A DNA stretch of 55,342 nt. Source: a virus. Below, piece after piece: positions 1-55,342 of this stretch. The notes beneath the pieces were generated by a model that saw only the letters and a program-made list of their open reading frames with translations, was not told the origin of the DNA and made no database searches. The position numbers and the translations under genes are program-made. The stretch lies in IMG/VR virus record IMGVR_UViG_3300029286_000049, positions 1 to 55,342 of that record. One strand, written 5' to 3'. Positions within the stretch are counted from its first letter, which is position 1; every line of letters begins with the position of its first letter.

Positions 1-64
1 TTGCCTGTTTTTCAGACTACCTATAATATAGATAACACGTTTTGCGTCTTTCACTTCTGCGTCC
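1..64 (-). CDS. Partial gene, possible nucleoside deoxyribosyltransferase-like protein
   Basis: Only the first 21 codons lie in the window; the gene runs off the left edge. The start is supported by an AGGAG six bases before the ATG at 64-62. The visible protein begins MDAEVKDAKRVIYIIGSLKN. The phrase IYIIGSL followed by a polar residue is typical of the N-terminus of small phage and bacterial nucleoside 2-deoxyribosyltransferase-like proteins (Rossmann-like, first beta strand), but too little is visible to be sure. It is divergent from the plus-strand kinase-like pair and shares the 65-191 intergenic region with it. Confidence 0.5.
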
Positions 65-109
65 ATATAATCTCCTATTTCTAAAATGCTATAATTCCAC
101 ATCGTGATG

Positions 110-118
110 ATTATACCA
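110..118 (-). promoter_or_regulatory. Putative extended -10 promoter for the left-edge gene
   Basis: On the minus strand the sequence reads TTGTGGTATAATC, giving a TGnTATAAT extended -10 about 45 bases upstream of the ATG at 64. The same TTGTGGTATA string occurs upstream of the collagen-like gene at 9848. No clear -35 is visible. The assignment is from motif shape only. Confidence 0.4.
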
Positions 119-150
119 CAAGAAAAAAGCACTTATACTGCTTCAGTAAT

Positions 151-160
151 ACAAAGGGAT
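151..160 (+). promoter_or_regulatory. ACAAAGGGAT leader element before kinase-like pair
   Basis: This is the plus-strand version of the (T)AAAGGA element found upstream of many first-in-operon genes in the window. It lies 32 bases before the ATG at 192, too far to be that gene's Shine-Dalgarno. A TATACT hexamer at 134-139 lies just upstream and could be a -10. Function is unknown. Confidence 0.3.
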
Positions 161-191
161 TTTTAATTTTTCCGCCGAATAAATAAGGATT

Positions 192-842
192 ATGAATTGG
201 TATAAGAACATTAAGATAGCAGTTCCTCTTCCCGAAGCGACTTGGAGTCAAGAAAATCAACCTTCAGGTACTTCAGGAATTCGTGCTGTCAACAAATATA
301 TGACGGAAGAAGATGCTAAAAAACAAACAGAGAAACACCCTGGACTCGCTTTGTTAGGTGGAGGGTCATATGGTATAGCCTATTCTAAAGGAGATGTCGC
401 CGTAAAATATACAACAGACAAATCGGAAGTTCAATCAGCGAAAATTATTTTTCAAAAACAAAATGGTAAACCCTTGCCAGGGATAGTCCAAGTATTTGAC
501 ATAGAAAAAGTCAATGAAATGGTATTTTCTATAATAATAGAAAAAGTCAACCCAGTACCAAAAAATGAAATAAAGATACTGTCCATTCTTTTATGGAATA
601 GAGACATGCTACCAAATATAAGAAACAACATGAATTACTATGAAAAGATAAATAAAGATTTGAATAGTAGCGGAATTAATACAAATGCCTCAGATGACCT
701 AGACAATGTTATTGATAAGGCTTCAATACTAACGCAAAACATCATAGGTATTGGAGGATCCTTGGAAGATTTACACACACAAAATGTAGGATGCCGCAAA
801 ACTGGAGAATATGTAATCTTGGATTTAGGTGGGCTATTCTAA
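192..842 (+). CDS. Protein-kinase-like protein with MNWYK leader (copy 1)
   Basis: The 216-residue protein starts with the shared leader MNWYKNIKIAVPLPEA. Next comes a kinase-like fold: a glycine-rich loop (LLGGGSYGIAY, about residues 54-64), a VAIK-like lysine (VAVKYTTD), a hinge-like strand (SIIIEKV), a catalytic-loop-like segment DLHTQNVG near residue 195, and ILDLGG in place of DFG at the C-terminus. It is short for a kinase and lacks a normal C-lobe. A paralogue follows at once, with the stop and start overlapping as TAATG. By analogy with phage T7 gp0.7 it could modify host proteins, but substrate and activity are unknown. These two genes are the only plus-strand genes in the window. 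Confidence 0.7.
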   Translation: MNWYKNIKIAVPLPEATWSQENQPSGTSGIRAVNKYMTEEDAKKQTEKHPGLALLGGGSYGIAYSKGDVAVKYTTDKSEVQSAKIIFQKQNGKPLPGIVQVFDIEKVNEMVFSIIIEKVNPVPKNEIKILSILLWNRDMLPNIRNNMNYYEKINKDLNSSGINTNASDDLDNVIDKASILTQNIIGIGGSLEDLHTQNVGCRKTGEYVILDLGGLF

Positions 843-1498
843 TGAACTGGTATAAGACAATAAAAATAGCAATCCCATTGCCAGACGCAATGTGGGAAAA
901 TCCTGATGTAATACAATACCCAAAAGGCGGTGTCAAAAAAGTCAATGACAATATGACAAACGAAGAAGCTGCAAAACAAACTAAAAAACATCCAGGCTTA
1001 AGAGGATTAGACTTCGGAGAAAATGGAGTAGCCTTCACGAAAAGCGATAAACGCGGAGACGTAGTAGTCAAATATACTACAGATAGAACCGAACTTATCT
1101 CCGCTCAAAAACTTCTTCAGCTTCAAAAAGGTAAACCTTTGCCAGGTATAGTCCAAGTATTCAGCGTAGAACAAATTAACCCAAAAACGTTTGCATTAGT
1201 ATTAGAGAGAGCCAACCGAATACCTAGAAATGAAGTACACTATGCCAGAACTATTCTGCAAAGACTCTTATGGAACGAAAGTATACCAAGACAAACTCTC
1301 ATAGTAGATCTTTCTCAAAAACTACAAACTGGCATGAATGAGCCTCTATTCCTGTCTGTATTCGGCAAAGTAGAAACATTAATCAAAAACGTTAGAGCGA
1401 TAAGAGGCTCTACACAAGAACTTCATTCTATGAATATAGGCACTCGTAATACCGGCGAATACGTTTTACTTGATGTAGGAGGACTCTTCTGGAATTAA
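842..1498 (+). CDS. Protein-kinase-like protein with MNWYK leader (copy 2)
   Basis: A 218-residue paralogue of the preceding gene. I chose the ATG at 842 rather than the upstream in-frame start at 791 because it overlaps the previous stop (TAATG) and yields the leader MNWYKTIKIAIPLPDAMW, almost identical to copy 1. The kinase-like features are repeated: glycine loop GLDFGENGVAF, lysine in VVVKYTTD, hinge LVLERAN, catalytic-like ELHSMNIG and LLDVGG. In this copy the Asp before LH is Glu, so activity may differ from copy 1. The stop overlaps tail-to-tail with the papain-like gene on the other strand. Tandem duplication suggests diversification of an effector. Confidence 0.7.
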   Translation: MNWYKTIKIAIPLPDAMWENPDVIQYPKGGVKKVNDNMTNEEAAKQTKKHPGLRGLDFGENGVAFTKSDKRGDVVVKYTTDRTELISAQKLLQLQKGKPLPGIVQVFSVEQINPKTFALVLERANRIPRNEVHYARTILQRLLWNESIPRQTLIVDLSQKLQTGMNEPLFLSVFGKVETLIKNVRAIRGSTQELHSMNIGTRNTGEYVLLDVGGLFWN

Positions 1499-2343
1499 GG
1501 CGCAATCTGAATCGTCCAGAAGTCACAAGCCATATTCGGATTTAATACATACTCGTAAGGAATATAATACAAACCGTTATTGCCCCACTTATTACCCCAA
1601 GAATTGCACCCTACAAAGAACTTCTTTCCAGTATTAGTTCTGTCATACCCACAAAGAAACGTAGCATGACCTCCAATCATCTTCTCTCCTTTCAATGGCA
1701 TAGGAACAATGCCAGTCTTTGCCACAGCAGCAGACATAAAGCTCTCATATACAGCAATACCATATACGATAGGATAGCCCCTATTTAAACTGCCCTCAAT
1801 AAAGAAATCAGATTGTGGTAAACAAGCATAAAATACTTTGCCCGTCTTAGTCATATTCGTGAGCATATTCTTCTTAGCTTCATTATAAGAAGCAGCAGAT
1901 GGCTTTACAGCGAACTTCTTGATGTCATATGCCCACAAGCTCTCATGACAAATACCAGTCTTGTTCATAACCTTGAAGGCATTTCTGATCTGACATCCAG
2001 TATCAGATTTCACAGTATTCTCGATAACGCGAGTATTGTAATACCCAAACAATCTAGAAAGCATATAACTCTTGCCAGGGTTTAGCTTCCTATAAGTGAA
2101 CTCATAAACACCGGCAGAAGCATTCCATACACAACATCCTAATGTGCTTTGATCCCATCTTGGAAGCTTCTGTGTAGCCATTACTGGCGTTAAATCTGCT
2201 TTTGGAGGCCAAGGCGTGGCAGTCATAGGCATATCCCCAAGAGAGAATTGCATATCTCTAATATCAGGGACATCAGGAACCCAACCGAATAAGTTGTTAG
2301 GGGTCTTTCTAAATACGTTAATCAAATTGTCATAAAGTCCCAT
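1495..2343 (-). CDS. Papain-like (C1A) cysteine protease
   Basis: The 282-residue protein has the C1A catalytic arrangement: DQSTLGCCVWNAS around residue 100 (oxyanion Gln and nucleophile Cys), GGHATFLCGYD (His) and NSWGNKWG (Asn), followed by a hydrophobic C-terminal strand. The N-terminus FGWVPDVPDIRD is a common pre-domain of this family. An AAAGGAG Shine-Dalgarno supports the start at 2343. No signal peptide is visible. It ends the leftmost minus-strand operon, after two genes bearing the MNWYK-type leader. It may act on virion or host proteins; the substrate is unknown. Activity is expected since all key residues are present. Confidence 0.85.
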   Translation of the reverse strand: MGLYDNLINVFRKTPNNLFGWVPDVPDIRDMQFSLGDMPMTATPWPPKADLTPVMATQKLPRWDQSTLGCCVWNASAGVYEFTYRKLNPGKSYMLSRLFGYYNTRVIENTVKSDTGCQIRNAFKVMNKTGICHESLWAYDIKKFAVKPSAASYNEAKKNMLTNMTKTGKVFYACLPQSDFFIEGSLNRGYPIVYGIAVYESFMSAAVAKTGIVPMPLKGEKMIGGHATFLCGYDRTNTGKKFFVGCNSWGNKWGNNGLYYIPYEYVLNPNMACDFWTIQIAP

Positions 2344-2355
2344 AATCTTTCTCCT

Positions 2356-2805
2356 TTAACCTATTCCGTAAATCGCCGTAATCTTCCTAAATCTCCTTCT
2401 AAGAGCTGAAATCATTTTCTTCGTTTCTGGATATGCTTGTATAAGATCCTTCTCTGATAATACTTTGCCTATATTCTTGGGAATTGCAATAGTAATTATA
2501 CCAAGAGTAGAATCATATCTGCCTTTAAAACTGCGCCCAATTACATTATGACCAAAAGCAGTTCCATGAGTTTTCCCCCTATCGACAAACAGGTTAGAGC
2601 CATCCCACCACCAAACATGCATTTTCTTTTCTCTCTCGCTTTCGTCATCATTCCCCATGTGGTATAAGTCAAACATATATCTTGATTGCTCATATTCTTC
2701 GATCCCATAATCATCTGTGTATAAGCCAATAGCCTTAGATAACTCATTAGGCTCTGGATGAGATCTGATTAGCTCTTGCTGTTGTGCTATCTTATACCAA
2801 TTCAT
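2356..2805 (-). CDS. Uncharacterised protein with MNWYK leader
   Basis: The 149-residue protein begins MNWYKIAQQQELI, a member of the shared leader set. I do not recognise the body. It contains a central aromatic segment (MHVWWWDGSNLF), an acidic stretch (GNDDESERE) and a basic C-terminus (LRRRFRK). The start codon overlaps the stop of the upstream ADP-ribosyltransferase-like gene (TAATG), so the two are translationally coupled. The C1A protease gene follows 12 bases later. Its position among leader-bearing genes suggests a packaged or injected protein, which is inference only. Confidence 0.75.
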   Translation of the reverse strand: MNWYKIAQQQELIRSHPEPNELSKAIGLYTDDYGIEEYEQSRYMFDLYHMGNDDESEREKKMHVWWWDGSNLFVDRGKTHGTAFGHNVIGRSFKGRYDSTLGIITIAIPKNIGKVLSEKDLIQAYPETKKMISALRRRFRKITAIYGIG

Positions 2806-3689
2806 TATTTCTCCACAGCAGATGATGCTGCACTATAGACAGGATTTTTCAAACTTTCAAGAGGCTTAATAATCTTCCCATAATCACGGGGAAAATACGG
2901 TCTGCCTTCGTTTCTACGCTTTCTTATTTCGGCATAAGGAATAACTCTAGAATAAATAAGATTTTCTTGCTCCTCTACCTTCTCTACATTTTCGAGACCT
3001 AAACGTAGTGCCGTTCTAAGCTCTCCAGATCCCTGTTGCACAAAAGTTTCATCATCTACCATATCATCAATAGTTTTCCATCCATTCAAATCATCTTTAA
3101 AGTTTTCAAAATCTTCCTCTTTAATATGTCTATCAAGGTTTGTAATTACGTCAACTATTGCTTTAACTACAGCATTATGACCAAGATGCGCTACTCCTTT
3201 GACTGCATTTTTTATGTAGTTATGGACTTGATCTATATTGCTACTTTGATTCCTGGCAGAAAAAGAATTTTGATAGTCAATCCAATCAAAGTATTTCTGT
3301 TGTTTTATATTGTATGTAGTAGAAGATGGATCATAAGGAGCGTTATATTCATGAGTGGAAAAGAATAGTTTTTTGTCTGGGTTGAATGATGGATCTGGCT
3401 TCTTAACTGCTAATTTTTTCTTGGCTAATCCAATACCAAGCTGTACTTCTGCTAATGTGTAAAGTGGGACATTAACTGTCATTAAACAATGACCATATTC
3501 CGATGCATACGATTGATCTTGAGAAAAGCAAGTACCATGCGGGATATATTTAGACATGGCATACCATTTCCAGTGTAAAGGTTTTACGCCTCTGTAAAGA
3601 GTTATAACAGCAGAGACATCAGCCTTCAAAGCCTGATAAATGGCTTCAGCATCTATAGACGCCTCTTTCTGTATGTGATACCAATTCAT
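2805..3689 (-). CDS. ADP-ribosyltransferase-like protein with MNWYH leader
   Basis: The 294-residue protein begins MNWYHIQKEAS. Residues about 28-85 resemble the start of an arginine-type ADP-ribosyltransferase fold: ITLYRGV (the R of an R-S-E type site), then CFSQDQSYASEYG (an FS/ST-like strand with the conserved Ala-Tyr helix), then VNVPLYTL. I could not place the catalytic Glu pair with certainty. T4 Alt is a packaged, injected phage ADP-ribosyltransferase, so function as an injected effector is plausible. It is the first gene of a three-gene operon; a free-standing LAGLIDADG gene lies just upstream. Confidence 0.5.
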   Translation of the reverse strand: MNWYHIQKEASIDAEAIYQALKADVSAVITLYRGVKPLHWKWYAMSKYIPHGTCFSQDQSYASEYGHCLMTVNVPLYTLAEVQLGIGLAKKKLAVKKPDPSFNPDKKLFFSTHEYNAPYDPSSTTYNIKQQKYFDWIDYQNSFSARNQSSNIDQVHNYIKNAVKGVAHLGHNAVVKAIVDVITNLDRHIKEEDFENFKDDLNGWKTIDDMVDDETFVQQGSGELRTALRLGLENVEKVEEQENLIYSRVIPYAEIRKRRNEGRPYFPRDYGKIIKPLESLKNPVYSAASSAVEK

Positions 3690-3738
3690 TACTATTTCTC
3701 CGCTTAATATATCTCTATTTTCGCGCAGAAAAAGAAAG

Positions 3739-3748
3739 AATCCTTTAA
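3739..3748 (-). promoter_or_regulatory. TTAAAGGATT leader element
   Basis: The minus strand reads TTAAAGGATTC about 50 bases upstream of the ATG at 3689, just after the stop of the upstream homing gene. An AT-rich ATATATTAAG follows. It is one of about eleven copies of a (T)AAAGGA(T/A) element placed between operons. It could be a promoter element or part of a leader RNA. Confidence 0.35.
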
Positions 3749-3758
3749 GAGAATGAAA

Positions 3759-4730
3759 TCATTCCCCTATTTTATACATCATCGATGGATGTATAAACGG
3801 TCTTATCATATCTATCAAATGCCTACTTGAGTCCACAGTTAAGGAAAGATAATGTTGTTTATAAGTAAACTCTTTACGCTTTTTCTCTATCAGTCTAGCA
3901 TCCATATTGAATTTCTCGATAAAAAGCCTTTGGCATAATAGAGCATCTTCATAATATAGTCCTTCTATATGGAATCTAGACTGGTTTCCATCGCTAAATG
4001 AACCATCATCCATATACCAGTATGCTAGTCCCTCAGTGTCTAAGTTAGACATTAAGTATTCTAATGGAAATACTTTGCGATCTATCGGGTAGAATATACT
4101 TTTAATGTTTTCTATAAACTTGTTTGTCCCAGTCGTAAATCTCAAACCAAAACATATATTACCATAAGGGTCAGTCCCTATAGTATGCTGAAATGCCCCA
4201 GAATGTATCCTATCTAGTCTGCCCATTTTGTGAAAGAAATACTCTGATTGTTTATCAGAATGGGTACACCCATAAGCATTGCTATCTGTAATGCCGCCAT
4301 CACCCAAAAGGCTACCGGTTATTACTTGTTTCTCTCTGCTATCAAGATCAATGTCATAATACTTAAAGGCATCAGTATGGCTTTGTTCTTTACTCAAGCC
4401 TAGCTCTTTAAATCTGCGTTTAACAACAATTATGCTACACCCTACTTTCTCAGCTATCTCCTCATATGTCATCCCTTTAGATATGAACATTTCTGCTTCT
4501 GATAACTCTATATTATACTTCCTGTTTTTAGAAGCGTTCTTATTAGATTTAGTAGGTGTTCTATTTTCTATCCCAAACTTTTTACGTTTTCTCCATATTA
4601 CAGTTTTAGAAGGCATGCTATATTTGTCTGCAATCTGACCATCTGTTAAGCCATTTTTTACATATTCTTCTTCTAAAAGCTCTTTCGTTAAAAAATCATA
4701 TCTGTGAATACTTTCATATCTTTTATTCAT
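3759..4730 (-). CDS. Free-standing LAGLIDADG homing endonuclease
   Basis: The 323-residue protein carries two LAGLIDADG-type dodecapeptide motifs, ITGSLLGDGGIT (about 136-147) and LAYWYMDDGSFS (about 234-245), each with the acidic residue that binds metal. In front of them are two helix-turn-helix-like segments (LTDGQIADKYSMP and MTYEEIAEKVGC) that probably add DNA specificity. No intein or intron borders flank it, so it is a free-standing mobile gene lodged between a virion structural gene and the ADP-ribosyltransferase-like gene. AGGAG precedes the ATG. The likely target is a cognate intergenic site or neighbouring gene in related phages. Confidence 0.88.
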   Translation of the reverse strand: MNKRYESIHRYDFLTKELLEEEYVKNGLTDGQIADKYSMPSKTVIWRKRKKFGIENRTPTKSNKNASKNRKYNIELSEAEMFISKGMTYEEIAEKVGCSIIVVKRRFKELGLSKEQSHTDAFKYYDIDLDSREKQVITGSLLGDGGITDSNAYGCTHSDKQSEYFFHKMGRLDRIHSGAFQHTIGTDPYGNICFGLRFTTGTNKFIENIKSIFYPIDRKVFPLEYLMSNLDTEGLAYWYMDDGSFSDGNQSRFHIEGLYYEDALLCQRLFIEKFNMDARLIEKKRKEFTYKQHYLSLTVDSSRHLIDMIRPFIHPSMMYKIGE

Positions 4731-4790
4731 AATTATCTCCTATATAATAGATACCTAAACCATATTATATATCGGATAATTTTGCAAAAC

Positions 4791-4800
4791 ATCCTTTAAA
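4791..4800 (-). promoter_or_regulatory. TTTAAAGGAT element with downstream TATAAT
   Basis: The minus strand has TTTAAAGGAT, then about 26 bases later GATATATAATATGG, which contains a good -10 hexamer, then the homing gene ATG at 4730. This spacing recurs upstream of 9848. The 89-base gap 4731-4819 holds nothing else recognisable. Confidence 0.4.
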
Positions 4801-4819
4801 TTATAAAATAAGTCTGAAA

Positions 4820-6103
4820 TTAGCTGCCACTATTAGTTCCGAACAAATATCTAAACCAGCGTGACCTCCCACCCGGCAATGTAAACTCTGGTACTACGAT
4901 ACTTCTCGTCAAACCGACATAAGGACCGAGCTTTTTGTTATTGAAGATGATCTTGCAATCTTCTTCATAGTTCTTCTTAAGTGACTCGAAGCCAGAGAAA
5001 GCATTCTTCGCCAATTCGCTACCACCAAACACCTGTTGCGGCTGCTGGAATTGAAGGGAGAAAAGCAGTTTTCTTAACGCGTCTGTAGCTGCTCTATAAA
5101 CGATACCTGGAATCCACTTATCATTGATAGACTTGACTGTATATCTTGAATGAGGAGGATAAGTATTAAATACGCCTACTGCCTGCGTTAGAAACATAGC
5201 CAAATCCGAATCAGAGAACCACCTAAAATTGTAATCGCAATTGACTACATCATAGCTTGTCAATGCCTTCTCAAAGGTAATTGTCCCCTTAAAGAAATCT
5301 ACTCTGATACCTTGAGTGACGGGTTGAGTATTAAGATAAACTTTTGTTCCTGCGCCCTGATTCCATCTTGGGAATGAGAAGTAGAATGTCTTATTATCGC
5401 TTGATGGTCTTGCCTGTTCATAAAGCACTGGAATACATTGAGCGCTTTCTATGTAAGATTCTAATACTGCTACTTGTTCTGGATATACCTTATCGTATAC
5501 CTTTGTATCTGTCTTTTCGACTACGGCAAGGTTTTGAACGAATGTAGTAGGTATTCCGTCTACGTTATAAAGCCATGTAGCAAGATACTGTCCAGATGGA
5601 GTAGTAGTAGAAATTGGCTCCCACGAATATGCGTAATAGCCTGGCTTTATGATTTTAGGAACGCCTTCGTCTATAACGTCTCCATCTGAGTTTGTTATTG
5701 TCACTGAAAGATTATCTGCATAGACTGGCATACCGTCCAAACGCGATGTCTTCATGAACATAATTGATTGTTCATCTTGTTCGAAATTGCCAGCAAAATC
5801 TGAGCAGGAATAGGAGTTTAGAACATCAGAAAATGGTCCTATCTGTTGAGTGACATATTTTGGATCGTCTGTTTCTTTTGGAAGGATCTCCCATGAAACG
5901 ACATAAACAATGTCATTTTCTGCATCAAAAGATTTCTCGTATCTTCCTGTAGATGGGTTAGTCACTGAAGTCCCGCTTGGAATAACAACAGTTCCGTTGC
6001 TTTCTTTGATACCGAAAGTCCCGTCTTCTGACGCTAGCTGTACTTGGTAGGCATCTGCAAGTTCGCCATTCTCTTTGTAATATATGTATACTTTCTTTGA
6101 CAT
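4820..6103 (-). CDS. Virion structural protein with Ig-like N-terminal part
   Basis: The 427-residue protein appears beta-rich, with segments such as VYVVSWEI, PKIIKPGYYAYSWEP and QYLATWLYNVDG that look like immunoglobulin-like strands, followed by a helical C-terminal part (DLAMFLTQAVGVFN, YRAATDALRKLLFSL). I do not recognise a named family. It is translationally coupled (shared base at 6103) to the next gene upstream and lies downstream of two fibre genes, so a baseplate, tail or fibre-attachment role is likely. The C-terminus PGGRSRWFRYLFG is basic and aromatic. Confidence 0.7.
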   Translation of the reverse strand: MSKKVYIYYKENGELADAYQVQLASEDGTFGIKESNGTVVIPSGTSVTNPSTGRYEKSFDAENDIVYVVSWEILPKETDDPKYVTQQIGPFSDVLNSYSCSDFAGNFEQDEQSIMFMKTSRLDGMPVYADNLSVTITNSDGDVIDEGVPKIIKPGYYAYSWEPISTTTPSGQYLATWLYNVDGIPTTFVQNLAVVEKTDTKVYDKVYPEQVAVLESYIESAQCIPVLYEQARPSSDNKTFYFSFPRWNQGAGTKVYLNTQPVTQGIRVDFFKGTITFEKALTSYDVVNCDYNFRWFSDSDLAMFLTQAVGVFNTYPPHSRYTVKSINDKWIPGIVYRAATDALRKLLFSLQFQQPQQVFGGSELAKNAFSGFESLKKNYEEDCKIIFNNKKLGPYVGLTRSIVVPEFTLPGGRSRWFRYLFGTNSGS

Positions 6104-6591
6104 TATTCAGTTCCAGTTTCTATCTCTATAATAGGGTCTTCGTTATCTAAGCCTGTTTTGACTTCTATTACGTCTCCGCTGTTTTCTTCGTTTATCTCGT
6201 TCTGAGCTATCTTACTTTGTGGGTCTTCTGTCCCTGTTTCTACTTCGATAGACGCTCCTGTATCTTGATGTACTACACTATTAACATTATACTTTTCTGA
6301 TGAATGTCCTACATTAATCTCTAGTTCTTCTTTAGCGAGATTAAGGTCTTCTGGATTTATGGAGGTAAAAGCGAGTATACTAGATGGATTTGCGTAGAAT
6401 TTTATTCCTCCGCGAAAATTATCTGGGAATTGGTCATATCGCCATAAATAGTTTCCATTGCCTATCTCTTTGAATCCATCGGATATAGGATCCATATAAT
6501 TTTCTCCATATTCATCTGTTAGCTGTGCAACAAGAGATAAAGAGACTTTAGAAGAACCAAGAGACAAAGAGATACATAGTGTAAAACTCAT
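6103..6591 (-). CDS. Uncharacterised probable virion protein, acidic C-terminus
   Basis: The 162-residue protein has a beta-rich N-terminal part (SFTLCISLSLGSSKVSLSL; GNGNYLWRYDQFPDNF) like a small virion domain, and a strongly acidic C-terminal half in which the short phrase IEVETGTEDP/IEIETGTE recurs at about residues 117-126 and near the end. Start and stop overlap with both neighbours by one base, showing a coupled operon with the beta-helix fibre and the 427-residue structural protein. Function is unknown; a fibre-associated or baseplate role is inferred from position. Confidence 0.65.
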   Translation of the reverse strand: MSFTLCISLSLGSSKVSLSLVAQLTDEYGENYMDPISDGFKEIGNGNYLWRYDQFPDNFRGGIKFYANPSSILAFTSINPEDLNLAKEELEINVGHSSEKYNVNSVVHQDTGASIEVETGTEDPQSKIAQNEINEENSGDVIEVKTGLDNEDPIIEIETGTE

Positions 6592-8390
6592 TATATTACG
6601 CCTCCATAACCAGATATTTTGTTTCTTACTTTTACATAAGAATATAAATTACCAGTTGCGTTAGTCATTGTAACTCTAATTTTTAATATTCTATCACAAG
6701 TTGAGGCAGTTGGGGTATAGCTTAATGATAATGTTTGGTTGTTTGTGTTATCTGCCATTGCTACGCTAGTTAATACTGTACCACCCCAATTTGGATCATA
6801 ATAAGGGTCAATAATTTGTAAAGTTGGTATTGATGTCATAGAATTGACAGTCTTATTGCAATACCAATCTATTGTAATTTTTCTTCCCTGATAAGCATAA
6901 ACATCTATGTCATGATAAAGCGGATAGGTAGCTGTAACTGGCAAATATTTAATTACCTTATTGCCGTAGGTAGAGAAATAGGGGTCTCCAGCAGTGGCAC
7001 TCTGCATAGTGCCAGCGTACATCCAACCCTTGAAAGCCCCTGAAACCCCACCAAGATCGTATAACCATATATAGTTATTATTAGGAGCAGAGTTGGGAGA
7101 TGAGGCTTCATTCACAACATATATTGTTTGTGTTGATGAATTGAGTGAGCTACCTCTACCTGTAATCCTACTCGGCAGATAAACGTCATATGTATTAGCC
7201 AATGCTCCTGCGCCACCAACAACACAATCATACAAGACAATATCCGTTTGGTATATTCCTCTATTATTGCCTTGAATTGTACAAGATTTAAATATCCCCG
7301 CGCCTGAGCCAATACCATAAGTGCTTCCGACGATTGTGCAATTGTAGAAAGTATTAACATTCTGGTTGCCAGTTAGTGCTGTTGAACAGCCAGAAACTAT
7401 ACAATTTTTGAAATAACTTTGTAAGTTATTATATAATCCTGCATTTCCGCAGCCTGAGACTATTGCTCCATCGCAGGTTAAACCATAATTGGTCATTATA
7501 CCAGAACCAATATGCGTGACTATTCCATTGAATGTTCCTCCACGCCATGCATAAACACCTTGCGAAGTAGCTCCACCAGTTCCACAAATAATTCCATGAT
7601 TGCATGTTGTGTTATATAATAGATATGTTAAGGATATAGAACTGGAAGTCCCTTGCCCTGACACTTCACAATCTACCTGTGATGCACCCATTGTAGCCGA
7701 GCCATAAAGATGGTTTGTTGTACTACCAGTTACTCTGATACTTCTCGACACTAATATAACTAATGTGCCAGCTATTTTCGCTGCGACTAAACCACTGGGT
7801 AATGTAATTGTTGATGCACCGGGATTAGTCCCTAATGTAAATAGTTCACTATCATTTACTTTATTTATATTATCAACACATATCCTATCGCCGGATAGCC
7901 ATGCGTTTCCATCCCTTAAATCGCAAGCAGAATCGTCAAGATTGACAACAGATAACGAAGTTGCTCCCAATGCAGCAGGGGCAGATAGTTTTACCACTTT
8001 AATAGTCGGGGCAGCACACCAAAACTGAATGTTTCCAACGCCAAATGAAATTGTGTTGGCAGTTGAGAACCGTATCTCTGAGCGTAAATTATATGGATAT
8101 GGAGATAAACTTGTTCCTGCTCTTAATGTCCCGTTAAGGCTTATGTTAAATGCCCCCATTTTTAATATGCAGGATGTTGTAGTGTCAAACTTTAGTTCCG
8201 CCCCTGCTACTATTGTAAATAAACCCCATCCGTTCGCCTGCGCAGAATTATTTACGTCATAAGTGACTGTGTGCCCATTGGCAATTGTTATTGTTTTAAG
8301 ATTGTCAGTAGTTGGATTTGGGGCAACCCCACCGACCCATGTTGCGCCCGCCGAAAATGCTCCTGAAGTTGTGCTTGTGAAATCTGCCAT
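6591..8390 (-). CDS. Beta-helix tail fibre or spike protein
   Basis: The 599-residue protein begins with a domain typical of right-handed beta-helix fibres (ITIANGHTVTYDVN, GLFTIVAGAELKF, ISLNGTLRAG). From about residue 270 to 400 come repeated short coils with alternating Cys, Asn and Gly (NCIVSGCS, NCTIVGST, SCTIQGNN) like pectate-lyase-type helices. The C-terminal part is a beta-sandwich-like region ending KVRNKISGYGG. It sits directly downstream of the collagen-like fibre gene and a 59-residue gene. The likely role is receptor binding or polysaccharide contact at the tail. No catalytic residues were identified. Confidence 0.75.
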   Translation of the reverse strand: MADFTSTTSGAFSAGATWVGGVAPNPTTDNLKTITIANGHTVTYDVNNSAQANGWGLFTIVAGAELKFDTTTSCILKMGAFNISLNGTLRAGTSLSPYPYNLRSEIRFSTANTISFGVGNIQFWCAAPTIKVVKLSAPAALGATSLSVVNLDDSACDLRDGNAWLSGDRICVDNINKVNDSELFTLGTNPGASTITLPSGLVAAKIAGTLVILVSRSIRVTGSTTNHLYGSATMGASQVDCEVSGQGTSSSISLTYLLYNTTCNHGIICGTGGATSQGVYAWRGGTFNGIVTHIGSGIMTNYGLTCDGAIVSGCGNAGLYNNLQSYFKNCIVSGCSTALTGNQNVNTFYNCTIVGSTYGIGSGAGIFKSCTIQGNNRGIYQTDIVLYDCVVGGAGALANTYDVYLPSRITGRGSSLNSSTQTIYVVNEASSPNSAPNNNYIWLYDLGGVSGAFKGWMYAGTMQSATAGDPYFSTYGNKVIKYLPVTATYPLYHDIDVYAYQGRKITIDWYCNKTVNSMTSIPTLQIIDPYYDPNWGGTVLTSVAMADNTNNQTLSLSYTPTASTCDRILKIRVTMTNATGNLYSYVKVRNKISGYGGVI

Positions 8391-8391
8391 A

Positions 8392-8571
8392 TTATCCTAT
8401 ATTATTTTCTATATTCTCCTCTTTCTCCATTTCAGAATCTAGTCTATCACATTCTTGCAAAGTATTTTCTGGCTTTTCGGGAAAATGGAAAATATGCCAT
8501 TTCCCATTATTTCTGATTATTTCCGCATCCCATCCATCCGGAGCTTCTCTAAAGTCTATTATTTTAATCAT
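8392..8571 (-). CDS. Small 59-residue protein between fibre genes
   Basis: A short gene starts at ATG 8571-8569, overlapping the TGA of the collagen-like gene as ATGA, and stops two bases before the beta-helix gene ATG. The protein begins MIKIIDFREAPDGWDAEII and has a short aromatic strand (KWHIFHFPEKP) and an acidic C-terminal tail. The exact fit between neighbours is strong evidence of translation. Position between two fibre genes suggests a fibre assembly or chaperone role, but no family is recognised. Confidence 0.75.
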   Translation of the reverse strand: MIKIIDFREAPDGWDAEIIRNNGKWHIFHFPEKPENTLQECDRLDSEMEKEENIENNIG

Positions 8572-9848
8572 TTAGTATATCCTAATGTCATAATAATTTT
8601 AGTAGCCAAACTATTTGCTACTACGTTGAAACCTAAAACATCTCCACTATCCACTGTTGTTGACCATCCAGTTAAAGTTGAATCCGCTCCTCTAACGCCA
8701 GATACCATAATATAGTTGCCAGATGTAATAGATGCCGAAGGCGTAGCGGGTGGGCTATATGCCCCGCCGCCGCATTTCAGTATATCAACTGTGGTCACGG
8801 TTGTTGAATCCGACAATATAGTGTAATTATTTATCGTTAAGTTATAAGGAATTGGAAGATAGAAATTAGAATTACCAGAAGAAAAAACCTCTCCGTTTCC
8901 GTCTATTGTGTAATTTATAAAACCAGCACTCAGTCCGGAATATCCGCTATAACCAGACCATCCGCTCCATCCTGATTCTCCATTTTCCCCGTTAATGCCG
9001 CTGAATCCAGATGCACCAGATTCCCCTTCGGCACCTGAAAATCCGCTAAAACCAGAATCGCCATTAGATCCAGAGAAACCAGATACGCCGCTCCATCCAG
9101 AGAATCCGCTTACCCCGTCTGTTCCATCATGACCATCAAGTCCACTCAACCCAGAATATCCGCTAAATCCTGATTCTCCATTTATTCCATCAAGACCAGA
9201 ATACCCACTCCATCCGCTTTCCCCATTTAGACCAGAGAAGCCAGATTCTCCGCCCCACCCAGAGAAACCAGATATCCCATCTATGCCAGAAAGCCCGCTT
9301 TCACCAGACCAACCGCTAAAACCAGATATGCCATCAAGCCCGTTTATCCCAGACCATCCAGAGAGTCCATCAATCCCAGACCATCCGCTATAGCCAGACC
9401 ATCCGGATTCGCCATCAATACCGTTAATGCCTGAGAAACCAGAATAGCCGCTTATTCCATTAAGTCCATTTGCCCCGCTAAAACCAGACCATCCAGATGG
9501 TCCGTCAAGACCATTAAATCCATTCGCCCCTGAAAAGCCAGATATGCCATTAAAACCAGACTCTCCGCTCCACCCAGAGAAACCAGATATCCCATCTGAT
9601 CCATTTATCCCGTTAAGACCAGAAAATCCGCTTAAACCAATACCTGATTCACCGGACCATCCAGACCATCCGCTTATTCCGGATTCTCCTCTCTCTCCAG
9701 ACCATCCAGAATAGCCGCTAGTACCGGCGTTTATCCCATTAATCCATTTTTCGCCATCAAAAACAGCAATCTCTCCAGCTAGTGGATTAGAAACGTTAAC
9801 ATCTGATAGCTCGCTAAATAGATCTATTACTCGTATTGCTTGTGGCAT
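8568..9848 (-). CDS. Collagen-like tail fibre protein
   Basis: The 426-residue protein has an N-terminal cap (about 1-40; VIDLFSELSDVNVSNPLAG), then about 270 residues of Gly-X-Y triplets dominated by Ser-Gly with aromatic residues, such as SGFSGWSGESG and SGYSGYSG, with Asn/Asp variants (GINGIDG). A C-terminal beta-rich head domain (about 310-426) follows. Proline is nearly absent, so stability would not come from hydroxyproline. Such repeats form trimeric stalks in phage fibres; the head probably trimerises or binds the host surface. Expression probably starts from a promoter at about 9875. Confidence 0.85.
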   Translation of the reverse strand: MPQAIRVIDLFSELSDVNVSNPLAGEIAVFDGEKWINGINAGTSGYSGWSGERGESGISGWSGWSGESGIGLSGFSGLNGINGSDGISGFSGWSGESGFNGISGFSGANGFNGLDGPSGWSGFSGANGLNGISGYSGFSGINGIDGESGWSGYSGWSGIDGLSGWSGINGLDGISGFSGWSGESGLSGIDGISGFSGWGGESGFSGLNGESGWSGYSGLDGINGESGFSGYSGLSGLDGHDGTDGVSGFSGWSGVSGFSGSNGDSGFSGFSGAEGESGASGFSGINGENGESGWSGWSGYSGYSGLSAGFINYTIDGNGEVFSSGNSNFYLPIPYNLTINNYTILSDSTTVTTVDILKCGGGAYSPPATPSASITSGNYIMVSGVRGADSTLTGWSTTVDSGDVLGFNVVANSLATKIIMTLGYTK

Positions 9849-9874
9849 ATTATGTACCTAAAGGATATCCCTAT

Positions 9875-9907
9875 AGTATACCACAAAAAGATATGTTTTC
9901 CTTTAAT
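9875..9907 (-). promoter_or_regulatory. Putative promoter region of fibre operon
   Basis: Reading the minus strand, ATTAAAGGAAAA (9896-9907) is followed about 13 bases later by TTTGTGGTATACTATAGG, an extended -10 (TGGTATACT, 9875-9883), then the fibre gene ATG at 9848. The TTGTGGTATA core matches the putative promoter at 110-118. Confidence 0.45.
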
Positions 9908-9913
9908 AGATTG

Positions 9914-10666
9914 CTACCTTATAAGGCTGTTGATCTTATCTTTGAACTCATCGATTTTGAGTATACCACCATCAAGAACAGTATGCTCCATAAGCAAAGA
10001 AGTGATGCCTCCCAAAATAGATAAAGATGATATATCGGCACTTGGTTTCGCATAGCAGTCTCTTTTGTAGGTAGTGCATAATTCTATATTATCAGGCATA
10101 TTAAGACATATTCTGTTATCAGAAACGAATGAAACAGAAAACCTATCAGAATGATTAGATGACACAAAGAAAACATCTTTATACAAAGACGCTGCTTCTC
10201 CCTTGTCATTAGAGAATACAAAAACATTGTTCTCTCTCCCCTTCTTAAATACGTCATTAAGGACAGTGACATTGTCATCTAAGACTGGCGGTACAAGTAT
10301 GATATCTGCTTTCTTTGCTATCGCCCACAAAACAGAAGATACGATAGTTCCGTAATCAGTTTTACCATCATCTGAAATAGATTTAACAGCATATACTTTT
10401 ACATCAGGAGCAATACCACATATCATTCCAGTCAGCATAGTCGAATAGCCAAGTTTATCGTCTAAATCGCCACCTACAAATGACTGGCAATCAATATGCT
10501 TAATTGTGTCTGTATGCAAAGGATTACCAGTCCCTATGATATACATAGAAACTCCAGTACCAGTTAAAGCTTCATTTAGACCGAACATCTCTGGCTTATA
10601 GGATACTGCTTTATCTAGTACTTTCAAAGGTTTTACCTTTTTGAATGATATTTGTTTTTCTTTCAT
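9914..10666 (-). CDS. Subtilisin-like pseudoprotease
   Basis: The 250-residue protein follows the subtilase fold in order: GTGVSMYIIGTGNPLHTDTI (where GVxVxVIDTGxxxxHxxL is expected), then GYSTMLTGMICGIAPDVKV (where HGTxVAGIIxGVAPxAxx is expected), then VLWAIAKKADIILVPP. The catalytic Asp is replaced by Gly and the catalytic His-Gly-Thr by Tyr-Ser-Thr. A C-terminal AKPSADISSLSILGGITSLLM occupies the place of the GTSMA helix. It is therefore probably not an active protease and may be a scaffold or binding module. It lies between glycosyltransferase and fibre genes and overlaps the GT9-like gene by four bases. Confidence 0.6.
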   Translation of the reverse strand: MKEKQISFKKVKPLKVLDKAVSYKPEMFGLNEALTGTGVSMYIIGTGNPLHTDTIKHIDCQSFVGGDLDDKLGYSTMLTGMICGIAPDVKVYAVKSISDDGKTDYGTIVSSVLWAIAKKADIILVPPVLDDNVTVLNDVFKKGRENNVFVFSNDKGEAASLYKDVFFVSSNHSDRFSVSFVSDNRICLNMPDNIELCTTYKRDCYAKPSADISSLSILGGITSLLMEHTVLDGGILKIDEFKDKINSLIR

Positions 10667-11397
10667 ATGGATTGTAGTATATTTACCGGCACATTATATA
10701 CCATGCCGCTCCCAAACATTTCTATTTTTGTAGGATAATCTATCGTCTTTAAGAAATGAACTTCCTTCCTCAAGCTAATGGCTATATTCAGCATCATAAA
10801 ATCATCAGTCACTATCTGTCTACATCTATTCGCTTCATCTATTCTCTTGAAGATGTTTCTGCGGAATGGAATATACCATATCTTAGAATGATCTAAATTC
10901 AGCTTATCTATAATATATGTTCTCAGATTGACATTGGCAATACTTACGCCAGTTCTATTATTATTGCATTTATTCTTGGGATAATACTTTATATCAAAAC
11001 CCTCGCCCATCCACTTTAATCCTGCCATATTATAGTAAACTTGAAAGATGTTCTTATTCGTTTTCGTTTCGCCAGACAGCACCTTATACATATCTGATGT
11101 AGGTTCTATGAACTTCGCATCTATTTTTCCTTTAAGATACTGTTCATCTTTGGCGTCATAAAACACACTCAAATTGATAATCTTATCGAATTCTTTTTTG
11201 AAGAATTCGTCTGATGCTTTTTCCAAGACGTAAGAATTTCTTACGCCTTTACAAAAAGAAAAGATCTGATTTGATTCCTGGCATGAAGTAAGGCAATAAA
11301 TAGCAGAATTGACATACTCTTTAGATAACCCCTTTATGGTACTAGACGCAAGAAAACAATCTGATGGTTTTCCCAAACATATAACTAGAATGTTCAT
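10663..11397 (-). CDS. GT9-like (heptosyltransferase-like) glycosyltransferase
   Basis: The 244-residue protein opens NILVICLGKPSDCFLASSTIKGL, which aligns with the N-terminal Rossmann strand and first helix of glycosyltransferase family 9 (usual form ILIIRLGALGD). Later strands include KIWYIPFRRN and a C-terminal EMFGSGMVYNVPV. It is shorter than typical family members (about 330), so one domain may be reduced. AAGGAAG precedes the ATG. It lies beside a GT4 gene and may decorate fibres, DNA or the host envelope. Family assignment rests mainly on the N-terminus. Confidence 0.5.
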   Translation of the reverse strand: MNILVICLGKPSDCFLASSTIKGLSKEYVNSAIYCLTSCQESNQIFSFCKGVRNSYVLEKASDEFFKKEFDKIINLSVFYDAKDEQYLKGKIDAKFIEPTSDMYKVLSGETKTNKNIFQVYYNMAGLKWMGEGFDIKYYPKNKCNNNRTGVSIANVNLRTYIIDKLNLDHSKIWYIPFRRNIFKRIDEANRCRQIVTDDFMMLNIAISLRKEVHFLKTIDYPTKIEMFGSGMVYNVPVNILQSI

Positions 11398-11410
11398 AGT
11401 TCATTCTTCC

Positions 11411-12061
11411 TTAAATTGATCCTGGCGGCAGCAGATTTGACTCATTAGGTAAACCGCCCCTACCAAATGCGTTTTTCGCGAGATCTATAGTGATCACATC
11501 ATCATGACCTGATACTGAATTATCGCTTTCTGATCTATTAGCAGCTGCTTCTCTTTTCTGCTCTCTCTTCTGGTTATCTTCTTGCCACTTTCTGGCATAT
11601 TCAATTGCCTTTGATTCTGGAACAACCTCAAGCATTTTAAGCTCGCCGCAAAATTTCCTCAAATAGTCTGACTTTTCAAATACATCATCTCCGAACTTCT
11701 GTTTCAGTTGATCTACGCTATAGTAATCACGAGGCGACTGGAACTTTAGTTTCACATCTGGCAGAGTAATAGTTCCTCTGGTTTTTGCTCTTAGAAACAT
11801 TTTCTCATTTTTTGGCTGAACCTGATAAGCATTGGCAGCAGGAGATGATTGCTGAACGGGCTGAGCAGGATAGCCATTCAAAGATTTGACTATATTTACT
11901 ACTTCATTGGCTGATGCTTGTATAGCCTTTGTAACATACAATACCTTTTGATCTCCAACAAAGTTTCTTATCGTCGTTGCGTCTTTGAAAGGGACTTCAA
12001 ATTGCCCTTTCGGGCTATAGATAGTTACTACTTTCTTTTGCATATCTAAAAAGATTACCAT
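11411..12061 (-). CDS. Uncharacterised protein, probable virion component
   Basis: The 216-residue protein has a beta-rich N-terminal part (KKVVTIYSPKGQFEVPF), a Gln/Ala/Pro linker (about 75-90), a central part (RGTITLPDVKLKFQSPRDYYSV) and a charged C-terminal half with a helix (EYARKWQEDNQKREQKREAAANRSE). The start overlaps the end of the GT4 gene by seven bases; GGAG precedes it. No family recognised. The charged tail resembles those of other virion genes in this block. Confidence 0.65.
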   Translation of the reverse strand: MVIFLDMQKKVVTIYSPKGQFEVPFKDATTIRNFVGDQKVLYVTKAIQASANEVVNIVKSLNGYPAQPVQQSSPAANAYQVQPKNEKMFLRAKTRGTITLPDVKLKFQSPRDYYSVDQLKQKFGDDVFEKSDYLRKFCGELKMLEVVPESKAIEYARKWQEDNQKREQKREAAANRSESDNSVSGHDDVITIDLAKNAFGRGGLPNESNLLPPGSI

Positions 12062-13458
12062 AATTTTCTCCAGATATCATTCAAACGGCGAAGCGCTAAG
12101 CCAGCAACAACGTCAATTTTGTAATTTTCTGATATATGTTTCCTAAGTCTTAAGTTCTTTGCTGATACTTCTGTATAATTTTCATATACATATCTCAGCG
12201 CCTTCCTGGCATCTGAATTAAATGCTTCTGATGTTAAATCGGGAAAATACTGTCCATCCCAATAGTGAATGTTTGTTTTTCCATCAGACTTTTTCAAACT
12301 ATCTACATCCACCAAAACGGAATTAGAATAGTTCAGAAACATAGTCTGACCGCTATAGTTAGTCGCAATAACAGGGATACCGCTCATAGATGCTTCTATA
12401 TAAGGAAGACCGAAACCTTCTCCTCTTGAGAAAGACACAAAAGCTTTGCAAGCCTTATATATTCTAGGCATCCTATATTCTGCTATCACATTACTGCATC
12501 TTGCTATATGTGCTGCTTTCTCTCCGCCATATTTATTCTGAAATTCAATAATCTCTTTCTGTATCATATTGTAATCAGATACGCTACTCGTCATAGGTCT
12601 AGTTATTAAAAGTAGACTAACAGGATCGTTAGCATCGAATTCTTCAAGATAGGCTCTCAATAAAGCGTCATATCCTTTTCTATAGTTCCATGTAAATACG
12701 CTTACAAAAGTAAAGCCTTTCAGCGTTGGATTGAATATAGAAGGTTCCCATTTGTCATTATACAAAGAGACATCAATAGAATTAGGTATCACTATCACTT
12801 TCTTGCTAGGGCAATGGTTGAGAATAACATTTTTGCAAAACTCAGATGTTGTCCATATCTCATCAAAAGCGTTAATTGAGTCCACAAACTGTTGTGGCAT
12901 AGATGATGATTCTAATGTCGTATAGAGTATATTATACTTATAGTCTTTTGAAGGTATTGCGAAACTAGGAATTACACTTTGTATGTATATAGCATTCTTA
13001 CTGTACTGTCTTGTTAGAGATGACATCTTTCTCATTTCTAACTCATTTAGATTGTTATGGGAAGTGGAATCTGGATAGATACCTATTTTGACTTTATTTC
13101 TGGCAAGACCCATCACTAGATTACGGTTCGTTTTTGAATACCCGCCAGCGTCAAAGAACGTACCACGGAACATTATTTCTAGGTCACCGGAAGGGTCAGG
13201 AAACGTTTTCTCCTCATGATGGGTATCAGAACCCGCTTTTAAGACTAAATCGTTCTGAAGCCTTAATAGGTTCCTTTCAAATAGAGAATCGCCACATTCT
13301 GTGATAATAAACTTCTTCAGCCTAAGATATGCTCTGAATAAAGAGGATTTCTTAGTCTCATCAAGAGTTATTTCTTGAGGTTTCCTATCATTAGGAGAAA
13401 CATATTTGTCTATATCAGCGAGATAAACCGTATTGTCTGAATTATTTATGAACTTCAT
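12055..13458 (-). CDS. GT4-family glycosyltransferase
   Basis: The 467-residue protein has an N-terminal extension of about 90 residues and then a GT-B glycosyltransferase: FDAGGYSKTNRNLVMGL in the N-domain, IVIPNSID at the linker, FVSVFTWNYRKGY starting the C-domain, and SRGEGFGLPYIEASMSGIPV, the E-x7-E nucleotide-sugar site of family 4. It probably transfers a sugar from a nucleotide donor to phage DNA, a virion protein or a host glycan; the acceptor is unknown. It lies in the virion/fibre region next to a GT9-like gene, favouring virion-protein or fibre glycosylation. A terminator separates it from the upstream operon. Confidence 0.88.
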   Translation of the reverse strand: MKFINNSDNTVYLADIDKYVSPNDRKPQEITLDETKKSSLFRAYLRLKKFIITECGDSLFERNLLRLQNDLVLKAGSDTHHEEKTFPDPSGDLEIMFRGTFFDAGGYSKTNRNLVMGLARNKVKIGIYPDSTSHNNLNELEMRKMSSLTRQYSKNAIYIQSVIPSFAIPSKDYKYNILYTTLESSSMPQQFVDSINAFDEIWTTSEFCKNVILNHCPSKKVIVIPNSIDVSLYNDKWEPSIFNPTLKGFTFVSVFTWNYRKGYDALLRAYLEEFDANDPVSLLLITRPMTSSVSDYNMIQKEIIEFQNKYGGEKAAHIARCSNVIAEYRMPRIYKACKAFVSFSRGEGFGLPYIEASMSGIPVIATNYSGQTMFLNYSNSVLVDVDSLKKSDGKTNIHYWDGQYFPDLTSEAFNSDARKALRYVYENYTEVSAKNLRLRKHISENYKIDVVAGLALRRLNDIWRKLW

Positions 13459-13481
13459 GCTTCTATTATCGGCGGAGAAAT

Positions 13482-13510
13482 AAAAAAACCTCCTTTCGGA
13501 GGTTCTTTTG
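13482..13510 (-). terminator. Rho-independent terminator
   Basis: The minus strand has AACCTCC-GAAA-GGAGGTT followed by seven T's, a perfect seven-base-pair stem with a GAAA tetraloop. It ends the operon of 13523-14911 and lies just before the GT4 gene. The plus strand also carries a weaker T-run. Confidence 0.9.
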
Positions 13511-13522
13511 AAAAGGGTTTAT

Positions 13523-14497
13523 TTACCTTCTTATTGGGTCTACCATATCATATTTCTCTATATCGAAGAAAGCTTCATCTTCTTTGTCTTTCTTGCATTT
13601 CTTATCGCATTTCTCTGCTTCTTTAAGCATATCAAAATAGCATCCAGACTCTTTCTCGTCTACATGCTTGATACATCTACCATATCTATCTTTATCATCT
13701 TCGTTCCATTTTGACCTTTCAGTTGTCCCGGCAGTTGAGCCTACGCTTTCTGTACATACTGCATAAGGATTATAGACCTTCTTTTTGCCTTTCTTCTTGG
13801 CGATTTTAATTTTCAGTCTACTAGATGCTTCTGCCCGAGGATGACTTCTGAGGATTTCGTCCCACTTGGAATCAAGATCTCTTTCTTTATCTTCTTCAAA
13901 GCTACCTAGTTGACCGCCTGTAAGTGCTTGCTCTACTTCTCTGCTTCTAAGTGCGTCTATAGCATTTCTTAGTTTCATTCTTCTTCCGCCCTTAGAAGAA
14001 GCGCCAGGAGGTCTAACATCTGGACCTACTTTCTTTCTTCTTACAAGTTCGGATCGAAGACCATTCAAAAATTGATCTTCAAGAGCTGGCGAAAAAGGTT
14101 GTCCTATAGTTGGATCAAATGCCTTTTTCTTCATTGATTCTTTTACTTGAGTTTCGCTATCCATTTTTTGCTCCATATCTTCTAAAAAGTCGTAGTATTT
14201 TTCGTTCTCTGTTAGATGATCCATTGCTATCTCTTGTGCTATATCCGTATCATCTGTATGTTCTTTTTCAACTGATATGCCCTTTGCTAATGCTTCGGAA
14301 TCGAAATCAGATGGCGTTTTACCTTCAGCGAGTCCGCCAGGGATTTTATCTTTAGATGCGGTGACTTGCTTTTTATTTCTTTTAGACTCCATCATGTCAT
14401 ATATTTCCATATCGTTATGACCTCTAGATTTCATATCGCTATAGAAGTTTTTGTCAAAGAGAGGATGATTTCTCAAAACGTATTGAAAGTATTCCAT
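13523..14497 (-). CDS. DUF5661-like structural protein
   Basis: The 324-residue protein contains the phrase GISVEKEHTDDTDIAQEIAM then DHLTENEKYYDFLEDME at about residues 73-110, typical of DUF5661 (a helical domain common in large phages). The middle is basic (RRKKVGPDVRPPG; SKGGRRMKLRNA). The C-terminal part has NPYAVCTESVG and four further Cys (RCIKHV, GCYFDM, KCDKKCKK), possibly a small metal or disulfide site. GGAG precedes the start. It follows the 136-residue structural gene by three bases in one operon closed by a terminator. It is probably a virion component; function unknown. Confidence 0.7.
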   Translation of the reverse strand: MEYFQYVLRNHPLFDKNFYSDMKSRGHNDMEIYDMMESKRNKKQVTASKDKIPGGLAEGKTPSDFDSEALAKGISVEKEHTDDTDIAQEIAMDHLTENEKYYDFLEDMEQKMDSETQVKESMKKKAFDPTIGQPFSPALEDQFLNGLRSELVRRKKVGPDVRPPGASSKGGRRMKLRNAIDALRSREVEQALTGGQLGSFEEDKERDLDSKWDEILRSHPRAEASSRLKIKIAKKKGKKKVYNPYAVCTESVGSTAGTTERSKWNEDDKDRYGRCIKHVDEKESGCYFDMLKEAEKCDKKCKKDKEDEAFFDIEKYDMVDPIRR

Positions 14498-14500
14498 GAA

Positions 14501-14911
14501 TTACTCCGCGGGAATATAAAATCCTACCACTCCGTCATCATTTACAGAAGCATCGATATATATGTTGGCTAGATCTATTACAGCGCCAGAAACAACAGGC
14601 CATTCAAAATAATCGTTAGCTGACAGCTCTATAATTTGATGCGAGGAAGCATTCACAGTTGACATTCCAAGATAGATTTTGCCTGAATTAGCGCCAGTGA
14701 TTTTCTTGGCCATAACTCCAAATGTCTTTACTAGCAATGTAGTTGCTGACAGCTTCACTGCTGTCCCAGATGATGGAACTGTTTTAACAATTTCGACTGG
14801 AACAACCGTTCCTCCTGTTCCTCCTCCAAGTGCTTGAAGTATATCCTGAAGGACTCCGTCTTCTGTCGCCGGGTTTATCGTTCTACCATGTCTATTTCTT
14901 TCGTAAGGCAT
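14501..14911 (-). CDS. Small beta-rich virion protein
   Basis: The 136-residue protein has a helical start (EDGVLQDILQALGG), a Gly/Thr linker and a beta-sandwich-like body (SSGTAVKLSATTLLVKTFGV, GKIYLGMSTVNASSHQIIEL, NIYIDASVNDDGVVGFYI). Proteins of this form occur in tailed phages as decoration or baseplate-associated modules. GGAG lies eight bases before the ATG. It is the first gene after the terminator at 14975-15006, with a TAAAGGAT element between. A structural role is inferred. Confidence 0.65.
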   Translation of the reverse strand: MPYERNRHGRTINPATEDGVLQDILQALGGGTGGTVVPVEIVKTVPSSGTAVKLSATTLLVKTFGVMAKKITGANSGKIYLGMSTVNASSHQIIELSANDYFEWPVVSGAVIDLANIYIDASVNDDGVVGFYIPAE

Positions 14912-14960
14912 ATTTTGATCTCCATTAGAATAATCTTATAGTACAAAGAAAAAGAAGATT

Positions 14961-14970
14961 ATCCTTTATC
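14961..14970 (-). promoter_or_regulatory. GATAAAGGAT leader element
   Basis: It lies directly after the terminator at 14975-15006 and 50 bases before the ATG at 14911. TACTATAAG occurs about 25 bases downstream. Position between a terminator and the next operon supports a promoter or leader role. Confidence 0.4.
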
Positions 14971-14974
14971 GACA

Positions 14975-15006
14975 AAAGAAAAAGGCGAGATTTATCCTCG
15001 CCTTTT
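14975..15006 (-). terminator. Rho-independent terminator after methylase operon
   Basis: The minus strand reads GGCGAG-GATAAAT-CTCGCC then TTTTTCTTTT, a six-base-pair GC-rich stem with a T tract. It lies 27 bases after the stop of the methylase C-part at 15033. Confidence 0.88.
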
Positions 15007-15032
15007 CCGAAATACTTTATTTACCGCCGAAA

Positions 15033-16052
15033 TTAGAGATTTTCAAATATGTCTTGGTTCATATCCTTGTAATCTTTCAATGCCTGAATAGCCTTCTTCA
15101 TCCTGTTAACAGCTATCTGGAAATACTTAGGCTCTTTCTCTATCCCTACGAATCCTCTACCCGTAGAAAGGCAAGCAAGACCCGTTGTTCCAGATCCCAT
15201 AAACGGATCTAACACAACTCCGCCAGTAGGTGTCTTCGAAAGCTTCGTTAAGTATTCCATAACCTTAATTGGTTTAACTGTAGGATGCTCATTCCCATCT
15301 CCGCGTTCACTTCTACTCGCTTTGGCGCAATAGAAGAACCTAGATGCTCCTCCTTCGTCTCCATAAGTAATCTGAACATCACCTGCTTTCCCTAGTCCTC
15401 CATGCTCCATAAAAGAACCAGTTTGAGTCCTAGTGCAATTTGATCCAGACTTCAATACTCCACTCTGTTCATCAAGCATTCTAACAGGACAGCCTTCTAC
15501 ACAATCCCAATCTTCTACTGTTTCCATACCATCAGGACCAGCATGACCTCCGCATAACTCCACTTCTCTTCTGTAATGACCAGATTTGCCGTTATTATAC
15601 TTACCGCTAAACTTATCAGAAGTGTAATTGCAAGGCTTGTTGACTTGTCCCTTGACTTTTTTCATTCCCTTAAGTACGCAATCTGGAGAATGAGATAAAA
15701 TGAAGTTGGCTGGGAATCTCCCTTTGGAGCTTTCGCCATAAGGAGTCCCTTCGCCATTGTCATCAAATCCATCCCATCCATGACCTCTGGGTTTCTGCCA
15801 TTCCCATTGACCACCAGAACCGATTCTGCATCCATCAAGCCATAAACCGGCGACTCCATACTTCAAAGCATTCTCAGAAAATGTCCCCTCAATAGGTTTC
15901 ATTGCCATAATGATAGGTTCCCAAGCAGGTTTAAGAGGAGAAGATCTTAAAGTATGTACTTTCAAATCTTCTGGCATAACGAAAAGACCATCATCATCTT
16001 GAACTATATCATAATCTTTCCCATTATAATTTATTTTGTGTATCGTCGGCAT
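15033..16052 (-). CDS. DNA methyltransferase, C-terminal part (split gene)
   Basis: The 339-residue protein carries the second half of a beta-class DNA methylase (N4-cytosine or N6-adenine): RFPANFILSHSPDCV, SRFFYCAKASRSERG, EHPTVKPIKVMEYL and the SAM-binding motif VVLDPFMGSGTTGLA (about 280-294), then GRGFVGIEKEPKYF. It lacks the DPPY catalytic motif, which is in the part encoded at 16488-18194. Near its start LKPAWEPIIMAMKP repeats a segment also present at the end of the other part. An HNH gene lies between and overlaps its start by 29 bases. The two parts may assemble into one enzyme. Confidence 0.85.
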   Translation of the reverse strand: MPTIHKINYNGKDYDIVQDDDGLFVMPEDLKVHTLRSSPLKPAWEPIIMAMKPIEGTFSENALKYGVAGLWLDGCRIGSGGQWEWQKPRGHGWDGFDDNGEGTPYGESSKGRFPANFILSHSPDCVLKGMKKVKGQVNKPCNYTSDKFSGKYNNGKSGHYRREVELCGGHAGPDGMETVEDWDCVEGCPVRMLDEQSGVLKSGSNCTRTQTGSFMEHGGLGKAGDVQITYGDEGGASRFFYCAKASRSERGDGNEHPTVKPIKVMEYLTKLSKTPTGGVVLDPFMGSGTTGLACLSTGRGFVGIEKEPKYFQIAVNRMKKAIQALKDYKDMNQDIFENL

Positions 16053-16497
16053 TCTTATATACCTCCAGCGTTTCCAAAAATTTCATCAAATTTCTTATCT
16101 CTTGTAATGTTGCATTGCTTTTTAGCCTATTAGCTTTATGGCTCATTATCATAATGTTGCCTTTGACATATCCAAGCGATGGATCGATTCTGTCTAGCGA
16201 AGGACTATTATCTATCGGTCCATGTTTATCCGTATTATTACGATATAATTTTATGCCCAATACTGGACATATTTCTGGGATCTCCGGTATATCCTCCACT
16301 TTTATATCAAAAACAAAATTCTTTTTCTTGGCTCTCTTTTGCGCATCTAAATATATATCATATCTATTAGTTTTTGACAAACCATGAGTAGTATTCTGAC
16401 ATATTCGTGAACAATAATTATGAGAACATCTTCTTTGATGGGCTTTGCATCTATAGAACTTTTTACCGCAAATAGGGCAGGCGCAATTCATTTCCAT
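16024..16497 (-). CDS. HNH endonuclease between methylase halves
   Basis: The 157-residue protein begins with a zinc-finger-like CPICGKKFYRC...CSHNYCSRIC region and has an HNH-type core: CPVLGIKLYR, then SLDRIDPSLGYVKGN and IMIMSHKANRLKS. These features match phage HNH endonucleases of the homing kind. The start overlaps the methylase N-part stop (nine bases) and the end overlaps the C-part start (29 bases), so it is wedged exactly at the break. GGAG precedes its ATG. It is probably the element that divided, or that spreads with, the broken methylase gene. Confidence 0.82.
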   Translation of the reverse strand: MEMNCACPICGKKFYRCKAHQRRCSHNYCSRICQNTTHGLSKTNRYDIYLDAQKRAKKKNFVFDIKVEDIPEIPEICPVLGIKLYRNNTDKHGPIDNSPSLDRIDPSLGYVKGNIMIMSHKANRLKSNATLQEIRNLMKFLETLEVYKNADDTQNKL

Positions 16498-18194
16498 TTT
16501 ATTTCTCCGCTTACCCCACTTTCCCTTAATTTGATTTCTAATTCTTTCTGAACAGATTTAACCATATCCCATAAATCTGATATAGCAAATGGTTTCACTG
16601 CAACAATCACAGGTTCAAATGCAGGCTTTAGCGCTGTACCCCACCCATCCCAAAGCTTCGCATTATCAGTGGCAGGCGCAGTAATAAGTCCTGCTCCTTC
16701 AGATTTCAATTTGAAATCACCTACCTGACCATTCTGATGATTCTTCTCATTATTTGGGCGGATAGAAGAAACATCAATTCCAATTACTTCTCTTTCAACA
16801 CCAGCATCTTTGTCCATCTGCTTAGAAATGTCCAGACTTTTGGGAAATCCAGAATTACCAGTAATAAAGATTTTGCCATTCCTTCTTGCGACAAAAGCGC
16901 CAGTAGGAACCTGTACACACCAGACTTTTCCTTTATATTCTACTGGAGTTATTTCCGCCACAGAGGGAGAGGGAATCCTCTCGCCTCGTATAGTTTGTGA
17001 TCTTGATTGCTTGCAAATAACATCAGATTCATAATGTCGTTGTTTTCTGGATTGTGGTCCATATGGTGAACTGTCTCCGTTCTCAAAAGGCATCTCCCCA
17101 TCTCTTTCGCAACTATTAGGCGATGTTCCATAACATATCCGTCTTTCCTCGCCATCTGAATAAAGTCTTTCGGGCATCTGACATATTTTACTGGTTTGTA
17201 ATTGCCGTGTTTGCGGAAGTAAGTCACTCCTCCTTTCCAAGCCGGATTCAACGGTCCAGACATTTTCGCCGCAAAGCTGATAAAGCTCTGTGTAGTCCAC
17301 CCCGCAGCCCCTTTGTGACTGTGTTTTATAAGATCCTTTGCCCTCTCTTTCCCATTGCATTGAGTCGAGCATGTAGGATGCTTTACCCGTTTCAGCCAGC
17401 ACTTCTGCTTCCATATTTCTTTCCCGCAAACATGGCACTTTATTAAAATCATTCCCTTCAAATCTCTCGGATCTTTCTTCACTCGTTTCGATATGGCTGA
17501 TTTCATATTGCATTGCTGCGAACAAGTCTTGTTTCTTAATACTTGTGTGCGATTGAATGTCTGATATGGTTTCTGGCAAATCTCGCAGACTTTCCAGAAT
17601 GGGTACGCATATTTCTTGTTTTTGTGATGCTTCTTCAGCAAGTTCGAATAATAATTTTCCTTCTCGTTCAACAACGCAACGATGATTTCTGGAGACGAGC
17701 TGGTCTGTTTTATCTGATCTAATTCTGTAAGCGGTATATTTGTTATCATAATAGAAACTCCTTATTGGTTTATCAAAACAATACTCATTAGTTTCTATAT
17801 TATAACAAAGTACGAGATCATCCTTTATGTTTTTATGGTAGTGTACCCACCCATTACTTGTGAGTATCTCTGTATCTTCACTTAGACATCCATAAACCCA
17901 TTCAACACAATCTCTTATCTCCCATCCAGCATCCTCAATATCGCAAGCTAATCTATGAAATGTGCGAGTACCACCAAAACTAAATAGCATAGCGCCAGGC
18001 TTAGACGCATCTCTTACTGCATCCCAGAAGTCTTTACCGGGAACAGACTTATCCCATCCCTTAGACATAAAAACGATGCCGTAAGGCGGATCTGTCACGA
18101 CAGAGTCGATACTGTTCTTTTCTAATGTAGGTAATACTTCTAAACAATCGCCGCAATACAGAGTTATACCAAACTCTAACTCTACTTTCTCCAT
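16488..18194 (-). CDS. DNA methyltransferase N-terminal part, interrupted by intein
   Basis: The 568-codon frame encodes residues 1-102 of a beta-class DNA methylase (LYCGDCLEVLPTL; catalytic TDPPYG at 34-39; GAMLFSFGGTRTFHRLACDI), an intein at 103-447, and a C-extein at 448-568 beginning SGFPKSLDISKQMDKDAG. After splicing, 223 residues remain, ending soon after LKPAFEPVIVAVKP, so the SAM motif is missing and must come from the part at 15033-16052. The intein follows VEWVYG, a conserved methylase segment. AGGAG precedes the ATG. A second, out-of-frame gene is nested inside the intein. Confidence 0.88.
   Translation of the reverse strand: MEKVELEFGITLYCGDCLEVLPTLEKNSIDSVVTDPPYGIVFMSKGWDKSVPGKDFWDAVRDASKPGAMLFSFGGTRTFHRLACDIEDAGWEIRDCVEWVYGCLSEDTEILTSNGWVHYHKNIKDDLVLCYNIETNEYCFDKPIRSFYYDNKYTAYRIRSDKTDQLVSRNHRCVVEREGKLLFELAEEASQKQEICVPILESLRDLPETISDIQSHTSIKKQDLFAAMQYEISHIETSEERSERFEGNDFNKVPCLRERNMEAEVLAETGKASYMLDSMQWEREGKGSYKTQSQRGCGVDYTELYQLCGENVWTVESGLERRSDLLPQTRQLQTSKICQMPERLYSDGEERRICYGTSPNSCERDGEMPFENGDSSPYGPQSRKQRHYESDVICKQSRSQTIRGERIPSPSVAEITPVEYKGKVWCVQVPTGAFVARRNGKIFITGNSGFPKSLDISKQMDKDAGVEREVIGIDVSSIRPNNEKNHQNGQVGDFKLKSEGAGLITAPATDNAKLWDGWGTALKPAFEPVIVAVKPFAISDLWDMVKSVQKELEIKLRESGVSGEIKWK
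16854..17888 (-). mobile_element. Intein in methylase, HNH encoded in another frame
   Basis: The intein of 345 residues starts at Cys103 (CLSEDTEILTSNG, block A), has block B TDQLVSRNHRCVV (T-x-x-H), and ends with block F/G-like KGKVWCVQVPTG and GKIFITGN followed by Ser+1. The central in-frame region is unusual: rich in Glu, Arg, Ser and Gln, with no recognisable endonuclease. The +1 frame of the same DNA (16949-17749) encodes an HNH endonuclease. The intein frame stays open over about 800 bases of overlap, which implies selection on both frames. Confidence 0.9.
16949..17749 (-). CDS. HNH homing endonuclease nested out-of-frame in intein
   Basis: The 266-residue protein is encoded on the same strand as the methylase intein but in a different frame. 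It has two zinc-finger-like pairs (CEICQKPYQTF...CSQQC and CHVCGKEIWKQ...CSTQC), the motif GPLNPAWKGG, then an HNH domain: GYVMEHRLIVAKEMG, VHHMDHNPENND and NLMLFASNQDHKLYE. A strong AAGGAG lies eight bases before its ATG, inside intein coding sequence, so it can be translated independently. It probably cleaves intein-less methylase alleles and drives intein spread. It is too long and too well structured to be a chance shadow of the intein frame. Confidence 0.85.
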   Translation of the reverse strand: MITNIPLTELDQIKQTSSSPEIIVALLNEKENYYSNLLKKHHKNKKYAYPFWKVCEICQKPYQTFNRTQVLRNKTCSQQCNMKSAISKRVKKDPRDLKGMILIKCHVCGKEIWKQKCWLKRVKHPTCSTQCNGKERAKDLIKHSHKGAAGWTTQSFISFAAKMSGPLNPAWKGGVTYFRKHGNYKPVKYVRCPKDFIQMARKDGYVMEHRLIVAKEMGRCLLRTETVHHMDHNPENNDIMNLMLFASNQDHKLYEARGFPLPLWRK

Positions 18195-18206
18195 CTATAT
18201 CTCCTA

Positions 18207-18920
18207 TTAATGTGAATCAGTTCCACCTTTCCTAGCCAAATAATCTGCGCTGACAGCTTTCAAGATGATTCTACCATTCGTGCTAGTAGGAATCATAATC
18301 GGGTCAATCCTCTCAATGACAGGAGTGACAACAGCGCCCTCTCTACCTTTGAACTTGCCTACTACTTTATTCGGATCACAAAACGAAGTAGGACCAGAAA
18401 CAAGGTCTTCCAATACCTTTTTGCTAAATGGTCCACGATAAAGCAATGGGACCATCGGCACTTCGAATTTCAGGCAGAAAAACTTCTTTGCATCATAGCT
18501 CATATACCTTCTATTTACGGCAATGTCGAAGACTCTGGCAGTCTTTTCCTTCAATCCGTATTGCATATCCTGAACACCTGGACCTATCATCTCGCCAAAA
18601 ACGATAGCGCTGAATATGTCCTCTCCTGCATCATATGTCTTGATAATCTCATTCAACATATCTTTCATGTTCTGAGTAAAAATCATCCAGAACTTAGAAG
18701 GTATTCCCCTTGCATCAAACTCTTTCCTACGATTTTCATGGCTACCGGCACAAAGAGTCCAAATAGGTTTGCCACTCTCGTCTGTGTCGAGAACATTACC
18801 GAATCTTGCATTAGAATTATGTACTACTATTTTGTTTGCTACAAAATTATGTACATCTTCTATTACGAGATCCCAACGATCAAACTGTTCTTCTAAAATC
18901 TCTTTTTTTGTCAATCTCAT
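18207..18920 (-). CDS. RNA ligase C-terminal part with split-intein C-half
   Basis: Residues 1-35 are the C-half of a split intein (MRLTKKEILEEQFD...FVANKIVVHN), followed by Ser+1. From there the protein continues an RNA ligase just after active-site motif I: SNARFGNVL, then WTLCAGSHENRRKEFDARG, GEMIGPGVQDMQYGL, FCLKFEVPMVPLLYRGPF and EGAVVTPV (motifs III to V of the nucleotidyltransferase). AGAGG precedes the ATG. It must be joined by trans-splicing to the product of the gene at 19874-20836 to give a working enzyme of about 420 residues. A homing gene lies between the two parts. Confidence 0.9.
   Translation of the reverse strand: MRLTKKEILEEQFDRWDLVIEDVHNFVANKIVVHNSNARFGNVLDTDESGKPIWTLCAGSHENRRKEFDARGIPSKFWMIFTQNMKDMLNEIIKTYDAGEDIFSAIVFGEMIGPGVQDMQYGLKEKTARVFDIAVNRRYMSYDAKKFFCLKFEVPMVPLLYRGPFSKKVLEDLVSGPTSFCDPNKVVGKFKGREGAVVTPVIERIDPIMIPTSTNGRIILKAVSADYLARKGGTDSH
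18816..18920 (-). mobile_element. Split intein, C-terminal half
   Basis: Thirty-five residues, about the size of the C-half of the gp41-1 class of split inteins. The block G end is IVVHN followed by Ser. The block F region is LVIEDVHNFVANKIVV. Confidence 0.9.
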
Positions 18921-19821
18921 TTCTTATCCTCTCGATTTCTCGCTCTGGGTATTTTCTAAAATCACCATCCCACACAACAACGACACTATAACCATGTTTA
19001 TAGAAACAAGCTAGTCTGCGTCTATCTCTCTGCCACTGCTCTTTCACTGTCCTTTGTATAGCTGTAATATATTGATCTGGATTTTTATAACGTTTAGGAT
19101 TGCAATGGTATAAATCTCCATACATTTCTACAATAATTTTTAGATCATGATTTATTTCATCAGGGACAAAACCATGAAATACCTCTTCTGATACGAAGCC
19201 ATCATATACCTTGCTTTCTATCATCTTGTTTTTAAGTAAATCAGAAGATGTAGATCGGCTTTTCCCATAACTTTTACAAAAAGCATCTATGATGTGATTT
19301 TTAGTTTCATCATCATAATTTTCCCATACTTTTACCATTCTTTCTGATTTTCTTTTGCATATATCTTTGAACTTTTCCGAATCTTTTCTGAAATTATCCC
19401 ATTGCTTAGACACCGCACTTGATCTCATTTCTGAGCTTACTGCGTCACGAGCCATTTTGCTATAAATAATTCTCTGGTCTTTTGTAAAAGACGTTTGAGT
19501 GTTTTTCATTGTTTCAGAAGATATCTTTTTACAACAATCTTTACATACAGGACCGCCTTTTCTCTTATGTATTTTTTCCTTATACTTTTTAATAATGCAT
19601 CCATTCCCGCAGATCCTACATCCTATTTTAATAAGAGATTGACCATCTGGAGAATTCCTTATTTTATCATTATATTCTTTATTTTTTCTTTTCTCATCAT
19701 CTTTTCTACAAGATATACAAAGCGGACCTCCATGCTTAATAGCTTTTTCCAAAGACATAAATATATTTACTTCCGCATTACATTTTAGGCATTTACATAC
19801 TGCTATAATTCTTTTAGTCAT
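18880..19821 (-). CDS. Vsr/EDxHD-like homing endonuclease between split-intein halves
   Basis: I place the start at the ATG 19821 (MTKRIIAVCKC), preceded by AGGAG, rather than at an upstream in-frame ATG that lacks one; this gives 313 residues. The N-terminal part has several Cys pairs (CKCLKC, CISC, CRIC, CKDCC), suggesting zinc fingers. The C-terminal part matches Vsr-like endonucleases: KVYDGFVSEEV, IIVEMYGDLYHCNP, QWQRDRRRLACFYKHGY and VVVVWDGDF. This family is known from fractured genes where a split intein flanks an endonuclease gene (Dassa and colleagues, 2009). The end overlaps the ligase C-part by 41 bases. Confidence 0.85.
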   Translation of the reverse strand: MTKRIIAVCKCLKCNAEVNIFMSLEKAIKHGGPLCISCRKDDEKRKNKEYNDKIRNSPDGQSLIKIGCRICGNGCIIKKYKEKIHKRKGGPVCKDCCKKISSETMKNTQTSFTKDQRIIYSKMARDAVSSEMRSSAVSKQWDNFRKDSEKFKDICKRKSERMVKVWENYDDETKNHIIDAFCKSYGKSRSTSSDLLKNKMIESKVYDGFVSEEVFHGFVPDEINHDLKIIVEMYGDLYHCNPKRYKNPDQYITAIQRTVKEQWQRDRRRLACFYKHGYSVVVVWDGDFRKYPEREIERIRNEIDKKRDFRRTV

Positions 19822-19873
19822 AACAAATCTCCTATTTACACCGTATACATATATATACGGAGCAAAGTGAGAT

Positions 19874-20170
19874 TTATCCTTTATCAAAACTTTTAATTTC
19901 ATCATTTTCTGTTAAAAGCCCAGCACTTACCCATCCTCTATTAGATGTTAAAATCAGATGATCATCAGTACAGCAAATGAAATCTCCATTATCGAAATGC
20001 AATTTAATCCACTCCTTCGATTTATCTTGTCTCACAACATCTATAACTCTTTTTTCAACGAATTCATTTTTTTCTTGGTCAAAAGAAATTACATATTGAC
20101 CAGGTATTATCTCCGATATGTTTCTCTCTTCTCCATTAGCCAGCATTACTTTAGAGTCTTCTCTAAGGCA
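19874..20170 (-). mobile_element. Split intein, N-terminal half
   Basis: Ninety-eight residues from CLREDSKVMLANGEERN (block A) through a block B-like FICCTDDHLIL (T-x-x-H) to the stop after SFDKG. Size and layout match natural split intein N-halves. Confidence 0.9.
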
Positions 20171-20836
20171 TCCGTGAAGCTTTTCTGTAATTACAACTTC
20201 CTCGCCTTCTTTGATAACATCTGGGAAGTTAGCGAAATGTTCAATGTCGGTATACTTGTGGAAAAGCCTATGAGGTCTTTCGGCATCGCCATCGCAGCAT
20301 TCCATTGGAGGCTCCCACTTCGTAATTCCGAAATGTTCTTTTACATCAGTACCATCAACCCAATTAGGATCATCGCCTTTGTATGGATCGATATGGATGA
20401 TAAAACCAAAAGACTCTACTCCTCTCAAACGAGAAGCTTTAACTCTGCCTCCGGGTTGTTTCTCTCCGTCTGGAGTTTTAGGAAGCTCTGCGCAATAGTT
20501 CATAACACCCAATCTGCCGGGAGTTCCATCTTTCCATTGCAATTTCTCTCCGCAAATTACGCAAATGCCCTGTCCCGCATCAGACATCTTATTGAACATC
20601 TGACACTTTTCGTTTTTACAGACTTTCTCTGGACTGTTTGCCAATTTAGGCGGGAGAATGGAATCAGGCGGAAAATAAACACACAGATCGCCCTCATTAA
20701 ACTCTGCTCTTTGATGGACAGGATCATAACGAATGCAAGTTTTCCAACCCTTGACAGTGGCAATAGCAAGTTTATCTGCTGCCGGATGCTTTTCTACCTT
20801 ATCGACTTTACACACTTCAACTATGAGGCTACTCAT
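19874..20836 (-). CDS. RNA ligase N-terminal part with split-intein N-half
   Basis: I prefer the start MSSLIVEV at 20836 (or MIM at 20842), after GGGGGAAA; ten upstream in-frame codons are unlikely. The N-terminal OB-like domain (VEKHPAADKLAIATVKGW, GDLCVYFPPDSILP, SRLRGVESFGFI) resembles the DraRnl-type RNA ligases, with an extra Cys-rich insert (CKNEKCQMF...CVICGEK). The extein ends at EVVITEKLHG, the motif I K-x-x-G whose Lys is the adenylated nucleophile. The next residue is Cys1 of the intein N-half (98 residues). The split thus falls inside the active site, so no ligase can act before trans-splicing. Likely role: RNA repair. Confidence 0.9.
   Translation of the reverse strand: MSSLIVEVCKVDKVEKHPAADKLAIATVKGWKTCIRYDPVHQRAEFNEGDLCVYFPPDSILPPKLANSPEKVCKNEKCQMFNKMSDAGQGICVICGEKLQWKDGTPGRLGVMNYCAELPKTPDGEKQPGGRVKASRLRGVESFGFIIHIDPYKGDDPNWVDGTDVKEHFGITKWEPPMECCDGDAERPHRLFHKYTDIEHFANFPDVIKEGEEVVITEKLHGCLREDSKVMLANGEERNISEIIPGQYVISFDQEKNEFVEKRVIDVVRQDKSKEWIKLHFDNGDFICCTDDHLILTSNRGWVSAGLLTENDEIKSFDKG
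19876..19885 (-). promoter_or_regulatory. GATAAAGGAT element at end of split-intein N-half
   Basis: The element overlaps the last codons and stop of the ligase N-part and lies about 55 bases before the homing gene ATG at 19821. It is followed by GTATATATATGTATACGG. This suggests the homing gene has its own transcription start. Confidence 0.35.
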
Positions 20837-20903
20837 TATCATTTTCCCCCGAAATAGAAACGACACTTCCCCTAATACAACTTGTTATATTCTACCAGAT
20901 ATG

Positions 20904-20919
20904 ACCTTCACTTGAAGGT
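20904..20919 (-). repeat. Short perfect inverted repeat after ART-like gene
   Basis: ACCTTCA-AG-TGAAGGT on the minus strand forms a seven-base-pair hairpin starting at the stop codon of 20919-21968. No T tract follows, so it is not a standard terminator. AGAATATAAC lies just downstream and could be a -10 for the ligase gene. Confidence 0.4.
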
Positions 20920-21968
20920 TATTCACCATAATCGACAATAGAAATTCTGTGAATTGGGACTGTAGAACCTCCAACAGTGTGATACTGCTTTTCGCCGGGC
21001 ATATCAAGAGTTTTTGTAAGGTATTTAGGCTCAATAAATACTTGCCATACATCTCTTACAACATCTTGACCTTTCAGCTCAGAAGCTATCCCTCTTGCAT
21101 TGTTCAAATTGTCTGTAAGATATATATTAGATGGTAGACTTTGAGCATTCTCGTACATTCGCCTGTCTTTGACAGGACGAGCAGTGTACAATCTTATAGC
21201 CTTTTCTTCTTTCTGAGTAGAACCTGGCTCTTGTATCTCTTTAATCAAGTTAAAGTAATTAGCCCTCATTCTATCGTCGGCAAAGAAATCATTTCCTTCT
21301 GCGCCGTCTACAATGTCATCTATTATGATTTTCTGTCCGTCTCTATATAGCATAAAGTCTAAATAGGTCTTAGCAAATCTTACAGAAGATGTGCTTTGAG
21401 GCTCCATAAAGTTATCCTCTTTGTCTACAGTTCTTGCTTCTACTACAATCTGATAGCCTCCCCAATCTTGCACTCTTGGGACAGCAGACCTTACTAAATC
21501 TGCTATCTGTTGCATTTCTACAGTTGTTTTTTGTGATAGATCATCAATCATCTTACCAACAGCATTCTCGTCAAAAGCCTTATGATTCGGTCTAGATTGT
21601 CTTATCTGCTCTGCAACATCATGAAGGCTTCTGGCGGCTTGAAAGTATTTTTGTTGCTGTTCCCATCCTATCTTACCTTTCTGGTCTTTCAGAACATAAT
21701 CATATATTCTTGTGCCAAGAGAAGAAATCAGCCTATCATCTTTCTGTGTAAAAGCATTTTGCAGTTCTGTTATCATCTCGGCAGGTAAACCAAAAGATTG
21801 AAATTGAGAAATGTAAGAGTTGACATTTACATTCATTCTTGCTATTCTGTCTTGCTCAGACATTACATAAGCAGACAAATCGTAAAGCTGAATCTTCAAT
21901 GATTCAACATACTTATCAATGCTTACAGTGACGTTCGCATTGGCTTGAGATGTCTTATACCAGTTCAT
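20919..21968 (-). CDS. MNWYK-leader protein with possible ADP-ribosyltransferase-like C-terminus
   Basis: The 349-residue protein begins MNWYKTSQANANV. Residues about 15-170 are helical (VESLKIQLYDLSAYVMSEQ, SARSLHDVAEQIRQ-like). The C-terminal third, from about 255, has IRLYTARPV, SNIYLTDNLNNARGIAS and VWQVFIEPKYLTKTL, then STVPIHRISIV, which recalls the strand order of ADP-ribosyltransferase-like folds (R strand, T/S-D with Ala helix, V-x-V strand). Catalytic residues cannot be assigned with confidence. It is coupled by TAATG to the 75-residue gene upstream, in an operon with a GNAT gene that also carries the leader. Confidence 0.5.
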   Translation of the reverse strand: MNWYKTSQANANVTVSIDKYVESLKIQLYDLSAYVMSEQDRIARMNVNVNSYISQFQSFGLPAEMITELQNAFTQKDDRLISSLGTRIYDYVLKDQKGKIGWEQQQKYFQAARSLHDVAEQIRQSRPNHKAFDENAVGKMIDDLSQKTTVEMQQIADLVRSAVPRVQDWGGYQIVVEARTVDKEDNFMEPQSTSSVRFAKTYLDFMLYRDGQKIIIDDIVDGAEGNDFFADDRMRANYFNLIKEIQEPGSTQKEEKAIRLYTARPVKDRRMYENAQSLPSNIYLTDNLNNARGIASELKGQDVVRDVWQVFIEPKYLTKTLDMPGEKQYHTVGGSTVPIHRISIVDYGE

Positions 21969-22195
21969 TATTTAGCGGTTTCTATTCTCTCGATAATAGC
22001 GGGTTTCTCTTGATTCCATTTCTGGCTGAATGATCTAAGCAAACGAATAAGCTCTGAAGTATTAGTGACTCCATCACTCTGTAAGCCTAGAAGTAAAGAT
22101 TCTGCATTGACTATCACAGTATCCATTTTCTTGATTCGCTCTCTCTGTCTCATTTTCCATTGAGCATCTAATTGTGCTGTTCTGATGATTTTCAT
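21968..22195 (-). CDS. Small helical protein, MKIIRTAQ start
   Basis: The 75-residue protein begins MKIIRTAQLDAQW, a looser version of the leader (basic-x-A-Q near residue 7). The rest is one or two amphipathic helices (RQRERIKKMDTVIVNAESLL; LIRLLRSFSQKWNQE). It overlaps both neighbours by one base (TAATG on each side), so it is part of the GNAT/ART-like operon. No function known. Confidence 0.65.
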   Translation of the reverse strand: MKIIRTAQLDAQWKMRQRERIKKMDTVIVNAESLLLGLQSDGVTNTSELIRLLRSFSQKWNQEKPAIIERIETAK

Positions 22196-22668
22196 TATTT
22201 ACTCCTAGACGATATCATTATTATATGCTTACCAACTCTCTTCTTTACTCTCCATCCCTTCTTATCCAGAATATGCTTCATCACTGGAGAGACAACGTCT
22301 GCTTCCATCTTCAGATTAGGCATCATATCAAACTTATAGTTATTAAACTCTAATATAGCACTTTCTACGAGCTGTGAGCCTATTCCTTGACCTTGAGAAT
22401 TAGGATCGACTACTATATCAAAAGAAAAGACATCATTGATTATAGACGTATACAGAGCGCCTACGACCTTCCCTGAACTGTCTCTAACAGTCTGATTGAG
22501 TTCTTTGTCTCTCAGTATCCTGATTCCTGAGCTATTTGCTATCTGATCTGCTTGGTTAGCCAAATCAGAATGATCGACATCTTCATATCCATCTTCATAA
22601 AACCCATCTGGGCTATGTGGAGTGAATCTATATTCTTCATTCGCCGCAATTTTCTTGTACCAATTCAT
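22195..22668 (-). CDS. GNAT-family acetyltransferase with MNWYK leader
   Basis: The 157-residue protein begins MNWYKKIAANEEYRF. A GNAT fold follows: GKVVGALYTSIINDVFSFDIV then VDPNSQGQGIGSQLVESAIL, the Q/R-x-x-G-x-G/A acetyl-CoA loop, and a C-terminal strand GWRVKKRVGKHIIMI. It probably transfers an acetyl group from acetyl-CoA to a protein or small molecule. The N-terminal leader lies about 70 residues before the recognisable GNAT motifs. It is the first gene of a three-gene operon, with an AAAGGAAA element upstream. An effector role is inferred from leader and context. Confidence 0.8.
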   Translation of the reverse strand: MNWYKKIAANEEYRFTPHSPDGFYEDGYEDVDHSDLANQADQIANSSGIRILRDKELNQTVRDSSGKVVGALYTSIINDVFSFDIVVDPNSQGQGIGSQLVESAILEFNNYKFDMMPNLKMEADVVSPVMKHILDKKGWRVKKRVGKHIIMISSRSK

Positions 22669-22694
22669 ATTAATAAGTACAAAGAAATATGTCG

Positions 22695-22706
22695 CTTTCC
22701 TTTAGA
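22695..22706 (-). promoter_or_regulatory. TCTAAAGGAAAG leader element
   Basis: The element begins at the stop codon of the GT29-like gene and lies about 30 bases before the GNAT start. It is the same element as at 3739, 4791, 14961, 27903, 36303 and 50871. Confidence 0.35.
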
Positions 22707-23328
22707 TATGAGTAAAACTAAAGTCATCTCTTGTGGCAGCGTAAGTAAGGACAATCTTCTTCTCTATTCTCCAGGGATGACCGTACCATCCTAATATATC
22801 CTCGCCCCTCATATAGAAGTTAAATCCGAATACAAACTTATTATACTCTTTGAACCTATCTTCTCCCAAAATATACTCAATGGCTAATATGCCAGAGCTG
22901 GGACAGATGAAAGGTTTTTTGCCGTTTTCCCGTATAAGGCGGAATACATTCTCATTCATCTCATCAGAGAAATGAACTATTTTGCATGAGTGAAGGTTGT
23001 TTACTTCAACTATGCTTTCTGAAGCGTCCTCATAGTCATACTGATGATTAATTCGCTTATGAACTGGAATTGATCTAGGAAACCAGATCTCAGAGATGTC
23101 TTTATGAAATGTCCTATCTTTCAGATTATAGTCAAAATCTTTTATATCTGTCAGTGTCGTATTCGTTATACATACAGCACTTACCTTAGTCCCACTATTA
23201 TTGCCGTAATTCCTGCAATTATTGAAACGAACAACAAAATCACAAGAATCTATCAATGCAGACTGATCTGATTTGAGATTAGCATTCCCTACTATGGCTA
23301 TTTTCTTATCTCTAGGTTTTTTTTGCAA
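22702..23328 (-). CDS. GT29/sialyltransferase-like protein
   Basis: The protein has features of glycosyltransferase family 29: KKIAIVGNANLKSD (first strand and loop), DFVVRFNNCRNYGNNSGTKV (sialyl motif L-like), FICPSSGILAIEYIL (sialyl motif S-like P-S-S/T-G) and GFNFY...GHPWRIEKK near the C-terminus. The start is uncertain: TTG at 23328 follows AGAGG at good distance; TTG at 23352 is also possible; and an ATG at 23379 reaches this frame only if an A8 run had seven A's. About 208 residues, shorter than eukaryotic members but like bacterial and phage ones. Acceptor unknown. Confidence 0.6.
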   Translation of the reverse strand: MQKKPRDKKIAIVGNANLKSDQSALIDSCDFVVRFNNCRNYGNNSGTKVSAVCITNTTLTDIKDFDYNLKDRTFHKDISEIWFPRSIPVHKRINHQYDYEDASESIVEVNNLHSCKIVHFSDEMNENVFRLIRENGKKPFICPSSGILAIEYILGEDRFKEYNKFVFGFNFYMRGEDILGWYGHPWRIEKKIVLTYAATRDDFSFTHI

Positions 23329-23376
23329 TAATAACCTCTTTCGGTTGTACAAATGAAGATCTTTTTCTTATAATAA

Positions 23377-23706
23377 TCATTCTTTCTTATTCGCGTAATA
23401 AGCTTCTGCTTCCTCTTTTGTAGCAAATACTTCTTTTTCATCAAGATAGTGCGCATGATTTGGAAAAATGTCTGCTTCATCTCCTCCTCGAAGCTCGTAA
23501 GAAATACCACTAGACACAGAACCATCATATTCTATTCTAGTATCTGCTGCAACAGTACATATCTCTCTTTGGATAATCTTAGGAAGCTTAGTATATTCAC
23601 ATTCCTGATGACCACAAGACGGGCATGTCTTTTCTCTCAAAAGAGTTGTCTTTTGAACCATTACCCAAACCTTATCACCGATGTTATATTTTGTTTCAAA
23701 TTTCAT
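23377..23706 (-). CDS. Small uncharacterised protein with Cys-pair motif
   Basis: I place the start at MKFETKYNIGDKVWVM (23706), preceded by a G-rich stretch and overlapping the end of the methylase gene. It is 109 residues. The N-terminus is a beta-barrel-like opening common in small phage and bacterial proteins (YNIGDKVWVM). A CPSCGHQEC cluster may bind zinc. The C-terminal FATKEEAEAYYANKK looks like a small helix. No function assigned. Confidence 0.7.
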   Translation of the reverse strand: MKFETKYNIGDKVWVMVQKTTLLREKTCPSCGHQECEYTKLPKIIQREICTVAADTRIEYDGSVSSGISYELRGGDEADIFPNHAHYLDEKEVFATKEEAEAYYANKKE

Positions 23707-24487
23707 TTCTATCCCCCGCAAATAAATCATTGTCTTTGCTGTCTTCTATCCTCTTCTGCGCTATATCACAATACTTACTATTGATATCGATTCCAATATA
23801 CTTTCTCCCCATCATTTTGGCAGACAAAGCGAAAGTTCCACTTCCGACAAACGGATCTAAAGCAAGATCATTCTCATTGCTCGAAAAGCCTATAATACGA
23901 TTAGCAAGCTTCAACGGCATCTGACAAGGATGTGCTTTCTTCTTAGCGCCTTCTTCTAAAATAGCTTCCTTGGATGCCATACATCCACCAGCAATGAAAG
24001 GTATATCATTCCATTGGTCAATCATCAAATTACCCTTATTCTTCCTGCTCCAAGGCATTGCCGCATTACTGATATGACTTTCATAGCCATAATTGAAAGT
24101 GTATTTATCTGACTTCGTATAGAATAAGATAGGCTGGAAGTTCAGACAATACCTATTCTTAACAGGCAAAGATGAGTTTTTCCACGCTATCATATTTTTG
24201 AAACGCAATCCTAAGTCATGAAAGATCCTTTGAAAGATCCATATGTTCTCAGATATGTTCATAATGTAAATACTGCCAGTAGGTTTCAGTATGCGGCAGC
24301 ATTCCTTAACCCACTCATCACACCATTCAATGTACTTGTCAAAAGACAAATCATCTTTACTTGTATCTCCATAATCTTTGCCAAGGTTGAAAGGGGGATC
24401 AGAGAAAATAAGATCAATGCTATCTGCATCAATCTCTTTCATTACATCAATACAATTGCCACATATGATTTCGTTAACCGGCAACAT
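23696..24487 (-). CDS. Beta-class DNA methyltransferase, complete
   Basis: The 263-residue protein has the full set of beta-class motifs in order: IICGNCIDVMKEI, FSDPPFNLG (catalytic motif IV, about 31-39), GSIYIMNISENIW, KAHPCQMPLKLANRII, then the SAM-binding ALDPFVGSGTFALSA (about 215) and GRKYIGIDINSKYCDIAQKR. This is typical for N6-adenine or N4-cytosine methylation (DPPF variant). Unlike the methylase at 15-18 kb it is unbroken. GAGG precedes the ATG. It overlaps a D12-type methylase by 14 bases; together they may protect phage DNA against restriction. Confidence 0.9.
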   Translation of the reverse strand: MLPVNEIICGNCIDVMKEIDADSIDLIFSDPPFNLGKDYGDTSKDDLSFDKYIEWCDEWVKECCRILKPTGSIYIMNISENIWIFQRIFHDLGLRFKNMIAWKNSSLPVKNRYCLNFQPILFYTKSDKYTFNYGYESHISNAAMPWSRKNKGNLMIDQWNDIPFIAGGCMASKEAILEEGAKKKAHPCQMPLKLANRIIGFSSNENDLALDPFVGSGTFALSAKMMGRKYIGIDINSKYCDIAQKRIEDSKDNDLFAGDRNEI

Positions 24488-25160
24488 AAATTACCTCGTT
24501 ATACTTCTTATTCAATGACGTTTTATTCGTCTTAAAGACTTGGAAATCCATCCAGTTAGCACCCTCTTTCTCACATACTATCACTTGACCTTTTCTCGAT
24601 TTACAGAAGTCTGCTAGCTTCTTATAGTCAATACAATCTGCTCCGCAAGTTCTAGAATAGCCATTGCCATTAGGGAATGCTGTTGTACTTGCTTGTAAGA
24701 CTTGATATGGAGGATCTATAAACCAAGTAGCTTCTATATCAGAAGCGAGAGAATAATCTCCACTCCAAACCCAAATCCTATTCCTTATATCAAAAAGCCT
24801 GAGTATTCTTTTTTTCTGTATCTGGAAAACCTTATCCATCCTTTCTGTGTACTTCATTTTATTGCATTTAGATGCTGCGTTTGATACTGCACAAGTCATA
24901 ATAAGAAAGTCACTTGTATACTCTCCTATCTTCGGAACTGGGTAATTCTCTATCTCCTCTCTTGTAAGAAATCGAACCTTACTCCAAGCGTCAACAACTG
25001 TCAAATCCTTTTCGTATAATACAGCTTGTTTACTCTTATCTTTCATCAAATGATAACAAGAATAGGCGGCAGAACCAGCGAAAGGCTCTATAATCAAATT
25101 GTATTTTGGCGGAGGATAATGCTTGGCTAACATATTTTTCGCGCCATAATAATAAAACAT
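24474..25160 (-). CDS. D12-class N6-adenine DNA methyltransferase
   Basis: The 228-residue protein begins MFYYYGAKNMLAKHYPPP, the alpha-class (Dam-like, D12) opening, then IIEPFAGSAAYSCYHLM (SAM motif F-x-G), YEKDLTVVDAWSKV, and TWFIDPPYQVLQAS (catalytic DPPY, about 150). The C-terminal part has KGQVIVCEKEGANW. All catalytic elements are present. The probable product is N6-methyladenine in phage DNA. It sits in an operon with a second methylase and overlaps the upstream gene by one base (TAATG). Confidence 0.9.
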   Translation of the reverse strand: MFYYYGAKNMLAKHYPPPKYNLIIEPFAGSAAYSCYHLMKDKSKQAVLYEKDLTVVDAWSKVRFLTREEIENYPVPKIGEYTSDFLIMTCAVSNAASKCNKMKYTERMDKVFQIQKKRILRLFDIRNRIWVWSGDYSLASDIEATWFIDPPYQVLQASTTAFPNGNGYSRTCGADCIDYKKLADFCKSRKGQVIVCEKEGANWMDFQVFKTNKTSLNKKYNEVIYVAG

Positions 25161-25744
25161 TATTCTTCACGTTCCCTTGAAAAAACGAAGCTCCTATCCC
25201 ACATCCTTTCTATCTCTTTCTCAAGTACATTCAACAAATCTTTGTTCTCTGTAAAACCATAATCTATCATATTCTCTCTCATTTCTTGCTCATCGCCATC
25301 AGAATACCAAAATTGCTGATCCTCATTTTCACAATTATCAAGAAAATAGTATTCAAAACCTTCTGGCTTGCCAAGATCGTAAATACATCCCTCTCCGCCA
25401 CTCATCAGAACTCTCTTATTCTTAATGAAATGGTATTTCGTAGTAATAAATACTATCTTTTGTCCCGTAGGATTTGAATTTTTCGGCGCAAATATGGCAA
25501 AGTAGAAATCTTGAGGAATTGGGTAATCTCTATCAGGATAAGGTTCATCAGGAAGCTCTTTTTCTAACGCATCGAGGGTTCCTAAAGTCTTCCATATTTT
25601 ATTGCCTATATCTGATAATATATCTATTTCATTTTCCCGTGAATGGTCATAACGGTAATCATCAATGTAATGCGTCAAAGCAGCGCGTAAAGCATCTAAC
25701 TCTTCTTTATCAAATACGTCTTCTAAATTAATGTCTTTGTCCAT
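25160..25744 (-). CDS. Uncharacterised acidic protein
   Basis: The 194-residue protein is acidic, with a helical N-terminus (KEELDALRAALTHYIDDYR), a Pro/Asp-rich segment (DEPYPDRDYPIPQDF), a beta-like core (FYFAIFAPKN, QKIVFITTKYHFIKN) and an acidic helical C-terminus. AAGGAG precedes the ATG. It overlaps the methylase downstream by one base. I do not recognise a family. Position in the accessory operon suggests a host-interaction role, but nothing in the sequence shows it. Confidence 0.65.
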   Translation of the reverse strand: MDKDINLEDVFDKEELDALRAALTHYIDDYRYDHSRENEIDILSDIGNKIWKTLGTLDALEKELPDEPYPDRDYPIPQDFYFAIFAPKNSNPTGQKIVFITTKYHFIKNKRVLMSGGEGCIYDLGKPEGFEYYFLDNCENEDQQFWYSDGDEQEMRENMIDYGFTENKDLLNVLEKEIERMWDRSFVFSREREE

Positions 25745-25994
25745 CTATATTCTCCTTAAATCGCGAAAGAATTGCTGATATGTAAATCTGCTTCTCTAAG
25801 TCCACAATACACAACGCCAAGTAAACATCTTTAGCCATCATAGCGATGTCAAATAACCTATCTGAATACTCATCATTATACATAGCAACAGGATGTATAT
25901 CGTCAGATATGTTTAAGATACTATAATGAGTTATTTTGAAATGGCTCATCGCATCTTTCAACGTCATTTTTTCATCACTTGCTCTTATTAACAT
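25728..25994 (-). CDS. Small uncharacterised protein
   Basis: The 88-residue protein has MTLKDAMSHFKITHYSILNI and a hydrophobic helix (LFDIAMMAKDVYLALCIVDL). Its ATG overlaps (TAATG) the stop that would end a read-through version of the gene upstream, and its end overlaps the next gene by 17 bases. No family recognised. Confidence 0.6.
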   Translation of the reverse strand: MLIRASDEKMTLKDAMSHFKITHYSILNISDDIHPVAMYNDEYSDRLFDIAMMAKDVYLALCIVDLEKQIYISAILSRFKENIDGQRH

Positions 25995-26365
25995 TATATA
26001 TCCAAAAACCTAAACGGTTGATGTATTACAATTTCCTTATCTTCTTCATTATCTTCAATGCCACTGGAATACCTTGCTACGCAAGTATGCGAATGATTTC
26101 TTCATTCAATATAAACATATCCTTTGTGAGTGATAAAATGATATGTCGTCTTATAGCTAGCGAAAATAGTCTGTGCTACCATAATCTCAGAACCTATTAA
26201 ATACTCCAGACTCCCATCAAGATGAAGTTTCCCCGTCTTAGTGGTTTCTTCTAACTTATAGACATGATAATCTTCATCAGTAAGTATCAATGTCGAGAAA
26301 TCAGACGAAAAGATTGCATTCCTTAAAGTCTTCCCCACTATTTCTTCAAATGATACAATTGTCAT
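25994..26365 (-). pseudogene. DUF7448-like gene broken by in-frame TGA
   Basis: The intact part (26102-26365, 87 residues) starts MTIVSFEEIVGKTLRNAIF and is paralogous to the gene just upstream. It stops at TGA (26104-26102), but the same frame stays open for 35 more codons and ends PFRFLDI, matching the paralogue's ending KFRFIDI, with a stop that overlaps the next start as TAATG. The tail therefore looks like genuine coding sequence cut off by a nonsense codon, or used by read-through. The family resembles DUF7448 (G-K-T-x-x-x-A, then a y-LxDG-L-x-x-LIG-I-x-A pattern). Confidence 0.6.
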
Positions 26366-26742
26366 ATGTCAATAAACCTGAACTTTTTTGGTTCTTCTAT
26401 GGCAGGAACTTTCTTATTGTATTTAACAACCCATTTACAATTTAATTGATCCATAGCTAATAGCCTGATAATCACATAAATCCCTTCCCCATCACCGGAT
26501 TCAAATACATAATAAACTTCATCCTTATTTTCAGTTCTCTCATAAGCCTGAGCTATCTTTCGCTTAATCAAGTCTTCTAATTTGCCATTAACGAAAAGAA
26601 ATCTTCCAGAACGTGAAGGGTCATATAATGTATAAGAGTCTCCGCCAATGTCAGTGAAAGTAATGGCATAACCACAAGAAAGCAATTTCGCTTCCCTTAT
26701 CGTCTTGCCTCTTATCTCCCTAAACTCTTTCTGACGGTTCAT
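26362..26742 (-). CDS. DUF7448-like small protein
   Basis: The 126-residue protein begins MNRQKEFREIRGKTIREAKL. Its pattern (GKTIREA, ITFTDIGGDSYTLYD, GKLEDLIKRKIAQAYE, YYVFESGDGEGIYVI, KKFRFIDI) aligns along its whole length with the next gene, so the two are tandem duplicates. The layout is like that of DUF7448 proteins, small beta-rich proteins of unknown role in phages and bacteria. GAGGG precedes the ATG. It is first in a small operon leading to the methylases. Confidence 0.65.
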   Translation of the reverse strand: MNRQKEFREIRGKTIREAKLLSCGYAITFTDIGGDSYTLYDPSRSGRFLFVNGKLEDLIKRKIAQAYERTENKDEVYYVFESGDGEGIYVIIRLLAMDQLNCKWVVKYNKKVPAIEEPKKFRFIDI

Positions 26743-26817
26743 TTTCCCTCACTTTATGGATAGCACAACCCCTTAACTATTTTACCCTATTTGCGTTTCA
26801 CAAAACAAGGCACTAAC

Positions 26818-26859
26818 ATTTATGATTGCTATTCCAACGTCTTCGTATATTACTTGCCA
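26818..26859 (-). pseudogene. Apparent remnant of capsid gene 3' region
   Basis: In the frame overlapping the homing gene's stop the minus strand reads WQVIYEDVGIAIIN, against WVIYEEIGIAIIN near the C-terminus of the major capsid protein (28030-28090). The DNA differs mostly at third codon positions, the pattern of a diverged homologue. The frame continues to a stop at 26782 without further likeness. It suggests the homing gene arrived with, or replaced, part of a capsid gene. Confidence 0.5.
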
Positions 26860-27842
26860 AAATGCTTCTTTATCTCTTCGATATGCTCTGGCAAAAACCT
26901 TGGCTTCCCCTTCTCTGTCGCCCTATAACACCCAATCTTCCCAACCTTCACAAGATATGCTAAATGAGTATAATCAATCCCTAACTCCTCTGCAACTTCA
27001 CTCATTCTCTTCGCGGCGAATCTCCACTCAGGTATATCAAACTTGTAATCATAACATTTAACTGGAGACTTCCTGCCAATAAAGTCAAAGAAGGCAGGAA
27101 TGCCTTTGGCATCAATCTGGATGCGATTATACCCGTTCTTATGGCATTGGATACCCTTATCCATTAAACGCGCCACAAGGTATTCTACGCCTTCTGGTGC
27201 GAATCCGTCTGTAGATAAACGCAATACAATAGTGTTATTCTGACAGACAACAGATCCATCTCCAAGATACCACATCATAACTGACTTAGGAGTTATGCGA
27301 ACATCTTGAGGAGGGTACTTTACTCTTTTTCCCGCGGAATTTTCTGGATACCATCGCATGTATTGATGATAAAGATCTGGATGAAACTTACTACTTCCAC
27401 ACCATACAAAGCCTTGCTTCATTTTGTTGCTATTATATTTATCTACCGTTGGTCGATACTCACAAAAACAATTCATAAAATAACGGCAAAATTCCTCATG
27501 CTCTAAACCGCATCTAAGCCTTGCCGAATGTATATCTTTATTGGACGCAAGACCAATACAGCCATCACCTATTAGAAACCCGTCAATAGATTCTATCAAG
27601 TTCTCAGATAAATATGATATATTATAATCTAATGGATTAGGATCTTCATTTCTTTTCCCCTCAGATATGCTTCTGCCGAAACCAAGCTTCTTAGCATACT
27701 TGTATACTGTTCCTATTGCTACGTTCTTCCCCTGTTTCTGCAACATTTCTGATATATCAGGAAAGGACATCCTTTTCGCGACGTAATACTCTTTGAAAAA
27801 CTCTTCTGTCAATAACTCTAAATAATGCGGTTGTTCTCTCAT
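26850..27842 (-). CDS. Free-standing LAGLIDADG homing endonuclease next to capsid gene
   Basis: The start at 27842 (MREQPHYLELL) follows GGAG; an ATG six codons earlier is less well placed. The 330-residue protein has an N-terminal helix-turn-helix-like region (MSFPDISEMLQKQGKN, GTVYKYAKKLGFGR), two LAGLIDADG-type motifs (SIDGFLIGDGCIG and MMWYLGDGSVV), and a C-terminal DNA-binding segment (RMSEVAEELGIDYTHLAYLV) like a second helix-turn-helix. It lies directly downstream of the major capsid gene, and its 3' end overlaps a short capsid-like remnant, so the capsid gene may be its target. Confidence 0.88.
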   Translation of the reverse strand: MREQPHYLELLTEEFFKEYYVAKRMSFPDISEMLQKQGKNVAIGTVYKYAKKLGFGRSISEGKRNEDPNPLDYNISYLSENLIESIDGFLIGDGCIGLASNKDIHSARLRCGLEHEEFCRYFMNCFCEYRPTVDKYNSNKMKQGFVWCGSSKFHPDLYHQYMRWYPENSAGKRVKYPPQDVRITPKSVMMWYLGDGSVVCQNNTIVLRLSTDGFAPEGVEYLVARLMDKGIQCHKNGYNRIQIDAKGIPAFFDFIGRKSPVKCYDYKFDIPEWRFAAKRMSEVAEELGIDYTHLAYLVKVGKIGCYRATEKGKPRFLPEHIEEIKKHFGK

Positions 27843-27902
27843 ATATTTCTCCTTATGCAAGATTATACTGCCTATACAATCACATTATCGGTAAATGGGG
27901 AA

Positions 27903-27914
27903 TTATCCTTTAAC
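27903..27914 (-). promoter_or_regulatory. GTTAAAGGATAA element with downstream TATAAT
   Basis: It lies between the capsid terminator and the homing gene. About 40 bases downstream is CAGTATAATC, a good -10, then the AGGAG and ATG at 27842. It supports separate transcription of the homing gene. Confidence 0.4.
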
Positions 27915-27930
27915 TTTTTTATCTATGCGC

Positions 27931-27967
27931 AAAAAAGAGGGAGGACAATTTCTTATCCTCCCCTTTT
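27931..27967 (-). terminator. Rho-independent terminator after major capsid gene
   Basis: On the minus strand GGGGAGGA-(TAAGAAATTG)-TCCTCCCTC is followed by six T's. Eight GC-rich pairs make a strong hairpin 26 bases after the capsid stop. Confidence 0.88.
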
Positions 27968-27993
27968 TCTGTTCACATCTTAATCAATTAAGA

Positions 27994-28881
27994 TTAAGCA
28001 GGATGGGCAGATGAGGCGGGTACAGTGACTTTTGCTATTGCATAGTCATTGATGATCGCGATTCCGATCTCCTCATATATCACCCAGCCCAAGCGAAGTT
28101 TCTTAGGATCGTCAGCAGGAAGTACGGTGATGTCCTGTCTGATTGGGAAAGCGCCTACCGTGTCAGGTGATGCAACTACCAATACGGTATCAACCGGCAT
28201 ACGAGAGCTGACGTGGATGTCAGCAGTCCAAAGGTGACCAAACAATCCAGTCGTGATAATCTCACGCTGAGATGCTTCGTCATAGAACTCTTTTCCGAAA
28301 AGACGAACCGCTGCGAACTGACGAGCATGCATGACGATCTTGGTGCAAACGAGGTCATGTCTCTCGATGTAGTAGTAAGCATCGTTCATGCTTTCTGGGG
28401 TGAGTACGTCGCCAGTCTCGACAACGATCTGATCGCCTCTTGCGTCAACAGCAGCCAACAAAGCGCGGAAGATATTTGTATCTTCCTCTTTCTGAATGGC
28501 TTCTTTTGCCTTGATTTGGGCACGATCTACAATGTAGAATCTACGTGCCTTAATCTCGGAAAGCTTAACTGTTGGGTGAGCTGCGATTTCGAAGGTCGGG
28601 ACAAGCACCTCTTCGCCCTCTACGAACATATCAGGTACAGCGCCTTTGCGGGCAACAACGTGTGCGATTGCAGCCGGATCTCTCTCGTAACGAGCAAGTG
28701 CGCCCTGTGGGAGTTCGTCTACCATAAGTAGCTTACGACCTACAGCCTGGTATTCCAAAGCGCGTCTAATTGGCTCGACCATAGCCTGTGCCAATGCAAC
28801 ACGCCCTTCTTCTGTCTCCATTGCCTGCGCAATGATTTCCTCTTTCTCTTTGTCTGTCAATGAATTCTTTGCAAATGCCAT
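27994..28881 (-). CDS. Major capsid protein, HK97-like fold
   Basis: The 295-residue protein has an N-terminal helix (EKEEIIAQAMETEEGRVALA), then VEPIRRALEYQAVGRKLL, a Pro-containing E-loop-like stretch (EVLVPTFEIAAHPTVKLSEI), a helix of ALLAAVDARGD and a C-terminal RLGWVIYEEIGIAIINDYAI-type segment typical of HK97-fold capsid proteins, where a final strand reads G-x-x-I-x-N-x-x-A-I-x-x-V. Codon use is markedly more G/C-rich at third positions than in neighbours, as expected for a very highly expressed gene. AGGAG precedes the ATG. It follows protease-scaffold and decoration genes, the standard head-module order. Confidence 0.8.
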   Translation of the reverse strand: MAFAKNSLTDKEKEEIIAQAMETEEGRVALAQAMVEPIRRALEYQAVGRKLLMVDELPQGALARYERDPAAIAHVVARKGAVPDMFVEGEEVLVPTFEIAAHPTVKLSEIKARRFYIVDRAQIKAKEAIQKEEDTNIFRALLAAVDARGDQIVVETGDVLTPESMNDAYYYIERHDLVCTKIVMHARQFAAVRLFGKEFYDEASQREIITTGLFGHLWTADIHVSSRMPVDTVLVVASPDTVGAFPIRQDITVLPADDPKKLRLGWVIYEEIGIAIINDYAIAKVTVPASSAHPA

Positions 28882-28906
28882 TGTAATTCTCCTATTTTTT
28901 GTATCA

Positions 28907-28916
28907 GTTCCTTTAT
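28907..28916 (-). promoter_or_regulatory. ATAAAGGAAC leader element before capsid gene
   Basis: It lies about 27 bases upstream of the capsid ATG and separate from its AGGAG. It may belong to the same (T)AAAGGA set, though here the distance to the gene is shorter. Confidence 0.25.
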
Positions 28917-28943
28917 GAAATCTGAATTAAAGTGTTCCTAAAA

Positions 28944-29483
28944 TTAAGCGATAAGCTTAAAGATCAAGTAAGTTCCCAAAGACATGGAACCATTGATGTC
29001 TGTGCCCGGGACTCCACTTGGATAAGCGGCGGGAGCAGAAACTACGATTCCAACTACATTACCTGCACCAGCTACGTCAGACAAAAGACCGGCGTTGTTG
29101 GTGTAAAGCTTTGTTCCTGGGGTAAGACTGTCTTCTCTTGTGGTATCATATTCGTCAGTGGCGAACTTTCCGCCAGAGGTATAGACAGTCATAAGACCAG
29201 AAGCGCCAGTCTCATTGAAGTTGTCAGATACGCGGTTCTGAGTGCTACGGGCCAAAGCGCCGTATGCGCCAGTGATGATGTTGTCAGCATAAGCTGTTCC
29301 AGCTGTCGTATTGGACTGAGTGTCCCCTGCGATACCATAAACCAACTCGCCAGCAGTATCACACTTTGTTACTGTTCCGTCATCATCGATCTTTACGCAC
29401 ATGCCAGCCATAATGTCGGCAATGAAGTCCTGATTGACAGGAAGCTGATCCGCTACTACATGATAAATGTTAATAAGTGCCAT
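28944..29483 (-). CDS. Capsid decoration-like protein
   Basis: The 179-residue protein is beta-rich, with small residues throughout (DFIADIMAGMCVKIDDDG, VYGIAGDTQSNTTAGTAY, GNVVGIVVSAPAAYPSG). The layout, MAGM-x-V then D-G-x-V-x-x-C then GIAGD, recalls head decoration or stabilisation proteins that are made in large amounts next to the major capsid gene. AAGGAG precedes the ATG. Third-position G/C is high, as in the capsid gene. Exact family unknown. Confidence 0.6.
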   Translation of the reverse strand: MALINIYHVVADQLPVNQDFIADIMAGMCVKIDDDGTVTKCDTAGELVYGIAGDTQSNTTAGTAYADNIITGAYGALARSTQNRVSDNFNETGASGLMTVYTSGGKFATDEYDTTREDSLTPGTKLYTNNAGLLSDVAGAGNVVGIVVSAPAAYPSGVPGTDINGSMSLGTYLIFKLIA

Positions 29484-29512
29484 TGTTGTTCTCCTTGTTG
29501 TTTGTTAAAAAA

Positions 29513-30679
29513 TTATCTACCATACTGTTTTCTAAGTTGAACCAACTCATCCGAATCAGCTTCAGCAACCTGTTTGCTAAGGCTAAACAAGGTTGAAAGC
29601 TTGTTTGACAATTCGCTTTGAGCATTCTTCTGATTATTAGCATGAGTACTTGCCTCGCTGATAATCACGGCTTGTTCCAAACCGTCTGATGCTGCGTTGA
29701 GTCCTTTCTTGCTTGAGAACATTGATTTCTCAATATCCTTTAGCTGTGCGATCCTATATTCGCTAAGTTCAGATACCTTTGAGGACAATTCTGCTGCCTT
29801 GATCATGCCTGTTTCAAGCATGCGTCCGGCGATTCTGAATGCCTCATTTACTCTGTCATTGGACTCCTTCTTACTTGCAGTCACGTTTCCTTTCTGTGAA
29901 TCATTACCAGTCATTTGATTTGTCTTTTCAGACTTGATGGCTGGATTATCTTTCTCTCCGCCGATTCTTGCATCCTTGGATGGAATCTCTGGAGCATTCT
30001 TTTCTGTTGGCTTCTCGCCAATGGACTCTTTTTCTTTTCCGATGAATCCGTCACCAGTTGGAACCTTTTGGTCCTTGGCTGGCTTTGCTTTCGGTACTGC
30101 GCCAATACTTTCTTCCTCATGTCCGATGAAACCAGTTCCAGTCGTCTTGCCGATATCTGGATCATCCTGCGGGAACTTTCTCTGCATCTTTTCTGCAATT
30201 CTCATTACAAGTTCGTCCATTCTGCTCTTTGGAGTAGACATTACGAAAGCAGCCTTCTCTTCCCCGCCAGCGCCCTTTTCTCCGCCTGTTGCGGTGTCAG
30301 TCAATTCAGAATCAAGTTCCTCATTTCCCATCTGTGCTGGACCTGTGAATACATCAGCTATGCTTGCCTTTGGAGGTTTCTCTTGCCCCATAGCAGCATT
30401 GCCTCTCGGAACAGATGGAGACTCTGCTTTGAATGGTTTCTCGTCGCCCAAAGCCTGACTTCCATCACCAATGTTTCCAACGCTGTCTTTTGCAACGTCT
30501 TGAGCTGGTTTCGTCTTTACGCTGCCAGCCTTTTTGCTCAAAGCTGCGATAACACCAGACAGGTCAAGATTGACCTCTCCAGTATTTCCGATATAGCCTT
30601 TTCTCATATACATATTGGACTCCGCTTCGACAGGATTCTCATCTCCTGCCTTCTCCATATTACTTTCCTTATTTGGCAT
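29513..30679 (-). CDS. Probable internal in-frame product 2
   Basis: AAAGGAG five bases before ATG 30679-30677 would start a 388-residue product (MPNKESNMEKAGDENP...). Its opening resembles that of internal product 1 (MANSNDKVEKVAGNP). It covers the charged C-terminal part with repeated phrases such as GDGFIGKEKESIGE and GTGFIGHEEESIGA. The role may be scaffold or core protein. Confidence 0.45.
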   Translation of the reverse strand: MPNKESNMEKAGDENPVEAESNMYMRKGYIGNTGEVNLDLSGVIAALSKKAGSVKTKPAQDVAKDSVGNIGDGSQALGDEKPFKAESPSVPRGNAAMGQEKPPKASIADVFTGPAQMGNEELDSELTDTATGGEKGAGGEEKAAFVMSTPKSRMDELVMRIAEKMQRKFPQDDPDIGKTTGTGFIGHEEESIGAVPKAKPAKDQKVPTGDGFIGKEKESIGEKPTEKNAPEIPSKDARIGGEKDNPAIKSEKTNQMTGNDSQKGNVTASKKESNDRVNEAFRIAGRMLETGMIKAAELSSKVSELSEYRIAQLKDIEKSMFSSKKGLNAASDGLEQAVIISEASTHANNQKNAQSELSNKLSTLFSLSKQVAEADSDELVQLRKQYGR

Positions 30680-33600
30680 AGAATCTCCTTTATTATTCTG
30701 AAGATTTTTTGCTGGATTGGTTTTTCCGCATGGACATTCTTTTTCAGAACCCTCGGATCCTTCTGTATTTTCCTCTTTTTCTGCAAATGGGTTCTCGTTT
30801 CCGCCTTCCTCATTTACATCATTTTCTACTGTATTTTCTACAACATCATCTACTTTATTCTCAACAGCTTCATTACCCATTTCAGAGTTTTCTGGCTTTA
30901 CTTCAAGCTCAATTTCAACACCTTCTGGAGTCTCACCAAAAGGAATCTCAATCTCGCCAGCTTCACCAGCTTCGCCTTCCTCGCCACCCGGATGAACCTG
31001 AGTGTCAAGAGCTTCGTCAAGCTGCTTTGCGACTTCCATAGGAAGTTCAATACTTACTGTCTCGCCAGCAGGACCATTCTCTACAATGCCTTCCTCTACT
31101 GGAGAAGAACCCATCTCACCGCCGTTATCATCGCCACTCATCTCTGGAGCGGGAGCGCCACCATTTCCACCACCATCTGGATCATCAAACGGATCTGTCT
31201 CTTCCTCTGCCTGAGGCTGTACGCCTTGTGTCTCTTCCATTCCAGAATTGCCAATTGCCTGTCCAATGCCTTCTGCAAGCATATCTTCGATGCCAGCATA
31301 CTTCATCTTCAAGCAATTGCAAATCGTAGAAGCTTCTTTCGTCTTGAAGCCCATTCTGATGTAATCTTCATTACATTCAGTTGTGCCTTCTTCTTCGCTC
31401 CAGATTCCGGCAACCTTCATTGCCATCTGGTTAGAATATACATTTGCCTTCTTCAAAGAATTGCATACGCACTCATAAAGAGGCTTGCCTTCGCATGGTC
31501 CGCTCATTGCAAGAGCTTCTTTGCCATATCTACGGGCAACTCTTTCCATGCAAGATTCCATTGGGAACTTGTCATCGCCAAGGCTGAATGTTGCTTTCTT
31601 GTACATAGCAAGAACAGAATCATTTGTGCTTGCAGTCTTAATTGTTCCAAGCTTACCGGCTTTCTTGAGAGCAAGAATTACTTTGCCCTTGTCTTTGAAT
31701 GACATCTTATCAAACTGTTCTTCGCTGACTTTTACAGTCTTCAAAGCGCTTGCAAATGCTTTCTTTGCTCTAGAGCAACTTGGGCATTCAGTGATAACAG
31801 GAGTGATATCCCATTCCCACTGTGCGAAAGCTTTCTTAGGATCTTTCTTGTCGATAGAGAATGCTACTCTGTACTCGCGTCCAGAATCCAAGCAAACATG
31901 CTTACCCTTGCCAAGATCAAGCGTATTAGAAGAACCAGTAATCGGGCTTACCGAACCGATCTTCTTAACGCCACCAGCAGAAGCCTTCTTCAAAGACTCT
32001 GGGTTAAGCTCTACCATAGATGCAAACTTCGTTACCAAATCATTCTTTACGCTGGCGGCGGCTGGCATTGCAGGAGCGCCACCGGCTGGCATACCACCCT
32101 CAGGTGCTGCACCAGCGGCAGGTGCTTCTGCGCCTGCTTCTGGAAGCTCAAAGCCTTCGCCTTCTGCCCCCTCTTCGCCTGCGCCTTCTTCGCCTTCCTT
32201 ATCTTCGCTGTCGTTTTCAAGAAGGTTTGCCCATCTTGCAACTTCAACCAATACTTTAAATCTGAATTCAGAACCACAGTTATTGCACTTACCAGATCCA
32301 TTAACAATGTCAACGTCTGCTGAAGTACATACTGGGCAAACTGAACCCGGTGGCTTCGGATCAAGATTCTGATCGTCACCGCCTTCAAGACCTTCGCCAA
32401 GATCAGACTGCTCAAAGCTCTCTACTGGAGGAGGAGTTTGTGCGCCAGGAGCGCCACCCGGAGCGGCTGCTGGAGGCTGAGGAAGCGTTGTTCCTCCACC
32501 TACACCACCACCCATCTCTCCACCAAGCATCTGAGATTCTTTCTTCATTGCAGTTCTAATCTGCTTACGAGAAGTTGCGAAAGCTCTATCTCTTGGCATT
32601 CTAGCTGCTGGTCCTTGACCCATGCCAGCGCCAATTCCGGCAGGCTCTTCGCCACCGAACTCACCACCGAACTCGCCACCGGACTCGCCACCTAGTTCTC
32701 CTCCAAGATCATTCTCTCCATCAAGACCTACGTCTCCACCTGGGATTACTTCACCTGGAAGTGCCTCGCCGCCTGTCTCCGCGCCCAAATCATCTTCTGC
32801 TCCGAAATCATCGGCAAGAGGATTAAGAGTTTCGTCACCTACTGGATTTCCCTCAATAGCGTCAAGATCAGAATTCGATGGTTCACCGAAACCTCCCTTA
32901 TCACCAGAAAGATCATCCATTTCAAAACCTTCATCTCCGCCAAGATCGCCTTCCATGCCAAGTCCAGCAGATGGATCTAATGCAGGTCTGCGTGTTCCTT
33001 TAAGGGACTTATCCTCATCACCAAACATGCCAGGATCGCTATACTGAGCAAATACTTTCTTCTCATTATCATTGAGTTTGCTTACGTCTTTAGCAGTCAA
33101 AACTACAAGACCCTTGCTCTTATCGGTATCTACCTTCGTGATAACGAACTTCAAACCGCTATCAGCAATCTGCTGACTTGCAAACTTATGAGCAGCCTTC
33201 AAGAAAGCAGCCTTATTATCTGCCTTTGGAGCAATACCAATTTCCTTTACAGTCGAATAAATCTGATATACGCCATCTTCTGGTCTGTCAATTTGATTGA
33301 TAGCATTCAAAAGCTGAGATGTCTTATTTACTGGCTGAGAAACCTTTGGAGTAGTGTTGATCTTTTCAGATGCAGACTTCTCTACGGTTGCCATTGCCTT
33401 GCTGTTCGCGGAAACAACCCCGATTGCTTCTACGATGTCATCAGCGCTAATGTCTTGTACCTTGCTTGCCATTGCCACGATCAAAGCGTCAATAGTGTCA
33501 GGGGTCTTAACTCCGCTAGATGCGATCTTTGAGAAGTAAGACATTCTTTCCTTTTCATTCTGAACAGCTTCTGCCTTGTGAGGCATAGAGTTAATAGCAA

Positions 33601-34219
33601 CAAGGAAAGATGCCTTTGCCTTGTTCTCTACTGAACCGTTTAATGTTGAAGCGGCTTTATAAATCTCGCTTGGGGTCTTGCCATAGAAAGCGATAACATC
33701 AGAAATTGCTTCCATAGCAGCCTTTGCGGTTTTGATAGGATCATAAGTATAAGCCCAACGAGCAAGAGCGCCGTCCTGATCGCTTAGCTGTTTCTGTGTG
33801 ATAGTCTCTGGAACGACGAAACGATGGTTGGTGCGAAAATCCAGAAGCTGTTTTTCAGTAATTCTGTCGCTCTGGTCATTACTCAACTTAGAACCAATCC
33901 ATCTGCTTACGTCTGTCCATTGCTTTTCAGTAATGACATCAGGTGCATCACCCCAGCGAGTTATATAACCGCTAGTAATGCTATCAAGCTGTTTCTCTGT
34001 AATAACTTCATAAGTCCCTAATCTTTCTTGTGGACTTGTGCTGGTCGTAACGTTTGCCTTGACATTCTCATCGACGTTATCAAGCTGTTTTTCAGTAATT
34101 TTATCTGGGGCTTTATCCCATCTTTCCCCTGTAAATTTGGCGCTATCAAGCTGCCTTTCAGTTGTGACATCCGTTGGATTTCCAGCAACTTTCTCGACCT
34201 TATCATTAGAATTTGCCAT
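29513..34219 (-). CDS. Probable internal in-frame product 1 (scaffold)
   Basis: An AAGGAG nine bases before an in-frame ATG at 34219-34217 would start a 1568-residue product (MANSNDKVEKVAGNP...) that omits the protease domain and begins just before the ITEKQL repeats. In lambda, the scaffold Nu3 is made from an internal start in the protease gene in the same way. Use of this site is inferred from the ribosome-binding site only. Confidence 0.5.
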   Translation of the reverse strand: MANSNDKVEKVAGNPTDVTTERQLDSAKFTGERWDKAPDKITEKQLDNVDENVKANVTTSTSPQERLGTYEVITEKQLDSITSGYITRWGDAPDVITEKQWTDVSRWIGSKLSNDQSDRITEKQLLDFRTNHRFVVPETITQKQLSDQDGALARWAYTYDPIKTAKAAMEAISDVIAFYGKTPSEIYKAASTLNGSVENKAKASFLVAINSMPHKAEAVQNEKERMSYFSKIASSGVKTPDTIDALIVAMASKVQDISADDIVEAIGVVSANSKAMATVEKSASEKINTTPKVSQPVNKTSQLLNAINQIDRPEDGVYQIYSTVKEIGIAPKADNKAAFLKAAHKFASQQIADSGLKFVITKVDTDKSKGLVVLTAKDVSKLNDNEKKVFAQYSDPGMFGDEDKSLKGTRRPALDPSAGLGMEGDLGGDEGFEMDDLSGDKGGFGEPSNSDLDAIEGNPVGDETLNPLADDFGAEDDLGAETGGEALPGEVIPGGDVGLDGENDLGGELGGESGGEFGGEFGGEEPAGIGAGMGQGPAARMPRDRAFATSRKQIRTAMKKESQMLGGEMGGGVGGGTTLPQPPAAAPGGAPGAQTPPPVESFEQSDLGEGLEGGDDQNLDPKPPGSVCPVCTSADVDIVNGSGKCNNCGSEFRFKVLVEVARWANLLENDSEDKEGEEGAGEEGAEGEGFELPEAGAEAPAAGAAPEGGMPAGGAPAMPAAASVKNDLVTKFASMVELNPESLKKASAGGVKKIGSVSPITGSSNTLDLGKGKHVCLDSGREYRVAFSIDKKDPKKAFAQWEWDITPVITECPSCSRAKKAFASALKTVKVSEEQFDKMSFKDKGKVILALKKAGKLGTIKTASTNDSVLAMYKKATFSLGDDKFPMESCMERVARRYGKEALAMSGPCEGKPLYECVCNSLKKANVYSNQMAMKVAGIWSEEEGTTECNEDYIRMGFKTKEASTICNCLKMKYAGIEDMLAEGIGQAIGNSGMEETQGVQPQAEEETDPFDDPDGGGNGGAPAPEMSGDDNGGEMGSSPVEEGIVENGPAGETVSIELPMEVAKQLDEALDTQVHPGGEEGEAGEAGEIEIPFGETPEGVEIELEVKPENSEMGNEAVENKVDDVVENTVENDVNEEGGNENPFAEKEENTEGSEGSEKECPCGKTNPAKNLQNNKGDSMPNKESNMEKAGDENPVEAESNMYMRKGYIGNTGEVNLDLSGVIAALSKKAGSVKTKPAQDVAKDSVGNIGDGSQALGDEKPFKAESPSVPRGNAAMGQEKPPKASIADVFTGPAQMGNEELDSELTDTATGGEKGAGGEEKAAFVMSTPKSRMDELVMRIAEKMQRKFPQDDPDIGKTTGTGFIGHEEESIGAVPKAKPAKDQKVPTGDGFIGKEKESIGEKPTEKNAPEIPSKDARIGGEKDNPAIKSEKTNQMTGNDSQKGNVTASKKESNDRVNEAFRIAGRMLETGMIKAAELSSKVSELSEYRIAQLKDIEKSMFSSKKGLNAASDGLEQAVIISEASTHANNQKNAQSELSNKLSTLFSLSKQVAEADSDELVQLRKQYGR

Positions 34220-35599
34220 TATATTAAGCTCCTTGTTCTCTTTATCTTGTGACTGTAGTGTATATACATATTCACTGACTTTTTGTATCCTATCCATAAT
34301 CTTCTGAGATTTGGCTAAAACTTCCTTTATTTTTTCCAGATTGGTATTTGAATTTTTCGGCGTAGTGACATATCCAAGGTTTCCCATACCCTCTGTTTGA
34401 ACATTTGGATTGCCAGTTGGTTGTTGAACTGGCTGCGGAGCAGCTTGTGGCTGAGAAGCCTGCATTTGTTCTCCAGCGGCACCAGTCGTATTTACATTCA
34501 TACCAGATGAACTTGTGGGTAAACCTATGTTCCAATCTATATTTGTAGGAGATGGGATCTGTAAAATACCCATTTCTACAAGCTCGTCTATTGTTCCCTG
34601 TATAGATGACATTGCCTCAACGATGTCAGTGACATACTCCATAGAAATCTTCTCTTTCTGAGACATCATAGATTTAGCAACTATTTCCATCTTATTCATC
34701 GCGTCATTAAGGAACTCAATTTCTTTCTTGCCCGCGACTTTTTCGAGATCGCACATTCCATTACTGCACTCAATTGCTTTTCCAAGTTTAGTAACAACAT
34801 TTCTCATGCCTGCTACTTTCTTAGACAATTCAGATGCATTCAAAATCTTTTCTACATTGCAATCATGGCAAGCAGGATTTACAACAAAACTGTCTTCAAT
34901 AAACTTAATGTCGAAGTTATGTTCATAAACATGAGCCTCTTTCTGGATAAGCTCATTGGTTTCGCCTTTCTTTTTGTGGCAAACTGGGCAAGCGTCATTT
35001 GGTTTACTTGGGCTATCGTGATACTGGCATTTGTAATTGCCAGATACTTTTCTATTCTTCTTCTCTTTGATATGTGTGCAATACTCATCTGCAACATGCG
35101 CCTTATTATGGCAAATAGAGCATAGAGAATAACTTACAGAGCATCCCATAGAAGAACCAGTAATATAGTTTTCTTCTATTCCTCTAGCAAGTTTAGGGTA
35201 AGCAGTCTTATCTACCATCCCTATAATATAAATACCATCTTTGTCATCATCGTACCAAGAATGGACTACTTTGCCTCTTGCCTTCTCTATATCATCATTC
35301 TGGTGATTGCAGAACATAGGAACGCCAACAAATGTTTCATAAGCTTTCTTAAGTTCTTTAGTGGAGAAGTAATCTGCATTGTCATTGACTTCATTTGCCT
35401 TGATAGCAAAAATCTTGACAAATAAATGTTCTGGATGATCCTTGATAGCAGAGGTAAGATCAAAACCGCCTAAATCTGTTTTGTCCTTATTAACCTTTGC
35501 TGTCTTAATGAAGGAAGTATTGATTTCTTCCCAATTGACAGGATCATTCAAAGTGTCCAAAGATACGATTTTATAATTTGCTTTTTTATCTATAGCCAT
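29513..35599 (-). CDS. Prohead protease fused to long scaffold-like region
   Basis: The 2028-residue frame starts with a prohead-protease-like domain: VKIFAIKANEVNDNADYF, GVPMFCNHQ (His99 candidate), GKVVHSWYDDD, and YITGSSMGCSV (Ser149/150 candidate), interrupted by a Cys-rich insert (157-252; CSICHNKAHV, CPVCHKKKG). Residues about 477-606 hold six ITEKQL-type repeats. Then come helical stretches, a long acidic Gly/Glu region (about 890-1100), a zinc-ribbon (CPVCTSADVDIVNGSGKCNNC, cited in parts), further Cys motifs, and an acidic C-terminal third ending in helices. Two strong internal ribosome-binding sites suggest shorter in-frame products, like lambda C/Nu3. Confidence 0.75.
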   Translation of the reverse strand: MAIDKKANYKIVSLDTLNDPVNWEEINTSFIKTAKVNKDKTDLGGFDLTSAIKDHPEHLFVKIFAIKANEVNDNADYFSTKELKKAYETFVGVPMFCNHQNDDIEKARGKVVHSWYDDDKDGIYIIGMVDKTAYPKLARGIEENYITGSSMGCSVSYSLCSICHNKAHVADEYCTHIKEKKNRKVSGNYKCQYHDSPSKPNDACPVCHKKKGETNELIQKEAHVYEHNFDIKFIEDSFVVNPACHDCNVEKILNASELSKKVAGMRNVVTKLGKAIECSNGMCDLEKVAGKKEIEFLNDAMNKMEIVAKSMMSQKEKISMEYVTDIVEAMSSIQGTIDELVEMGILQIPSPTNIDWNIGLPTSSSGMNVNTTGAAGEQMQASQPQAAPQPVQQPTGNPNVQTEGMGNLGYVTTPKNSNTNLEKIKEVLAKSQKIMDRIQKVSEYVYTLQSQDKENKELNIMANSNDKVEKVAGNPTDVTTERQLDSAKFTGERWDKAPDKITEKQLDNVDENVKANVTTSTSPQERLGTYEVITEKQLDSITSGYITRWGDAPDVITEKQWTDVSRWIGSKLSNDQSDRITEKQLLDFRTNHRFVVPETITQKQLSDQDGALARWAYTYDPIKTAKAAMEAISDVIAFYGKTPSEIYKAASTLNGSVENKAKASFLVAINSMPHKAEAVQNEKERMSYFSKIASSGVKTPDTIDALIVAMASKVQDISADDIVEAIGVVSANSKAMATVEKSASEKINTTPKVSQPVNKTSQLLNAINQIDRPEDGVYQIYSTVKEIGIAPKADNKAAFLKAAHKFASQQIADSGLKFVITKVDTDKSKGLVVLTAKDVSKLNDNEKKVFAQYSDPGMFGDEDKSLKGTRRPALDPSAGLGMEGDLGGDEGFEMDDLSGDKGGFGEPSNSDLDAIEGNPVGDETLNPLADDFGAEDDLGAETGGEALPGEVIPGGDVGLDGENDLGGELGGESGGEFGGEFGGEEPAGIGAGMGQGPAARMPRDRAFATSRKQIRTAMKKESQMLGGEMGGGVGGGTTLPQPPAAAPGGAPGAQTPPPVESFEQSDLGEGLEGGDDQNLDPKPPGSVCPVCTSADVDIVNGSGKCNNCGSEFRFKVLVEVARWANLLENDSEDKEGEEGAGEEGAEGEGFELPEAGAEAPAAGAAPEGGMPAGGAPAMPAAASVKNDLVTKFASMVELNPESLKKASAGGVKKIGSVSPITGSSNTLDLGKGKHVCLDSGREYRVAFSIDKKDPKKAFAQWEWDITPVITECPSCSRAKKAFASALKTVKVSEEQFDKMSFKDKGKVILALKKAGKLGTIKTASTNDSVLAMYKKATFSLGDDKFPMESCMERVARRYGKEALAMSGPCEGKPLYECVCNSLKKANVYSNQMAMKVAGIWSEEEGTTECNEDYIRMGFKTKEASTICNCLKMKYAGIEDMLAEGIGQAIGNSGMEETQGVQPQAEEETDPFDDPDGGGNGGAPAPEMSGDDNGGEMGSSPVEEGIVENGPAGETVSIELPMEVAKQLDEALDTQVHPGGEEGEAGEAGEIEIPFGETPEGVEIELEVKPENSEMGNEAVENKVDDVVENTVENDVNEEGGNENPFAEKEENTEGSEGSEKECPCGKTNPAKNLQNNKGDSMPNKESNMEKAGDENPVEAESNMYMRKGYIGNTGEVNLDLSGVIAALSKKAGSVKTKPAQDVAKDSVGNIGDGSQALGDEKPFKAESPSVPRGNAAMGQEKPPKASIADVFTGPAQMGNEELDSELTDTATGGEKGAGGEEKAAFVMSTPKSRMDELVMRIAEKMQRKFPQDDPDIGKTTGTGFIGHEEESIGAVPKAKPAKDQKVPTGDGFIGKEKESIGEKPTEKNAPEIPSKDARIGGEKDNPAIKSEKTNQMTGNDSQKGNVTASKKESNDRVNEAFRIAGRMLETGMIKAAELSSKVSELSEYRIAQLKDIEKSMFSSKKGLNAASDGLEQAVIISEASTHANNQKNAQSELSNKLSTLFSLSKQVAEADSDELVQLRKQYGR
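33782..34171 (-). repeat. ITEKQL repeat array in protease-scaffold protein
   Basis: Residues 477-606 carry six copies of a motif: VTTERQL, KITEKQL, VITEKQL, VITEKQW, RITEKQL and TITQKQL, spaced about 20-32 residues apart, most with an R-W or K-W pair before the next copy. Two further copies (VTTEKQM, QITEKQI) occur in the protein at 49850-50815. This may be a docking repeat between head proteins. Confidence 0.8.
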
Positions 35600-35602
35600 A
35601 AG

Positions 35603-36235
35603 TTATTCCTTTAAAAGCTCTACGCTGACTAGCTTAGCACATTCTTTCGCAATGTCTATATTCTCTACCTTCTTTCCATTTTCCTCTGGAATGTTGTCAA
35701 GATTGCAGAAATGCAATTTGAGATACCCGATAATCATACTTGAAGATGCAAGAGATTGCTTATATATCGGTGTCACAACAAAAGCTTTGACATTCTTGGA
35801 AACTAAATTGCTCTTTAAGAAAGAATCTTGGAGAGAATCAGTGTAGACTATATTATTATTCCCAGAAGATAGCATTTGTATAATAGATAAATTGATAGAA
35901 CATTGTATATTCTGTAATCCTGCAATCTCATGAGATATACCAGTCGCAACTGTCTCATGAGTACAAGAGACTTTCTTTATAGGAGATCCATCGATAAAAT
36001 CTCCTCCATTGTGAAATCTGTATAAATGAACTCGATCAGCCCCAGTTGTGACCCTAAGCCCAGATAACAATTCAATCAACCGAATGTCTGTAGCACTCAT
36101 CTTATTGAAGTCGAACTTAAAATCTTTCTTTTTGCCCTTAAAATGAGCATAAAGTTTTATCACGCAAGCGATAACAAAACCGGCAGTTGCGTAGCCGACT
36201 ACTTCACCTATTTTATACCAACTAGAACCGTCCAT
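35603..36235 (-). CDS. Membrane-anchored GAF-like domain protein
   Basis: The 210-residue protein has a transmembrane helix near the N-terminus (VVGYATAGFVIACVIKLY, about 13-30), a basic stretch (KGKKKDFKF), then a domain resembling GAF folds: IELLSGLRVTTGADRVHLYRF, a long loop, KAFVVTPIY and MIIGYLKLHF. It would sit in the host inner membrane with the domain in the cytoplasm. It lies between the protease-scaffold gene and the portal operon. Ligand and role are unknown; sensing or assembly-site anchoring are possible. Confidence 0.6.
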   Translation of the reverse strand: MDGSSWYKIGEVVGYATAGFVIACVIKLYAHFKGKKKDFKFDFNKMSATDIRLIELLSGLRVTTGADRVHLYRFHNGGDFIDGSPIKKVSCTHETVATGISHEIAGLQNIQCSINLSIIQMLSSGNNNIVYTDSLQDSFLKSNLVSKNVKAFVVTPIYKQSLASSSMIIGYLKLHFCNLDNIPEENGKKVENIDIAKECAKLVSVELLKE

Positions 36236-36302
36236 TAGAATAACCTCATTCAGACTAAAAAATTACCAAACATCTACGAATAAGTTCTAACTTCGCAGAA
36301 AC

Positions 36303-36314
36303 TATCCTTTAAGA
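36303..36314 (-). promoter_or_regulatory. TCTTAAAGGATA leader element
   Basis: It lies in the 111-base gap 36236-36346, about 68 bases upstream of the GAF-like gene. Nothing else is recognisable in the gap. Confidence 0.35.
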
Positions 36315-36346
36315 AATAGAAAAATAGGTATTTTGAGTAGAAAACA

Positions 36347-36838
36347 TTACGTTTTAACGTGTCTTGGAATGTTTACATTAGCAAGATCGTGCAATGTATA
36401 GTTCCTTTGATTCTGTGGATAAGACAAACCCCACATCTCTACGGCGTGACTCAATGCGCTAGCTATAGTGCTGAAGTATTCTCCGCTAGGCGCATATATC
36501 TTCTTCCTTTTCCATTTTGGAGGCAATCTTTTGATACCAGAGAAGAATCTCTTCTTACCCTGTTTGGTTAATGCCGGTCCTACAATAATGAAATAATCTG
36601 CATCTGTAGTATAATCATGACCTTCCCATCTGTAGTAAGCGCCTTGACCTATATCTCTGTCAAACCTTATCTTCAAGTCATCAGACTTCTCGCGGTATGC
36701 TTCTTTCCAGTCTATACCACGGTCTTTAATCCTTTTGCGACTTGCATCTTTAATTAAAGAATCTATGTCTACATAAGCCTTATGCAAACCAGACATTTGC
36801 CTATCTGTACTTATCATAGATTTGTGCAAATTAAACAT
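36347..36838 (-). CDS. Uncharacterised head-region protein
   Basis: The 163-residue protein begins MFNLHKSMISTDRQ, a loose version of the leader. It is basic in the middle (RKRIKDRGIDWKEAYREK) and has a compact C-terminal domain (DYFIIVGPALTKQGKKRFF, SGEYFSTIASALSHAVEMWG). Its ATG overlaps the portal stop by one base (TAATG), so it is coupled to the portal gene. No family recognised. A portal-associated or head-completion role is a guess from position. Confidence 0.65.
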   Translation of the reverse strand: MFNLHKSMISTDRQMSGLHKAYVDIDSLIKDASRKRIKDRGIDWKEAYREKSDDLKIRFDRDIGQGAYYRWEGHDYTTDADYFIIVGPALTKQGKKRFFSGIKRLPPKWKRKKIYAPSGEYFSTIASALSHAVEMWGLSYPQNQRNYTLHDLANVNIPRHVKT

Positions 36839-39800
36839 TATTTAGTCCCTATTAGGTAAACACATCCAAGGTTATTAGGAAGAATCTCTTTATCAATTAT
36901 CACATTCTCTTGGTTAATATAATCTAAGATTATATGACCAGCAGCAACTTTAATCATACTGAAATCTGCATCAGCGGCTTTGACTCTTTTTCTCTTTTCT
37001 TTTTCAGCAGCACTCAATTGCTGATATATAACTTTCTGCACTTCTGCTGGTGAATCCTCTATGGCGTTCTCATTAAATCTCATTATTCTCCATCCAATGT
37101 TAGCCAGCTTCACATCTCTAGCTTTGTCTCTAGCTTTTGATTCAGCATCTTCATGCCATTTCTGACCATCTGCCTCTATGCCAACGCCGACAGCAGGATA
37201 AGCAAAATCTATATTGAAAGGAAATTGTTGTCCTGGGACTTGAACCTTGTATTGACCATATAAGTTATACGGGACTTTCATGCCGCTCAACATATTATAC
37301 ATCTGAGACTCAAGCTTAGTCAGAGCCAAAGGCATCTTAACAGACTTAGCCTTTTGTTGCTCTTGCATCTGCTCCATAAACGATTTGCCACCTTTGCCTC
37401 TCTTAGTGACCTTGAAACCTTCTGCTGCCGCAGGCATTCCAGGTGCTCCGCCAGGAGCGCCACCCATGCCTCCTCCCATACCTCCCATACCTCCCATACC
37501 TTCCATGCCTGGAGCGCCACCCATTTCTCCGCCAGGTGCGCCGGGAGCGCCGCCAGGTGCGCCAGGCGCGCCGCCACCGCCCATATCCATAGGAGCGCCA
37601 CCGCCTCCTCCGCCCATGCCTCCCATACCGCCACCTTCTTGTCCACCAAGTTGACCTTGAGGACCAGCCATAATCATCTCTTCTCTTATCTTCTGAAGCT
37701 CATCATCATAGCTAAGACCAAACTCTTTAAGAAGCGTATCATTAGAAACAAGACCTTTATCATTCATTTGCATAAACATCTGCATCTTATTAGAATTGTC
37801 TCTAAGGTTAAGATCATTCCATTTGATAGTTGGCTTGAGCCATACTTCTTCTCCAACCATTTCAGATTCTTCATCGTCCCTAAAACCTTGCATCATAGAA
37901 ACAGGCAGGAAGATATGTTGCTCAATCCATTCACTTAAAATGTTTTGCCATCCCTGTAAACGGCGTATCAAAGCTTCGACACCAACCTGAGCACTTCCCC
38001 ACGCTGGACCTTCACCATTTAAAAGGCTCTGGTTCAACATCATCCCGTCAAGAATCTCTTTTCCAATAGCATCCATTTCGGCAGTTATATTATGTATCTT
38101 TCCAGAATTTCCCTGAATAGCAATCTTTCCATTACGCATAGTCACGAAGAATCCAGTAGAAGTCTCGAAACACCATACTTTGCCTTTATAGTATTCTTTA
38201 GAAACATGATCATCTTTTATTCTTGGGAAACGACCCTTTCCGTTATCTGTCATATTACAATTAATTACATATTGCTTACCTTTTCTATACTGACTTAGCA
38301 CAGGTGATAATCCGCATTTAAACAAGACTTCTAGCATATCATCGGCTAAATTTTTACTATTAGTCCCTGCTTGAATTGCGAAAGATTCATCATATACATA
38401 TTTTGATGCGTCTCCCTTGCAATACGCCTCTGCCAAAATCATAAGTTTTTCAGGAGGCAAATTCTTTATCCAATTGGGAATTTTCTTTTCATTAGAATTA
38501 TGACCAAACCATTCACCTATTTGCCTTGCTACATCCTTCATCAAAATGTTCCATGTTGTGGCTCTACCTTCATAGGCATATTTACTAAACTTCATGCCAA
38601 GCGAAGGCATAATTTCATCTATTTCTTCACAGTATTCTGGGTTGGCGGATGGAGACTGACCTATCGAAACTATATAACGTCGTTTCTCAGGCTTAAATTC
38701 ACAATGTCCCTCTGATAAATAATACCCGGCAAATCTTAGAAAATCATCTATTGGGACTTTATATCCACAAACATCAATTTCTTCAACCACCTGCTCTGCT
38801 GAATCATATTCCGCAACGCATCTTACATATCTATCACATTCATTTATAATAGCGAAATCTTTAGCTTGCATAGTATAAGCAGTTTTAAGATCTCTTTTAT
38901 ACCCAAGCATTTTATGACTAGGGGTTACTAACATATCCATTTTATTGCCGAAAAACTTAACCATTTCCCCATCATAATCATATTCATGAAGCTTTAATGG
39001 TTTTTCATATCTCATTTTGCCTGTTTTAGAATCAAATACCATTATCTCATCATCTGCTGTAACTTCCCAATAATTCTTCCAGCCAGATTTACATAAAGCC
39101 TTGGTATCACTAGAGTTACACGCCCCAAACCATTCGTACTCGAAAGCGTGGTGAGTGATCAATGTAAGATTAGGATCATTCGCTACAGCAGATAGCTGTG
39201 CGGATACATCTGCGATGTCATCAGGAGTAGCAGGACGTTCTTTGTCACCGATCTTAACTACTCTTACTGGAAGCACAAGTCTTTCTGCTATAATCCAGTT
39301 TGCAGTCATTAACTTTGTCTTATAAGCGAGAATAGTAAACAATCTACGAAGCATAGACGTACCATACACGCCATAAGGGGCGGCATTATGTCTTAAATGA
39401 CTTATACAGCGATTTGACAGCGGGATAGGTAATCCACTAACAATCATACCAATAATCTTTGGTGGAAGCCTCTTATAGATTTGTTCTGGTTTCTTTCTCT
39501 GAACAAGCATTCTCAGCTCTTCATCTGGGATAAGTGAGAAAACTGGTTCAGGAGCAAGTGAGTTTTTCTGAGCTTCAATCCAGTCAGGATTCAATATAAC
39601 GATTCTCTTTATTTTTCCGCCAGGATGTCTGCAAGACTCGCCTGTTGGAAGAACGCCGCCACCGCCGCATATTGGGCATTCCATCTCAATAAACGGAAAT
39701 ACGTCGCCAATCATATGATACTCATGACTAATGTATTTAAGAATTGCATTCAACTGTAAGTCCTTCACAAGCTTCTCGAAGAACTTCAAAACTTTCTTAT

Positions 39801-40167
39801 CTTTGCACTCTAGCTTAAACCCGTTAATTGGGAAGTGACCATAGAAATCTATGGCGGCAGCTACTTTAGGTTCATTCTCATAATAGAATCTAGCCCATTG
39901 ATAGCATTCTCTTCTTTTAGAAGCAATCTGCCAGTTTTGCGGAGTATGAAGGGGGCTAAAGAACATGGGCTGTGTCATTGTGACATTAGCACCTGATCCA
40001 GCAAATTGAGAATACTTAGTAATAGGCACTTTGACCGTATCGCTAGTAGTATATTTCATATTCCTAGAATAGCCGCTAGAATCGCCTCTAAAAGAACCAG
40101 ACGCTGCGGTTAATATATTTCTGACTTTCTCAGAGCGTTTATCAAGAACGTTAAACTTAATGGGCAT
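36838..40167 (-). CDS. Portal protein with intein and C-terminal nuclease-like domain
   Basis: The 1109-codon frame encodes a portal protein (RRECYQWARFYYENEPKVAA, HMIGDVFPFIE, NRCISHLRHNAAPYGVYGTS, WIIAERLVLPVRVVKIG) cut at residue 349 by an intein (350-687), then the rest of the portal (GEGPAWGSAQVGVEALIRRL, WIEQHIFLPVSMMQGF). After a Gly/Met/Pro-rich linker (about 837-917) comes a domain at about 949-1052 like DUF559/Vsr-type nucleases: FNIDFAYPAVGVGIEADGQK, then WHEDAESKARDKARD and GWRIMRFNENAI. After splicing, 771 residues remain. AAGGAG precedes the ATG. A CPICGGGGVLPTGESC loop (about 164-179) may bind zinc. Confidence 0.87.
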   Translation of the reverse strand: MPIKFNVLDKRSEKVRNILTAASGSFRGDSSGYSRNMKYTTSDTVKVPITKYSQFAGSGANVTMTQPMFFSPLHTPQNWQIASKRRECYQWARFYYENEPKVAAAIDFYGHFPINGFKLECKDKKVLKFFEKLVKDLQLNAILKYISHEYHMIGDVFPFIEMECPICGGGGVLPTGESCRHPGGKIKRIVILNPDWIEAQKNSLAPEPVFSLIPDEELRMLVQRKKPEQIYKRLPPKIIGMIVSGLPIPLSNRCISHLRHNAAPYGVYGTSMLRRLFTILAYKTKLMTANWIIAERLVLPVRVVKIGDKERPATPDDIADVSAQLSAVANDPNLTLITHHAFEYEWFGACNSSDTKALCKSGWKNYWEVTADDEIMVFDSKTGKMRYEKPLKLHEYDYDGEMVKFFGNKMDMLVTPSHKMLGYKRDLKTAYTMQAKDFAIINECDRYVRCVAEYDSAEQVVEEIDVCGYKVPIDDFLRFAGYYLSEGHCEFKPEKRRYIVSIGQSPSANPEYCEEIDEIMPSLGMKFSKYAYEGRATTWNILMKDVARQIGEWFGHNSNEKKIPNWIKNLPPEKLMILAEAYCKGDASKYVYDESFAIQAGTNSKNLADDMLEVLFKCGLSPVLSQYRKGKQYVINCNMTDNGKGRFPRIKDDHVSKEYYKGKVWCFETSTGFFVTMRNGKIAIQGNSGKIHNITAEMDAIGKEILDGMMLNQSLLNGEGPAWGSAQVGVEALIRRLQGWQNILSEWIEQHIFLPVSMMQGFRDDEESEMVGEEVWLKPTIKWNDLNLRDNSNKMQMFMQMNDKGLVSNDTLLKEFGLSYDDELQKIREEMIMAGPQGQLGGQEGGGMGGMGGGGGGAPMDMGGGGAPGAPGGAPGAPGGEMGGAPGMEGMGGMGGMGGGMGGAPGGAPGMPAAAEGFKVTKRGKGGKSFMEQMQEQQKAKSVKMPLALTKLESQMYNMLSGMKVPYNLYGQYKVQVPGQQFPFNIDFAYPAVGVGIEADGQKWHEDAESKARDKARDVKLANIGWRIMRFNENAIEDSPAEVQKVIYQQLSAAEKEKRKRVKAADADFSMIKVAAGHIILDYINQENVIIDKEILPNNLGCVYLIGTK
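37012..37323 (-). other. DUF559/Vsr-like nuclease domain fused to portal
   Basis: Residues about 949-1052 follow the pattern E-x-x-M/L...Y-x-x-Q-x-x-V, F-x-x-D-F-A-Y, G-x-x-I-E-A-D-G-x-x-W-H, a K/R-D repeat helix, then G-W-R-I-M-R-F. Candidate catalytic residues are Asp in NIDF, Glu in IEADG and His in KWH. It is in frame with the portal and separated only by a flexible linker. Confidence 0.7.
38107..39120 (-). mobile_element. LAGLIDADG intein in portal protein
   Basis: The intein of 338 residues starts at Cys350 (CNSSDTKALC), has block B-like MDMLVTPSHKML (T-x-x-H), endonuclease motifs FAGYYLSEGHCE and LAEAYCKGDAS, and ends GKVWCFETSTGFF then GKIAIQGN before Ser+1. Extein residues on either side (EYEWFGA and SGKIHNI) join smoothly. 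Confidence 0.92.
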
Positions 40168-40178
40168 TTTTTATCTCC

Positions 40179-40690
40179 TTAACCTCCACACAAATCTTCC
40201 CAAGTGCTTTCCACTTGTTCCATGTGTTTATTATCGGGATTTTTTGGATGAAAAGGATCTGAGAACTGTTTTATTTCTTCACTCTCATATATCCCATGAA
40301 CTGGTTTATGATGTTTCTTCTTGCTTTTCTTGCTTGTTATTTCCTTTTTATCGATAGGATCAACATCTAAAGTATCATCTTTAGATGCAGCTCTCCTAGC
40401 TGTAGGTAGAGGTTGACCCGGAACGATCATCTTCTTCCAGCTTTCTTTTTGAGAGCCGGGAGAATCTGGCTTATGATCTTCAAGACCTGTCACTTTTGGC
40501 GTGACTGTTTGCTTACATACAGGGCAGAAATTATCTTCGCCTAATGTAGATTGTCTTCCGACTATTAGGCATTTCGGGCAAAGCTTTTCGGGCTTAACTC
40601 CCCATACATCTGCATCCAGTCCCCTTTTCGGAGGTTCTGCACTGAGTGGTTTTAATGGTGGGAGATCCGCTAGCTTGATGTTTTTTTTTT
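40179..40690 (-). other. Zinc-ribbon extension reachable only by frameshift at A10
   Basis: Right after the A10 run (40681-40690) a second frame runs NIKLADLPPLKPLS..., then LCPKCLIVGRQSTLGEDNFC and PVCKQTVTPK, a two-CxxC zinc ribbon, and continues through a Lys-rich part to a stop at 40179. No ATG, GTG or TTG precedes the zinc ribbon in this frame; the first usable start (GTG, MTGLEDHK) is after it. One extra A (A11), or slippage by one base, joins it to the 457-residue gene. Either transcriptional slippage or an indel explains it. Confidence 0.65.
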
Positions 40691-42043
40691 GAGGTTGAAA
40701 GAAGCCTGTCTATCCATATCCATTTGCTCATGGAGTCTGTCATCGTCAGCAGCTCCTTTCAAGTCACTCATAGAAGGCAAAGACTCCTTATATTGATCTA
40801 TACTTTGCTGTACAAACTTAAGGACTTCTTTATATATCTCTCTGGCTAGTGAGTCATCATCCAAATGCTGCAAATGTGGTTGTTCGGCGGCAGACGAAGA
40901 AGCTCTCTCACTGGCAAAACTATCTTCTTCTAAACCCATTACATCAAAAGCGATTTCAGAAGGAGTCATAGAAGTTTGCTCATTCAGGAATTCTTTAGCA
41001 TTGCTTTCTTCCTGACAATGATCGACATAATCTTTTATCTGTTTTTGAAAAAGTTCCTCTTTGCTTTGAGGAGATGGTGTCATATTTGCCTGTGCTGTCT
41101 TTACAGATGCTTTTTTCCAATTGAAAGGTTGTCCAGAAGATTCTGGTTCATAGCCTTTTTCTTCCGCCTGTTTTTCTCTCATTGCCTCAAGTCTGGCTTC
41201 GGTGCTTCTATATTCTGGAAGATATGGTTTTCTTCTTTCGCCGGGTAGAAGCTGATAGTTATTCCCTTCTGGGGTCCATCTATCTACTTCAAATCTCTTA
41301 TTAATATATCCACCAACCCAATTACCATCCTTGTCGCGATATGGACGAGAATACTTGTCCATAATACTTCCGCGCCAGATCGATTCCCAGTCAATGTTCC
41401 AAACATTGTCAACGACCAAACCGAAACCCTTATTTCTCTCTACAACGCTCCAGTCTGAAACTGGCTGTCTAGTAAACGGGTCTATTCTGGTCTGCCCTGG
41501 ACCGTACATGATAATGTTTTGAGATGTTTGTGCTTGGGCTTGCTTACTCAAGTTAAAAGACTTATTGACCGGCAAATTAGAAGATGCCATCTTCTTAATT
41601 TGGCTATCAACATCTTTCACAAAAGCCTCTATCTCTTTAGGATCAATTTCTTTATATTCAGTTGCCATCATACCCTCTTGACTGTCTGGTGATACCATCC
41701 CAACAGGGAGGATACCAGATTTAACTATTTGACCAGCGATCTCCTCTCTTATCCCAGGATCATCTGCTGTGTAATACTGTTCCAAAGCTTCTCTTAATGC
41801 TTCTAAATCGGCATGAGCGACTTTATCTTCTATTTGCTTCTGTACTGCTGTTCTATCCCCACTAGACAAAAAAGCATCAAGGTCAGAACCTTTTTCAAAA
41901 ACCAAATCTTGTTCTTGTGGGCTAGAAGTTTGAGCCGGGTCTTCCAAAGGTTGCTCTGTCTCTGGCATCGCCATAGGATCTTGTGCAGGAGACATCATAG
42001 GGTCTTGCAGCACTTGAGCATTCTTTGTAAAGATTCTTTTCAT
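40670..42043 (-). CDS. Virion protein with internal leader-like motifs, ends at A10
   Basis: The 457-residue protein begins MKRIFTKNAQVLQDP. It has a disordered Pro/Gln N-terminus, an acidic helical part, a central domain (QNIIMYGPGQTRIDPFTRQP, VDNVWNIDWESIWRGS) and helical C-terminal parts. It contains three leader-like motifs: SFNLSKQAQ (162-170), PFNWKKASVKTAQ (306-318) and SFNLKKK at the end. The second nearly equals the N-terminus MFNYKKASVSN of the gene at 50815. The normal frame ends KKKTSS just after the A10; a one-base shift would extend it by about 169 residues including a zinc ribbon. Confidence 0.7.
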   Translation of the reverse strand: MKRIFTKNAQVLQDPMMSPAQDPMAMPETEQPLEDPAQTSSPQEQDLVFEKGSDLDAFLSSGDRTAVQKQIEDKVAHADLEALREALEQYYTADDPGIREEIAGQIVKSGILPVGMVSPDSQEGMMATEYKEIDPKEIEAFVKDVDSQIKKMASSNLPVNKSFNLSKQAQAQTSQNIIMYGPGQTRIDPFTRQPVSDWSVVERNKGFGLVVDNVWNIDWESIWRGSIMDKYSRPYRDKDGNWVGGYINKRFEVDRWTPEGNNYQLLPGERRKPYLPEYRSTEARLEAMREKQAEEKGYEPESSGQPFNWKKASVKTAQANMTPSPQSKEELFQKQIKDYVDHCQEESNAKEFLNEQTSMTPSEIAFDVMGLEEDSFASERASSSAAEQPHLQHLDDDSLAREIYKEVLKFVQQSIDQYKESLPSMSDLKGAADDDRLHEQMDMDRQASFNLKKKTSS

Positions 42044-42759
42044 TATTCCTCTTTTTTCTGCATTAAGCGATCAAACAAATCACTTGTAATAGACTTACTT
42101 GACTTTGTTCCATAATTCTTTATATAACGATCATCAGCTTTCTCTTTTCTTCCCTTTACGTCTGACAAGCTTTCGCCAGCAGTCTTTTCTGGGATACGGG
42201 AGAAAGCGTCTTTCCCGTCAAGAGCATCAAAGATGCTATTATGTCTTTTCATAGATGGTTCATGTGTTGCTCTTTCAGAATGAGAGGATGCAGATTGTAT
42301 ATTGGCATCTTTTCTAGTATCAGTTTTAGAAAGACTTTCTACCATCTCATCCATACGGTCTTTCTTCATGCTGTTTCTAAGCTTTTCTGTTTCTTCTCTA
42401 GCCTCAATAGTTTTTTCTTTTGAACTCTTAATCTCTTTCATTTCGTCAAGACGATTAGGATTCCATATGCTGTTATTGTTCTGAGAACCTAGCTGGCTTT
42501 TTGATCCGCCTTCGTCTTTGATCTCTCCAAGACCAGCAGAAAGAATTCTATTCGGCATAGACAATTTTCCTTGACCAATAAGGTTATCAGGATCGAATCT
42601 CTTCTTACTTCTGACTACCCCTTGTGGTCGAATTTCTTCTCTAGCCTTCTTCTCTGCTTTAATCTCTGTTTCTGCTTTAGCGAACATATCAGGCTTATCT
42701 TCAAATAAAGATTCAAAGCAACTTATTTTCCCGCTATTTTTATGTTTTTGTAATGCCAT
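42043..42759 (-). CDS. Uncharacterised charged virion-region protein
   Basis: The 238-residue protein is highly charged with little predicted globular core: KAEKKAREEIRPQG, DEMKEIKSSKEKTIEAREE, KGRKEKADDRYIKN. Such proteins are common as scaffold, core or tape-associated factors in large phages. It overlaps the next gene by one base. No family recognised. Confidence 0.6.
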   Translation of the reverse strand: MALQKHKNSGKISCFESLFEDKPDMFAKAETEIKAEKKAREEIRPQGVVRSKKRFDPDNLIGQGKLSMPNRILSAGLGEIKDEGGSKSQLGSQNNNSIWNPNRLDEMKEIKSSKEKTIEAREETEKLRNSMKKDRMDEMVESLSKTDTRKDANIQSASSHSERATHEPSMKRHNSIFDALDGKDAFSRIPEKTAGESLSDVKGRKEKADDRYIKNYGTKSSKSITSDLFDRLMQKKEE

Positions 42760-42770
42760 TTGGTCCCCGT

Positions 42771-43454
42771 TTATATGAGCTTGTCGAACAAACTGTTCTT
42801 GCTCTCCTTAATCATTTCCTGTATAGTACATGCAGCCTTATTTCTTTTCGGCTTTTTGTTCTTGAGACCACCATCATCTTTGCCAGGTCCATATACTTGA
42901 GTAAGTACATCGTTGATCATGCCAGCCTGAGATTCGTTCTCTTGCTCTTGCATGGTTCTAGAATTGAAATTCAAAGTGACCTTCAAATCGCTTCTCTCGG
43001 CATCCTCGAAGTTCAATCCAAATTGCTTCTGTATAGAGTTTACTATGTTGGTAAAGTCTTTATTGGACAATCTCTTTTTAGACCCGTAGTATCTATCTGG
43101 AATTACAAGAGTGACCTCTCTTGAACCATCTGGGAAGATCTTCTCTTTAACGAATTCTTCCTCATATTGTTCCAAACGGCGAGGAGGATAGCCAAAATGT
43201 GTCAAAGTCTTGAAAATGAATTCTGTGACATCATCCTCATTACCCGATCCATCACTGGACTGATCATTACGCTCTTCGTTGGCATCAACGGCGCGTTCTA
43301 GTTCTTTATCTCTTGGCTCATTTGGTTCTGGCTCAGCTTGTGGCTGAGGTCCGACAGTTTCTGTGCCTTGACCGAAATCAACGCCAGTCTGTTGGACCTC
43401 GTCCACCGCTTGTGCAACCATAATGCGCCTGCTACCTGATGGTATAAGCCTCAT
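42771..43454 (-). CDS. Uncharacterised head-region protein
   Basis: The 227-residue protein begins MRLIPSGSRRIMVAQAVDEV, where MVAQ recalls the A-Q of the leader set. An acidic linker (about 20-75) precedes a compact domain (DDVTEFIFKTLTHFGYPPRR, DGSREVTLVIPDRYYG, LSNKDFTNIVNSIQKQFGL, DLKVTLNFNSRT). It ends in a basic tail (KNKKPKRNK). GGAG precedes the ATG. Function unknown. Confidence 0.65.
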   Translation of the reverse strand: MRLIPSGSRRIMVAQAVDEVQQTGVDFGQGTETVGPQPQAEPEPNEPRDKELERAVDANEERNDQSSDGSGNEDDVTEFIFKTLTHFGYPPRRLEQYEEEFVKEKIFPDGSREVTLVIPDRYYGSKKRLSNKDFTNIVNSIQKQFGLNFEDAERSDLKVTLNFNSRTMQEQENESQAGMINDVLTQVYGPGKDDGGLKNKKPKRNKAACTIQEMIKESKNSLFDKLI

Positions 43455-43483
43455 AGGTCTACTCCAATATAAAAGTTGAATAA

Positions 43484-44083
43484 TTAGTCAGCGATCATTG
43501 CATCGACATATTCAGCCGGATACAAATTCTGCCAATACTTCTTCAACCAAGACTTTGTCTTGTCATTAAGCTTGGCAACACGAATAAATCTGCCATTCGT
43601 AGAAGCAACAGCTTCCTTCTCTTCTTTATCGTCTTCCTTTTCTTCTTTTGCGCCAAAAGGTTTTGCCTTCTTGTCGCCAAAGTTATCGATGCCAGCAGCC
43701 TTCTTGCTCTTACCGATCTCGGTCTTCTTGACCTTGTCATCGGTAAGATCCTTGTTGCCAGCATCTACAGACTCGCCGGTCTGATGAAGAGGCTCAACGT
43801 CGAGCTGACCAGAGCTTTCGCCCTTTTCATCTTCGTTCTTGCCAGCCTTCTTGACAGATTCCTCTGCCTTTGCCATGCAAGCCTTTTCATCGACTTCTGG
43901 ATCGTTGTTGTTCTCAGCCTTCCCTTCCCACTCTGGCTGTCCGCTGCCTTCTGCTTCATCTTTCTCTTTCTTAGACGCTGTCTTCGTAAGAGACTCTTTC
44001 TTGGCTGCATACTTATTGACCAAATCGTTGAAAGAGACTTTCTTGCCGCTTGGGATCGTGTTCGTGCATAGTTTAATTTCCAT
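43484..44083 (-). CDS. Highly charged uncharacterised protein
   Basis: The 199-residue protein is mainly Lys, Glu, Asp and Ala (KKEKDEAEGSGQPEWEGKAE; GAKEEKEDDKEEKEAVA), with a short C-terminal domain (FIRVAKLNDKTKSWLKKYW) ending AEYVDAMIAD. AAGGAG precedes the ATG. Third positions are more G/C-rich than neighbours, suggesting strong expression. It may be an internal core or scaffold protein. Confidence 0.65.
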   Translation of the reverse strand: MEIKLCTNTIPSGKKVSFNDLVNKYAAKKESLTKTASKKEKDEAEGSGQPEWEGKAENNNDPEVDEKACMAKAEESVKKAGKNEDEKGESSGQLDVEPLHQTGESVDAGNKDLTDDKVKKTEIGKSKKAAGIDNFGDKKAKPFGAKEEKEDDKEEKEAVASTNGRFIRVAKLNDKTKSWLKKYWQNLYPAEYVDAMIAD

Positions 44084-44170
44084 TTTCTTTAACTCCTTAG
44101 ATAATTAAGTGTATCTAATTCCTATTTTATTACCTTTCCAAAATTGATCTCTCAATTCCTTTGTTTATTT

Positions 44171-45934
44171 TTACCCATTAGTCATATTCAGTTTGCATAC
44201 ACTATCAAGAAACTTATTTACGTCTATTATACTCTTGCTTATATCTGGCATGTCAGATGGGGCTTTTACAGCTTTTCTCCTAACCAAATCCCATAATCTT
44301 GCGAGATCCTCATGCATCTTTTTGCAATCGATATCAGAACCGACAGATGGAGTAGATACAGTATTTTGGCCTTGTACTTGCTGAGTCACATCTTGAGGTC
44401 CAGTAGCAAATCTACCAGTCCCATTAGCCTTTTCTTCTAGTATTCCTATCAAGGCGTTATTCCCTTTTCTGGAGCCAGCATTATATATCATCTGTATGAT
44501 AGCTTTTTCTAAATCTGGAGACAAATCTGATGCTACATCGGCTTTCTTAAAATTATAGGTTATAGTCTTAGCGGCTATATTTTGTGCAGATTCTTCCTCT
44601 GTCAAAGCTCCCTCTTCCGCGATTTCTGGGTTGCCATGTATATCAAACATTCGATTCGTTTTCTGTGTGACATCATTAAGGTTTTGAGTGTCTTGTCCCT
44701 TTCTCTTAAGAACATCTTTTATTAAGTTCACATCTATATCATATTTCTTCAAAAACTCTACTAAGCTATCTGGATTTCCAAGATTGTTCTTTTGAAAGAT
44801 TTCTTTTGCTTGGTTTCCGACATTACCTGTCGAGGATGGTGTTGCTTGTGCAGCAGGCGCAGATACTGGTGCAGCCTTTTGAGCCGATGGAGCAGCATTT
44901 GCTGGCGGCGCTCCAAATGAACCATTAGTAGATGGTGCTGCTTGCTGAGCCGTAGGAGCAGCCTGTTGAGCAGCAGGAGCCGCTTGAAAGTTCTGTATAG
45001 CCATCATAGCAGGACGTACAGATTGAGAAAAGCTGTTATATACCTGATTAATCCCGCTACCTTTTACATTAACATTAGTTTGAATAAACTTATTGATGTT
45101 ATCTATAAAAGTTTTGCTTTGTGATGGAAAATTTTCGGCAATCTCTTGTATATCTTTGCTTTTTTTACTTAAATCATTTTGAAGTTTTCTTAGTGCATCG
45201 AATTGCCCTTGTTTGTTATTTTTTTTTTGTTCCTTTCTGATGATCTTAGCAGTCTCATGAAGTCTTTCATCGACCTGCTTCATAAAATAGATAGCCTTGG
45301 TCTTAGGATCACGGCTAAAAGCATCAAACATTCCTGCTACTTTCAGATTGCTTACAATCTCTTGAGCAGCAGTAGCTACTTTCTGACCTAATTCAATACG
45401 ACCATTCTCATTCAATTTCTCAGCAATGGTCAGAAGCTTATCCGCTTCTTTAATTATGCTGTTTTCATATCTCAAAACACCTTGCTGAATAGCAAGCTTT
45501 ATGGCTCTGTCGGGAGTAAGACCACCGTTAATCAGCTCGGCAGACTTCTTATGGAAATAGTCTTTCTCCATAGCGATTACTTTCTTGGAAAACTCTGGCT
45601 TGCGACTTGCGAACTTCTTGAGACTATCTGATGCATCCTCTGCATACTTATCCCAATCAGATCTATCTTTATTCAAAGATTCAACATATTCGCTTTGACA
45701 TTCAGACCAGACTGCTTGAGCGCCAAGTTCAGGCTTGCTTGCCCTTTTCTGCCTATAGCAATTAGACCAACATCTTTCATTGCGAATCCAATAACCCTGA
45801 ACACCAACATACTGAGCTTCAGTGATCTTGAGAACATTGCGAGTAATCCTGTCGATTACTGCGGCGGTTCTCTTAAGACCTTTAGAATCAAGCTCATCTG
45901 CTATGTCTGTAAGTTTTTCAATACTATTTGCCAT
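44171..45934 (-). CDS. Large helical virion protein with Ala/Gln/Pro linker
   Basis: The 587-residue protein has a repeated helical motif: IADELDSKGLKRTAAVIDRI (about 11-30) and KLLTIAEKLNENGRIELGQK (about 166-185), a pattern (IA-x-x-L-x-x-x-G-x-x-x-x-A) often seen in virion proteins of large phages. A Cys-containing segment (GVQGYWIRNERCWSNCYRQ) follows the first. The centre is coiled-coil-like, then an Ala/Gln/Pro linker (about 315-370), then a further helical part. An 87-base gap downstream holds nothing recognisable. A T10 run at 45219-45228 is another slippery site but the frame is open through it. Confidence 0.7.
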   Translation of the reverse strand: MANSIEKLTDIADELDSKGLKRTAAVIDRITRNVLKITEAQYVGVQGYWIRNERCWSNCYRQKRASKPELGAQAVWSECQSEYVESLNKDRSDWDKYAEDASDSLKKFASRKPEFSKKVIAMEKDYFHKKSAELINGGLTPDRAIKLAIQQGVLRYENSIIKEADKLLTIAEKLNENGRIELGQKVATAAQEIVSNLKVAGMFDAFSRDPKTKAIYFMKQVDERLHETAKIIRKEQKKNNKQGQFDALRKLQNDLSKKSKDIQEIAENFPSQSKTFIDNINKFIQTNVNVKGSGINQVYNSFSQSVRPAMMAIQNFQAAPAAQQAAPTAQQAAPSTNGSFGAPPANAAPSAQKAAPVSAPAAQATPSSTGNVGNQAKEIFQKNNLGNPDSLVEFLKKYDIDVNLIKDVLKRKGQDTQNLNDVTQKTNRMFDIHGNPEIAEEGALTEEESAQNIAAKTITYNFKKADVASDLSPDLEKAIIQMIYNAGSRKGNNALIGILEEKANGTGRFATGPQDVTQQVQGQNTVSTPSVGSDIDCKKMHEDLARLWDLVRRKAVKAPSDMPDISKSIIDVNKFLDSVCKLNMTNG

Positions 45935-45935
45935 T

Positions 45936-46517
45936 TTATAATTCCTTTAACCTCTGAAAACGTTGTTTATTCTTCTTTCTATATTTTCGTTGTCTCATCC
46001 TCCCTAAAAATCTATTTCTTTCCGCACGAAAGTTAAATTTAGGGGTAAACTGTTCGCCTTTCCATTCTACTTTTTGTATCTGGTCTATAACAAAACCACC
46101 ATACCAATCCATATTTTCATTCCATGCCACAACGATCTGATTACCAGTCGTCTTCGCATTGAAGATACCATGAGGCTCAATGTCTCTTATGATAAAATCA
46201 CCTTTCACAGTTGTATAAGATACCCTGATTACCTCTTTATTTTGTATCGCATAGTTAATATATTCTATGGGTCTACTAAACTTAGGGTACTTATCTTGAT
46301 CTTCCTCAATAGGTTCTACGTCTTTTAGCTCTTCCTCTGTATTATCTTCCATAGGGATTTTAGTCCCTATATCTTCTGGAGTTATCTCTGGGAGTTCTCC
46401 CTCTCCATTATCAATCCACTCATAGTTCTGATCATTGGCATCTTCAAATTCGCCAACATCAGGGTTGTATACCTGTTGAGCTTGCTTACAATAGATAACA
46501 GTTTTGATAACTTTCAT
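45936..46517 (-). CDS. WYL-like domain protein
   Basis: The 193-residue protein begins MKVIKTVIYCKQAQQVYNP. An acidic part (about 25-80) precedes a domain resembling WYL: IEYINYAIQNKEVIRVSYTT, then IIRDIEPHGIFNAKTTGNQI and VVAWNENMDWYGGFVIDQI. The C-terminus is strongly basic (RMRQRKYRKKNKQRFQRLK). WYL domains bind ligands or nucleic acid in transcription regulators and phage-defence proteins; here no helix-turn-helix accompanies it. Location in the virion gene block is unusual for such a domain. The assignment is moderate. Confidence 0.5.
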   Translation of the reverse strand: MKVIKTVIYCKQAQQVYNPDVGEFEDANDQNYEWIDNGEGELPEITPEDIGTKIPMEDNTEEELKDVEPIEEDQDKYPKFSRPIEYINYAIQNKEVIRVSYTTVKGDFIIRDIEPHGIFNAKTTGNQIVVAWNENMDWYGGFVIDQIQKVEWKGEQFTPKFNFRAERNRFLGRMRQRKYRKKNKQRFQRLKEL

Positions 46518-46519
46518 AA

Positions 46520-46879
46520 TTATTTCTTGAACCTGACGATATCAAAACCAATATCATCTTTATCTATCTCTATCTTATAGCCTTCCCCTATCCCATTACC
46601 CCTAAAAAAGCCCTCATTAGCCTCTACAGCCATTACGCAATTCTTATCGCTACTTACAGCGCTTAACGTCATTGGTTTAATCCTGTCGATTTTTACGATC
46701 TTATTTTCAGAATCAATAAAGGCTATATCAAGTGGAATAAAGGTGTTCAATCCCCAGAACTTTAGAACTTGCGGGCTATTAAAACGAAAAAGCATACCAG
46801 CATTGCTGTTCAAATCTTTTCTGAACATCAACCCCTGGCTTTGCTTGTATGGAGTATCCGCAATTTCAACGTATAACAT
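46520..46879 (-). CDS. DUF192-family protein
   Basis: The 119-residue protein matches DUF192: YVEIADTPYKQSQGLMFRKD, then GMLFRFNSPQVLKFWGLNTF, IPLDIAFIDSENKIVKID and VMAVEANEGFFRGNGIGEG. No signal peptide is present, whereas cellular members often have one. The family's biochemical role is unknown; it is small and beta-rich. The ATG overlaps the upstream stop by one base. Its presence in a phage virion operon suggests a structural or fold-stabilising use. Confidence 0.85.
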   Translation of the reverse strand: MLYVEIADTPYKQSQGLMFRKDLNSNAGMLFRFNSPQVLKFWGLNTFIPLDIAFIDSENKIVKIDRIKPMTLSAVSSDKNCVMAVEANEGFFRGNGIGEGYKIEIDKDDIGFDIVRFKK

Positions 46880-47373
46880 TAATCTAATACCTTGTATCCA
46901 AAGTTATTCATATCTAAATCATATAAGAAATTATCTAGCTCTCTCTCCCCAACAATGAAAACCTTCCCTTCGCTAGACTCTGCATACAAAGTAGAATCAG
47001 TTTCATTGTAGTTGATATATGTCTCATACCATTTAGAAACCTTCTCTTTATCAGTCTTTTTGCTGGTGATCTTAATACTGCACGTTTCTGGTATGGCTTT
47101 TAATCTCTTTGCCTTCTTAACCTTATTGGCAGATAGCTGTTCTTTTGAGGCTTCCTTTTTAGGAATTTTGCCACCATTAACTTCTATAAATTCTTCTTCC
47201 ACATAAGAATACTTCAACGTAGAAGCTCTGAACTTTTCTAGTCTTTGATAGAAGCTGTCATACCATATCAAATCTTTTTCTATCGATGCGCTACTTTGCA
47301 CGGCGACAGTTGGAGAGTATACCAAAACTGATAACCTTTTTTCTTGTATTGATGTTCTTTCTAGAGTATCCAT
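46879..47373 (-). CDS. Uncharacterised protein
   Basis: The 164-residue protein has an N-terminal beta segment (KRLSVLVYSPTVAVQSSASI), a helical part (DSFYQRLEKFRASTLKYSYV), a Lys-rich linker (KEASKEQLSANKVKKAKR) and a C-terminal beta region (YAESSEGKVFIVGERELDNF). AAGGA precedes the ATG. No family recognised. Coupled to the DUF192 gene. Confidence 0.6.
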   Translation of the reverse strand: MDTLERTSIQEKRLSVLVYSPTVAVQSSASIEKDLIWYDSFYQRLEKFRASTLKYSYVEEEFIEVNGGKIPKKEASKEQLSANKVKKAKRLKAIPETCSIKITSKKTDKEKVSKWYETYINYNETDSTLYAESSEGKVFIVGERELDNFLYDLDMNNFGYKVLD

Positions 47374-47382
47374 GATTTGTCC

Positions 47383-47808
47383 TTAAAATCGATCCCACCA
47401 CAAATCAGAGGATCTTTTTTGCTTTTTAGAGCGAGTATTTACATTAGCAGATGCTGTTCTGATGTCTATGTCTTTGCCATTATCTTCATATACCGACCTT
47501 TCGTCTCCAAGTATCAAGGTCTTAATTACTTCAGAACCTTTTGCGGTAATCTCAATCTTATCTCCTAATAACCTTATCAATCCCTCTTTTTGCATATTGC
47601 TTATGTCAGATGATGTGATGTTCTCTGGCTTTTTGAAAATCCTTTTGCCTACAGCATTCTCTTGTTTCTTCCATATCCCCAATAGTTTAGATGCGGCATC
47701 GCCATCCATAAGCATCTTATTCTTGATCTGTTTCTGAAAATCAGGAAAATGATCAACAATAAAGTCAAATAATGATTGCGAGTATTTCTGTTGTTCTGTC
47801 TTTCTCAT
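47383..47808 (-). CDS. Winged-helix-like small protein
   Basis: The 141-residue protein has a helical start and a segment SSDISNMQKEGLIRLLGDKI followed by EITAKGSEVIKTLIL, which fits a winged-helix pattern (S/T-D-x-x-x-L-x-x-x-G-L-I, then a wing and T-x-x-G). The C-terminal tail is basic (RSKKQKRSSDLWWDRF). GAGG precedes the ATG. It could bind DNA or be structural; no target site is seen. Confidence 0.5.
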   Translation of the reverse strand: MRKTEQQKYSQSLFDFIVDHFPDFQKQIKNKMLMDGDAASKLLGIWKKQENAVGKRIFKKPENITSSDISNMQKEGLIRLLGDKIEITAKGSEVIKTLILGDERSVYEDNGKDIDIRTASANVNTRSKKQKRSSDLWWDRF

Positions 47809-47820
47809 TGTTCTTTCCTC

Positions 47821-48615
47821 TTATCTAAGTATTGATCTGCTAGGATATGGACTTTCTGTACTTCTATCAGCCCATGAATATGGCTCGTTTCTTATTTCAC
47901 GCCAGTTAAATCCTTCGCCAACCCTGCCATCTCCGTTATAGTTTTCTAATCCCATTCTATATCTTCTCTGTTTGGCTATGTCAGAATTCCTACCAGACAT
48001 TTCTTCCTCTATATCATCCCATTTCCATACTCTTTCCTGCATAGGCAAATCAAGATTAGCCCAAGGACCAGAAACAGTTCTTGCGGTTTTAACGGAATGG
48101 GAATCTACATGAAGTTCCCCAAGAGATGCAAAACGGAGTAATCTCATCTGATACACCAACAGAGAATTTCTCCTAAATACCCAATCTAACGAGATCTTAT
48201 AATCAGGTATAGAAGAAATTGTACTCTTCGGGAAATCATAAATGTCTTTATTTAGAGCGGCTTTGACTTGACCTCTTACTGAGGTTAATACGTCTTTACA
48301 GCATTCAGAGTTATCTATTAAGAAATCAAGAAAGCATAACATATCCTTCAATGATTCTACAAATAGTCTAGCGACCTTTATATCAATTGCCTTTTCTCTT
48401 TTTTCGGCGGGCTTAGAAAGCGTTGCTGCTACGTCTTTCCACAAAGAGTCAAATAGAGAGAAATTGGCTTTGAGGTCATTTTTGATTAGGTTGATTTTTT
48501 TAGGAATAGGGGCTGCAATCCTTTTACCCTTGTACTCGAAAATACAGGTCTTAGGATCTTTCAGATCTATAGCGTTGATCGCTAATTCTTTTTTCACTAT
48601 ATCCCATGTTCTCAT
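47821..48615 (-). CDS. Uncharacterised protein of virion operon
   Basis: The 264-residue protein has a mixed N-terminal part (CIFEYKGKRIAAPIPKKINL), helices (SLWKDVAATLSKPAEKREK; KVARLFVESLKDMLCFLDFL) and a C-terminal basic region with RNSDIAKQRRYRMGLEN. No recognised domain. Its start follows AAAGAA (weak). It lies in the same operon as its neighbours; a tail or neck role is possible. Confidence 0.6.
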   Translation of the reverse strand: MRTWDIVKKELAINAIDLKDPKTCIFEYKGKRIAAPIPKKINLIKNDLKANFSLFDSLWKDVAATLSKPAEKREKAIDIKVARLFVESLKDMLCFLDFLIDNSECCKDVLTSVRGQVKAALNKDIYDFPKSTISSIPDYKISLDWVFRRNSLLVYQMRLLRFASLGELHVDSHSVKTARTVSGPWANLDLPMQERVWKWDDIEEEMSGRNSDIAKQRRYRMGLENYNGDGRVGEGFNWREIRNEPYSWADRSTESPYPSRSILR

Positions 48616-48619
48616 TTCT

Positions 48620-48748
48620 TTAATGCCAACCGTAATTAGGAATTCTACCTACTAAATAATACCATATCCTACCAGATATAGCTTTTCCTAATTTAAAAGC
48701 AAAATCCTTCTCAATTCCTATTACGCCAAAGCGATTAATTATTCTGGG
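48620..48748 (-). other. Start-less 42-codon open stretch
   Basis: Between two genes the minus strand has an open frame (after TGA at 48751) that reads KDFAFKLGKAISGRIWYYLV and GRIPNYGWH before TAA at 48622-48620. No ATG, GTG or TTG is in frame; an ATT at about 48710 follows GGA. The ordered, aromatic composition looks protein-like, so it may be a remnant or a non-canonical small gene. Confidence 0.3.
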
Positions 48749-49347
48749 TCAATATTTTTCAATATAGGATGACTATCTCTTCTTTCTTTCTCTATAGTTT
48801 GATCTGCGAAATCGATATCACCATCAGAAGAAACTACTTCTTCATCAGGTGCATTTTCGTATACAAAAATAACTTCATCTTTCTTGGCAGATTTCTTGAC
48901 ATCATCAGCCATTTTCTTTGCCTTTTTGCCCATAGAGCTTTTCGGTTTTCTGCCAGATTTCTTTTCCGCCTTATTTTCTGTATCATTCACTTCTATGATA
49001 CCATTAGCCTTTACGACAACAGAAGGAGTTTTTGCGTTAAGCTGACCCAAAGCGGATTCGGTACTATCTTTGCCGATCAAAGGCTTTTGGTTATGAGCAT
49101 CCCATCCTTGCATATTAGTAGTAGGAGCAGGATCTTCACTCATCTTTACTTCTGCGATAGGCTCAACCTTTTTCTTATCTTCTGGCTTAACAAGATACTT
49201 CAAGCCGATAAACTTCTGGATATGAGCCTCTTTAAGTTGCTCATCTGTCAATGTTAATCTTGCTCCTCCAGTGACCTTTCTTTTTACATCCCCAATCTTA
49301 ATGTTCAACGTACCTTTAAAGCTTTTGTTTACGATCAATTCTGGCAT
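48739..49347 (-). CDS. Uncharacterised protein with acidic/basic tail
   Basis: The 202-residue protein has a small beta-rich N-terminal domain (ELIVNKSFKGTLNIKIGDVK, RLTLTDEQLKEAHIQKFIGL) like that of short virion or DNA-end proteins, followed by a disordered charged region with a basic patch (KKSGRKPKSSMGKKAKKMAD) and an acidic end. AAGGAG precedes the ATG. The N-terminal domain resembles structural modules that recur in phage neck proteins, but no family is certain. Confidence 0.6.
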   Translation of the reverse strand: MPELIVNKSFKGTLNIKIGDVKRKVTGGARLTLTDEQLKEAHIQKFIGLKYLVKPEDKKKVEPIAEVKMSEDPAPTTNMQGWDAHNQKPLIGKDSTESALGQLNAKTPSVVVKANGIIEVNDTENKAEKKSGRKPKSSMGKKAKKMADDVKKSAKKDEVIFVYENAPDEEVVSSDGDIDFADQTIEKERRDSHPILKNIDPE

Positions 49348-49365
49348 AAAATCTCCTTGTTCTTC

Positions 49366-49848
49366 TTAACGTAATCTATCTCTAACTGTTTTTACTACAT
49401 CAGGATATGCTTGCATATTCTGAATGCGTGGTTGACCTCTACCGTCTTCTGAACCACCATTTAGTTTATCGGCAAGAAAAGGAGAATCCGTATCTGTAAA
49501 CATTATATCAGTCTCGTAAGGATCAACTTTTACGCCATCCTCTACAAGATTATGAGGCGAATAAGGCATATCACTCTTTAGCTGGTCACTATATTCGTCT
49601 TTACCAGACGAACTACCATCTCTGTTGTATCCATCACCAGTAAAGTTATCTCTGGTATTAGTACCAAGACCACCACCCATACCGCCAGGAGTTATTTCCT
49701 CATTACCTGGTCGGGTTAAATCCCATCCCTGCCCATCGCCAGGTCTTCTCTCTTTACGATAAGGGTCTTTGGCACTGGGAGAATCTGGATTCTCATTTAA
49801 TGGGAGATTCCCTCTTTGCGCTAATTTGATTTTCTTGTAAAAGTTCAA
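49366..49848 (-). CDS. Leader-bearing disordered virion protein
   Basis: An ATG at 49866 gives MAGQYKLNFYKKIKLAQRG, but a TTG at 49848, two bases after the upstream stop, gives MNFYKKIKLAQRGNLPLN, which fits the shared leader exactly; I prefer the TTG. The remaining about 145 residues are Gly, Asp, Pro and Asn-rich (PGNEEITPGGMGGGLGTN) with no fold visible. It is coupled to the upstream gene, which also starts with a leader-like peptide. Confidence 0.65.
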   Translation of the reverse strand: MNFYKKIKLAQRGNLPLNENPDSPSAKDPYRKERRPGDGQGWDLTRPGNEEITPGGMGGGLGTNTRDNFTGDGYNRDGSSSGKDEYSDQLKSDMPYSPHNLVEDGVKVDPYETDIMFTDTDSPFLADKLNGGSEDGRGQPRIQNMQAYPDVVKTVRDRLR

Positions 49849-49849
49849 T

Positions 49850-50815
49850 TTATATTGTCCCGCCATTTTCTTGCGATATGTCTGTATGTTCTACTATTCT
49901 AATACCGCTTGTAGGATCTTGGATCTTGCCAGAAACAGCATATTGCTCTCTCAGTGTTTTGGCATCTGACATACTCAAAGGCTCTTGATTAACAAGTTTC
50001 CACTCACCGCCAGGTTCTCTATATTCTATATCCCACATTTTCTCTTGCTGACTGTTAACGTCTTGCATTTCGTTGTGTTCTGCTACAGCATCGTCTGCCT
50101 GCATATCAAATTGATCTGATGCTGCATCATTAACAGGAGCATTCTGATCCATAGGAAGCAACTGAGCGAGAATTCTTCTCTTACCGCTATTGATGTCTTC
50201 CGCCATCTTCTTTTCCGTCGCAGTCAAATCTCTAGATGCGACAGCAGCACTTCTATAGATATGATAAAGCATAGCATCAGCGTCCTTAATCTGGCTTACC
50301 ATCTCGGCAGAAGCATTCTTGACGCAAGGGTTCTCTTTTCTAAGCTCTTCTCCATCCTTAAAATTAGATGTAAGCTGGCTTCTTGTATCCACCTTAACCT
50401 TGTTAGGCTTATCGCCAAGCATTTGACTGCCAGGCTTTGGCATCTTGAAATCATCTTTGACTTTCTCTTGAGCCTTTTTCAAAGCCTTAACGAAATCTTC
50501 TTCATGCTTTTTATGATAAGACATAGGATGCTTGCCTTTGTCATCTCTTGGATTAGAAGGAAGTGTCCCTTTGGAAAAAGCACCCTTCGATTCATTAATC
50601 TGTTTTTCAGTAATCTGGGTATCTGCTTCAATCCATTTCCCTTCGTCTTTCATTTGCTTTTCAGTAGTGACATCTAAATCCTGATTCTTTCTGTCTTTAG
50701 AAAGCAACCAGTCGATGTTCCCCGTATCATCATTGGCAGAGGTATCAAACTTCTCTCTGTCCTCTTGAAGTCTCTGATCCATATTACTTACGCTTGCTTT
50801 TTTATAGTTAAACAT
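49850..50815 (-). CDS. Leader-like virion protein with ITEKQ repeats
   Basis: The 321-residue protein begins MFNYKKASVSNMDQ, nearly the same as an internal motif (PFNWKKASVKTAQ) of the 457-residue virion protein. Residues 49-54 and 68-73 are VTTEKQ and QITEKQ, the repeat also found in the protease-scaffold protein. The remainder is charged and helical, with a C-terminal compact part (MWDIEYREPGGEWKLVNQEP, SDAKTLREQYAVSGK). GAGGAG precedes the ATG. It lies directly after the terminase gene. It is probably a head-core or packaging accessory. Confidence 0.7.
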   Translation of the reverse strand: MFNYKKASVSNMDQRLQEDREKFDTSANDDTGNIDWLLSKDRKNQDLDVTTEKQMKDEGKWIEADTQITEKQINESKGAFSKGTLPSNPRDDKGKHPMSYHKKHEEDFVKALKKAQEKVKDDFKMPKPGSQMLGDKPNKVKVDTRSQLTSNFKDGEELRKENPCVKNASAEMVSQIKDADAMLYHIYRSAAVASRDLTATEKKMAEDINSGKRRILAQLLPMDQNAPVNDAASDQFDMQADDAVAEHNEMQDVNSQQEKMWDIEYREPGGEWKLVNQEPLSMSDAKTLREQYAVSGKIQDPTSGIRIVEHTDISQENGGTI

Positions 50816-50870
50816 TTGCTCTCCTCGCTGTATTTATGCGCCTTATCATCCAATACAAATAATATATTCA

Positions 50871-50882
50871 TTTTCCTTTACG
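50871..50882 (-). promoter_or_regulatory. CGTAAAGGAAAA leader element
   Basis: It begins one base after the terminase stop and lies 55 bases before the ATG at 50815; AATATATTATT follows. Same set as the other (T)AAAGGA elements. Confidence 0.35.
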
Positions 50883-50883
50883 A

Positions 50884-53880
50884 TTATCGTCTTGGATACT
50901 GCGGCAACCTAGACCTATTCTCCAATCTCTTTGCAACCTGTTCTCCAGAACCGAATCCTAAAGGTCCAGACATAGAATTCCACTGGATCTGGTTTGATTG
51001 ACCACATATACCTGTATTAACAAGTTTCGCTTTAGGCAATCTATTTGCAAATACGTTAATAGAGTTATAGCAGGCTCCAGCTAACGAATCTACCAAATCG
51101 TCTGTAGTGACATCTCCCTCTCTTCGCGGAAAAATACGATAACCATTGGAACCCAAAGGTTTTCTTTGGATGTTCAGTAATTCATTTTTCAAAAGATGAT
51201 CTTCTGGAAGAATAAGTTTTCCACTAACGATCAAGTTATACAACTCGTCATATATTTTCATTTTGTAAACATGATTATATCTTGTGCATTTTGCAGGAAT
51301 ACCATTAGATTGAAGCTTCTTAATACTCTCTAAAGAGTTATGAGAGACTAACCCATTAGATATATAAGTATGATCTCCAGATACTTCCAGATGACAAATA
51401 GTCGCTGTAGTAGGTTCTATAGAAACAACCTTATCAAACATTTGACGACTTCTGGATTTTTTCTTTCCGACTATTTTTCTAATACCACGGCTCTTTCTCT
51501 TGTAATATGGTCTCAAATCAACATCATTTTTTAGACGAATAACTTCTTTTAGAACATTTTTTTTAGTCATAGATCTAAAGTTTATTTCTCTGGCGAATAT
51601 ATCTATATTTTCTCCATATATAGTTATTCTATAAAATGGATATTGTTTACCATCCAGGAACTTATTAGTAAAGTATCTTAGAGAAGATTTTATCCCAAAA
51701 CATAGCAATAATAATTGTAGATCTTTTGCCAATTCCTTACTACTTGTATTATACTCTACTGATAAAGCTTTTGGATTATGGCAAACATTACCATCTCCTT
51801 CGTAAAGAGAAGATATAAAAGACGATACTGTCTCTTTGTCACCATTCATGACAAAATCTGGAACACTTTTCGAATAACAATCACCAGATACTATGCCTTT
51901 TATCTTTCTGGCTCTTTCCCCAAAATAATTAGCATTCCAAGAATCTAAATGATACTCTTTTTGTTTCTTACCTCGTTTGTGTATATATGGCTTATCTCCC
52001 ATAACTTTTTCGGCAACGGCAAGATAATCTTGAAATACTTCATAATCTGTATTAGTAAAAACAGCAGTATCTTCTTTTTCTGATATATAACCTTCAGATA
52101 CTAAATAGCCCATCATAAGTGCAGTATCGGGGTCATGTACATTACCGAAATGAGTAAAATCTTGCAAATCTATCCTATCGCCTATATCAAGATCTTTCGC
52201 ATATATAAAATCTGAACCATTCCAGAAAGGATGATTTTTAGTCACTGTCGCCTCATATCCGAATTTTGTACGAACCGTTAAACAATCTGCATTAAGATCG
52301 ACTTTTTTAGCGACTATAGTCTCTATGTCTCCTTTTCTATTCCTTATTAAATCTCCAACCTGAACATCAATAACTTTTTGCAATCCTTTTGCTGTACATA
52401 TCCTTGTTAAATAATGGCAAGTATTCCATTGATCGTATGTCACCAGACCAAGATTAAATCTTCTTCTCATCTTTATGACATAATCATCAACTTCTTCTAC
52501 TTTAACTGGTTTTCCTGGCGTTGGATGCCAAAACTTAACATGGTCTACAACAATAACAAAGTCATTCTTCTTAGTCTCTTTATTGATGAAGTTCTCTCTA
52601 TGTAGCACGACAAGAGCATAGTTGTGGCTTGTAGACGCAGGGTCCAAATGGGCAAAATACAAAAATCCAGGTCTCCCCAAATCCTTATTCTTAACTCCGA
52701 ATTGTCTGCCGAGTTCAAAACAATGTTTAACGCTTTCTGCCGGGAATGCGTTTTCACCAGCAGTACCAGAGAACTCAGCTCCGATTTCCATCCAGAATTC
52801 TTCTTCTGTCATATTCGGATTGGCTCTACGAAGCGACTCAATAGATTCTCTTGGGTTTACTGACCATGTAGGCAATCTACAGGATAATCTATCCTCTACG
52901 TCATGAGTCTCTTTGAAGATCTTATAAAAAATGCCTTCTTGACCTCTAGGAGAAGATATAGAAAGTATCTTACTATCATAAACACGGCGAGTAACAGGAA
53001 CACCATCAACACTAATTTTTTGTTTTCCGTCTTCATCTAAGACAGGAAGATTTCTGCCGAAAGTGTTCAAAGAAGGTGTCATAGCAGTATAAATACGTTC
53101 TCCAGAAGAGGCGCTTCCAGTTTGCTTATAAGATGCAACTTCATCAAGAATAAGAACGAAAACGCTTTTACCTAGCAACGTGTCTGAATTGCTGTGACCC
53201 ACTTCAAGGCATATAGAACCTTTTTTCAAAGGCAATTTCTTCCTTTCAAACTCTTTGTTTTCTTCTTTATCTTTTGGAGTAAGCAAAAAGATCTGGTTAG
53301 AAGTGATACCATCTGGAATAAACTTATCAGCGAAATATGGGCTTTTCAGTATCTTTGATTTCATCTCGTTGAAAGCTAACTGAGCCTGCCCGGCAGCAGT
53401 AGCGATAGTTAAAATCGTAATCGGAGCTGAAGCAGCAATGTTATAAACCGCATATGGATCTCCGCCAGGGCATTCAAGCAATCTCATAGCCTCATAACAG
53501 GCAACAGTACCTACGCAGAAATCTTTACCAGATCTTCGTCCCCAAACAAGTACAAGCTCTCTGAAAATCTTGTTGCTTTCATACTTCTGTAAAACATTAC
53601 CATTCTCATCATTAGTAAGCTCAAGTTTCTTGAGCAACTCTATCTCTTCATCTTCTAACTTCAGATTCTCATTTCCGGCAGACCCTCTATAAAAGACCTT
53701 AAACATTATCTTTTGCATAGGATAAAGCTGGATACCAGTATGAGGAAAATCCAGGTACTTAGTACTCTCACAGAATTCCATAATGCTAGGGATATAAGGC
53801 GGTTTATCATTGGAGACAGGGATAGTCCCCATCATATCTTTCAACATATCTGAAACAGAAACAAACTTTTTACTAGGCAT
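50884..53880 (-). CDS. Terminase large subunit with intein
   Basis: The 998-codon frame encodes the packaging motor. The ATPase has Walker A ELVLVWGRRSGKD (108-120) and Walker B FVLILDEVA (241-249), then a coupling-motif-like ILSISSPRG. The nuclease has YFAHLDPASTSHNYALVVLH (408-427, first Asp), VIVVDHVKFW, then LVTYDQWNT, where an intein (488-848) interrupts, rejoining as SLESIKKLQ. The C-terminus holds DDLVDSLAGACY, the last nuclease Asp. After splicing, 637 residues remain, a normal size. AGGAG precedes the ATG. It cuts and translocates phage DNA into the prohead. Confidence 0.93.
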   Translation of the reverse strand: MPSKKFVSVSDMLKDMMGTIPVSNDKPPYIPSIMEFCESTKYLDFPHTGIQLYPMQKIMFKVFYRGSAGNENLKLEDEEIELLKKLELTNDENGNVLQKYESNKIFRELVLVWGRRSGKDFCVGTVACYEAMRLLECPGGDPYAVYNIAASAPITILTIATAAGQAQLAFNEMKSKILKSPYFADKFIPDGITSNQIFLLTPKDKEENKEFERKKLPLKKGSICLEVGHSNSDTLLGKSVFVLILDEVASYKQTGSASSGERIYTAMTPSLNTFGRNLPVLDEDGKQKISVDGVPVTRRVYDSKILSISSPRGQEGIFYKIFKETHDVEDRLSCRLPTWSVNPRESIESLRRANPNMTEEEFWMEIGAEFSGTAGENAFPAESVKHCFELGRQFGVKNKDLGRPGFLYFAHLDPASTSHNYALVVLHRENFINKETKKNDFVIVVDHVKFWHPTPGKPVKVEEVDDYVIKMRRRFNLGLVTYDQWNTCHYLTRICTAKGLQKVIDVQVGDLIRNRKGDIETIVAKKVDLNADCLTVRTKFGYEATVTKNHPFWNGSDFIYAKDLDIGDRIDLQDFTHFGNVHDPDTALMMGYLVSEGYISEKEDTAVFTNTDYEVFQDYLAVAEKVMGDKPYIHKRGKKQKEYHLDSWNANYFGERARKIKGIVSGDCYSKSVPDFVMNGDKETVSSFISSLYEGDGNVCHNPKALSVEYNTSSKELAKDLQLLLLCFGIKSSLRYFTNKFLDGKQYPFYRITIYGENIDIFAREINFRSMTKKNVLKEVIRLKNDVDLRPYYKRKSRGIRKIVGKKKSRSRQMFDKVVSIEPTTATICHLEVSGDHTYISNGLVSHNSLESIKKLQSNGIPAKCTRYNHVYKMKIYDELYNLIVSGKLILPEDHLLKNELLNIQRKPLGSNGYRIFPRREGDVTTDDLVDSLAGACYNSINVFANRLPKAKLVNTGICGQSNQIQWNSMSGPLGFGSGEQVAKRLENRSRLPQYPRR
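51337..52419 (-). mobile_element. LAGLIDADG intein in terminase nuclease domain
   Basis: The intein of 361 residues starts at Cys488 with an atypical block A (CHYLTRICTAKG), has block B EATVTKNHPFW, endonuclease motifs MMGYLVSEGYIS and ISSLYEGDGNV, and ends HTYISNGLVSHN before Ser+1. It interrupts TYDQWN(T/S), a conserved segment of the terminase nuclease. Confidence 0.93.
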
Positions 53881-53889
53881 AATCTCCTC

Positions 53890-54219
53890 TTATTCTATAT
53901 TGCCATTACTAATCCAGAAGCCTAAAGCCTTGGAAGCAGTAGCAAAACGCTGCTTTACTTTTATCCCCTCATAAGTAAGCCAAGAATCGACAGTCCTCCC
54001 TGAGTTTTTTATGATATGAGTTTGAACAGCAATGGTGCATTTATTTATATTACCTTCTATCCCAATGAAAGAAGATAGATTCTTACTCTCGTCTATATCT
54101 GGGTTGATATCTAGAAATGTCTCATATACATCATCTATAGACAACAACATACTGTCGTATCTGTCATAAGCATACGAGAGAGTATCAGTATAATCTTTAT
54201 ATATAGATGATGTTATCAT
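53890..54219 (-). CDS. Small uncharacterised protein before terminase
   Basis: The 109-residue protein has a helical start (YKDYTDTLSYAYDRYDSMLL), an Asp-rich middle (LDINPDIDESKNLSSFIGIE) and a C-terminal segment (VDSWLTYEGIKVKQRFATAS). Its position immediately upstream of the large terminase is where small terminase genes often lie, but no helix-turn-helix is obvious. Overlaps the upstream gene by one base. Confidence 0.6.
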   Translation of the reverse strand: MITSSIYKDYTDTLSYAYDRYDSMLLSIDDVYETFLDINPDIDESKNLSSFIGIEGNINKCTIAVQTHIIKNSGRTVDSWLTYEGIKVKQRFATASKALGFWISNGNIE

Positions 54220-55342
54220 TATGTGTTCACAATCATTTCAGAATCATGATTAATTTTTGTTGAACTCGATATAGTATCCCATTGGCGTATTCTTACATAG
54301 TACTCTTTTGCTCTATCAAGCTCTTCTCCAGTCGAAGAAACAAATCTAATTTTTCTACCAATATAAGCGGAAGATATACCCCAGAATGGTAAAGCTATAT
54401 ATTCTCCATATCTGTTTTGATAATACCATCCATCCTGATCCAATGAGCTATCTTGCTGGAATACTATATCAGTAAAAGCGGCATCATTAGCAATCTGTAT
54501 AATAAAATGATACTGTGCATAATCTGCTATATCATCCGTTAATAAAAACTCATATATCCACATACCTTCTGAAAGTATATAGCTATCGCTAATGTTATTC
54601 TTAATAGTCATATAAGATGTAAATAACTCAGGAACCAATAAGTTATTCTCTCCCAATACATTATCTATTGCTTCAAAAGCGATATCATCCCTTCTCTTAA
54701 TCGAGCCGCTATTGACAAGATTAATACAATCATCTGCTATTTTGCTGAAAGAAGTTAAAGAGCTAGTGACGTTATTTACCTGATCGTCAGTCAATTTCAA
54801 CAAGTCTAATTCCGTTTGTATATCGTGGCTTTCTACTACAATTTCTCTTGCCGCCTCAAGTTCATCAATGATGGCCATATCATACGCAATAGAATTAGAA
54901 ATATCTCCTACAAGACTATCCCAGTTGGCTACGCTATCCTCATTCATAATAGCAGTCGTACAATCAGGGCTACCCAAAAGATTAATTGATATCAAAGGAT
55001 CGCCTATAAAAGTCATTGGGCTATCGTAAAATTCACAAGAGTAAATATACGCTTCTCCGATTGTGGCTCCTCTTGCTAAAACATCAAAGAAAGGAGAAGG
55101 CTGCAAGAAACCGGCTGAATTGGGATCTGTTGATGTATAATTTGTACTCGACATAGCTCCCGCTGTAGATGAATACCCATTATTCAAAGCACGATAACAC
55201 CAGTACCCATCTCCTTTCAAAGTGGTACAAGAAGAATCATCTGCATTATAGAAAAAGAAACGAGAAATAGTTGCTAGCTGGAAATAGTCATTAGACGCAT
55301 CTTCTGGCAAAGCCCCCCATGATACAGCATCATCTTCTACTT
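54219..55342 (-). CDS. Partial gene: C25/TIGR03790-like domain and virion C-terminus
   Basis: The frame is open beyond the right edge (VEDDAVSWGALPEDAS), so the TTG at 55310 is unlikely to be the start. The visible N-terminal part has NSAGFLQPSPFFDVLARGAT, then IGEAYIYSCEFYDSPMTFIG and DPLISINLLG, closely following the last helix and strand of TIGR03790/peptidase C25-like domains. Then come helices and a beta-sandwich-like C-terminal part (SEGMWIYEFLLTDD, YHFIIQIANDAAFTDIVF, YYVRIRQWD) typical of virion appendages. No catalytic residues are in the visible part. It is probably a large virion protein. Confidence 0.6.
   Translation of the reverse strand, partial: VEDDAVSWGALPEDASNDYFQLATISRFFFYNADDSSCTTLKGDGYWCYRALNNGYSSTAGAMSSTNYTSTDPNSAGFLQPSPFFDVLARGATIGEAYIYSCEFYDSPMTFIGDPLISINLLGSPDCTTAIMNEDSVANWDSLVGDISNSIAYDMAIIDELEAAREIVVESHDIQTELDLLKLTDDQVNNVTSSLTSFSKIADDCINLVNSGSIKRRDDIAFEAIDNVLGENNLLVPELFTSYMTIKNNISDSYILSEGMWIYEFLLTDDIADYAQYHFIIQIANDAAFTDIVFQQDSSLDQDGWYYQNRYGEYIALPFWGISSAYIGRKIRFVSSTGEELDRAKEYYVRIRQWDTISSSTKINHDSEMIVNT

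Follow-up and report, generated by a model that had tools for sequence, protein, structure and literature searches.

The 55,342-nucleotide stretch of viral DNA analysed here (the window) is a virus record of the IMG/VR type and probably a fragment. It carries an insert in a phage DNA methylase that is very probably a homing element, one that assigns the splicing and endonuclease functions of a classical intein to two overlapping reading frames. Textbook inteins have their splicing and endonuclease domains fused in one frame. Here, the host frame encodes blocks A, B, F and G of a Hint splicing domain whose interior is a long, open, disordered peptide replacing the in-frame endonuclease, and the +1 frame encodes a zinc-finger HNH nuclease, most likely made by internal initiation on the same transcript. 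The open host frame would permit translation through the methylase and then splicing-out of the whole insert as a mini-intein, while the HNH nuclease would cut intein-free methylase alleles, with repair copying the element in; splicing, empty-site cleavage and internal initiation are the steps that we infer. The proposal that splicing and endonuclease had been uncoupled into overprinted genes goes back to a first-pass annotation of the window and is now supported by homologous loci.

Organisation of the locus

All of the features described below for the window lie on the minus strand. The host (extein) ORF (16488–18194) is the N-terminal part of a DNA methylase of the N6/N4 type, which matches the PHROG 67 DNA methyltransferase family (E = 8e-27) and Pfam N6_N4_Mtase (E = 6.6e-5, slightly short of the curated cut-off). 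An intein of 345 aa (16854–17888), recognised by C1, N345 and Ser+1 as well as by profile and fold matches, is inserted in the context WVYG/C...TGN/SGFPKS, where the left flank in the methylase reads CVEWVYG and the right flank SGFPKS. The HNH endonuclease ORF (16949–17749; 266 aa plus stop) lies entirely within the intein, on the same strand and shifted by +1, and a Shine-Dalgarno-like AAGGAG (17758–17763) stands 8 nt 5' of its ATG. These coordinates and frames, and the motifs VHHMDHNPENND and DHKLYE in the HNH protein, agree with the first-pass annotation. The window HNH matches Pfam HNH_3 (E = 4.4e-7) at residues 209–249, the catalytic core (17003–17125), and a PHROG HNH family (E = 1.2e-18), and it has the conserved Cys pairs (zinc fingers) and the HH/N/H residues of the HNH catalytic motif. 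Its ORF is conserved in an alignment of 34 rows. Across the window intein, the intein frame contains no stops and the third frame 35. A group I or group II intron was considered and rejected, as no Rfam match in the region came near significance.

The methylase of the window is additionally split downstream by a second nuclease ORF, which we count against the proposed explanation. The N part ends soon after AFEPVIVAVKP (the split occupies 15033–16497), an endonuclease-VII-like HNH ORF (16497–16024) follows it, and the coding sequence then resumes as a C part that begins with a duplicated LKPAWEPIIMAMKP motif. Other phages have the ShiLan insert at about the place of this break. The RNA-ligase gene directly upstream of the methylase is fractured by a split intein (18207–20866), with Int-N ending the ORF 20866–19874, Int-C beginning the ORF 18920–18207 and a free MTES_1575-type nuclease ORF (19905–18880) between the two. 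It is a second intein near the methylase, uncoupled in a different manner.

Recurrence in other viruses

The tblastn searches, run with each frame separately, matched the same place in LR756508.1, an uncultured 484-kb phage (megaphage), with 39.9% identity over 99% of the HNH frame and 32.9% identity over 100% of the intein frame. The methylase ORF of this phage is continuous and carries its intein at the same site, once more with the HNH at +1. IMG/VR yielded no matches to a single-sequence HNH query; alignment queries from either frame succeeded and brought more than 50 contigs with the same methylase site and layout, the HNH being invariably at +1, so that the HNH frame sought at the same offset in homologues was found. 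In the scan with the HNH alignment, the host (−1) frame was without stops in 71 of the 72 loci examined, and the host ORF of those 71 belonged to the same methylase family. This is the opposite of open intein middles lacking an HNH frame, which the first-pass annotation had named as contrary evidence. The sole exception, L132, is a close but free-standing relative with 16 stops in that frame.

The recurrence of the same layout in dozens of divergent viruses indicates that it is real and selected, and not a sequencing error. Single-contig frameshifts are common in metagenomes and the observation started with one contig, yet the chance that an indel in assembly or sequencing displaced the HNH from the intein frame, an artefact already contemplated in the first-pass annotation, is practically negligible: LR756508.1 and 73 unique loci drawn from many assemblies replicate the +1 offset with both frames open, and throughout the alignment block F of the intein is back in the intein frame past the HNH stop.

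The loci fall into two classes. In the first (58 unique loci) the HNH is within an intein, and in the second (15 loci) it is within an unspliced methylase insert situated slightly downstream, between GFPKSLN and GWGTALKP. No long alternative HNH frame was found in same-site inteins with in-frame LAGLIDADG-type domains, and none of the six matches from a scan of genome contigs with the intein pair had an out-of-frame HNH. The plasmid search returned one related HNH, which adjoins a methylase in Curtobacterium and lies outside any intein.

Several loci have layouts of their own. L038 (3001–4281) and L128 have a hidden HNH (353 and 321 codons, respectively) with additional zinc-finger-like units, and their intein frame is lengthened, yet open. 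L146 (3346–6069) has a single methylase ORF of 908 codons with two hidden HNH genes in two alternative frames, the one in the intein at +1 (3965–4471) and the one at the ShiLan-type site at +2 (4797–5249). An out-of-frame HNH insert of the ShiLan type is also present in a cyanophage methylase, that of Cylindrospermopsis phage Cr-LKS3 (L207, 1965–3815), and so beyond mycobacteriophages. The methylase of Mycobacterium phage Mantra (gp64; L003, 1455–3779) has an in-frame LAGLIDADG insert and an out-of-frame HNH, without an intein.

Stop avoidance in the host frame

Stop avoidance was analysed for the 73 unique loci (58 intein and 15 unspliced methylase inserts) against a null in which each HNH gene's own synonymous codons were shuffled, so that protein and codon usage were preserved. 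Not one host-frame stop was seen over the HNH genes, against 685.5 expected, and the per-locus shuffling gave p < 0.05 at every locus (73/73) and p < 0.001 at 62. The third frame of the same loci showed no avoidance (896 stops versus 827 expected), and in the frame corresponding to the host frame, six more distant free-standing HNH genes had 4–45 stops and L132 had 17–18. In the window alone, a mean of 11.6 intein-frame stops is expected and a zero-stop outcome did not occur in 2000 shuffles; the openness of the intein frame over about 800 bases of overlap, remarked upon in the first-pass annotation, is thus beyond chance.

Selection on the two frames

The HNH wobble test was based on intein-class loci, taken in 1331 pairs that are 30–60% identical in the HNH. 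The HNH wobble base, which is position 1 of the intein codon, was compared with a null that keeps the protein, the codon usage and the no-stop rule; the pairs share history and are not independent, and z-scores are effect sizes, not p-values. Wobble identity was 0.81–0.87 over the first 40 aligned residues, where 0.39–0.47 was expected, and 0.65 over the next 20 (0.44 expected). It was at the null or slightly higher through most of the middle, and it reached 0.64 in the last 10 residues (0.375 expected). The reverse test concerned the wobble base of the intein codons (position 2 in the HNH), which was conserved at 1.45–2.7 times expectation through the overlap, with ratios of 1.45–1.67 over the dual-coding stretch at block B. 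Right after the HNH stop the ratio was at background (0.96–1.01), and in the exteins, which served as the baseline, it was 1.00–1.08; since this baseline is near 1, shared ancestry adds little to the wobble signal. Four closer pairs change in the middle chiefly at HNH position 3, and in block B their HNH positions 2 and 3 vary equally, while position 1, the middle base of the intein codon, varies least.

From both wobble tests and the four closer pairs, therefore, the HNH is selected as a protein along the whole overlap, and the amino acids of the intein are selected at its two ends only, over about 60 codons at block B and about 10 before block F. The intein middle of about 190 codons is kept open and is essentially unconstrained at the amino-acid level. 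In the window, the true dual-coding stretch, delimited by the wobble tests of both frames, comprises HNH residues 1–55 over block B (17585–17749), and the open middle, delimited by pLDDT and the HNH wobble test, comprises intein residues 143–301 (16986–17462). The constraint on both frames that the first-pass annotation had supposed for the overlap as a whole thus holds at its two ends; between them, the intein frame is only kept free of stops. Amino-acid constraint over the whole intein frame was rejected for the middle by the wobble test and the four closer pairs.

The similarity of intein-frame sequences does continue through the middle, as it would if the middle served as a functional domain of the intein frame, with the HNH frame arising as a by-product. 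This is highly improbable, because the conserved base there is the intein wobble base (HNH codon position 2; ratio up to 2.7), the HNH wobble is at or near the null and the middle is predicted to be disordered; the HNH frame, by contrast, matches known HNH families. Middles unusually rich in Arg, Glu and Gln, which the first-pass annotation mentioned for inteins at this site, are indeed seen in the homologues, and their reading as the shadow of the HNH frame is supported.

Splicing features and predicted fold of the intein

In the alignment of 34 inteins, Cys1, the position-1 nucleophile, is invariant (34/34), and so is the C-terminal Asn, N345, with Ser+1 present in the SGFPKS site. Block B has the form SxxH/TxxH, with H69 invariant and S66 nearly so in place of the canonical Thr, and the residues of block F are likewise invariant or nearly so. 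The penultimate residue of the intein is Gly and not the usual His, which we count against the proposed explanation, as we do the result of the Pfam Intein_splicing model, which matches 6 of 33 inteins, the window copy not among them. A profile of the intein family matches 6zgq, the AceL NrdHF intein (E = 8.7e-7), and the model of the window intein matches the AceL NrdHF intein in Foldseek (E = 8.4e-6), along with other inteins in the PDB.

Structure predictions were made without the LR756508 row. AlphaFold2 gave the intein frame a mean pLDDT of 83–94 per ten residues up to about residue 130, below 50 over residues 143–302 and above 90 over residues 311–345. The N-terminal part with blocks A and B (residues 1–142; 17463–17888) is predicted to be ordered, and pLDDT together with the wobble test delimits a C-terminal Hint part with blocks F and G (residues 307–345; 16854–16970). 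Both predicted ends resemble solved inteins, consistent with a Hint fold. No endonuclease domain was recognised in the intein-frame middle, in line with the first-pass annotation, which saw none in the intein's own frame, and this middle is predicted to be disordered; in this respect the element is not a full-length intein. An in-frame endonuclease is a usual and not an obligatory feature, and mini-inteins exist without one. The Cys of block F (VWCV; residue 324 of the window intein) is invariant along with Cys1 (alignment A4), and the nearest solved intein is described as class 3.

The same HNH family is present unspliced in the methylase at 15 loci and the ShiLan domain offers a precedent (PMC11855218), so that the host frame might be open for methylase read-through only, around a non-splicing intein that stays in the protein. 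We regard this as very unlikely, in view of the invariance or near-invariance of C1, H69, the block F residues and N345, the presence of Ser+1 and the strong selection on block B amino acids under the HNH, for which read-through has no need.

Predicted fold and probable start of the HNH nuclease

In the AlphaFold2 model the HNH frame folds throughout (mean pLDDT 87), and helices 7–14 and 20–38 overprint block B of the intein. A PDB fold search with this model gave no confident match, which counts against the proposed explanation and leaves the HNH identity resting on sequence profiles.

The aligned HNH start column has ATG or GTG in 28 of 50 class-A loci. A Shine-Dalgarno match of at least 5 nt occurs at 8 of the 28 starts, compared with 4.3% of background windows. 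Start codons are thus present and Shine-Dalgarno matches exceed background, and internal initiation of the HNH is accordingly likely at many loci, including the window, as judged from these sequence signals. The lack of a start codon in that column at the remaining 22 loci and the lack of a strong Shine-Dalgarno sequence at most starts are both counted against the proposed explanation. Programmed frameshifting from the intein frame, which would join N-extein, Hint N-part and HNH in one protein and need no separate HNH start, would account for the 22 loci and fits several loci whose HNH frame has no stop from close to the intein start onwards. It is unlikely nevertheless, since a stop closes the HNH frame of the window 5 codons before the ATG with its AAGGAG, Shine-Dalgarno sequences are enriched over background at HNH starts and many HNH ORFs of the unspliced class have an ATG slightly 5' of the first zinc finger.

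Mobility and history

The divergence of the element is only weakly correlated with that of the extein (Spearman 0.14–0.25), and in some pairs the elements resemble each other far more than the exteins do; in L178 and L180, for instance, the inteins are 83% identical in DNA and the flanking exteins 56%. This decoupling indirectly supports the idea that the HNH would cut the element-free allele. HNH proteins serve several phage functions, and a role other than homing (packaging, nicking of competitors or regulation) could be envisaged for this one, but it is unlikely given that the HNH lies in an insert that is site-specific and decoupled in its relatedness from the host gene, and that its close relatives by HNH sequence are all in the same methylase family, except L132. 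In L037 an intein of 199 residues has been retained and the HNH core lost, a decay form such as the homing cycle predicts.

In the splicing-domain tree, 52 of 53 dual inteins group in one clade (SH-aLRT 97), apart from same-site LAGLIDADG inteins. The remaining one, L033, has an HNH that begins only within or after block B. The HNH tree, built without the distant free-standing rows, which gave long branches, nests the intein-borne L146 in a clade (99/100) whose other members are all unspliced inserts, and by this placement at least one transfer of the HNH cassette between an intein and an unspliced site is probable. A more far-reaching scenario, to which we give about an even chance, is that the HNH family is 'frame-transparent', with one alternative frame free of stops, and so would leave the host ORF that it occupies intact and could shift between inteins and unspliced sites of one and the same methylase. 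The nuclease of the main intein lineage would have gained an N-terminal helical segment overprinting block B, with about 60 codons encoding two folded domains, the beta-strands of the Hint and the helices of the HNH.

Relation to known systems

The first-pass annotation suspected a widespread, overlooked element. It is widespread in the methylase; the principle, though, was already published for unspliced inserts of mycobacteriophages (PMC11855218). The ShiLan domain is an out-of-frame HNH in a mycobacteriophage DNA methylase, without a splicing domain and proposed to remain in the protein, and the Pacc40 insert is a second case in a methylase (Arsenault, Gosselin and Gogarten 2025, PMC11855218); Applejack resembles the ShiLan-type case (PMC12613952). 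Like ShiLan and Pacc40, the element described here conceals an HNH gene within an open methylase ORF, in one of the other frames, and has a patchy distribution, and its HNH is homologous to those of the ShiLan type, that of Mantra being 27–33% identical. Unlike it, ShiLan occupies a different methylase site and the other alternative frame (+2) and has no splicing domain, its own intein being a separate, in-frame LAGLIDADG-type one; the present element thus shares with the ShiLan type the open methylase ORF with an alternative-frame HNH, and not the site, the third frame or the lack of a splicing domain. As the HNH lies inside an intein here, the overprinted peptide should be spliced out, unlike that of ShiLan.

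Bobi and ShiLan have mycobacteriophage methylase inteins at the same site with an in-frame LAGLIDADG (DOD) endonuclease (PMC9957025, PMC5050341). The insertion site, WVYG/C..N/SGFPKS, and the splicing blocks of these classical inteins are shared by ours, whereas the endonuclease here is of the HNH type, in a shifted frame, and the splicing domains of 52 of the 53 dual inteins form a separate clade. The 'fractured genes' of Dassa et al. 2009 are reportedly split inteins whose two halves are separated by an endonuclease gene. Splicing and endonuclease are genetically uncoupled there as well, but the nuclease ORF lies between two intein genes, and here it overlaps one continuous intein ORF. Group I introns may also carry HNH homing endonucleases, e.g., I-HmuI and I-PfoP3I, and are similar in being self-removing elements with an HNH gene; they differ in that the present element is expected to be removed from the protein and not from the RNA.

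No description of an HNH nested in an intein was found in the open-licence PMC literature searched, a body that does not include the preprint 10.1101/2025.01.02.630785 on non-canonical actinophage inteins. The principle of an out-of-frame HNH in phage methylases has been known since 2025, when the unspliced ShiLan domain was published, and what appears to be new here is the intein with an overprinted HNH. Because the host frame alone is called, annotation pipelines overlook such nucleases. In dozens of viruses, splicing and endonuclease are here encoded by genes that overlap on one stretch of DNA. This provides a sizeable data set for overprinting studies, graded naturally from true dual coding at block B to passenger sequence merely kept open, and shows that a nuclease gene can occupy an ORF without an intron.

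What the first reader, a model, noticed from the sequence alone, without database searches (positions are those of the whole stretch)
18207..20836. RNA ligase fractured inside its active site by a split intein with a Vsr-like homing gene between
Seen: the ligase N-part ends at motif I EKLHG and continues as a 98-residue intein N-half; the C-part starts with a 35-residue intein C-half then SNARFG, the rest of the motif I region. Between them is a gene with VEMYGDLYHCNP and VVVVWDGDF. Known: fractured genes with split inteins and this endonuclease family were described by Dassa and colleagues in 2009 for other phage genes. New here: the host gene is an RNA ligase of DraRnl type, and the break sits beside the nucleophile lysine, so activity strictly depends on trans-splicing.
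Basis: partly seen in the sequence, partly recalled or inferred. Interest (0 to 1): 0.75.

Follow-up and report, generated by a model that had tools for sequence, protein, structure and literature searches.

The report
Phage RNA ligase split by intein
A phage RNA-repair enzyme is encoded in two pieces that probably join themselves through a protein-splicing element, with a selfish DNA-cutting gene between them; the arrangement is of a known kind, but the RNA-ligase active site turns out to be a recurrent landing spot for such elements.

Summary
On the minus strand an Rnl5/DraRnl-like RNA ligase is cut directly after motif I (TEKLHG). The N-part ends in a 98-aa intein N-half. The C-part begins with a 35-aa intein C-half ending VVHN|S. 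Between them lies a separate gene, in a third frame with its own ribosome-binding site, for a Vsr-like/EDxHD-type homing endonuclease. All class-1 splice residues and ligase motifs are intact, and joining the halves in silico raises both ligase and intein profile scores. Best explanation: a fractured gene of the kind described by Dassa et al. (2009), rebuilt by protein trans-splicing; splicing itself is inferred.

Same-site inteins are not unique to this window. They occur in six cultured Omegavirus mycobacteriophages (contiguous; near relatives have the empty site) and as about eleven distinct IMG/VR inteins, including a second complete fractured ligase with endonuclease (L146/L165), a split one without it (L184/L167), a mini-intein (L183) and a decayed sister (L119). 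A NAD+ DNA ligase is fractured at the equivalent point (L082). I found no paper on a split-intein RNA ligase, but the library is partial and lacks Dassa et al. Verdict: new member of a known kind.

The parts
20171..20836 (-). RNA ligase N-part (222 aa): OB-fold N-terminal domain plus start of the nucleotidyltransferase domain, ending at motif I TEKLHG
   Evidence: PF21189 1e-10 and phrog_968 3e-27; TIGR02306; 45% identical to intact ligase L012
19877..20170 (-). Intein N-half (98 aa), Cys1, block B CTDDH
   Evidence: TIGR01445 35.1 bits above cut-off; PF14890 profile 1-92
19874..19876 (-). Stop codon of the N-part
19828..19833 (-). Shine-Dalgarno-like AGGAGA of the endonuclease gene
   Evidence: sequence
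18880..19821 (-). Free-standing Vsr-like/EDxHD-type homing endonuclease gene (313 aa; Cys-rich N-terminal region, C-terminal nuclease domain with E232, D236, H239, N241, P242, D266)
   Evidence: invariant columns in 30 relatives; NCBIfam vsr 0.014; profile hits 3hrl 6.7e-5, I-Bth0305I 3r3p 0.082, Vsr 0.16-0.26; homologues between intein halves in other phages
18928..18933 (-). Shine-Dalgarno-like GAGAGG of the C-part, inside the end of the endonuclease gene
   Evidence: sequence
18816..18920 (-). Intein C-half (35 aa), ending HNFVANKIVVHN; its start overlaps the end of the endonuclease gene by 41 bp
   Evidence: TIGR01443 19.2 bits above cut-off; PF14890 profile 130-155; overlap also in other fractured loci
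18210..18815 (-). RNA ligase C-part (202 aa), first residue Ser+1; carries the remaining ligase motifs (FGEMIG, VFDIAV, REGAVV, ILKAVS)
   Evidence: PF09414 4.2e-13; alignment A3
18207..18209 (-). Stop codon of the C-part

Best explanation
This is a fractured gene: an Rnl5/DraRnl-like phage RNA ligase made as two polypeptides carrying complementary halves of a class-1 split intein. The halves associate, Cys1 and Ser+1 carry out trans-splicing with Asn cyclisation, and the exteins are joined as TEKLHG-SNARFG, rebuilding the adenylyltransferase domain directly after the nucleophile lysine. The free-standing Vsr-like endonuclease between the halves probably cuts intein-less ligase alleles near this conserved motif-I codon stretch, so that repair copies the whole split-intein and endonuclease cassette. 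Shown here: the ORFs, frames, junction, splice residues, intact ligase motifs, same-site empty and filled alleles in relatives, and recurrence of the cassette type. Inferred: expression, splicing, ligase activity, DNA cleavage and homing.
For: Both halves pass curated intein models and the joined halves score higher. Joined exteins match the full RNA_ligase profile. Intact relatives read straight through the point as TEKLHG|KNCR, TEKIHG|TNFR etc.; of 48 IMG/VR loci, none with a readable motif I has an intein there. Omegavirus phages show exact filled and empty alleles (Bobby QKLHG|C...VHN|SSIRVG; Thibault QKLHG|TSIRVG; Courthouse QKLHG|SSSRVG), with joined Bobby exteins aligning to both with few gaps. 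L146/L165 have the identical three-gene layout in another RNA ligase. L082 has it in LigA. Homologues of this HEG sit just upstream of a separate-ORF intein C-half in about 28 of 50 distinct IMG/VR loci by my reading. The HEG end overlaps or abuts the intein C-half start in window, L146, L082, L085, L138, L064 and L116.
Against: No experiment. The joined ligase falls below the TIGR02306 equivalog cut-off (129.3 against 151.15 bits). Sequence similarity of the intein to NrdJ-1 and gp41-1 is weak. No close allele of this exact cassette was found with which to test selection; the nearest copy (L119) is decayed.
Confidence: 0.86

Rival explanations
1. A decaying element: the intein no longer splices and this phage's ligase is dead.
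For: A related copy in L119 is clearly decayed: truncated intein N-half, 38-residue endonuclease remnant, ligase core deleted. L144/L154 carry a frame break in a same-site intein.
Against: In the window Cys1, the block B TxxH, the block F/G HNF...HN and Ser+1 are all kept; no stop or frame break in any of the three ORFs; ligase motifs intact; ribosome-binding sites before the HEG and the C-part.
Confidence: 0.08
2. A contiguous intein with an in-frame endonuclease that looks split because of sequencing or assembly errors.
For: Metagenomic contig; L144/L154 show that single frame breaks occur in such records.
Against: Three different frames, separate starts with ribosome-binding sites before the HEG and the C-part, and the same three-ORF layout in unrelated contigs L146, L165 and L082.
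Confidence: 0.03
3. The insert is removed at RNA level as an intron carrying a homing gene.
For: EDxHD enzymes are listed among the families of group I intron homing endonucleases, with I-Bth0305I as the example (PMC3943268). Ligase relatives L053 and L056 carry long inserts at another site, the L053 one with a GIY-YIG-like ORF.
Against: No Rfam match reaching its cut-off in 15000-22000; intein halves flank the break exactly at KLHG|C and HN|S; no intron is needed.
Confidence: 0.02
4. The two parts work as a non-covalently complemented two-subunit ligase without splicing.
For: Natural two-piece enzymes exist, e.g. a ribonucleotide reductase split by a HEG (cited in PMC10448857).
Against: Unspliced, 133 intein residues would sit three residues from the nucleophile lysine; all splice residues are conserved, which this model does not need.
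Confidence: 0.03

Closest known systems
Fractured genes with split inteins and Vsr-like endonuclease (Dassa et al. 2009, NAR 37:2560, PMC2677866; text not held, described from knowledge and from citing papers)
   Same: Enzyme gene cut in two, split intein halves at the break, free-standing endonuclease of the same type between them, phage context
   Different: Host gene is an RNA ligase cut beside its nucleophile; to my recollection the listed hosts were helicase, RNR, IMPDH and polymerase genes. I could not check the original table.
L146/L165 (IMGVR_UViG_3300028377_000003, 3300011189_000001)
   Same: Complete fractured RNA ligase at the same site, with IntN, Vsr-like HEG and IntC
   Different: Intein splice domain only 22% identical to the window's; ligase from another branch
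L119/L179 (IMGVR_UViG_3300005976_000005)
   Same: Nearest copy found: same site, IntN 41% over 51 aa, HEG fragment 67% over 27 aa
   Different: Decayed: intein and HEG truncated, ligase core missing
Omegavirus (cluster J) mycobacteriophage RNA ligase intein (Bobby gp147 and five others)
   Same: Same insertion point KLHG|C...HN|S
   Different: One ORF, contiguous 357-aa intein whose long middle looks like a LAGLIDADG domain
L082 (IMGVR_UViG_3300043003_000065), fractured NAD+ DNA ligase LigA
   Same: Break after motif I KLDG, split intein, same HEG type; closest complete intein in my set (34%)
   Different: DNA ligase; +1 residue Cys
gp41-1 and NrdJ-1 split inteins
   Same: Same intein family; PDB sequence hits 8ubs 5.9e-7, 6qaz 0.0011
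   Different: Other host genes; weak sequence similarity

Membership tests
Fractured gene with split intein and free-standing HEG (Dassa 2009) | Conserved enzyme gene interrupted into two separate ORFs | tested here: met
Fractured gene with split intein and free-standing HEG (Dassa 2009) | Complementary intein N- and C-halves at the break, residues intact | tested here: met
   TIGR01445, TIGR01443 above cut-offs; joined PF14890 48.4 bits
Fractured gene with split intein and free-standing HEG (Dassa 2009) | Free-standing endonuclease gene between the halves | tested here: met
   Own frame, ATG and SD; same layout in L146, L165, L082
Fractured gene with split intein and free-standing HEG (Dassa 2009) | Trans-splicing gives the joined enzyme | not testable with these tools
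   needs co-expression
Vsr-like / EDxHD homing endonuclease | Conserved acidic/His signature (E..D..H...D) | tested here: met
   E232, D236, H239, D266 invariant in 30 relatives; the assignment of these columns to the EDxHD motif is mine
Vsr-like / EDxHD homing endonuclease | Sequence or fold match to I-Bth0305I or Vsr | tested here: inconclusive
Class 1 intein | Cys1/Ser1, block B TxxH, terminal HN, C/S/T +1 | tested here: met
   C223, TDDH, VVHN, S+1
RNA ligase (Pfam PF09414) | Curated gathering score | tested here: met
   joined exteins 71.6 bits, cut-off 27
DRB0094/DraRnl equivalog (TIGR02306) | Curated equivalog cut-off 151.15 bits | tested here: not met
   joined exteins 129.3 bits; hence called DraRnl-like, not filed as the equivalog

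The most novel reading that the evidence does not exclude
Motif I of polynucleotide ligases is a cross-family hotspot where selfish split inteins persist because two-gene expression plus trans-splicing sets when an RNA-repair ligase becomes active during infection, i.e. the split has been taken up as a control step.
Probability: 0.06. Interest if true: 0.75.

Novelty: new member of a known kind. Interest (0 to 1): 0.42.

Why it matters
The RNA-ligase motif-I site offers, at one residue position, a series of empty, LAGLIDADG-type, mini, split with HEG, split without HEG and decayed inteins in phages. That makes it a good natural set for testing how split inteins arise and decay. The new split inteins from ligases are candidates for protein-joining tools, and fractured ligases are easy to assay because activity should report splicing.

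Tried and rejected
Single-sequence scans of viral contigs with each of the three genes found nothing; alignment-based and motif-pattern scans worked. The genome contigs pattern scan gave no ligase that I could recognise. An RNA intron was rejected: no Rfam match reaching its cut-off. A frameshifted contiguous intein was rejected. A tree of splice domains did not place the window intein firmly (long branch, open forks), so I do not claim from which intein it was derived. Dassa 2009 and Carvajal-Vallejos 2012 are not in the paper library. Some IntC motif hits downstream of HEGs were spurious (L100, L101, L125) and are not counted.

Full report
What is there. On the minus strand, 20836-19874 encodes a 320-aa protein, 19821-18880 a 313-aa protein and 18920-18207 a 237-aa protein, in three different frames. 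AGGAGA precedes the endonuclease start and GAGAGG the C-part start; a weaker candidate, GGGGGA, precedes the N-part ATG. The first protein is the N-terminal half of an RNA ligase (OB-fold domain PF21189; phrog_968 RNA ligase, 3e-27) followed by an intein N-half from residue 223. The third is an intein C-half of 35 aa followed by the rest of the ligase (PF09414 4.2e-13). Joining the exteins in silico gives a match to PF09414 from profile position 1 to 171 (71.6 bits against 50.2 for the C-part alone). Joining the intein halves gives 48.4 bits on Intein_splicing, above its cut-off of 35.8, which neither half reaches alone. The residues needed for class-1 splicing are present: Cys1, TDDH, HNFVAN...VVHN, Ser+1.

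Relation to the ligase. In relatives the protein reads straight through the break point. The nearest intact ligases, L012-L014 (42-45% identical over the N-part), read TEKLHG|KNCRVG or close variants. Of 48 IMG/VR loci found through the ligase N-part, none with a readable motif I has an intein at this point. The lysine of motif I is three residues before the junction, so the adenylyltransferase domain is divided between the two polypeptides. That an unspliced pair would be inactive is inference. The joined ligase does not reach the TIGR02306 equivalog cut-off (129.3 of 151.15 bits), so I call it DraRnl/Rnl5-like rather than DraRnl. The N-part also matches the Naegleria RNA ligase structures (2.6e-9).

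The gene in between. An alignment of 30 homologues keeps D221, E232, G235, D236, H239, N241, P242, D266 and W284, consistent with the EDxHD signature of the family exemplified by I-Bth0305I (family named in PMC3943268). Matches to solved relatives are weak: 3hrl 6.7e-5, I-Bth0305I 3r3p 0.082, Vsr 0.16-0.26. In IMG/VR, 50 distinct homologues were examined. About 28, by my reading of the automatic table after discarding three spurious motif hits, lie just before a separate ORF that begins with an intein C-half. Host genes recognised by eye include gp41-like helicase, polymerase B, ribonucleotide reductase and DNA ligase. The end of the endonuclease gene overlaps or abuts the start of the intein C-half in window (41 bp), L082 (31), L064 (17), L085 (14), L146 (8), L138 (1) and L116 (gap of 1), which suggests translational coupling.

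A hotspot. A pattern scan for [VI]TEKxHGC in IMG/VR gave 49 stretches, most of them ligases (many simply with Cys at that position), and seventeen contigs with an intein at exactly this point, about eleven distinct inteins. They fall into forms. (a) Contiguous inteins of 353-364 aa in L141, L171 and duplicates, L151 and L170; their middle parts contain LGDG...MDDGS motifs that look like LAGLIDADG, although I did not run a domain search on them. (b) A 141-aa mini-intein in L183. (c) Split with Vsr-like HEG in L146/L165. (d) Split without HEG in L184/L167. (e) A frame-broken copy in L144/L154. (f) A decayed copy in L119/L179. (g) Copies cut by contig ends in L166 and L180. Among cultured phages, six Omegavirus mycobacteriophages carry a contiguous 357-aa intein there; about forty related records match the two flanks only, and Thibault and Courthouse show the empty site QKLHG|TSIRVG and QKLHG|SSSRVG. 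On the ligase tree, intein-bearing and intact ligases are interspersed. On the splice-domain tree L146, L184 and L183 group together (99/98) and the LAGLIDADG-type inteins tend to group, while the window intein is a long, poorly placed branch. This suggests at least two and perhaps three separate invasions of the site. The nearest copy to the window element is L119 (IntN 41% over 51 aa, HEG fragment 67% over 27 aa).

DNA ligase parallel. L082 is an NAD+-dependent DNA ligase (TIGR00575 2.1e-52) fractured after KLDG of its motif I, with the same endonuclease type between the halves. Its intein is the closest complete one in my set (34%). Breaks beside the nucleophile lysine are therefore not peculiar to this window.

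Known and new. Fractured genes with split inteins and this endonuclease type were described by Dassa et al. in 2009 (cited in PMC7090010 and PMC11766414); the paper itself is not held. Searches for split intein with RNA ligase, mycobacteriophage intein with RNA ligase, and intein with NAD-dependent DNA ligase found no description of such a case. The mycobacteriophage intein survey PMC5050341 does not contain the word ligase. Absence from an open-access subset is weak evidence of novelty. I file this as a new member of a known kind, with the same-site series as its most useful feature.

What is shown and what is inferred. Shown: sequence anatomy, residue conservation, comparative filled and empty sites, recurrence of the cassette. 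Inferred: expression, trans-splicing, ligase activity, endonuclease cutting and homing.

Noticed in passing
16488-18194 (-) with 16949-17749 (-): DNA methyltransferase with a contiguous intein-like insert (WVYG|CLSED...FITGN|SGF) whose middle is overlapped by a 266-aa HNH endonuclease ORF in another frame. An out-of-frame HNH in a phage DNA methylase is already reported (Applejack, PMC12613952). The in-frame middle matches LR756508 over its full length at 31%.
   Followed up: partly
15033-16497 (-): A small HNH-like ORF (16024-16497) separates the methyltransferase N-part from an ORF (15033-16052) with its C-terminal motifs; an LKPAxEP segment is present on both sides, so the methylase looks broken with a repeated segment.
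   Followed up: no
36838-40167 (-): Portal protein with an intein-like insert and, at its C-terminus, a DUF559/MTES_1575-type nuclease domain (PF04480 32.7 bits, cut-off 20.6): an unusual portal-nuclease fusion.
   Followed up: no
50884-53880 (-): Terminase large subunit with a LAGLIDADG intein (PF14528 6e-19).
   Followed up: no
26850-27860 (-): LAGLIDADG endonuclease gene (phrog_11023) next to the major head protein 27994-28881; the window carries at least six homing-type elements.
   Followed up: no
window 20490-20625 (-), ligase residues about 72-115: Cys-rich insert (CKNEKC...CVIC, zinc-ribbon-like) in the ligase N-part, absent from the nearest intact ligase L012.
   Followed up: no
L082:1618-4934: NAD+ DNA ligase LigA fractured at motif I KLDG|C...HN|CSVGM with a Vsr-like HEG between.
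   Followed up: partly
L119:2247-3190: Decayed copy of the same cassette in another phage's RNA ligase: the ligase core is deleted, so that ligase is probably dead, or the contig is mis-assembled.
   Followed up: partly
L053:517-2100 and L056:3962-5700: RNA ligase relatives interrupted at a different place, between the OB-fold and nucleotidyltransferase domains; the L053 insert has a GIY-YIG-like ORF, possibly an intron.
   Followed up: no
L011:1709-4944: Prevotella phage Lak-A1 DNA polymerase B fractured, with a Vsr-like HEG and an intein C-half; the phage's altered code was not taken into account.
   Followed up: no
20919-21968 and 22195-22668 (-): Two unrelated-looking proteins upstream of the ligase both start with MNWYK.
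   Followed up: no

Follow-up and report, generated by a model that had tools for sequence, protein, structure and literature searches.

The question raised by this locus is whether a single very long gene supplies one head-assembly protein or several nested ones read from internal starts. The ORF (positions 29513 to 35599, on the minus strand, as are all features described here) lies within a 55-kb virus record, whose 55,342 nucleotides we refer to as the window. It starts with ATG, comprises 2028 codons, and encodes a predicted full-length product of 2028 aa preceded by its own Shine-Dalgarno (SD) sequence, AAAGGA. The gene order is portal, protease/scaffold, decoration-like, and major head protein. 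The portal gene (36838 to 40167; phrog_16240, 6e-39) carries an intein-like insert, as read from its translation. The next gene downstream of the ORF encodes 179 aa (28944 to 29483) and occupies the position of a decoration protein by synteny with phage G gp26 ("capsid decoration"), and the major head protein (27994 to 28881; phrog_2522, 6.9e-66) is 51.8% identical to Bacillus phage G gp27. No separate scaffold gene was obvious between the portal and major head genes of the window.

The N-terminal part was examined by profile and structure comparisons. Residues 42 to 285 matched phrog_2774 in a PHROG search, and residues 78 to 185 matched phrog_18299, a head maturation protease (1.4e-11). An AlphaFold model of the protease computed from 36 sequences had a confident core (pLDDT of >90), and its top Foldseek match in the PDB was T4 gp21 (5jbl; probability 1.00, E value of 6e-3, partial coverage). 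Re-comparison of the structures produced Z scores of 10.2 for the varicella-zoster protease and 9.6 for T4 gp21, as opposed to 6 to 7 for unrelated rows. H99 and S150 were invariant in 36/36 aligned sequences, suggestive of a catalytic role. The modeled domain (residues 45 to 255; 34835 to 35467) thus appears to be a prohead protease with the fold shared by T4 gp21 and herpesvirus assemblin. Together with the portal and decoration-like/major head neighbors, this bears out the protease-scaffold reading that an earlier note on this DNA had given to the N terminus and the locus.

The earlier note had also pointed to two strong internal starts, and both were found in frame as it described. At 34219 (site 1; start codon at 34217 to 34219), codon 461 reads aacAAGGAGcttaatataATG, with AAGGAG (34229 to 34234) at a spacing of 9; the product would comprise 1568 aa (29513 to 34219), lack the protease, and begin with MANSNDKVEKVAGNP. 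At 30679 (site 2), codon 1641 reads aataataAAGGAGattctATG, with AAAGGAG (30685 to 30691) at a spacing of 5, and the possible product of 388 aa (29513 to 30679) would begin with MPNKESNMEKAGDENP. Synonymous recoding of the window ORF produced on average 2.6 internal ATGs with AGGAG or GGAGG at 4 to 13 nt, compared with the 2 observed (P = 0.79 for two or more); for 6-base SD cores, the observed 2 compared with 1.5 in the recoded genes (P = 0.48). Since two such sites in the window are no more than expected by chance, the case for internal initiation depends on relatives.

Relatives were collected from IMG/VR by protease and major-head-protein searches, which returned contigs of up to 494 kb and 548 kb, respectively. 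Eighty-three loci contained a single protease ORF of >1600 aa and yielded 65 distinct proteins (the window included; 1696 to 2451 aa), which formed 53 clusters at 70% identity. Intein-like inserts were seen in the protease of many of the longer one-ORF relatives. Loci were left out when the ORF was truncated by the contig (L009, L012, L014, L017, and L020) or frameshifted (L006/L029 and L103), when only the C-terminal part (L039, L040, L042, and L062) or neither part (L052, L058, and L084) was present, and when the protease was separate with the scaffold part off the contig (L021). Pupper and Myrna (L031/L032) were excluded from the counts and examined separately. L055, with its protease part broken across two ORFs, and L047 were retained in the site 1 count, and L111 was left out of it because it has no repeats of the kind described below and hence no site 1.

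In the window, approximately six ITEKQL-type peptide repeats (33782 to 34165) follow immediately past site 1, and a start just before these repeats could be assigned in 64 of the 65 relatives. In a table compiled manually while the SD was visible, AGGAG or GGAGG preceded the start codon by 4 to 13 nt in 59/64 one-ORF relatives, versus 11.5 expected from synonymous recoding. Counted by 70% clusters, the signal was present in 47/52 representatives, versus 9.0 expected, and the highest value in 200,000 simulations was 21, although P values at this site are too small because the cluster representatives are still related. Restricting the spacing to 4 to 10 nt left 37/52 clusters versus 6.3 expected; a spacing of 12 nt, longer than ideal, accounted for 12 of the 59 cases, and 5/64 relatives had only 4-base SD cores. 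An SD-blind rule, which takes the last ATG ahead of the first repeat, gave 52/64 relatives and 43/52 representatives. At internal ATGs elsewhere in the genes, such an SD was present in 90/3263 cases. The site was retained even though the surrounding protein drops to about 30% identity.

Further properties of site 1 resemble those of a translation start. The start codon was ATG in 60 relatives, TTG in 3, and GTG in 1. The second residue was A, S, or T in 48/64 site 1 products, as opposed to 648/3204 for other methionines; local RNA folding was weak (mean z of +1.09; P = 3e-9; n = 52), and codons 2 to 6 were A-rich (0.51 versus 0.34). The phase of the SD varied, with AAG GAG in the window and L005 and TCA GGA GTT in L002, L003, and L025, and the residues encoded beneath it differed accordingly (K-E-S versus x-G-V/A/E). 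Because the SD lies on different codons across relatives, amino acid conservation does not explain it, and an amino acid constraint on K-E-S was ruled out as its source by both synonymous recoding and the phase change. Thus, conserved sequence signals for an in-frame internal start with a ribosome-binding site after the protease part are well supported, and the lambda-like internal start proposed in the earlier note is upheld at 34219. The site 1 SD was stronger than that of the gene itself in 57/64 relatives and equal in 2; in the window, the duplex energies were −5.7 kcal/mol for the gene's own start, −7.5 for site 1, and −8.8 for site 2. Because the internal SD is the stronger one, relative SD strength by itself predicts an excess of the short coterminal product over the long one.

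The portion downstream of site 1 was not readily named by similarity. Pfam and PHROGs searches with pieces of products 1 and 2 gave nothing informative, Foldseek with the N-terminal 411 aa of product 1 gave no match at an E value of ≤0.001, and no relative was found by a sequence search of the PDB with the A3 profile or by a scan of genome contigs; no database or fold match names this part a scaffold. A length of ~1570 aa is very long for a scaffold and counts against that role. Beyond the repeats, a helical domain and a small alpha/beta domain were predicted with moderate to good confidence (residues ~615 to 855; 33033 to 33756), and the product 1 region carries zinc-ribbon-like CxxC motifs and acidic linkers.

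A short motif, K-x-A, was 2.3-fold enriched in the 53 cluster representatives (1817 occurrences versus 796 expected), and KA, KxxA, and AxK did not exceed chance in the same set. The window ORF contains 38 K-x-A motifs versus 17.2 expected; KA is also high there (30 versus 16.8). The motif occurred within the first 30 residues of 62/64 site 1 products, compared with 37% of random windows, and within the first 40 residues of 62/65 full-length proteins; the M, K, and A columns were invariant in 37/37 sequences (alignment A4). In the window it takes the form of K-V-A at residues 470 to 472 (34184 to 34192), just within product 1. The resemblance between the two product starts that the earlier note had remarked on is partly explained by this family-wide K-x-A near the N terminus of product 1; product 2 has K-A-G instead. 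According to PMC10052503, the SPN3US protease cuts after AxE in propeptides, and by analogy we propose that K-x-A may be the recognition motif of the prohead protease encoded here. An N-terminal MNWYK-x-A tag was present on many unrelated small proteins, and neither the tag nor the gene itself was described in the literature searched.

Site 2 behaved differently from site 1. With anchors given by alignment (L047 omitted), an SD-preceded ATG was found in the 50 codons before an NLDL-type motif in 14/51 clusters versus 7.8 expected (P = 0.01), a marginal excess across the family as a whole; an earlier count of 17/51 versus 8.0 had used anchors hand-shifted by 8 for five outer-clade rows (L092, L093, L095, L098, and L099). 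Within the larger clade that includes the window, the count was 10/41 clusters versus 7.1 expected (P = 0.14), which is not significant. SD-like text is common in this region because the region is glutamate-rich. Site 2 was rejected as a conserved start 12 residues before the NLDL motif, as most near relatives kept the methionine and not the SD. Two apparent separations of the C-terminal part were also discarded: the separate C-terminal ORF of L047, considered as a natural split at site 2, reflects one in-frame TGA, and L103, considered as a split relative, contains a frameshift between homologous blocks and was not counted. In the outer, more distant clade (L091 to L104), strong starts recur at about the corresponding C-terminal position, namely, GAGGAGGT in the same five outer-clade rows and AGGAGGT in L102. 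Seven of nine outer-clade rows (L091, L092, L093, L095, L098, L099, and L104) have an extra start ~113 codons before site 1, which is absent in L097 and L102 and falls where separate scaffold genes begin. It is plausible that more than two products are made in the outer clade.

Could the site 1 signal have a meaning other than initiation? Intragenic SD-like sequences may slow ribosomes, and the AGGAG at site 1 sits where the protease gives way to the following part of the protein, so that it might pause ribosomes at a domain boundary where no translation starts. Such pausing seems very unlikely to us, since a start codon (ATG in all but four relatives, which have TTG or GTG) is conserved at a distance from the SD typical of starts, with A, S, or T as the second residue, an A-rich beginning, and weakly folded RNA, and since relatives with two separate genes lack the SD. 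These relatives also bear on the earlier note's suggestion of fused genes that retain old start sites, taken here to mean a recent fusion with sites no longer used. Separate genes do exist: in phage G and Tunturi_5 the protease is a short gene of its own, and five IMG/VR relatives are split (L022, L023, L024, L027, and L048, with L028 a copy; in L048 the contig stops within the protease). However, the scaffold genes of the split relatives start roughly 85 to 115 codons upstream of site 1 rather than at it. The comparison with separate-gene relatives that the earlier note had called for revealed no start codon with an AGGAG or GGAGG core in the site 1 region of any of the five. In a tree of the protease and major head protein, the split rows formed one group (support of 94) between outer and inner one-ORF groups, and two state changes suffice when phage G is counted as split and L103 is left out. 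The direction of change is uncertain because rooting relies on the long branches of phage G and L111; the most parsimonious history has the one-ORF gene as the old state, followed by a single split, and involves no recent fusion. As a start site without a use should have decayed over this much divergence, and as one-ORF genes flank the split clade on both sides, we consider recent fusion very unlikely.

The remaining alternatives concern which products are made and what they do. A third nested product, the 388-aa C-terminal protein from 30679, would be favored by the strongest SD duplex of the three starts, by local RNA within the weakest-folded 6% of the ORF, and by the distant-clade starts near the homologous place. 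Neither the comparison with chance in the window ORF nor the counts in its clade or the SDs of near relatives speak for it, so that the earlier proposal of three nested products stands for the start at 34219 and is unsupported for that at 30679 in this phage; we consider a third product unlikely here. It is likewise doubtful that the short product, although real, serves chiefly as an internal protein of the head, or as an ejected one, rather than as a transient scaffold. Its size, CxxC motifs, and acidic linkers fit such a role, and giant phages carry abundant cleaved internal head protein (PMC10052503). Against this, the gene sits between the portal and major head genes with no obvious separate scaffold gene there, and the short product shares its C terminus with the protease product, an arrangement also seen in lambda and Mu. 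A broader and equally tentative idea is that of a giant-phage polyprotein, in which nested starts would set the dose, K-x-A would be the protease recognition site that divides the polyprotein into many pieces, and the MNWYK-x-A tag would mark head cargo for entry and trimming, with four coterminal products in the distant clade. T4 has capsid-targeting peptides, to which the tag may be likened as a head-entry signal.

We therefore return to two coterminal products of one gene, which we consider the probable arrangement: a full-length protease-scaffold and, from 34219, a protease-less candidate scaffold of 1568 aa, in the manner of lambda C/Nu3 or Mu. The weaker SD at 35599 would yield few 2028-aa proteins with an N-terminal prohead protease, and independent initiation at 34219, with its stronger SD and weakly folded, A-rich RNA, would yield more of the 1568-aa protein, which would form the head scaffold or core. 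Because the C-terminal part is common to both, the few full-length molecules could coassemble with many short ones and carry the protease into the prohead at a low dose, where it would cleave the scaffold and itself. The ORF, the protease fold, and the conserved start signals are what the analysis shows; initiation at 34219, the scaffold role of the short product, and cleavage at K-x-A are what we infer from them, with the first inner start well supported and the second not. If this is right, protease-scaffold dosing as in lambda, Mu, and herpesviruses extends to phages with phage G-related heads, and an abundant head protein is overlooked in the gene lists of these giant phages because it lacks a separate ORF. 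No experimental description of this head-assembly system turned up in the literature searched; the analysis provides it with a concrete, testable site of initiation and a putative motif for cleavage, and the split relatives, which lack the inner start, offer a natural control.

In lambda, the scaffold Nu3 is made from an in-frame internal start of protease gene C. The predicted arrangement here is alike, with an in-frame internal start in a protease gene giving a coterminal putative scaffold. Mu and PaMx73 also have a protease gene with an in-frame internal scaffold start (PMC4378225), and a lambda C-Nu3-portal complex is described in PMC3224144. Unlike in lambda and Mu, the gene here has 1.7 to 2.5 thousand codons, the predicted short product of ~1570 aa contains ITEKQL repeats and K-x-A motifs, and the scaffold part gave no database match. 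Related in their major head proteins are Bacillus phage G, whose gp19 is a homologous protease by tblastn, and Tunturiibacter phage Tunturi_5, whose gp331 is one by annotation and whose major head protein is 31.8% identical; in both, the protease is a separate gene (300 and 287 aa, respectively) and other short ORFs replace the long downstream part. Mycobacterium phage Myrna gp97 and Gordonia phage Pupper gp94, distant fused relatives, carry the homologous protease within one ORF, which is shorter (1211 and 1082 aa) than in the family described here; Pupper gp94 lacks a strong internal start, and Myrna gp97 has several, none clearly homologous to site 1. Herpesviruses share the protease fold by structure comparison, and their UL26/UL26.5 assemblin-scaffold genes follow the same logic, a protease-scaffold fusion plus a coterminal scaffold. 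Herpesviruses make the short product from an internal transcript start, whereas the phage gene is predicted to use an internal start of translation.

The K-x-A motif, which we propose as a recognition site of the prohead protease, is enriched 2.3-fold throughout the family comprising the protease-scaffold ORF (29513-35599, minus strand) and its relatives, and its spacing is strict. In the relatives L091, L092, L093, L095, L098, L099 and L104, an additional strong in-frame start, preceded by a Shine-Dalgarno sequence, lies about 113 codons before the internal start at 34219 (site 1) and falls within the stretch where the separate scaffold genes of other relatives begin.

Some further genes of the window also seem high in K-x-A, for example that at 40670-42043 (8 versus 2.3 expected). 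An N-terminal tag of the MNWYK/MNWYN type is common to unrelated small proteins (41 ORFs in the loci and window together), and K-x-A often follows. The string MNWYK was not found in the literature searched. Tagged ORFs of the window lie at 192-842 on the plus strand and at 2356-2805, 2805-3689, 20919-21968 and 22195-22668 on the minus strand.

The portal gene (36838-40167, minus strand) carries an intein-like insert, and its C-terminus contains a DUF559/MTES_1575 nuclease-like domain. Relatives also have intein-like insertions in the prohead protease, at several positions in or next to the region of the putative catalytic serine (L026, L030, L035, L045, L049, L050, L056, L057, L063, L065, L068, L073, L075, L096 and L107, among others). 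Immediately following the separate protease genes of L024 and L021 are ORFs labeled by eye as endonuclease-like (9983-11119 and 9923-11335, respectively, both on the plus strand), that of L024 being located between the protease and scaffold genes. In the window, a LAGLIDADG endonuclease gene (26850-27860, minus strand; PF03161, 3.4e-14) adjoins the major head gene.

Follow-up and report, generated by a model that had tools for sequence, protein, structure and literature searches.

We found that the portal gene of the window, the whole 55,342-base IMG/VR virus record analysed here, encodes a portal protein whose chain continues in one frame into a nuclease-like domain, and this fusion is genuine and conserved and has apparently not been described before. 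In our judgement there is about an even chance that it represents a fixed fusion of the portal with a predicted catalytically competent DUF559/EDxHD (Vsr-like) endonuclease that cuts DNA in head assembly or packaging. At the sequence level, the single frame, the co-inheritance of domain and portal, the invariant predicted active site, the purifying selection in close pairs and the absence of the domain from phage G are all seen, and structure prediction shows a disordered tether that would leave the crown end of the portal. Portals are usually viewed as passive channels, with packaging nuclease activity credited to the terminase or to separate helpers. If the proposed reading is true, the portal would combine the roles of channel and enzyme, and a DNA-cutting activity would be located within the head, where the DNA enters, fixed across diverse phages with contigs of up to 548 kb, which raises the question of what stops it from destroying the genome being packaged.

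An earlier, sequence-only reading of this DNA had pointed to the fusion and did not know it as a described feature. Consistent with this, no account of a portal–DUF559 or portal–nuclease fusion was found in the portions of the openly licensed PMC literature that were searched, including PMC7824862, PMC13282480 and PMC8530359; a prior description elsewhere is possible. Portal-associated packaging nucleases are already known, and it is apparently the portal-fused form that is new.

Architecture and predicted fold of the portal–nuclease protein

The ORF runs in one frame through the portal, an intein, the rest of the portal, a Gly/Met/Pro linker and a DUF559/Vsr-like nuclease (Table 1; residues follow Met-based numbering). 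The span to which the sequence-only reading had assigned the fusion, 36838-38106 on the minus strand, is exactly the portal C-extein plus the stop codon. The motifs listed there, FxxDFAY, GIEADGxKWH and GWRIMRF, are all found in the C-extein translation, as FNIDFAY, GIEADGQKWH and GWRIMRF, and the nuclease indeed lies apart from the intein (residues 350-687) and downstream of the Gly/Met/Pro-rich linker (residues 835-912). A linker-like segment of 90-162 residues between the HMM matches is present in all 73 fused portals described below (relatives taken from the top 80 of 128 matches in one search and the top 80 of 112 in another).

Table 1 Features of the portal–nuclease gene and of two further head and packaging genes in the window.
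Feature	Position	Strand	Basis or remark
Portal–nuclease fusion ORF	36838..40167	-	1109 aa, ATG start; phrog_16240 portal E 6e-39; DUF559
Portal N-extein, residues 1-349	39121..40167	-	35% identity with phage G gp14 where the two align
Intein, residues 350-687	38107..39120	-	N-terminal Cys, ends ..GN before Ser; boundaries from sequence; intein-type matches
C-extein, residues 688-1109	36841..38106	-	Portal C-terminal part, linker, nuclease, tail
Gly/Met/Pro-rich flexible linker, 78 residues (835-912)	37432..37665	-	Low pLDDT in the model of an intein-free relative
Basic motif KVTKRGKG, residues 919-926, conserved, precedes nuclease	37390..37413	-	Relatives have a comparable K-rich motif
DUF559/Vsr-like nuclease domain, about residues 946-1054	37009..37332	-	Pfam match, predicted fold, profile hits 3hrl and 3r3p
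D987, predicted catalytic Asp, invariant (68/68)	37207..37209	-	Alignment of unsplit domains
E998-A-D1000-G1001 motif, E and G 68/68, D 66/68	37165..37176	-	Intein insertion point in 5 relatives
H1005, invariant (68/68)	37153..37155	-	Alignment of unsplit domains
C-terminal tail PNNLGCVYLIGTK, residues 1097-1109	36841..36879	-	Belongs to a predicted hairpin; some members of the clade have a similar tail
Neighbouring 2028-aa ORF with N-terminal head-maturation-protease-like region; candidate processor of head proteins	29513..35599	-	phrog_18299 E 4.9e-12
Terminase large subunit, intein-bearing	50884..53880	-	RNase-H-type nuclease motifs apparently intact

The claim that a nuclease-like domain is fused to the portal agrees with the Pfam search, in which PF04480 (DUF559) matched the window domain with E 2.9e-9 and 37.2 bits against a cut-off of 20.6, while MTES_1575 scored 38.0 bits, just under its cut-off of 38.2. 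The putative assignment of the domain to the nucleases is well above chance, and a six-frame search of the record found DUF559 in this copy only. Comparison of a sequence profile with the PDB retrieved the DUF559 protein 3hrl (1.4e-8) and the homing endonuclease I-Bth0305I, 3r3p (3.9e-7). DUF559 and MTES_1575 were the only Pfam matches of the C-terminal domain, so that the Endonuclease VII family was not among them; PF08722, the TnsA-like family of T4 gp4, was not reported for the domain at E values up to 1, whereas T4 gp4 itself matched it.

When the window domain was modelled with 68 aligned sequences, the mean pLDDT was 83, and residues 41-150 of the domain model fell in pLDDT blocks of 93-98 except for one of 85. 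In VIA-align comparisons the model was closest to 3hrl (Z 11.9, rmsd 1.6 over 93), followed by I-Bth0305I 3r3p (Z 11.0), Vsr 1cw0 (Z 9.6), AbaSI (Z 7.7), PvuRts1I (Z 6.6) and TnsA (Z 6.2); mitochondrial ribosomal proteins with Z 8.5-8.7 stand among the Vsr rows of the same listing. Foldseek likewise ranked 3hrl at the top, with E 5.6e-4. Structure prediction, which had been proposed as a check on the sequence-only reading, thus recovered the nuclease core rather than a fold lacking it, and the prediction shows a Vsr/I-Bth0305I-type nuclease fold. By family resemblance, D987, E998 and H1005 form the predicted active site.

To place the domain on the portal, we considered a model of the whole protein of an intein-free relative (L010), built from a 28-row alignment and of modest confidence (pLDDT 67.8, pTM 0.48). 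From residue 74 to about residue 499 the model aligns with complete portal structures (top Z 18.7), including T4 gp20 3ja7 with Z 15.8 and rmsd 6.3 over 337 residues, reaching gp20 residue 516; the modelled chain therefore has the predicted portal fold of clip, stem, wing and crown. Residues 495-590 lie below pLDDT 50, and the nuclease follows. In T4, the portal stem, wing and crown are inside the capsid, according to PMC9958956. Because the portal-aligned part ends at about residue 499 and the T4 crown is inside the capsid, the tether most likely starts at the portal crown, inside the head, as judged by alignment of a single-chain model and not of an assembled ring.

Distribution and inheritance of the fusion

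Five relatives (L004-L008) were found among viral contigs with a C-extein query, which contained the nuclease, and in all of them the portal, the Gly/Met/Pro linker and the nuclease lie in one frame; their inteins sit at different sites. To avoid circularity, the later 160 rows, which include overlapping contigs, were found with alignments of the portal N-extein only: A2 contributed the top 80 of 128 matches, and A4, an alignment headed by phage G, the top 80 of 112. With HMMs made from the initial alignments we identified 164 portal ORFs, of which 153 have their 3' end; the 11 cut at the 3' end were left out. Counting as distinct those portals that differ in their last 350 residues gave 75, the window included.

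The nuclease is in the same ORF in 73 of these 75 distinct portals with intact 3' ends (window included; relatives from the two sets of 80 best-scoring matches, out of 128 and 112). A search for the fusion in relatives had been proposed together with the sequence-only reading, and the same one-frame arrangement was thus recovered in 72 further distinct portals from those best-scoring matches. A frameshift or assembly artefact joining two genes, which had been raised as an objection, is rejected, because the 72 other distinct portals among the matches listed share the same frame. Contigs with relatives reach 547,943 bases among the matches listed, and DUF559 was matched in 10 of the 12 large records tested. 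The fusion is a clear marker for this jumbo-phage clade.

The two portals without the nuclease are Bacillus phage G gp14 and that of L095, whose portal match shares 88% identity with that of G. Phage G (NC_023719, Donellivirus) therefore offers a natural contrast: gp14 is a homologous portal, 35% identical in the N-extein region and likewise with a Gly/Pro-rich tail at its end, but it is without the nuclease domain, and no DUF559 match was found anywhere in the phage G genome (497,513 bases). Since phage G and L095 are without the domain, and portals in general are not known to have it, the simplest history would be a single acquisition after divergence from the G lineage, although the G lineage may instead have lost the domain. 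At about the position of KVTKRGKG (window 37390-37413; L003 7812-9758), the chain of the phage G portal finishes in a comparable basic stretch, hinting that this stretch may mark where the nuclease was added.

A nuclease profile from the first 6 sequences (A1) found 6 loci only among viral contigs, all on contigs of the portal set, and the phage collection gave five weak matches to the nuclease, one of them a phage homing endonuclease. A single scan of bacterial and archaeal genome contigs with the portal profile found no relative. The nearest non-portal relatives of the domain remain little sampled.

Eleven residues are invariant in all 68 unsplit domains (D987, E998, G1001, H1005, D1014, R1017, D1018, L1021, G1025, W1026 and R1030, as confirmed on alignment A5); residue 1000 is D in 66 and E in 2 of the 68, and E953 is conserved in 58. 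Pairwise identity averages 0.45 in the nuclease domain, with a minimum of 0.26, and 0.60 in the portal N-extein region, with a minimum of 0.44. We calculated dN/dS for 16 pairs whose portal synonymous difference was 0.02 to 0.6, and our conclusions rest on the five closest, in which the nuclease gave 0.013-0.047 and the portals' own values were equally low; the 11 more distant pairs gave 0.155-0.527 with near-saturated synonymous sites and are little informative. These values show strong purifying selection on the nuclease in close pairs, as estimated from substitution patterns.

Across 56 sequences, pairwise distances of the nuclease correlated with those of two portal parts (r 0.81 and 0.75; null maxima 0.14 and 0.23), nearest neighbours for nuclease and portal were the same in 31 of 56, and 14 of the 16 well supported nuclease splits were common to the portal, with 1 conflicting. 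The domain has thus for the most part co-evolved with the portal.

The portals of the clade are also rich in insertions. Large insertions were counted in 45 of 73 portals among the matches listed, by a crude length rule; one sub-entry, the 84-residue site a of L014, is probably no intein. There are several intein sites in the clade, with three insertions in some portals, and the intein arrangement of the relatives differs from that of the window portal. In 5 of the 73 domains among the matches listed (L014, L044, L051, L079 and L088) an intein splits the nuclease itself inside ExDG (E|C...N|CDG..WH), so that this putative active-site motif is itself an intein target.

Possible roles of the portal-borne nuclease

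Under the proposed reading, each portal ring would hold some twelve nuclease domains, attached by long tethers and facing the capsid interior, and these may cut DNA during head assembly or packaging. Their most likely job would be to remove flaps, branches and other aberrant DNA at the portal vertex, or to trim DNA. The portal nuclease could then be a covalent counterpart of two T4 head nucleases, the portal-bound gp49 and gp4, which serves in head completion. As described in PMC9958956, gp49 (endonuclease VII) is a resolvase that binds the portal gp20 and releases branched DNA stalled in packaging. Like gp49, the domain described here is physically associated with the portal, but covalently and in one frame and apparently on the crown side, whereas gp49 is a separate protein of another fold family. 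T4 gp4, according to PMC7824862, is a TnsA-like nuclease needed for packaging and offers a restriction-endonuclease-fold packaging nuclease in another large-phage group, but it is a separate 150-aa protein of PF08722. The main difficulty is that a tether on the crown side could hardly reach branches stalled at the outer, clip-side entrance. Given the predicted interior position of the tether, branch clearing would have to take place while the shell is being built or earlier, or else at the channel exit; cutting may occur as the head assembles, where DNA leaves the channel, or on the end of the packaged DNA.

We considered whether the portal nuclease makes up for the loss of nuclease function in the terminase. 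Retained in the window TerL are HLDPAS, YDQWN|S (interrupted by an intein) and TDDLVDSLAGA, which we take to be the three acidic nuclease motifs of TerL, and replacement is not supported, since these motifs look intact in the window TerL, the only one considered. Because the terminase apparently has its own nuclease, the cut at the end of packaging would need no portal nuclease. The intein of TerL, which has a LAGLIDADG domain, sits in the YDQWN|S nuclease motif.

Resolvase genes were surveyed in phage G, as the one phage without the fusion, and in 7 large fused records, which are possibly incomplete and represent about five lineages, as two pairs share portal C-termini. RuvC was found in phage G (7.7e-23) and in none of the 7 fused records, while Endonuclease_7 was found in 1 of the 7 and not in phage G. 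RusA and RecU were found in none of these 8, Phage_endo_I was matched in 1 of the 8, below the cut-off, and PF08722 was found in neither phage G nor the 7 fused records but was found in T4 as a control. The search with Pox_A22 gave no match anywhere and is uninformative. Since RuvC occurs in the fusion-less phage G and in 0 of 7 fused records, the survey invites the idea that the portal nuclease may do resolvase-like work in place of RuvC. A jumbo-phage lineage may thus have built a second, dedicated endonuclease into its portal ring, with about twelve tethered domains projecting into the head from the crown and replacing the stand-alone resolvase kept by phage G, a scenario that we consider possible but, on balance, doubtful.

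The strongest rival is that the portal acts as a cargo carrier, in which a head-maturation protease would cut the linker and the freed nuclease would leave the virion together with the genome and, soon after infection begins, attack the DNA of the host or of a competitor. A family resembling head-maturation proteases is present in 12 of 12 large records, and the long linker would suit release. According to PMC5694885, the prohead protease of giant phages cleaves their portals, and head proteins that have been processed are ejected, but the portal processing known there, in giant phages of another group, takes off an N-terminal propeptide and not a C-terminal domain. A delivery role has also been proposed for the MuF-toxin fusions of prophages, which likewise join a C-terminal enzymatic domain to a head-vertex protein (PMC3482391); MuF toxins, as delivered effectors usually do, vary widely, whereas a single DUF559-type domain occurs in 73 of 73 fused portals among the matches listed. 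The counterpart of the window's protease-like ORF in phage G is only about 300 aa, and most fused-portal records have frames of 1,600-2,245 aa (846 in one). In the 2028-aa ORF the pattern K-x-A-[SGNAQ], chosen after looking, occurs 17 times against 3.6 expected, and a slightly wider K-x-A form, also post hoc, follows the nuclease in 50 of 73 portals among the matches listed; this candidate protease site is only a lead, and its having been picked post hoc counts against the cargo explanation. We consider release and ejection unlikely.

If the domain instead cut DNA with or without modification, so that only the phage's own DNA was packaged, its resemblance to AbaSI (Z 7.7) and PvuRts1I (Z 6.6), nucleases that depend on DNA modification, and the DNA methyltransferase pieces encoded in the window would fit. 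However, the tool regards Z values in this range as possibly reflecting no more than a shared arrangement, a domain that reads modifications was not observed and the methyltransferase gene is interrupted, and discrimination of foreign DNA in this way appears improbable. A nuclease-derived domain that binds DNA or has a structural role, and does not cut, is still less probable. Structural domains can retain a nuclease fold, but here the residues predicted to form the metal site and to act in catalysis are identical in 68 of 68 domains while the rest drifts to 26% identity.

The sequence-only reading had offered two interpretations, a packaging-linked nuclease that would trim the genome or exclude foreign DNA, and a former homing nuclease captured at the portal C-terminus. 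The latter may hold for the origin of the domain, as I-Bth0305I is one of the two relatives of solved structure that the sequence profile retrieved with good scores, but it does not describe the present state, in which the domain is fixed and largely co-inherited with the portal. DUF559 proteins, I-Bth0305I and Vsr resemble the domain in profile, fold and the ExDG..WH motif; unlike them, it is fused to a portal and inherited with it, and no homing or mismatch-repair context is seen. A captured homing endonuclease that is still selfish, for example by aiding the spread of portal inteins, would be in keeping with I-Bth0305I among the closest solved relatives, with the phage homing endonuclease among the five phage matches and with the abundance of inteins (large insertions in 45 of 73 portals among the matches listed). 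A homing element would, however, be patchy and independent of host-gene phylogeny, whereas 73 of 75 portals among the matches listed carry the domain, r is 0.81 and only 1 of 16 splits conflicts; moreover, the domain is also present in portals without insertions, and its own ExDG motif is an intein target. We regard persistent selfishness as very improbable indeed, and a packaging-linked nuclease would fit the present state better than a former homing nuclease.

Other features of the window

The methyltransferase locus at 15033-18194 (N6_N4_Mtase, phrog_67) consists of two ORFs separated by an HNH/endonuclease-VII-like ORF (16024-16497), the first of the two carrying an intein, and it resembles a putative fractured or intein-invaded gene. 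LAGLIDADG homing-endonuclease ORFs are located at 3759-4730 and 26850-27860, the second of which adjoins the major head protein gene at 27994-28881 (phrog_2522 E 7.4e-66). The C-terminal part of the ORF at 18880-19905 gave a sub-threshold match to the MTES_1575 restriction-endonuclease family (E 7.4e-4, 20 bits against a cut-off of 38.2). In the ORF at 19874-20866, an RNA-ligase-like part (phrog_968 E 2.8e-27) is joined to a C-terminal match to a helicase family (phrog_16259 E 6.1e-12).
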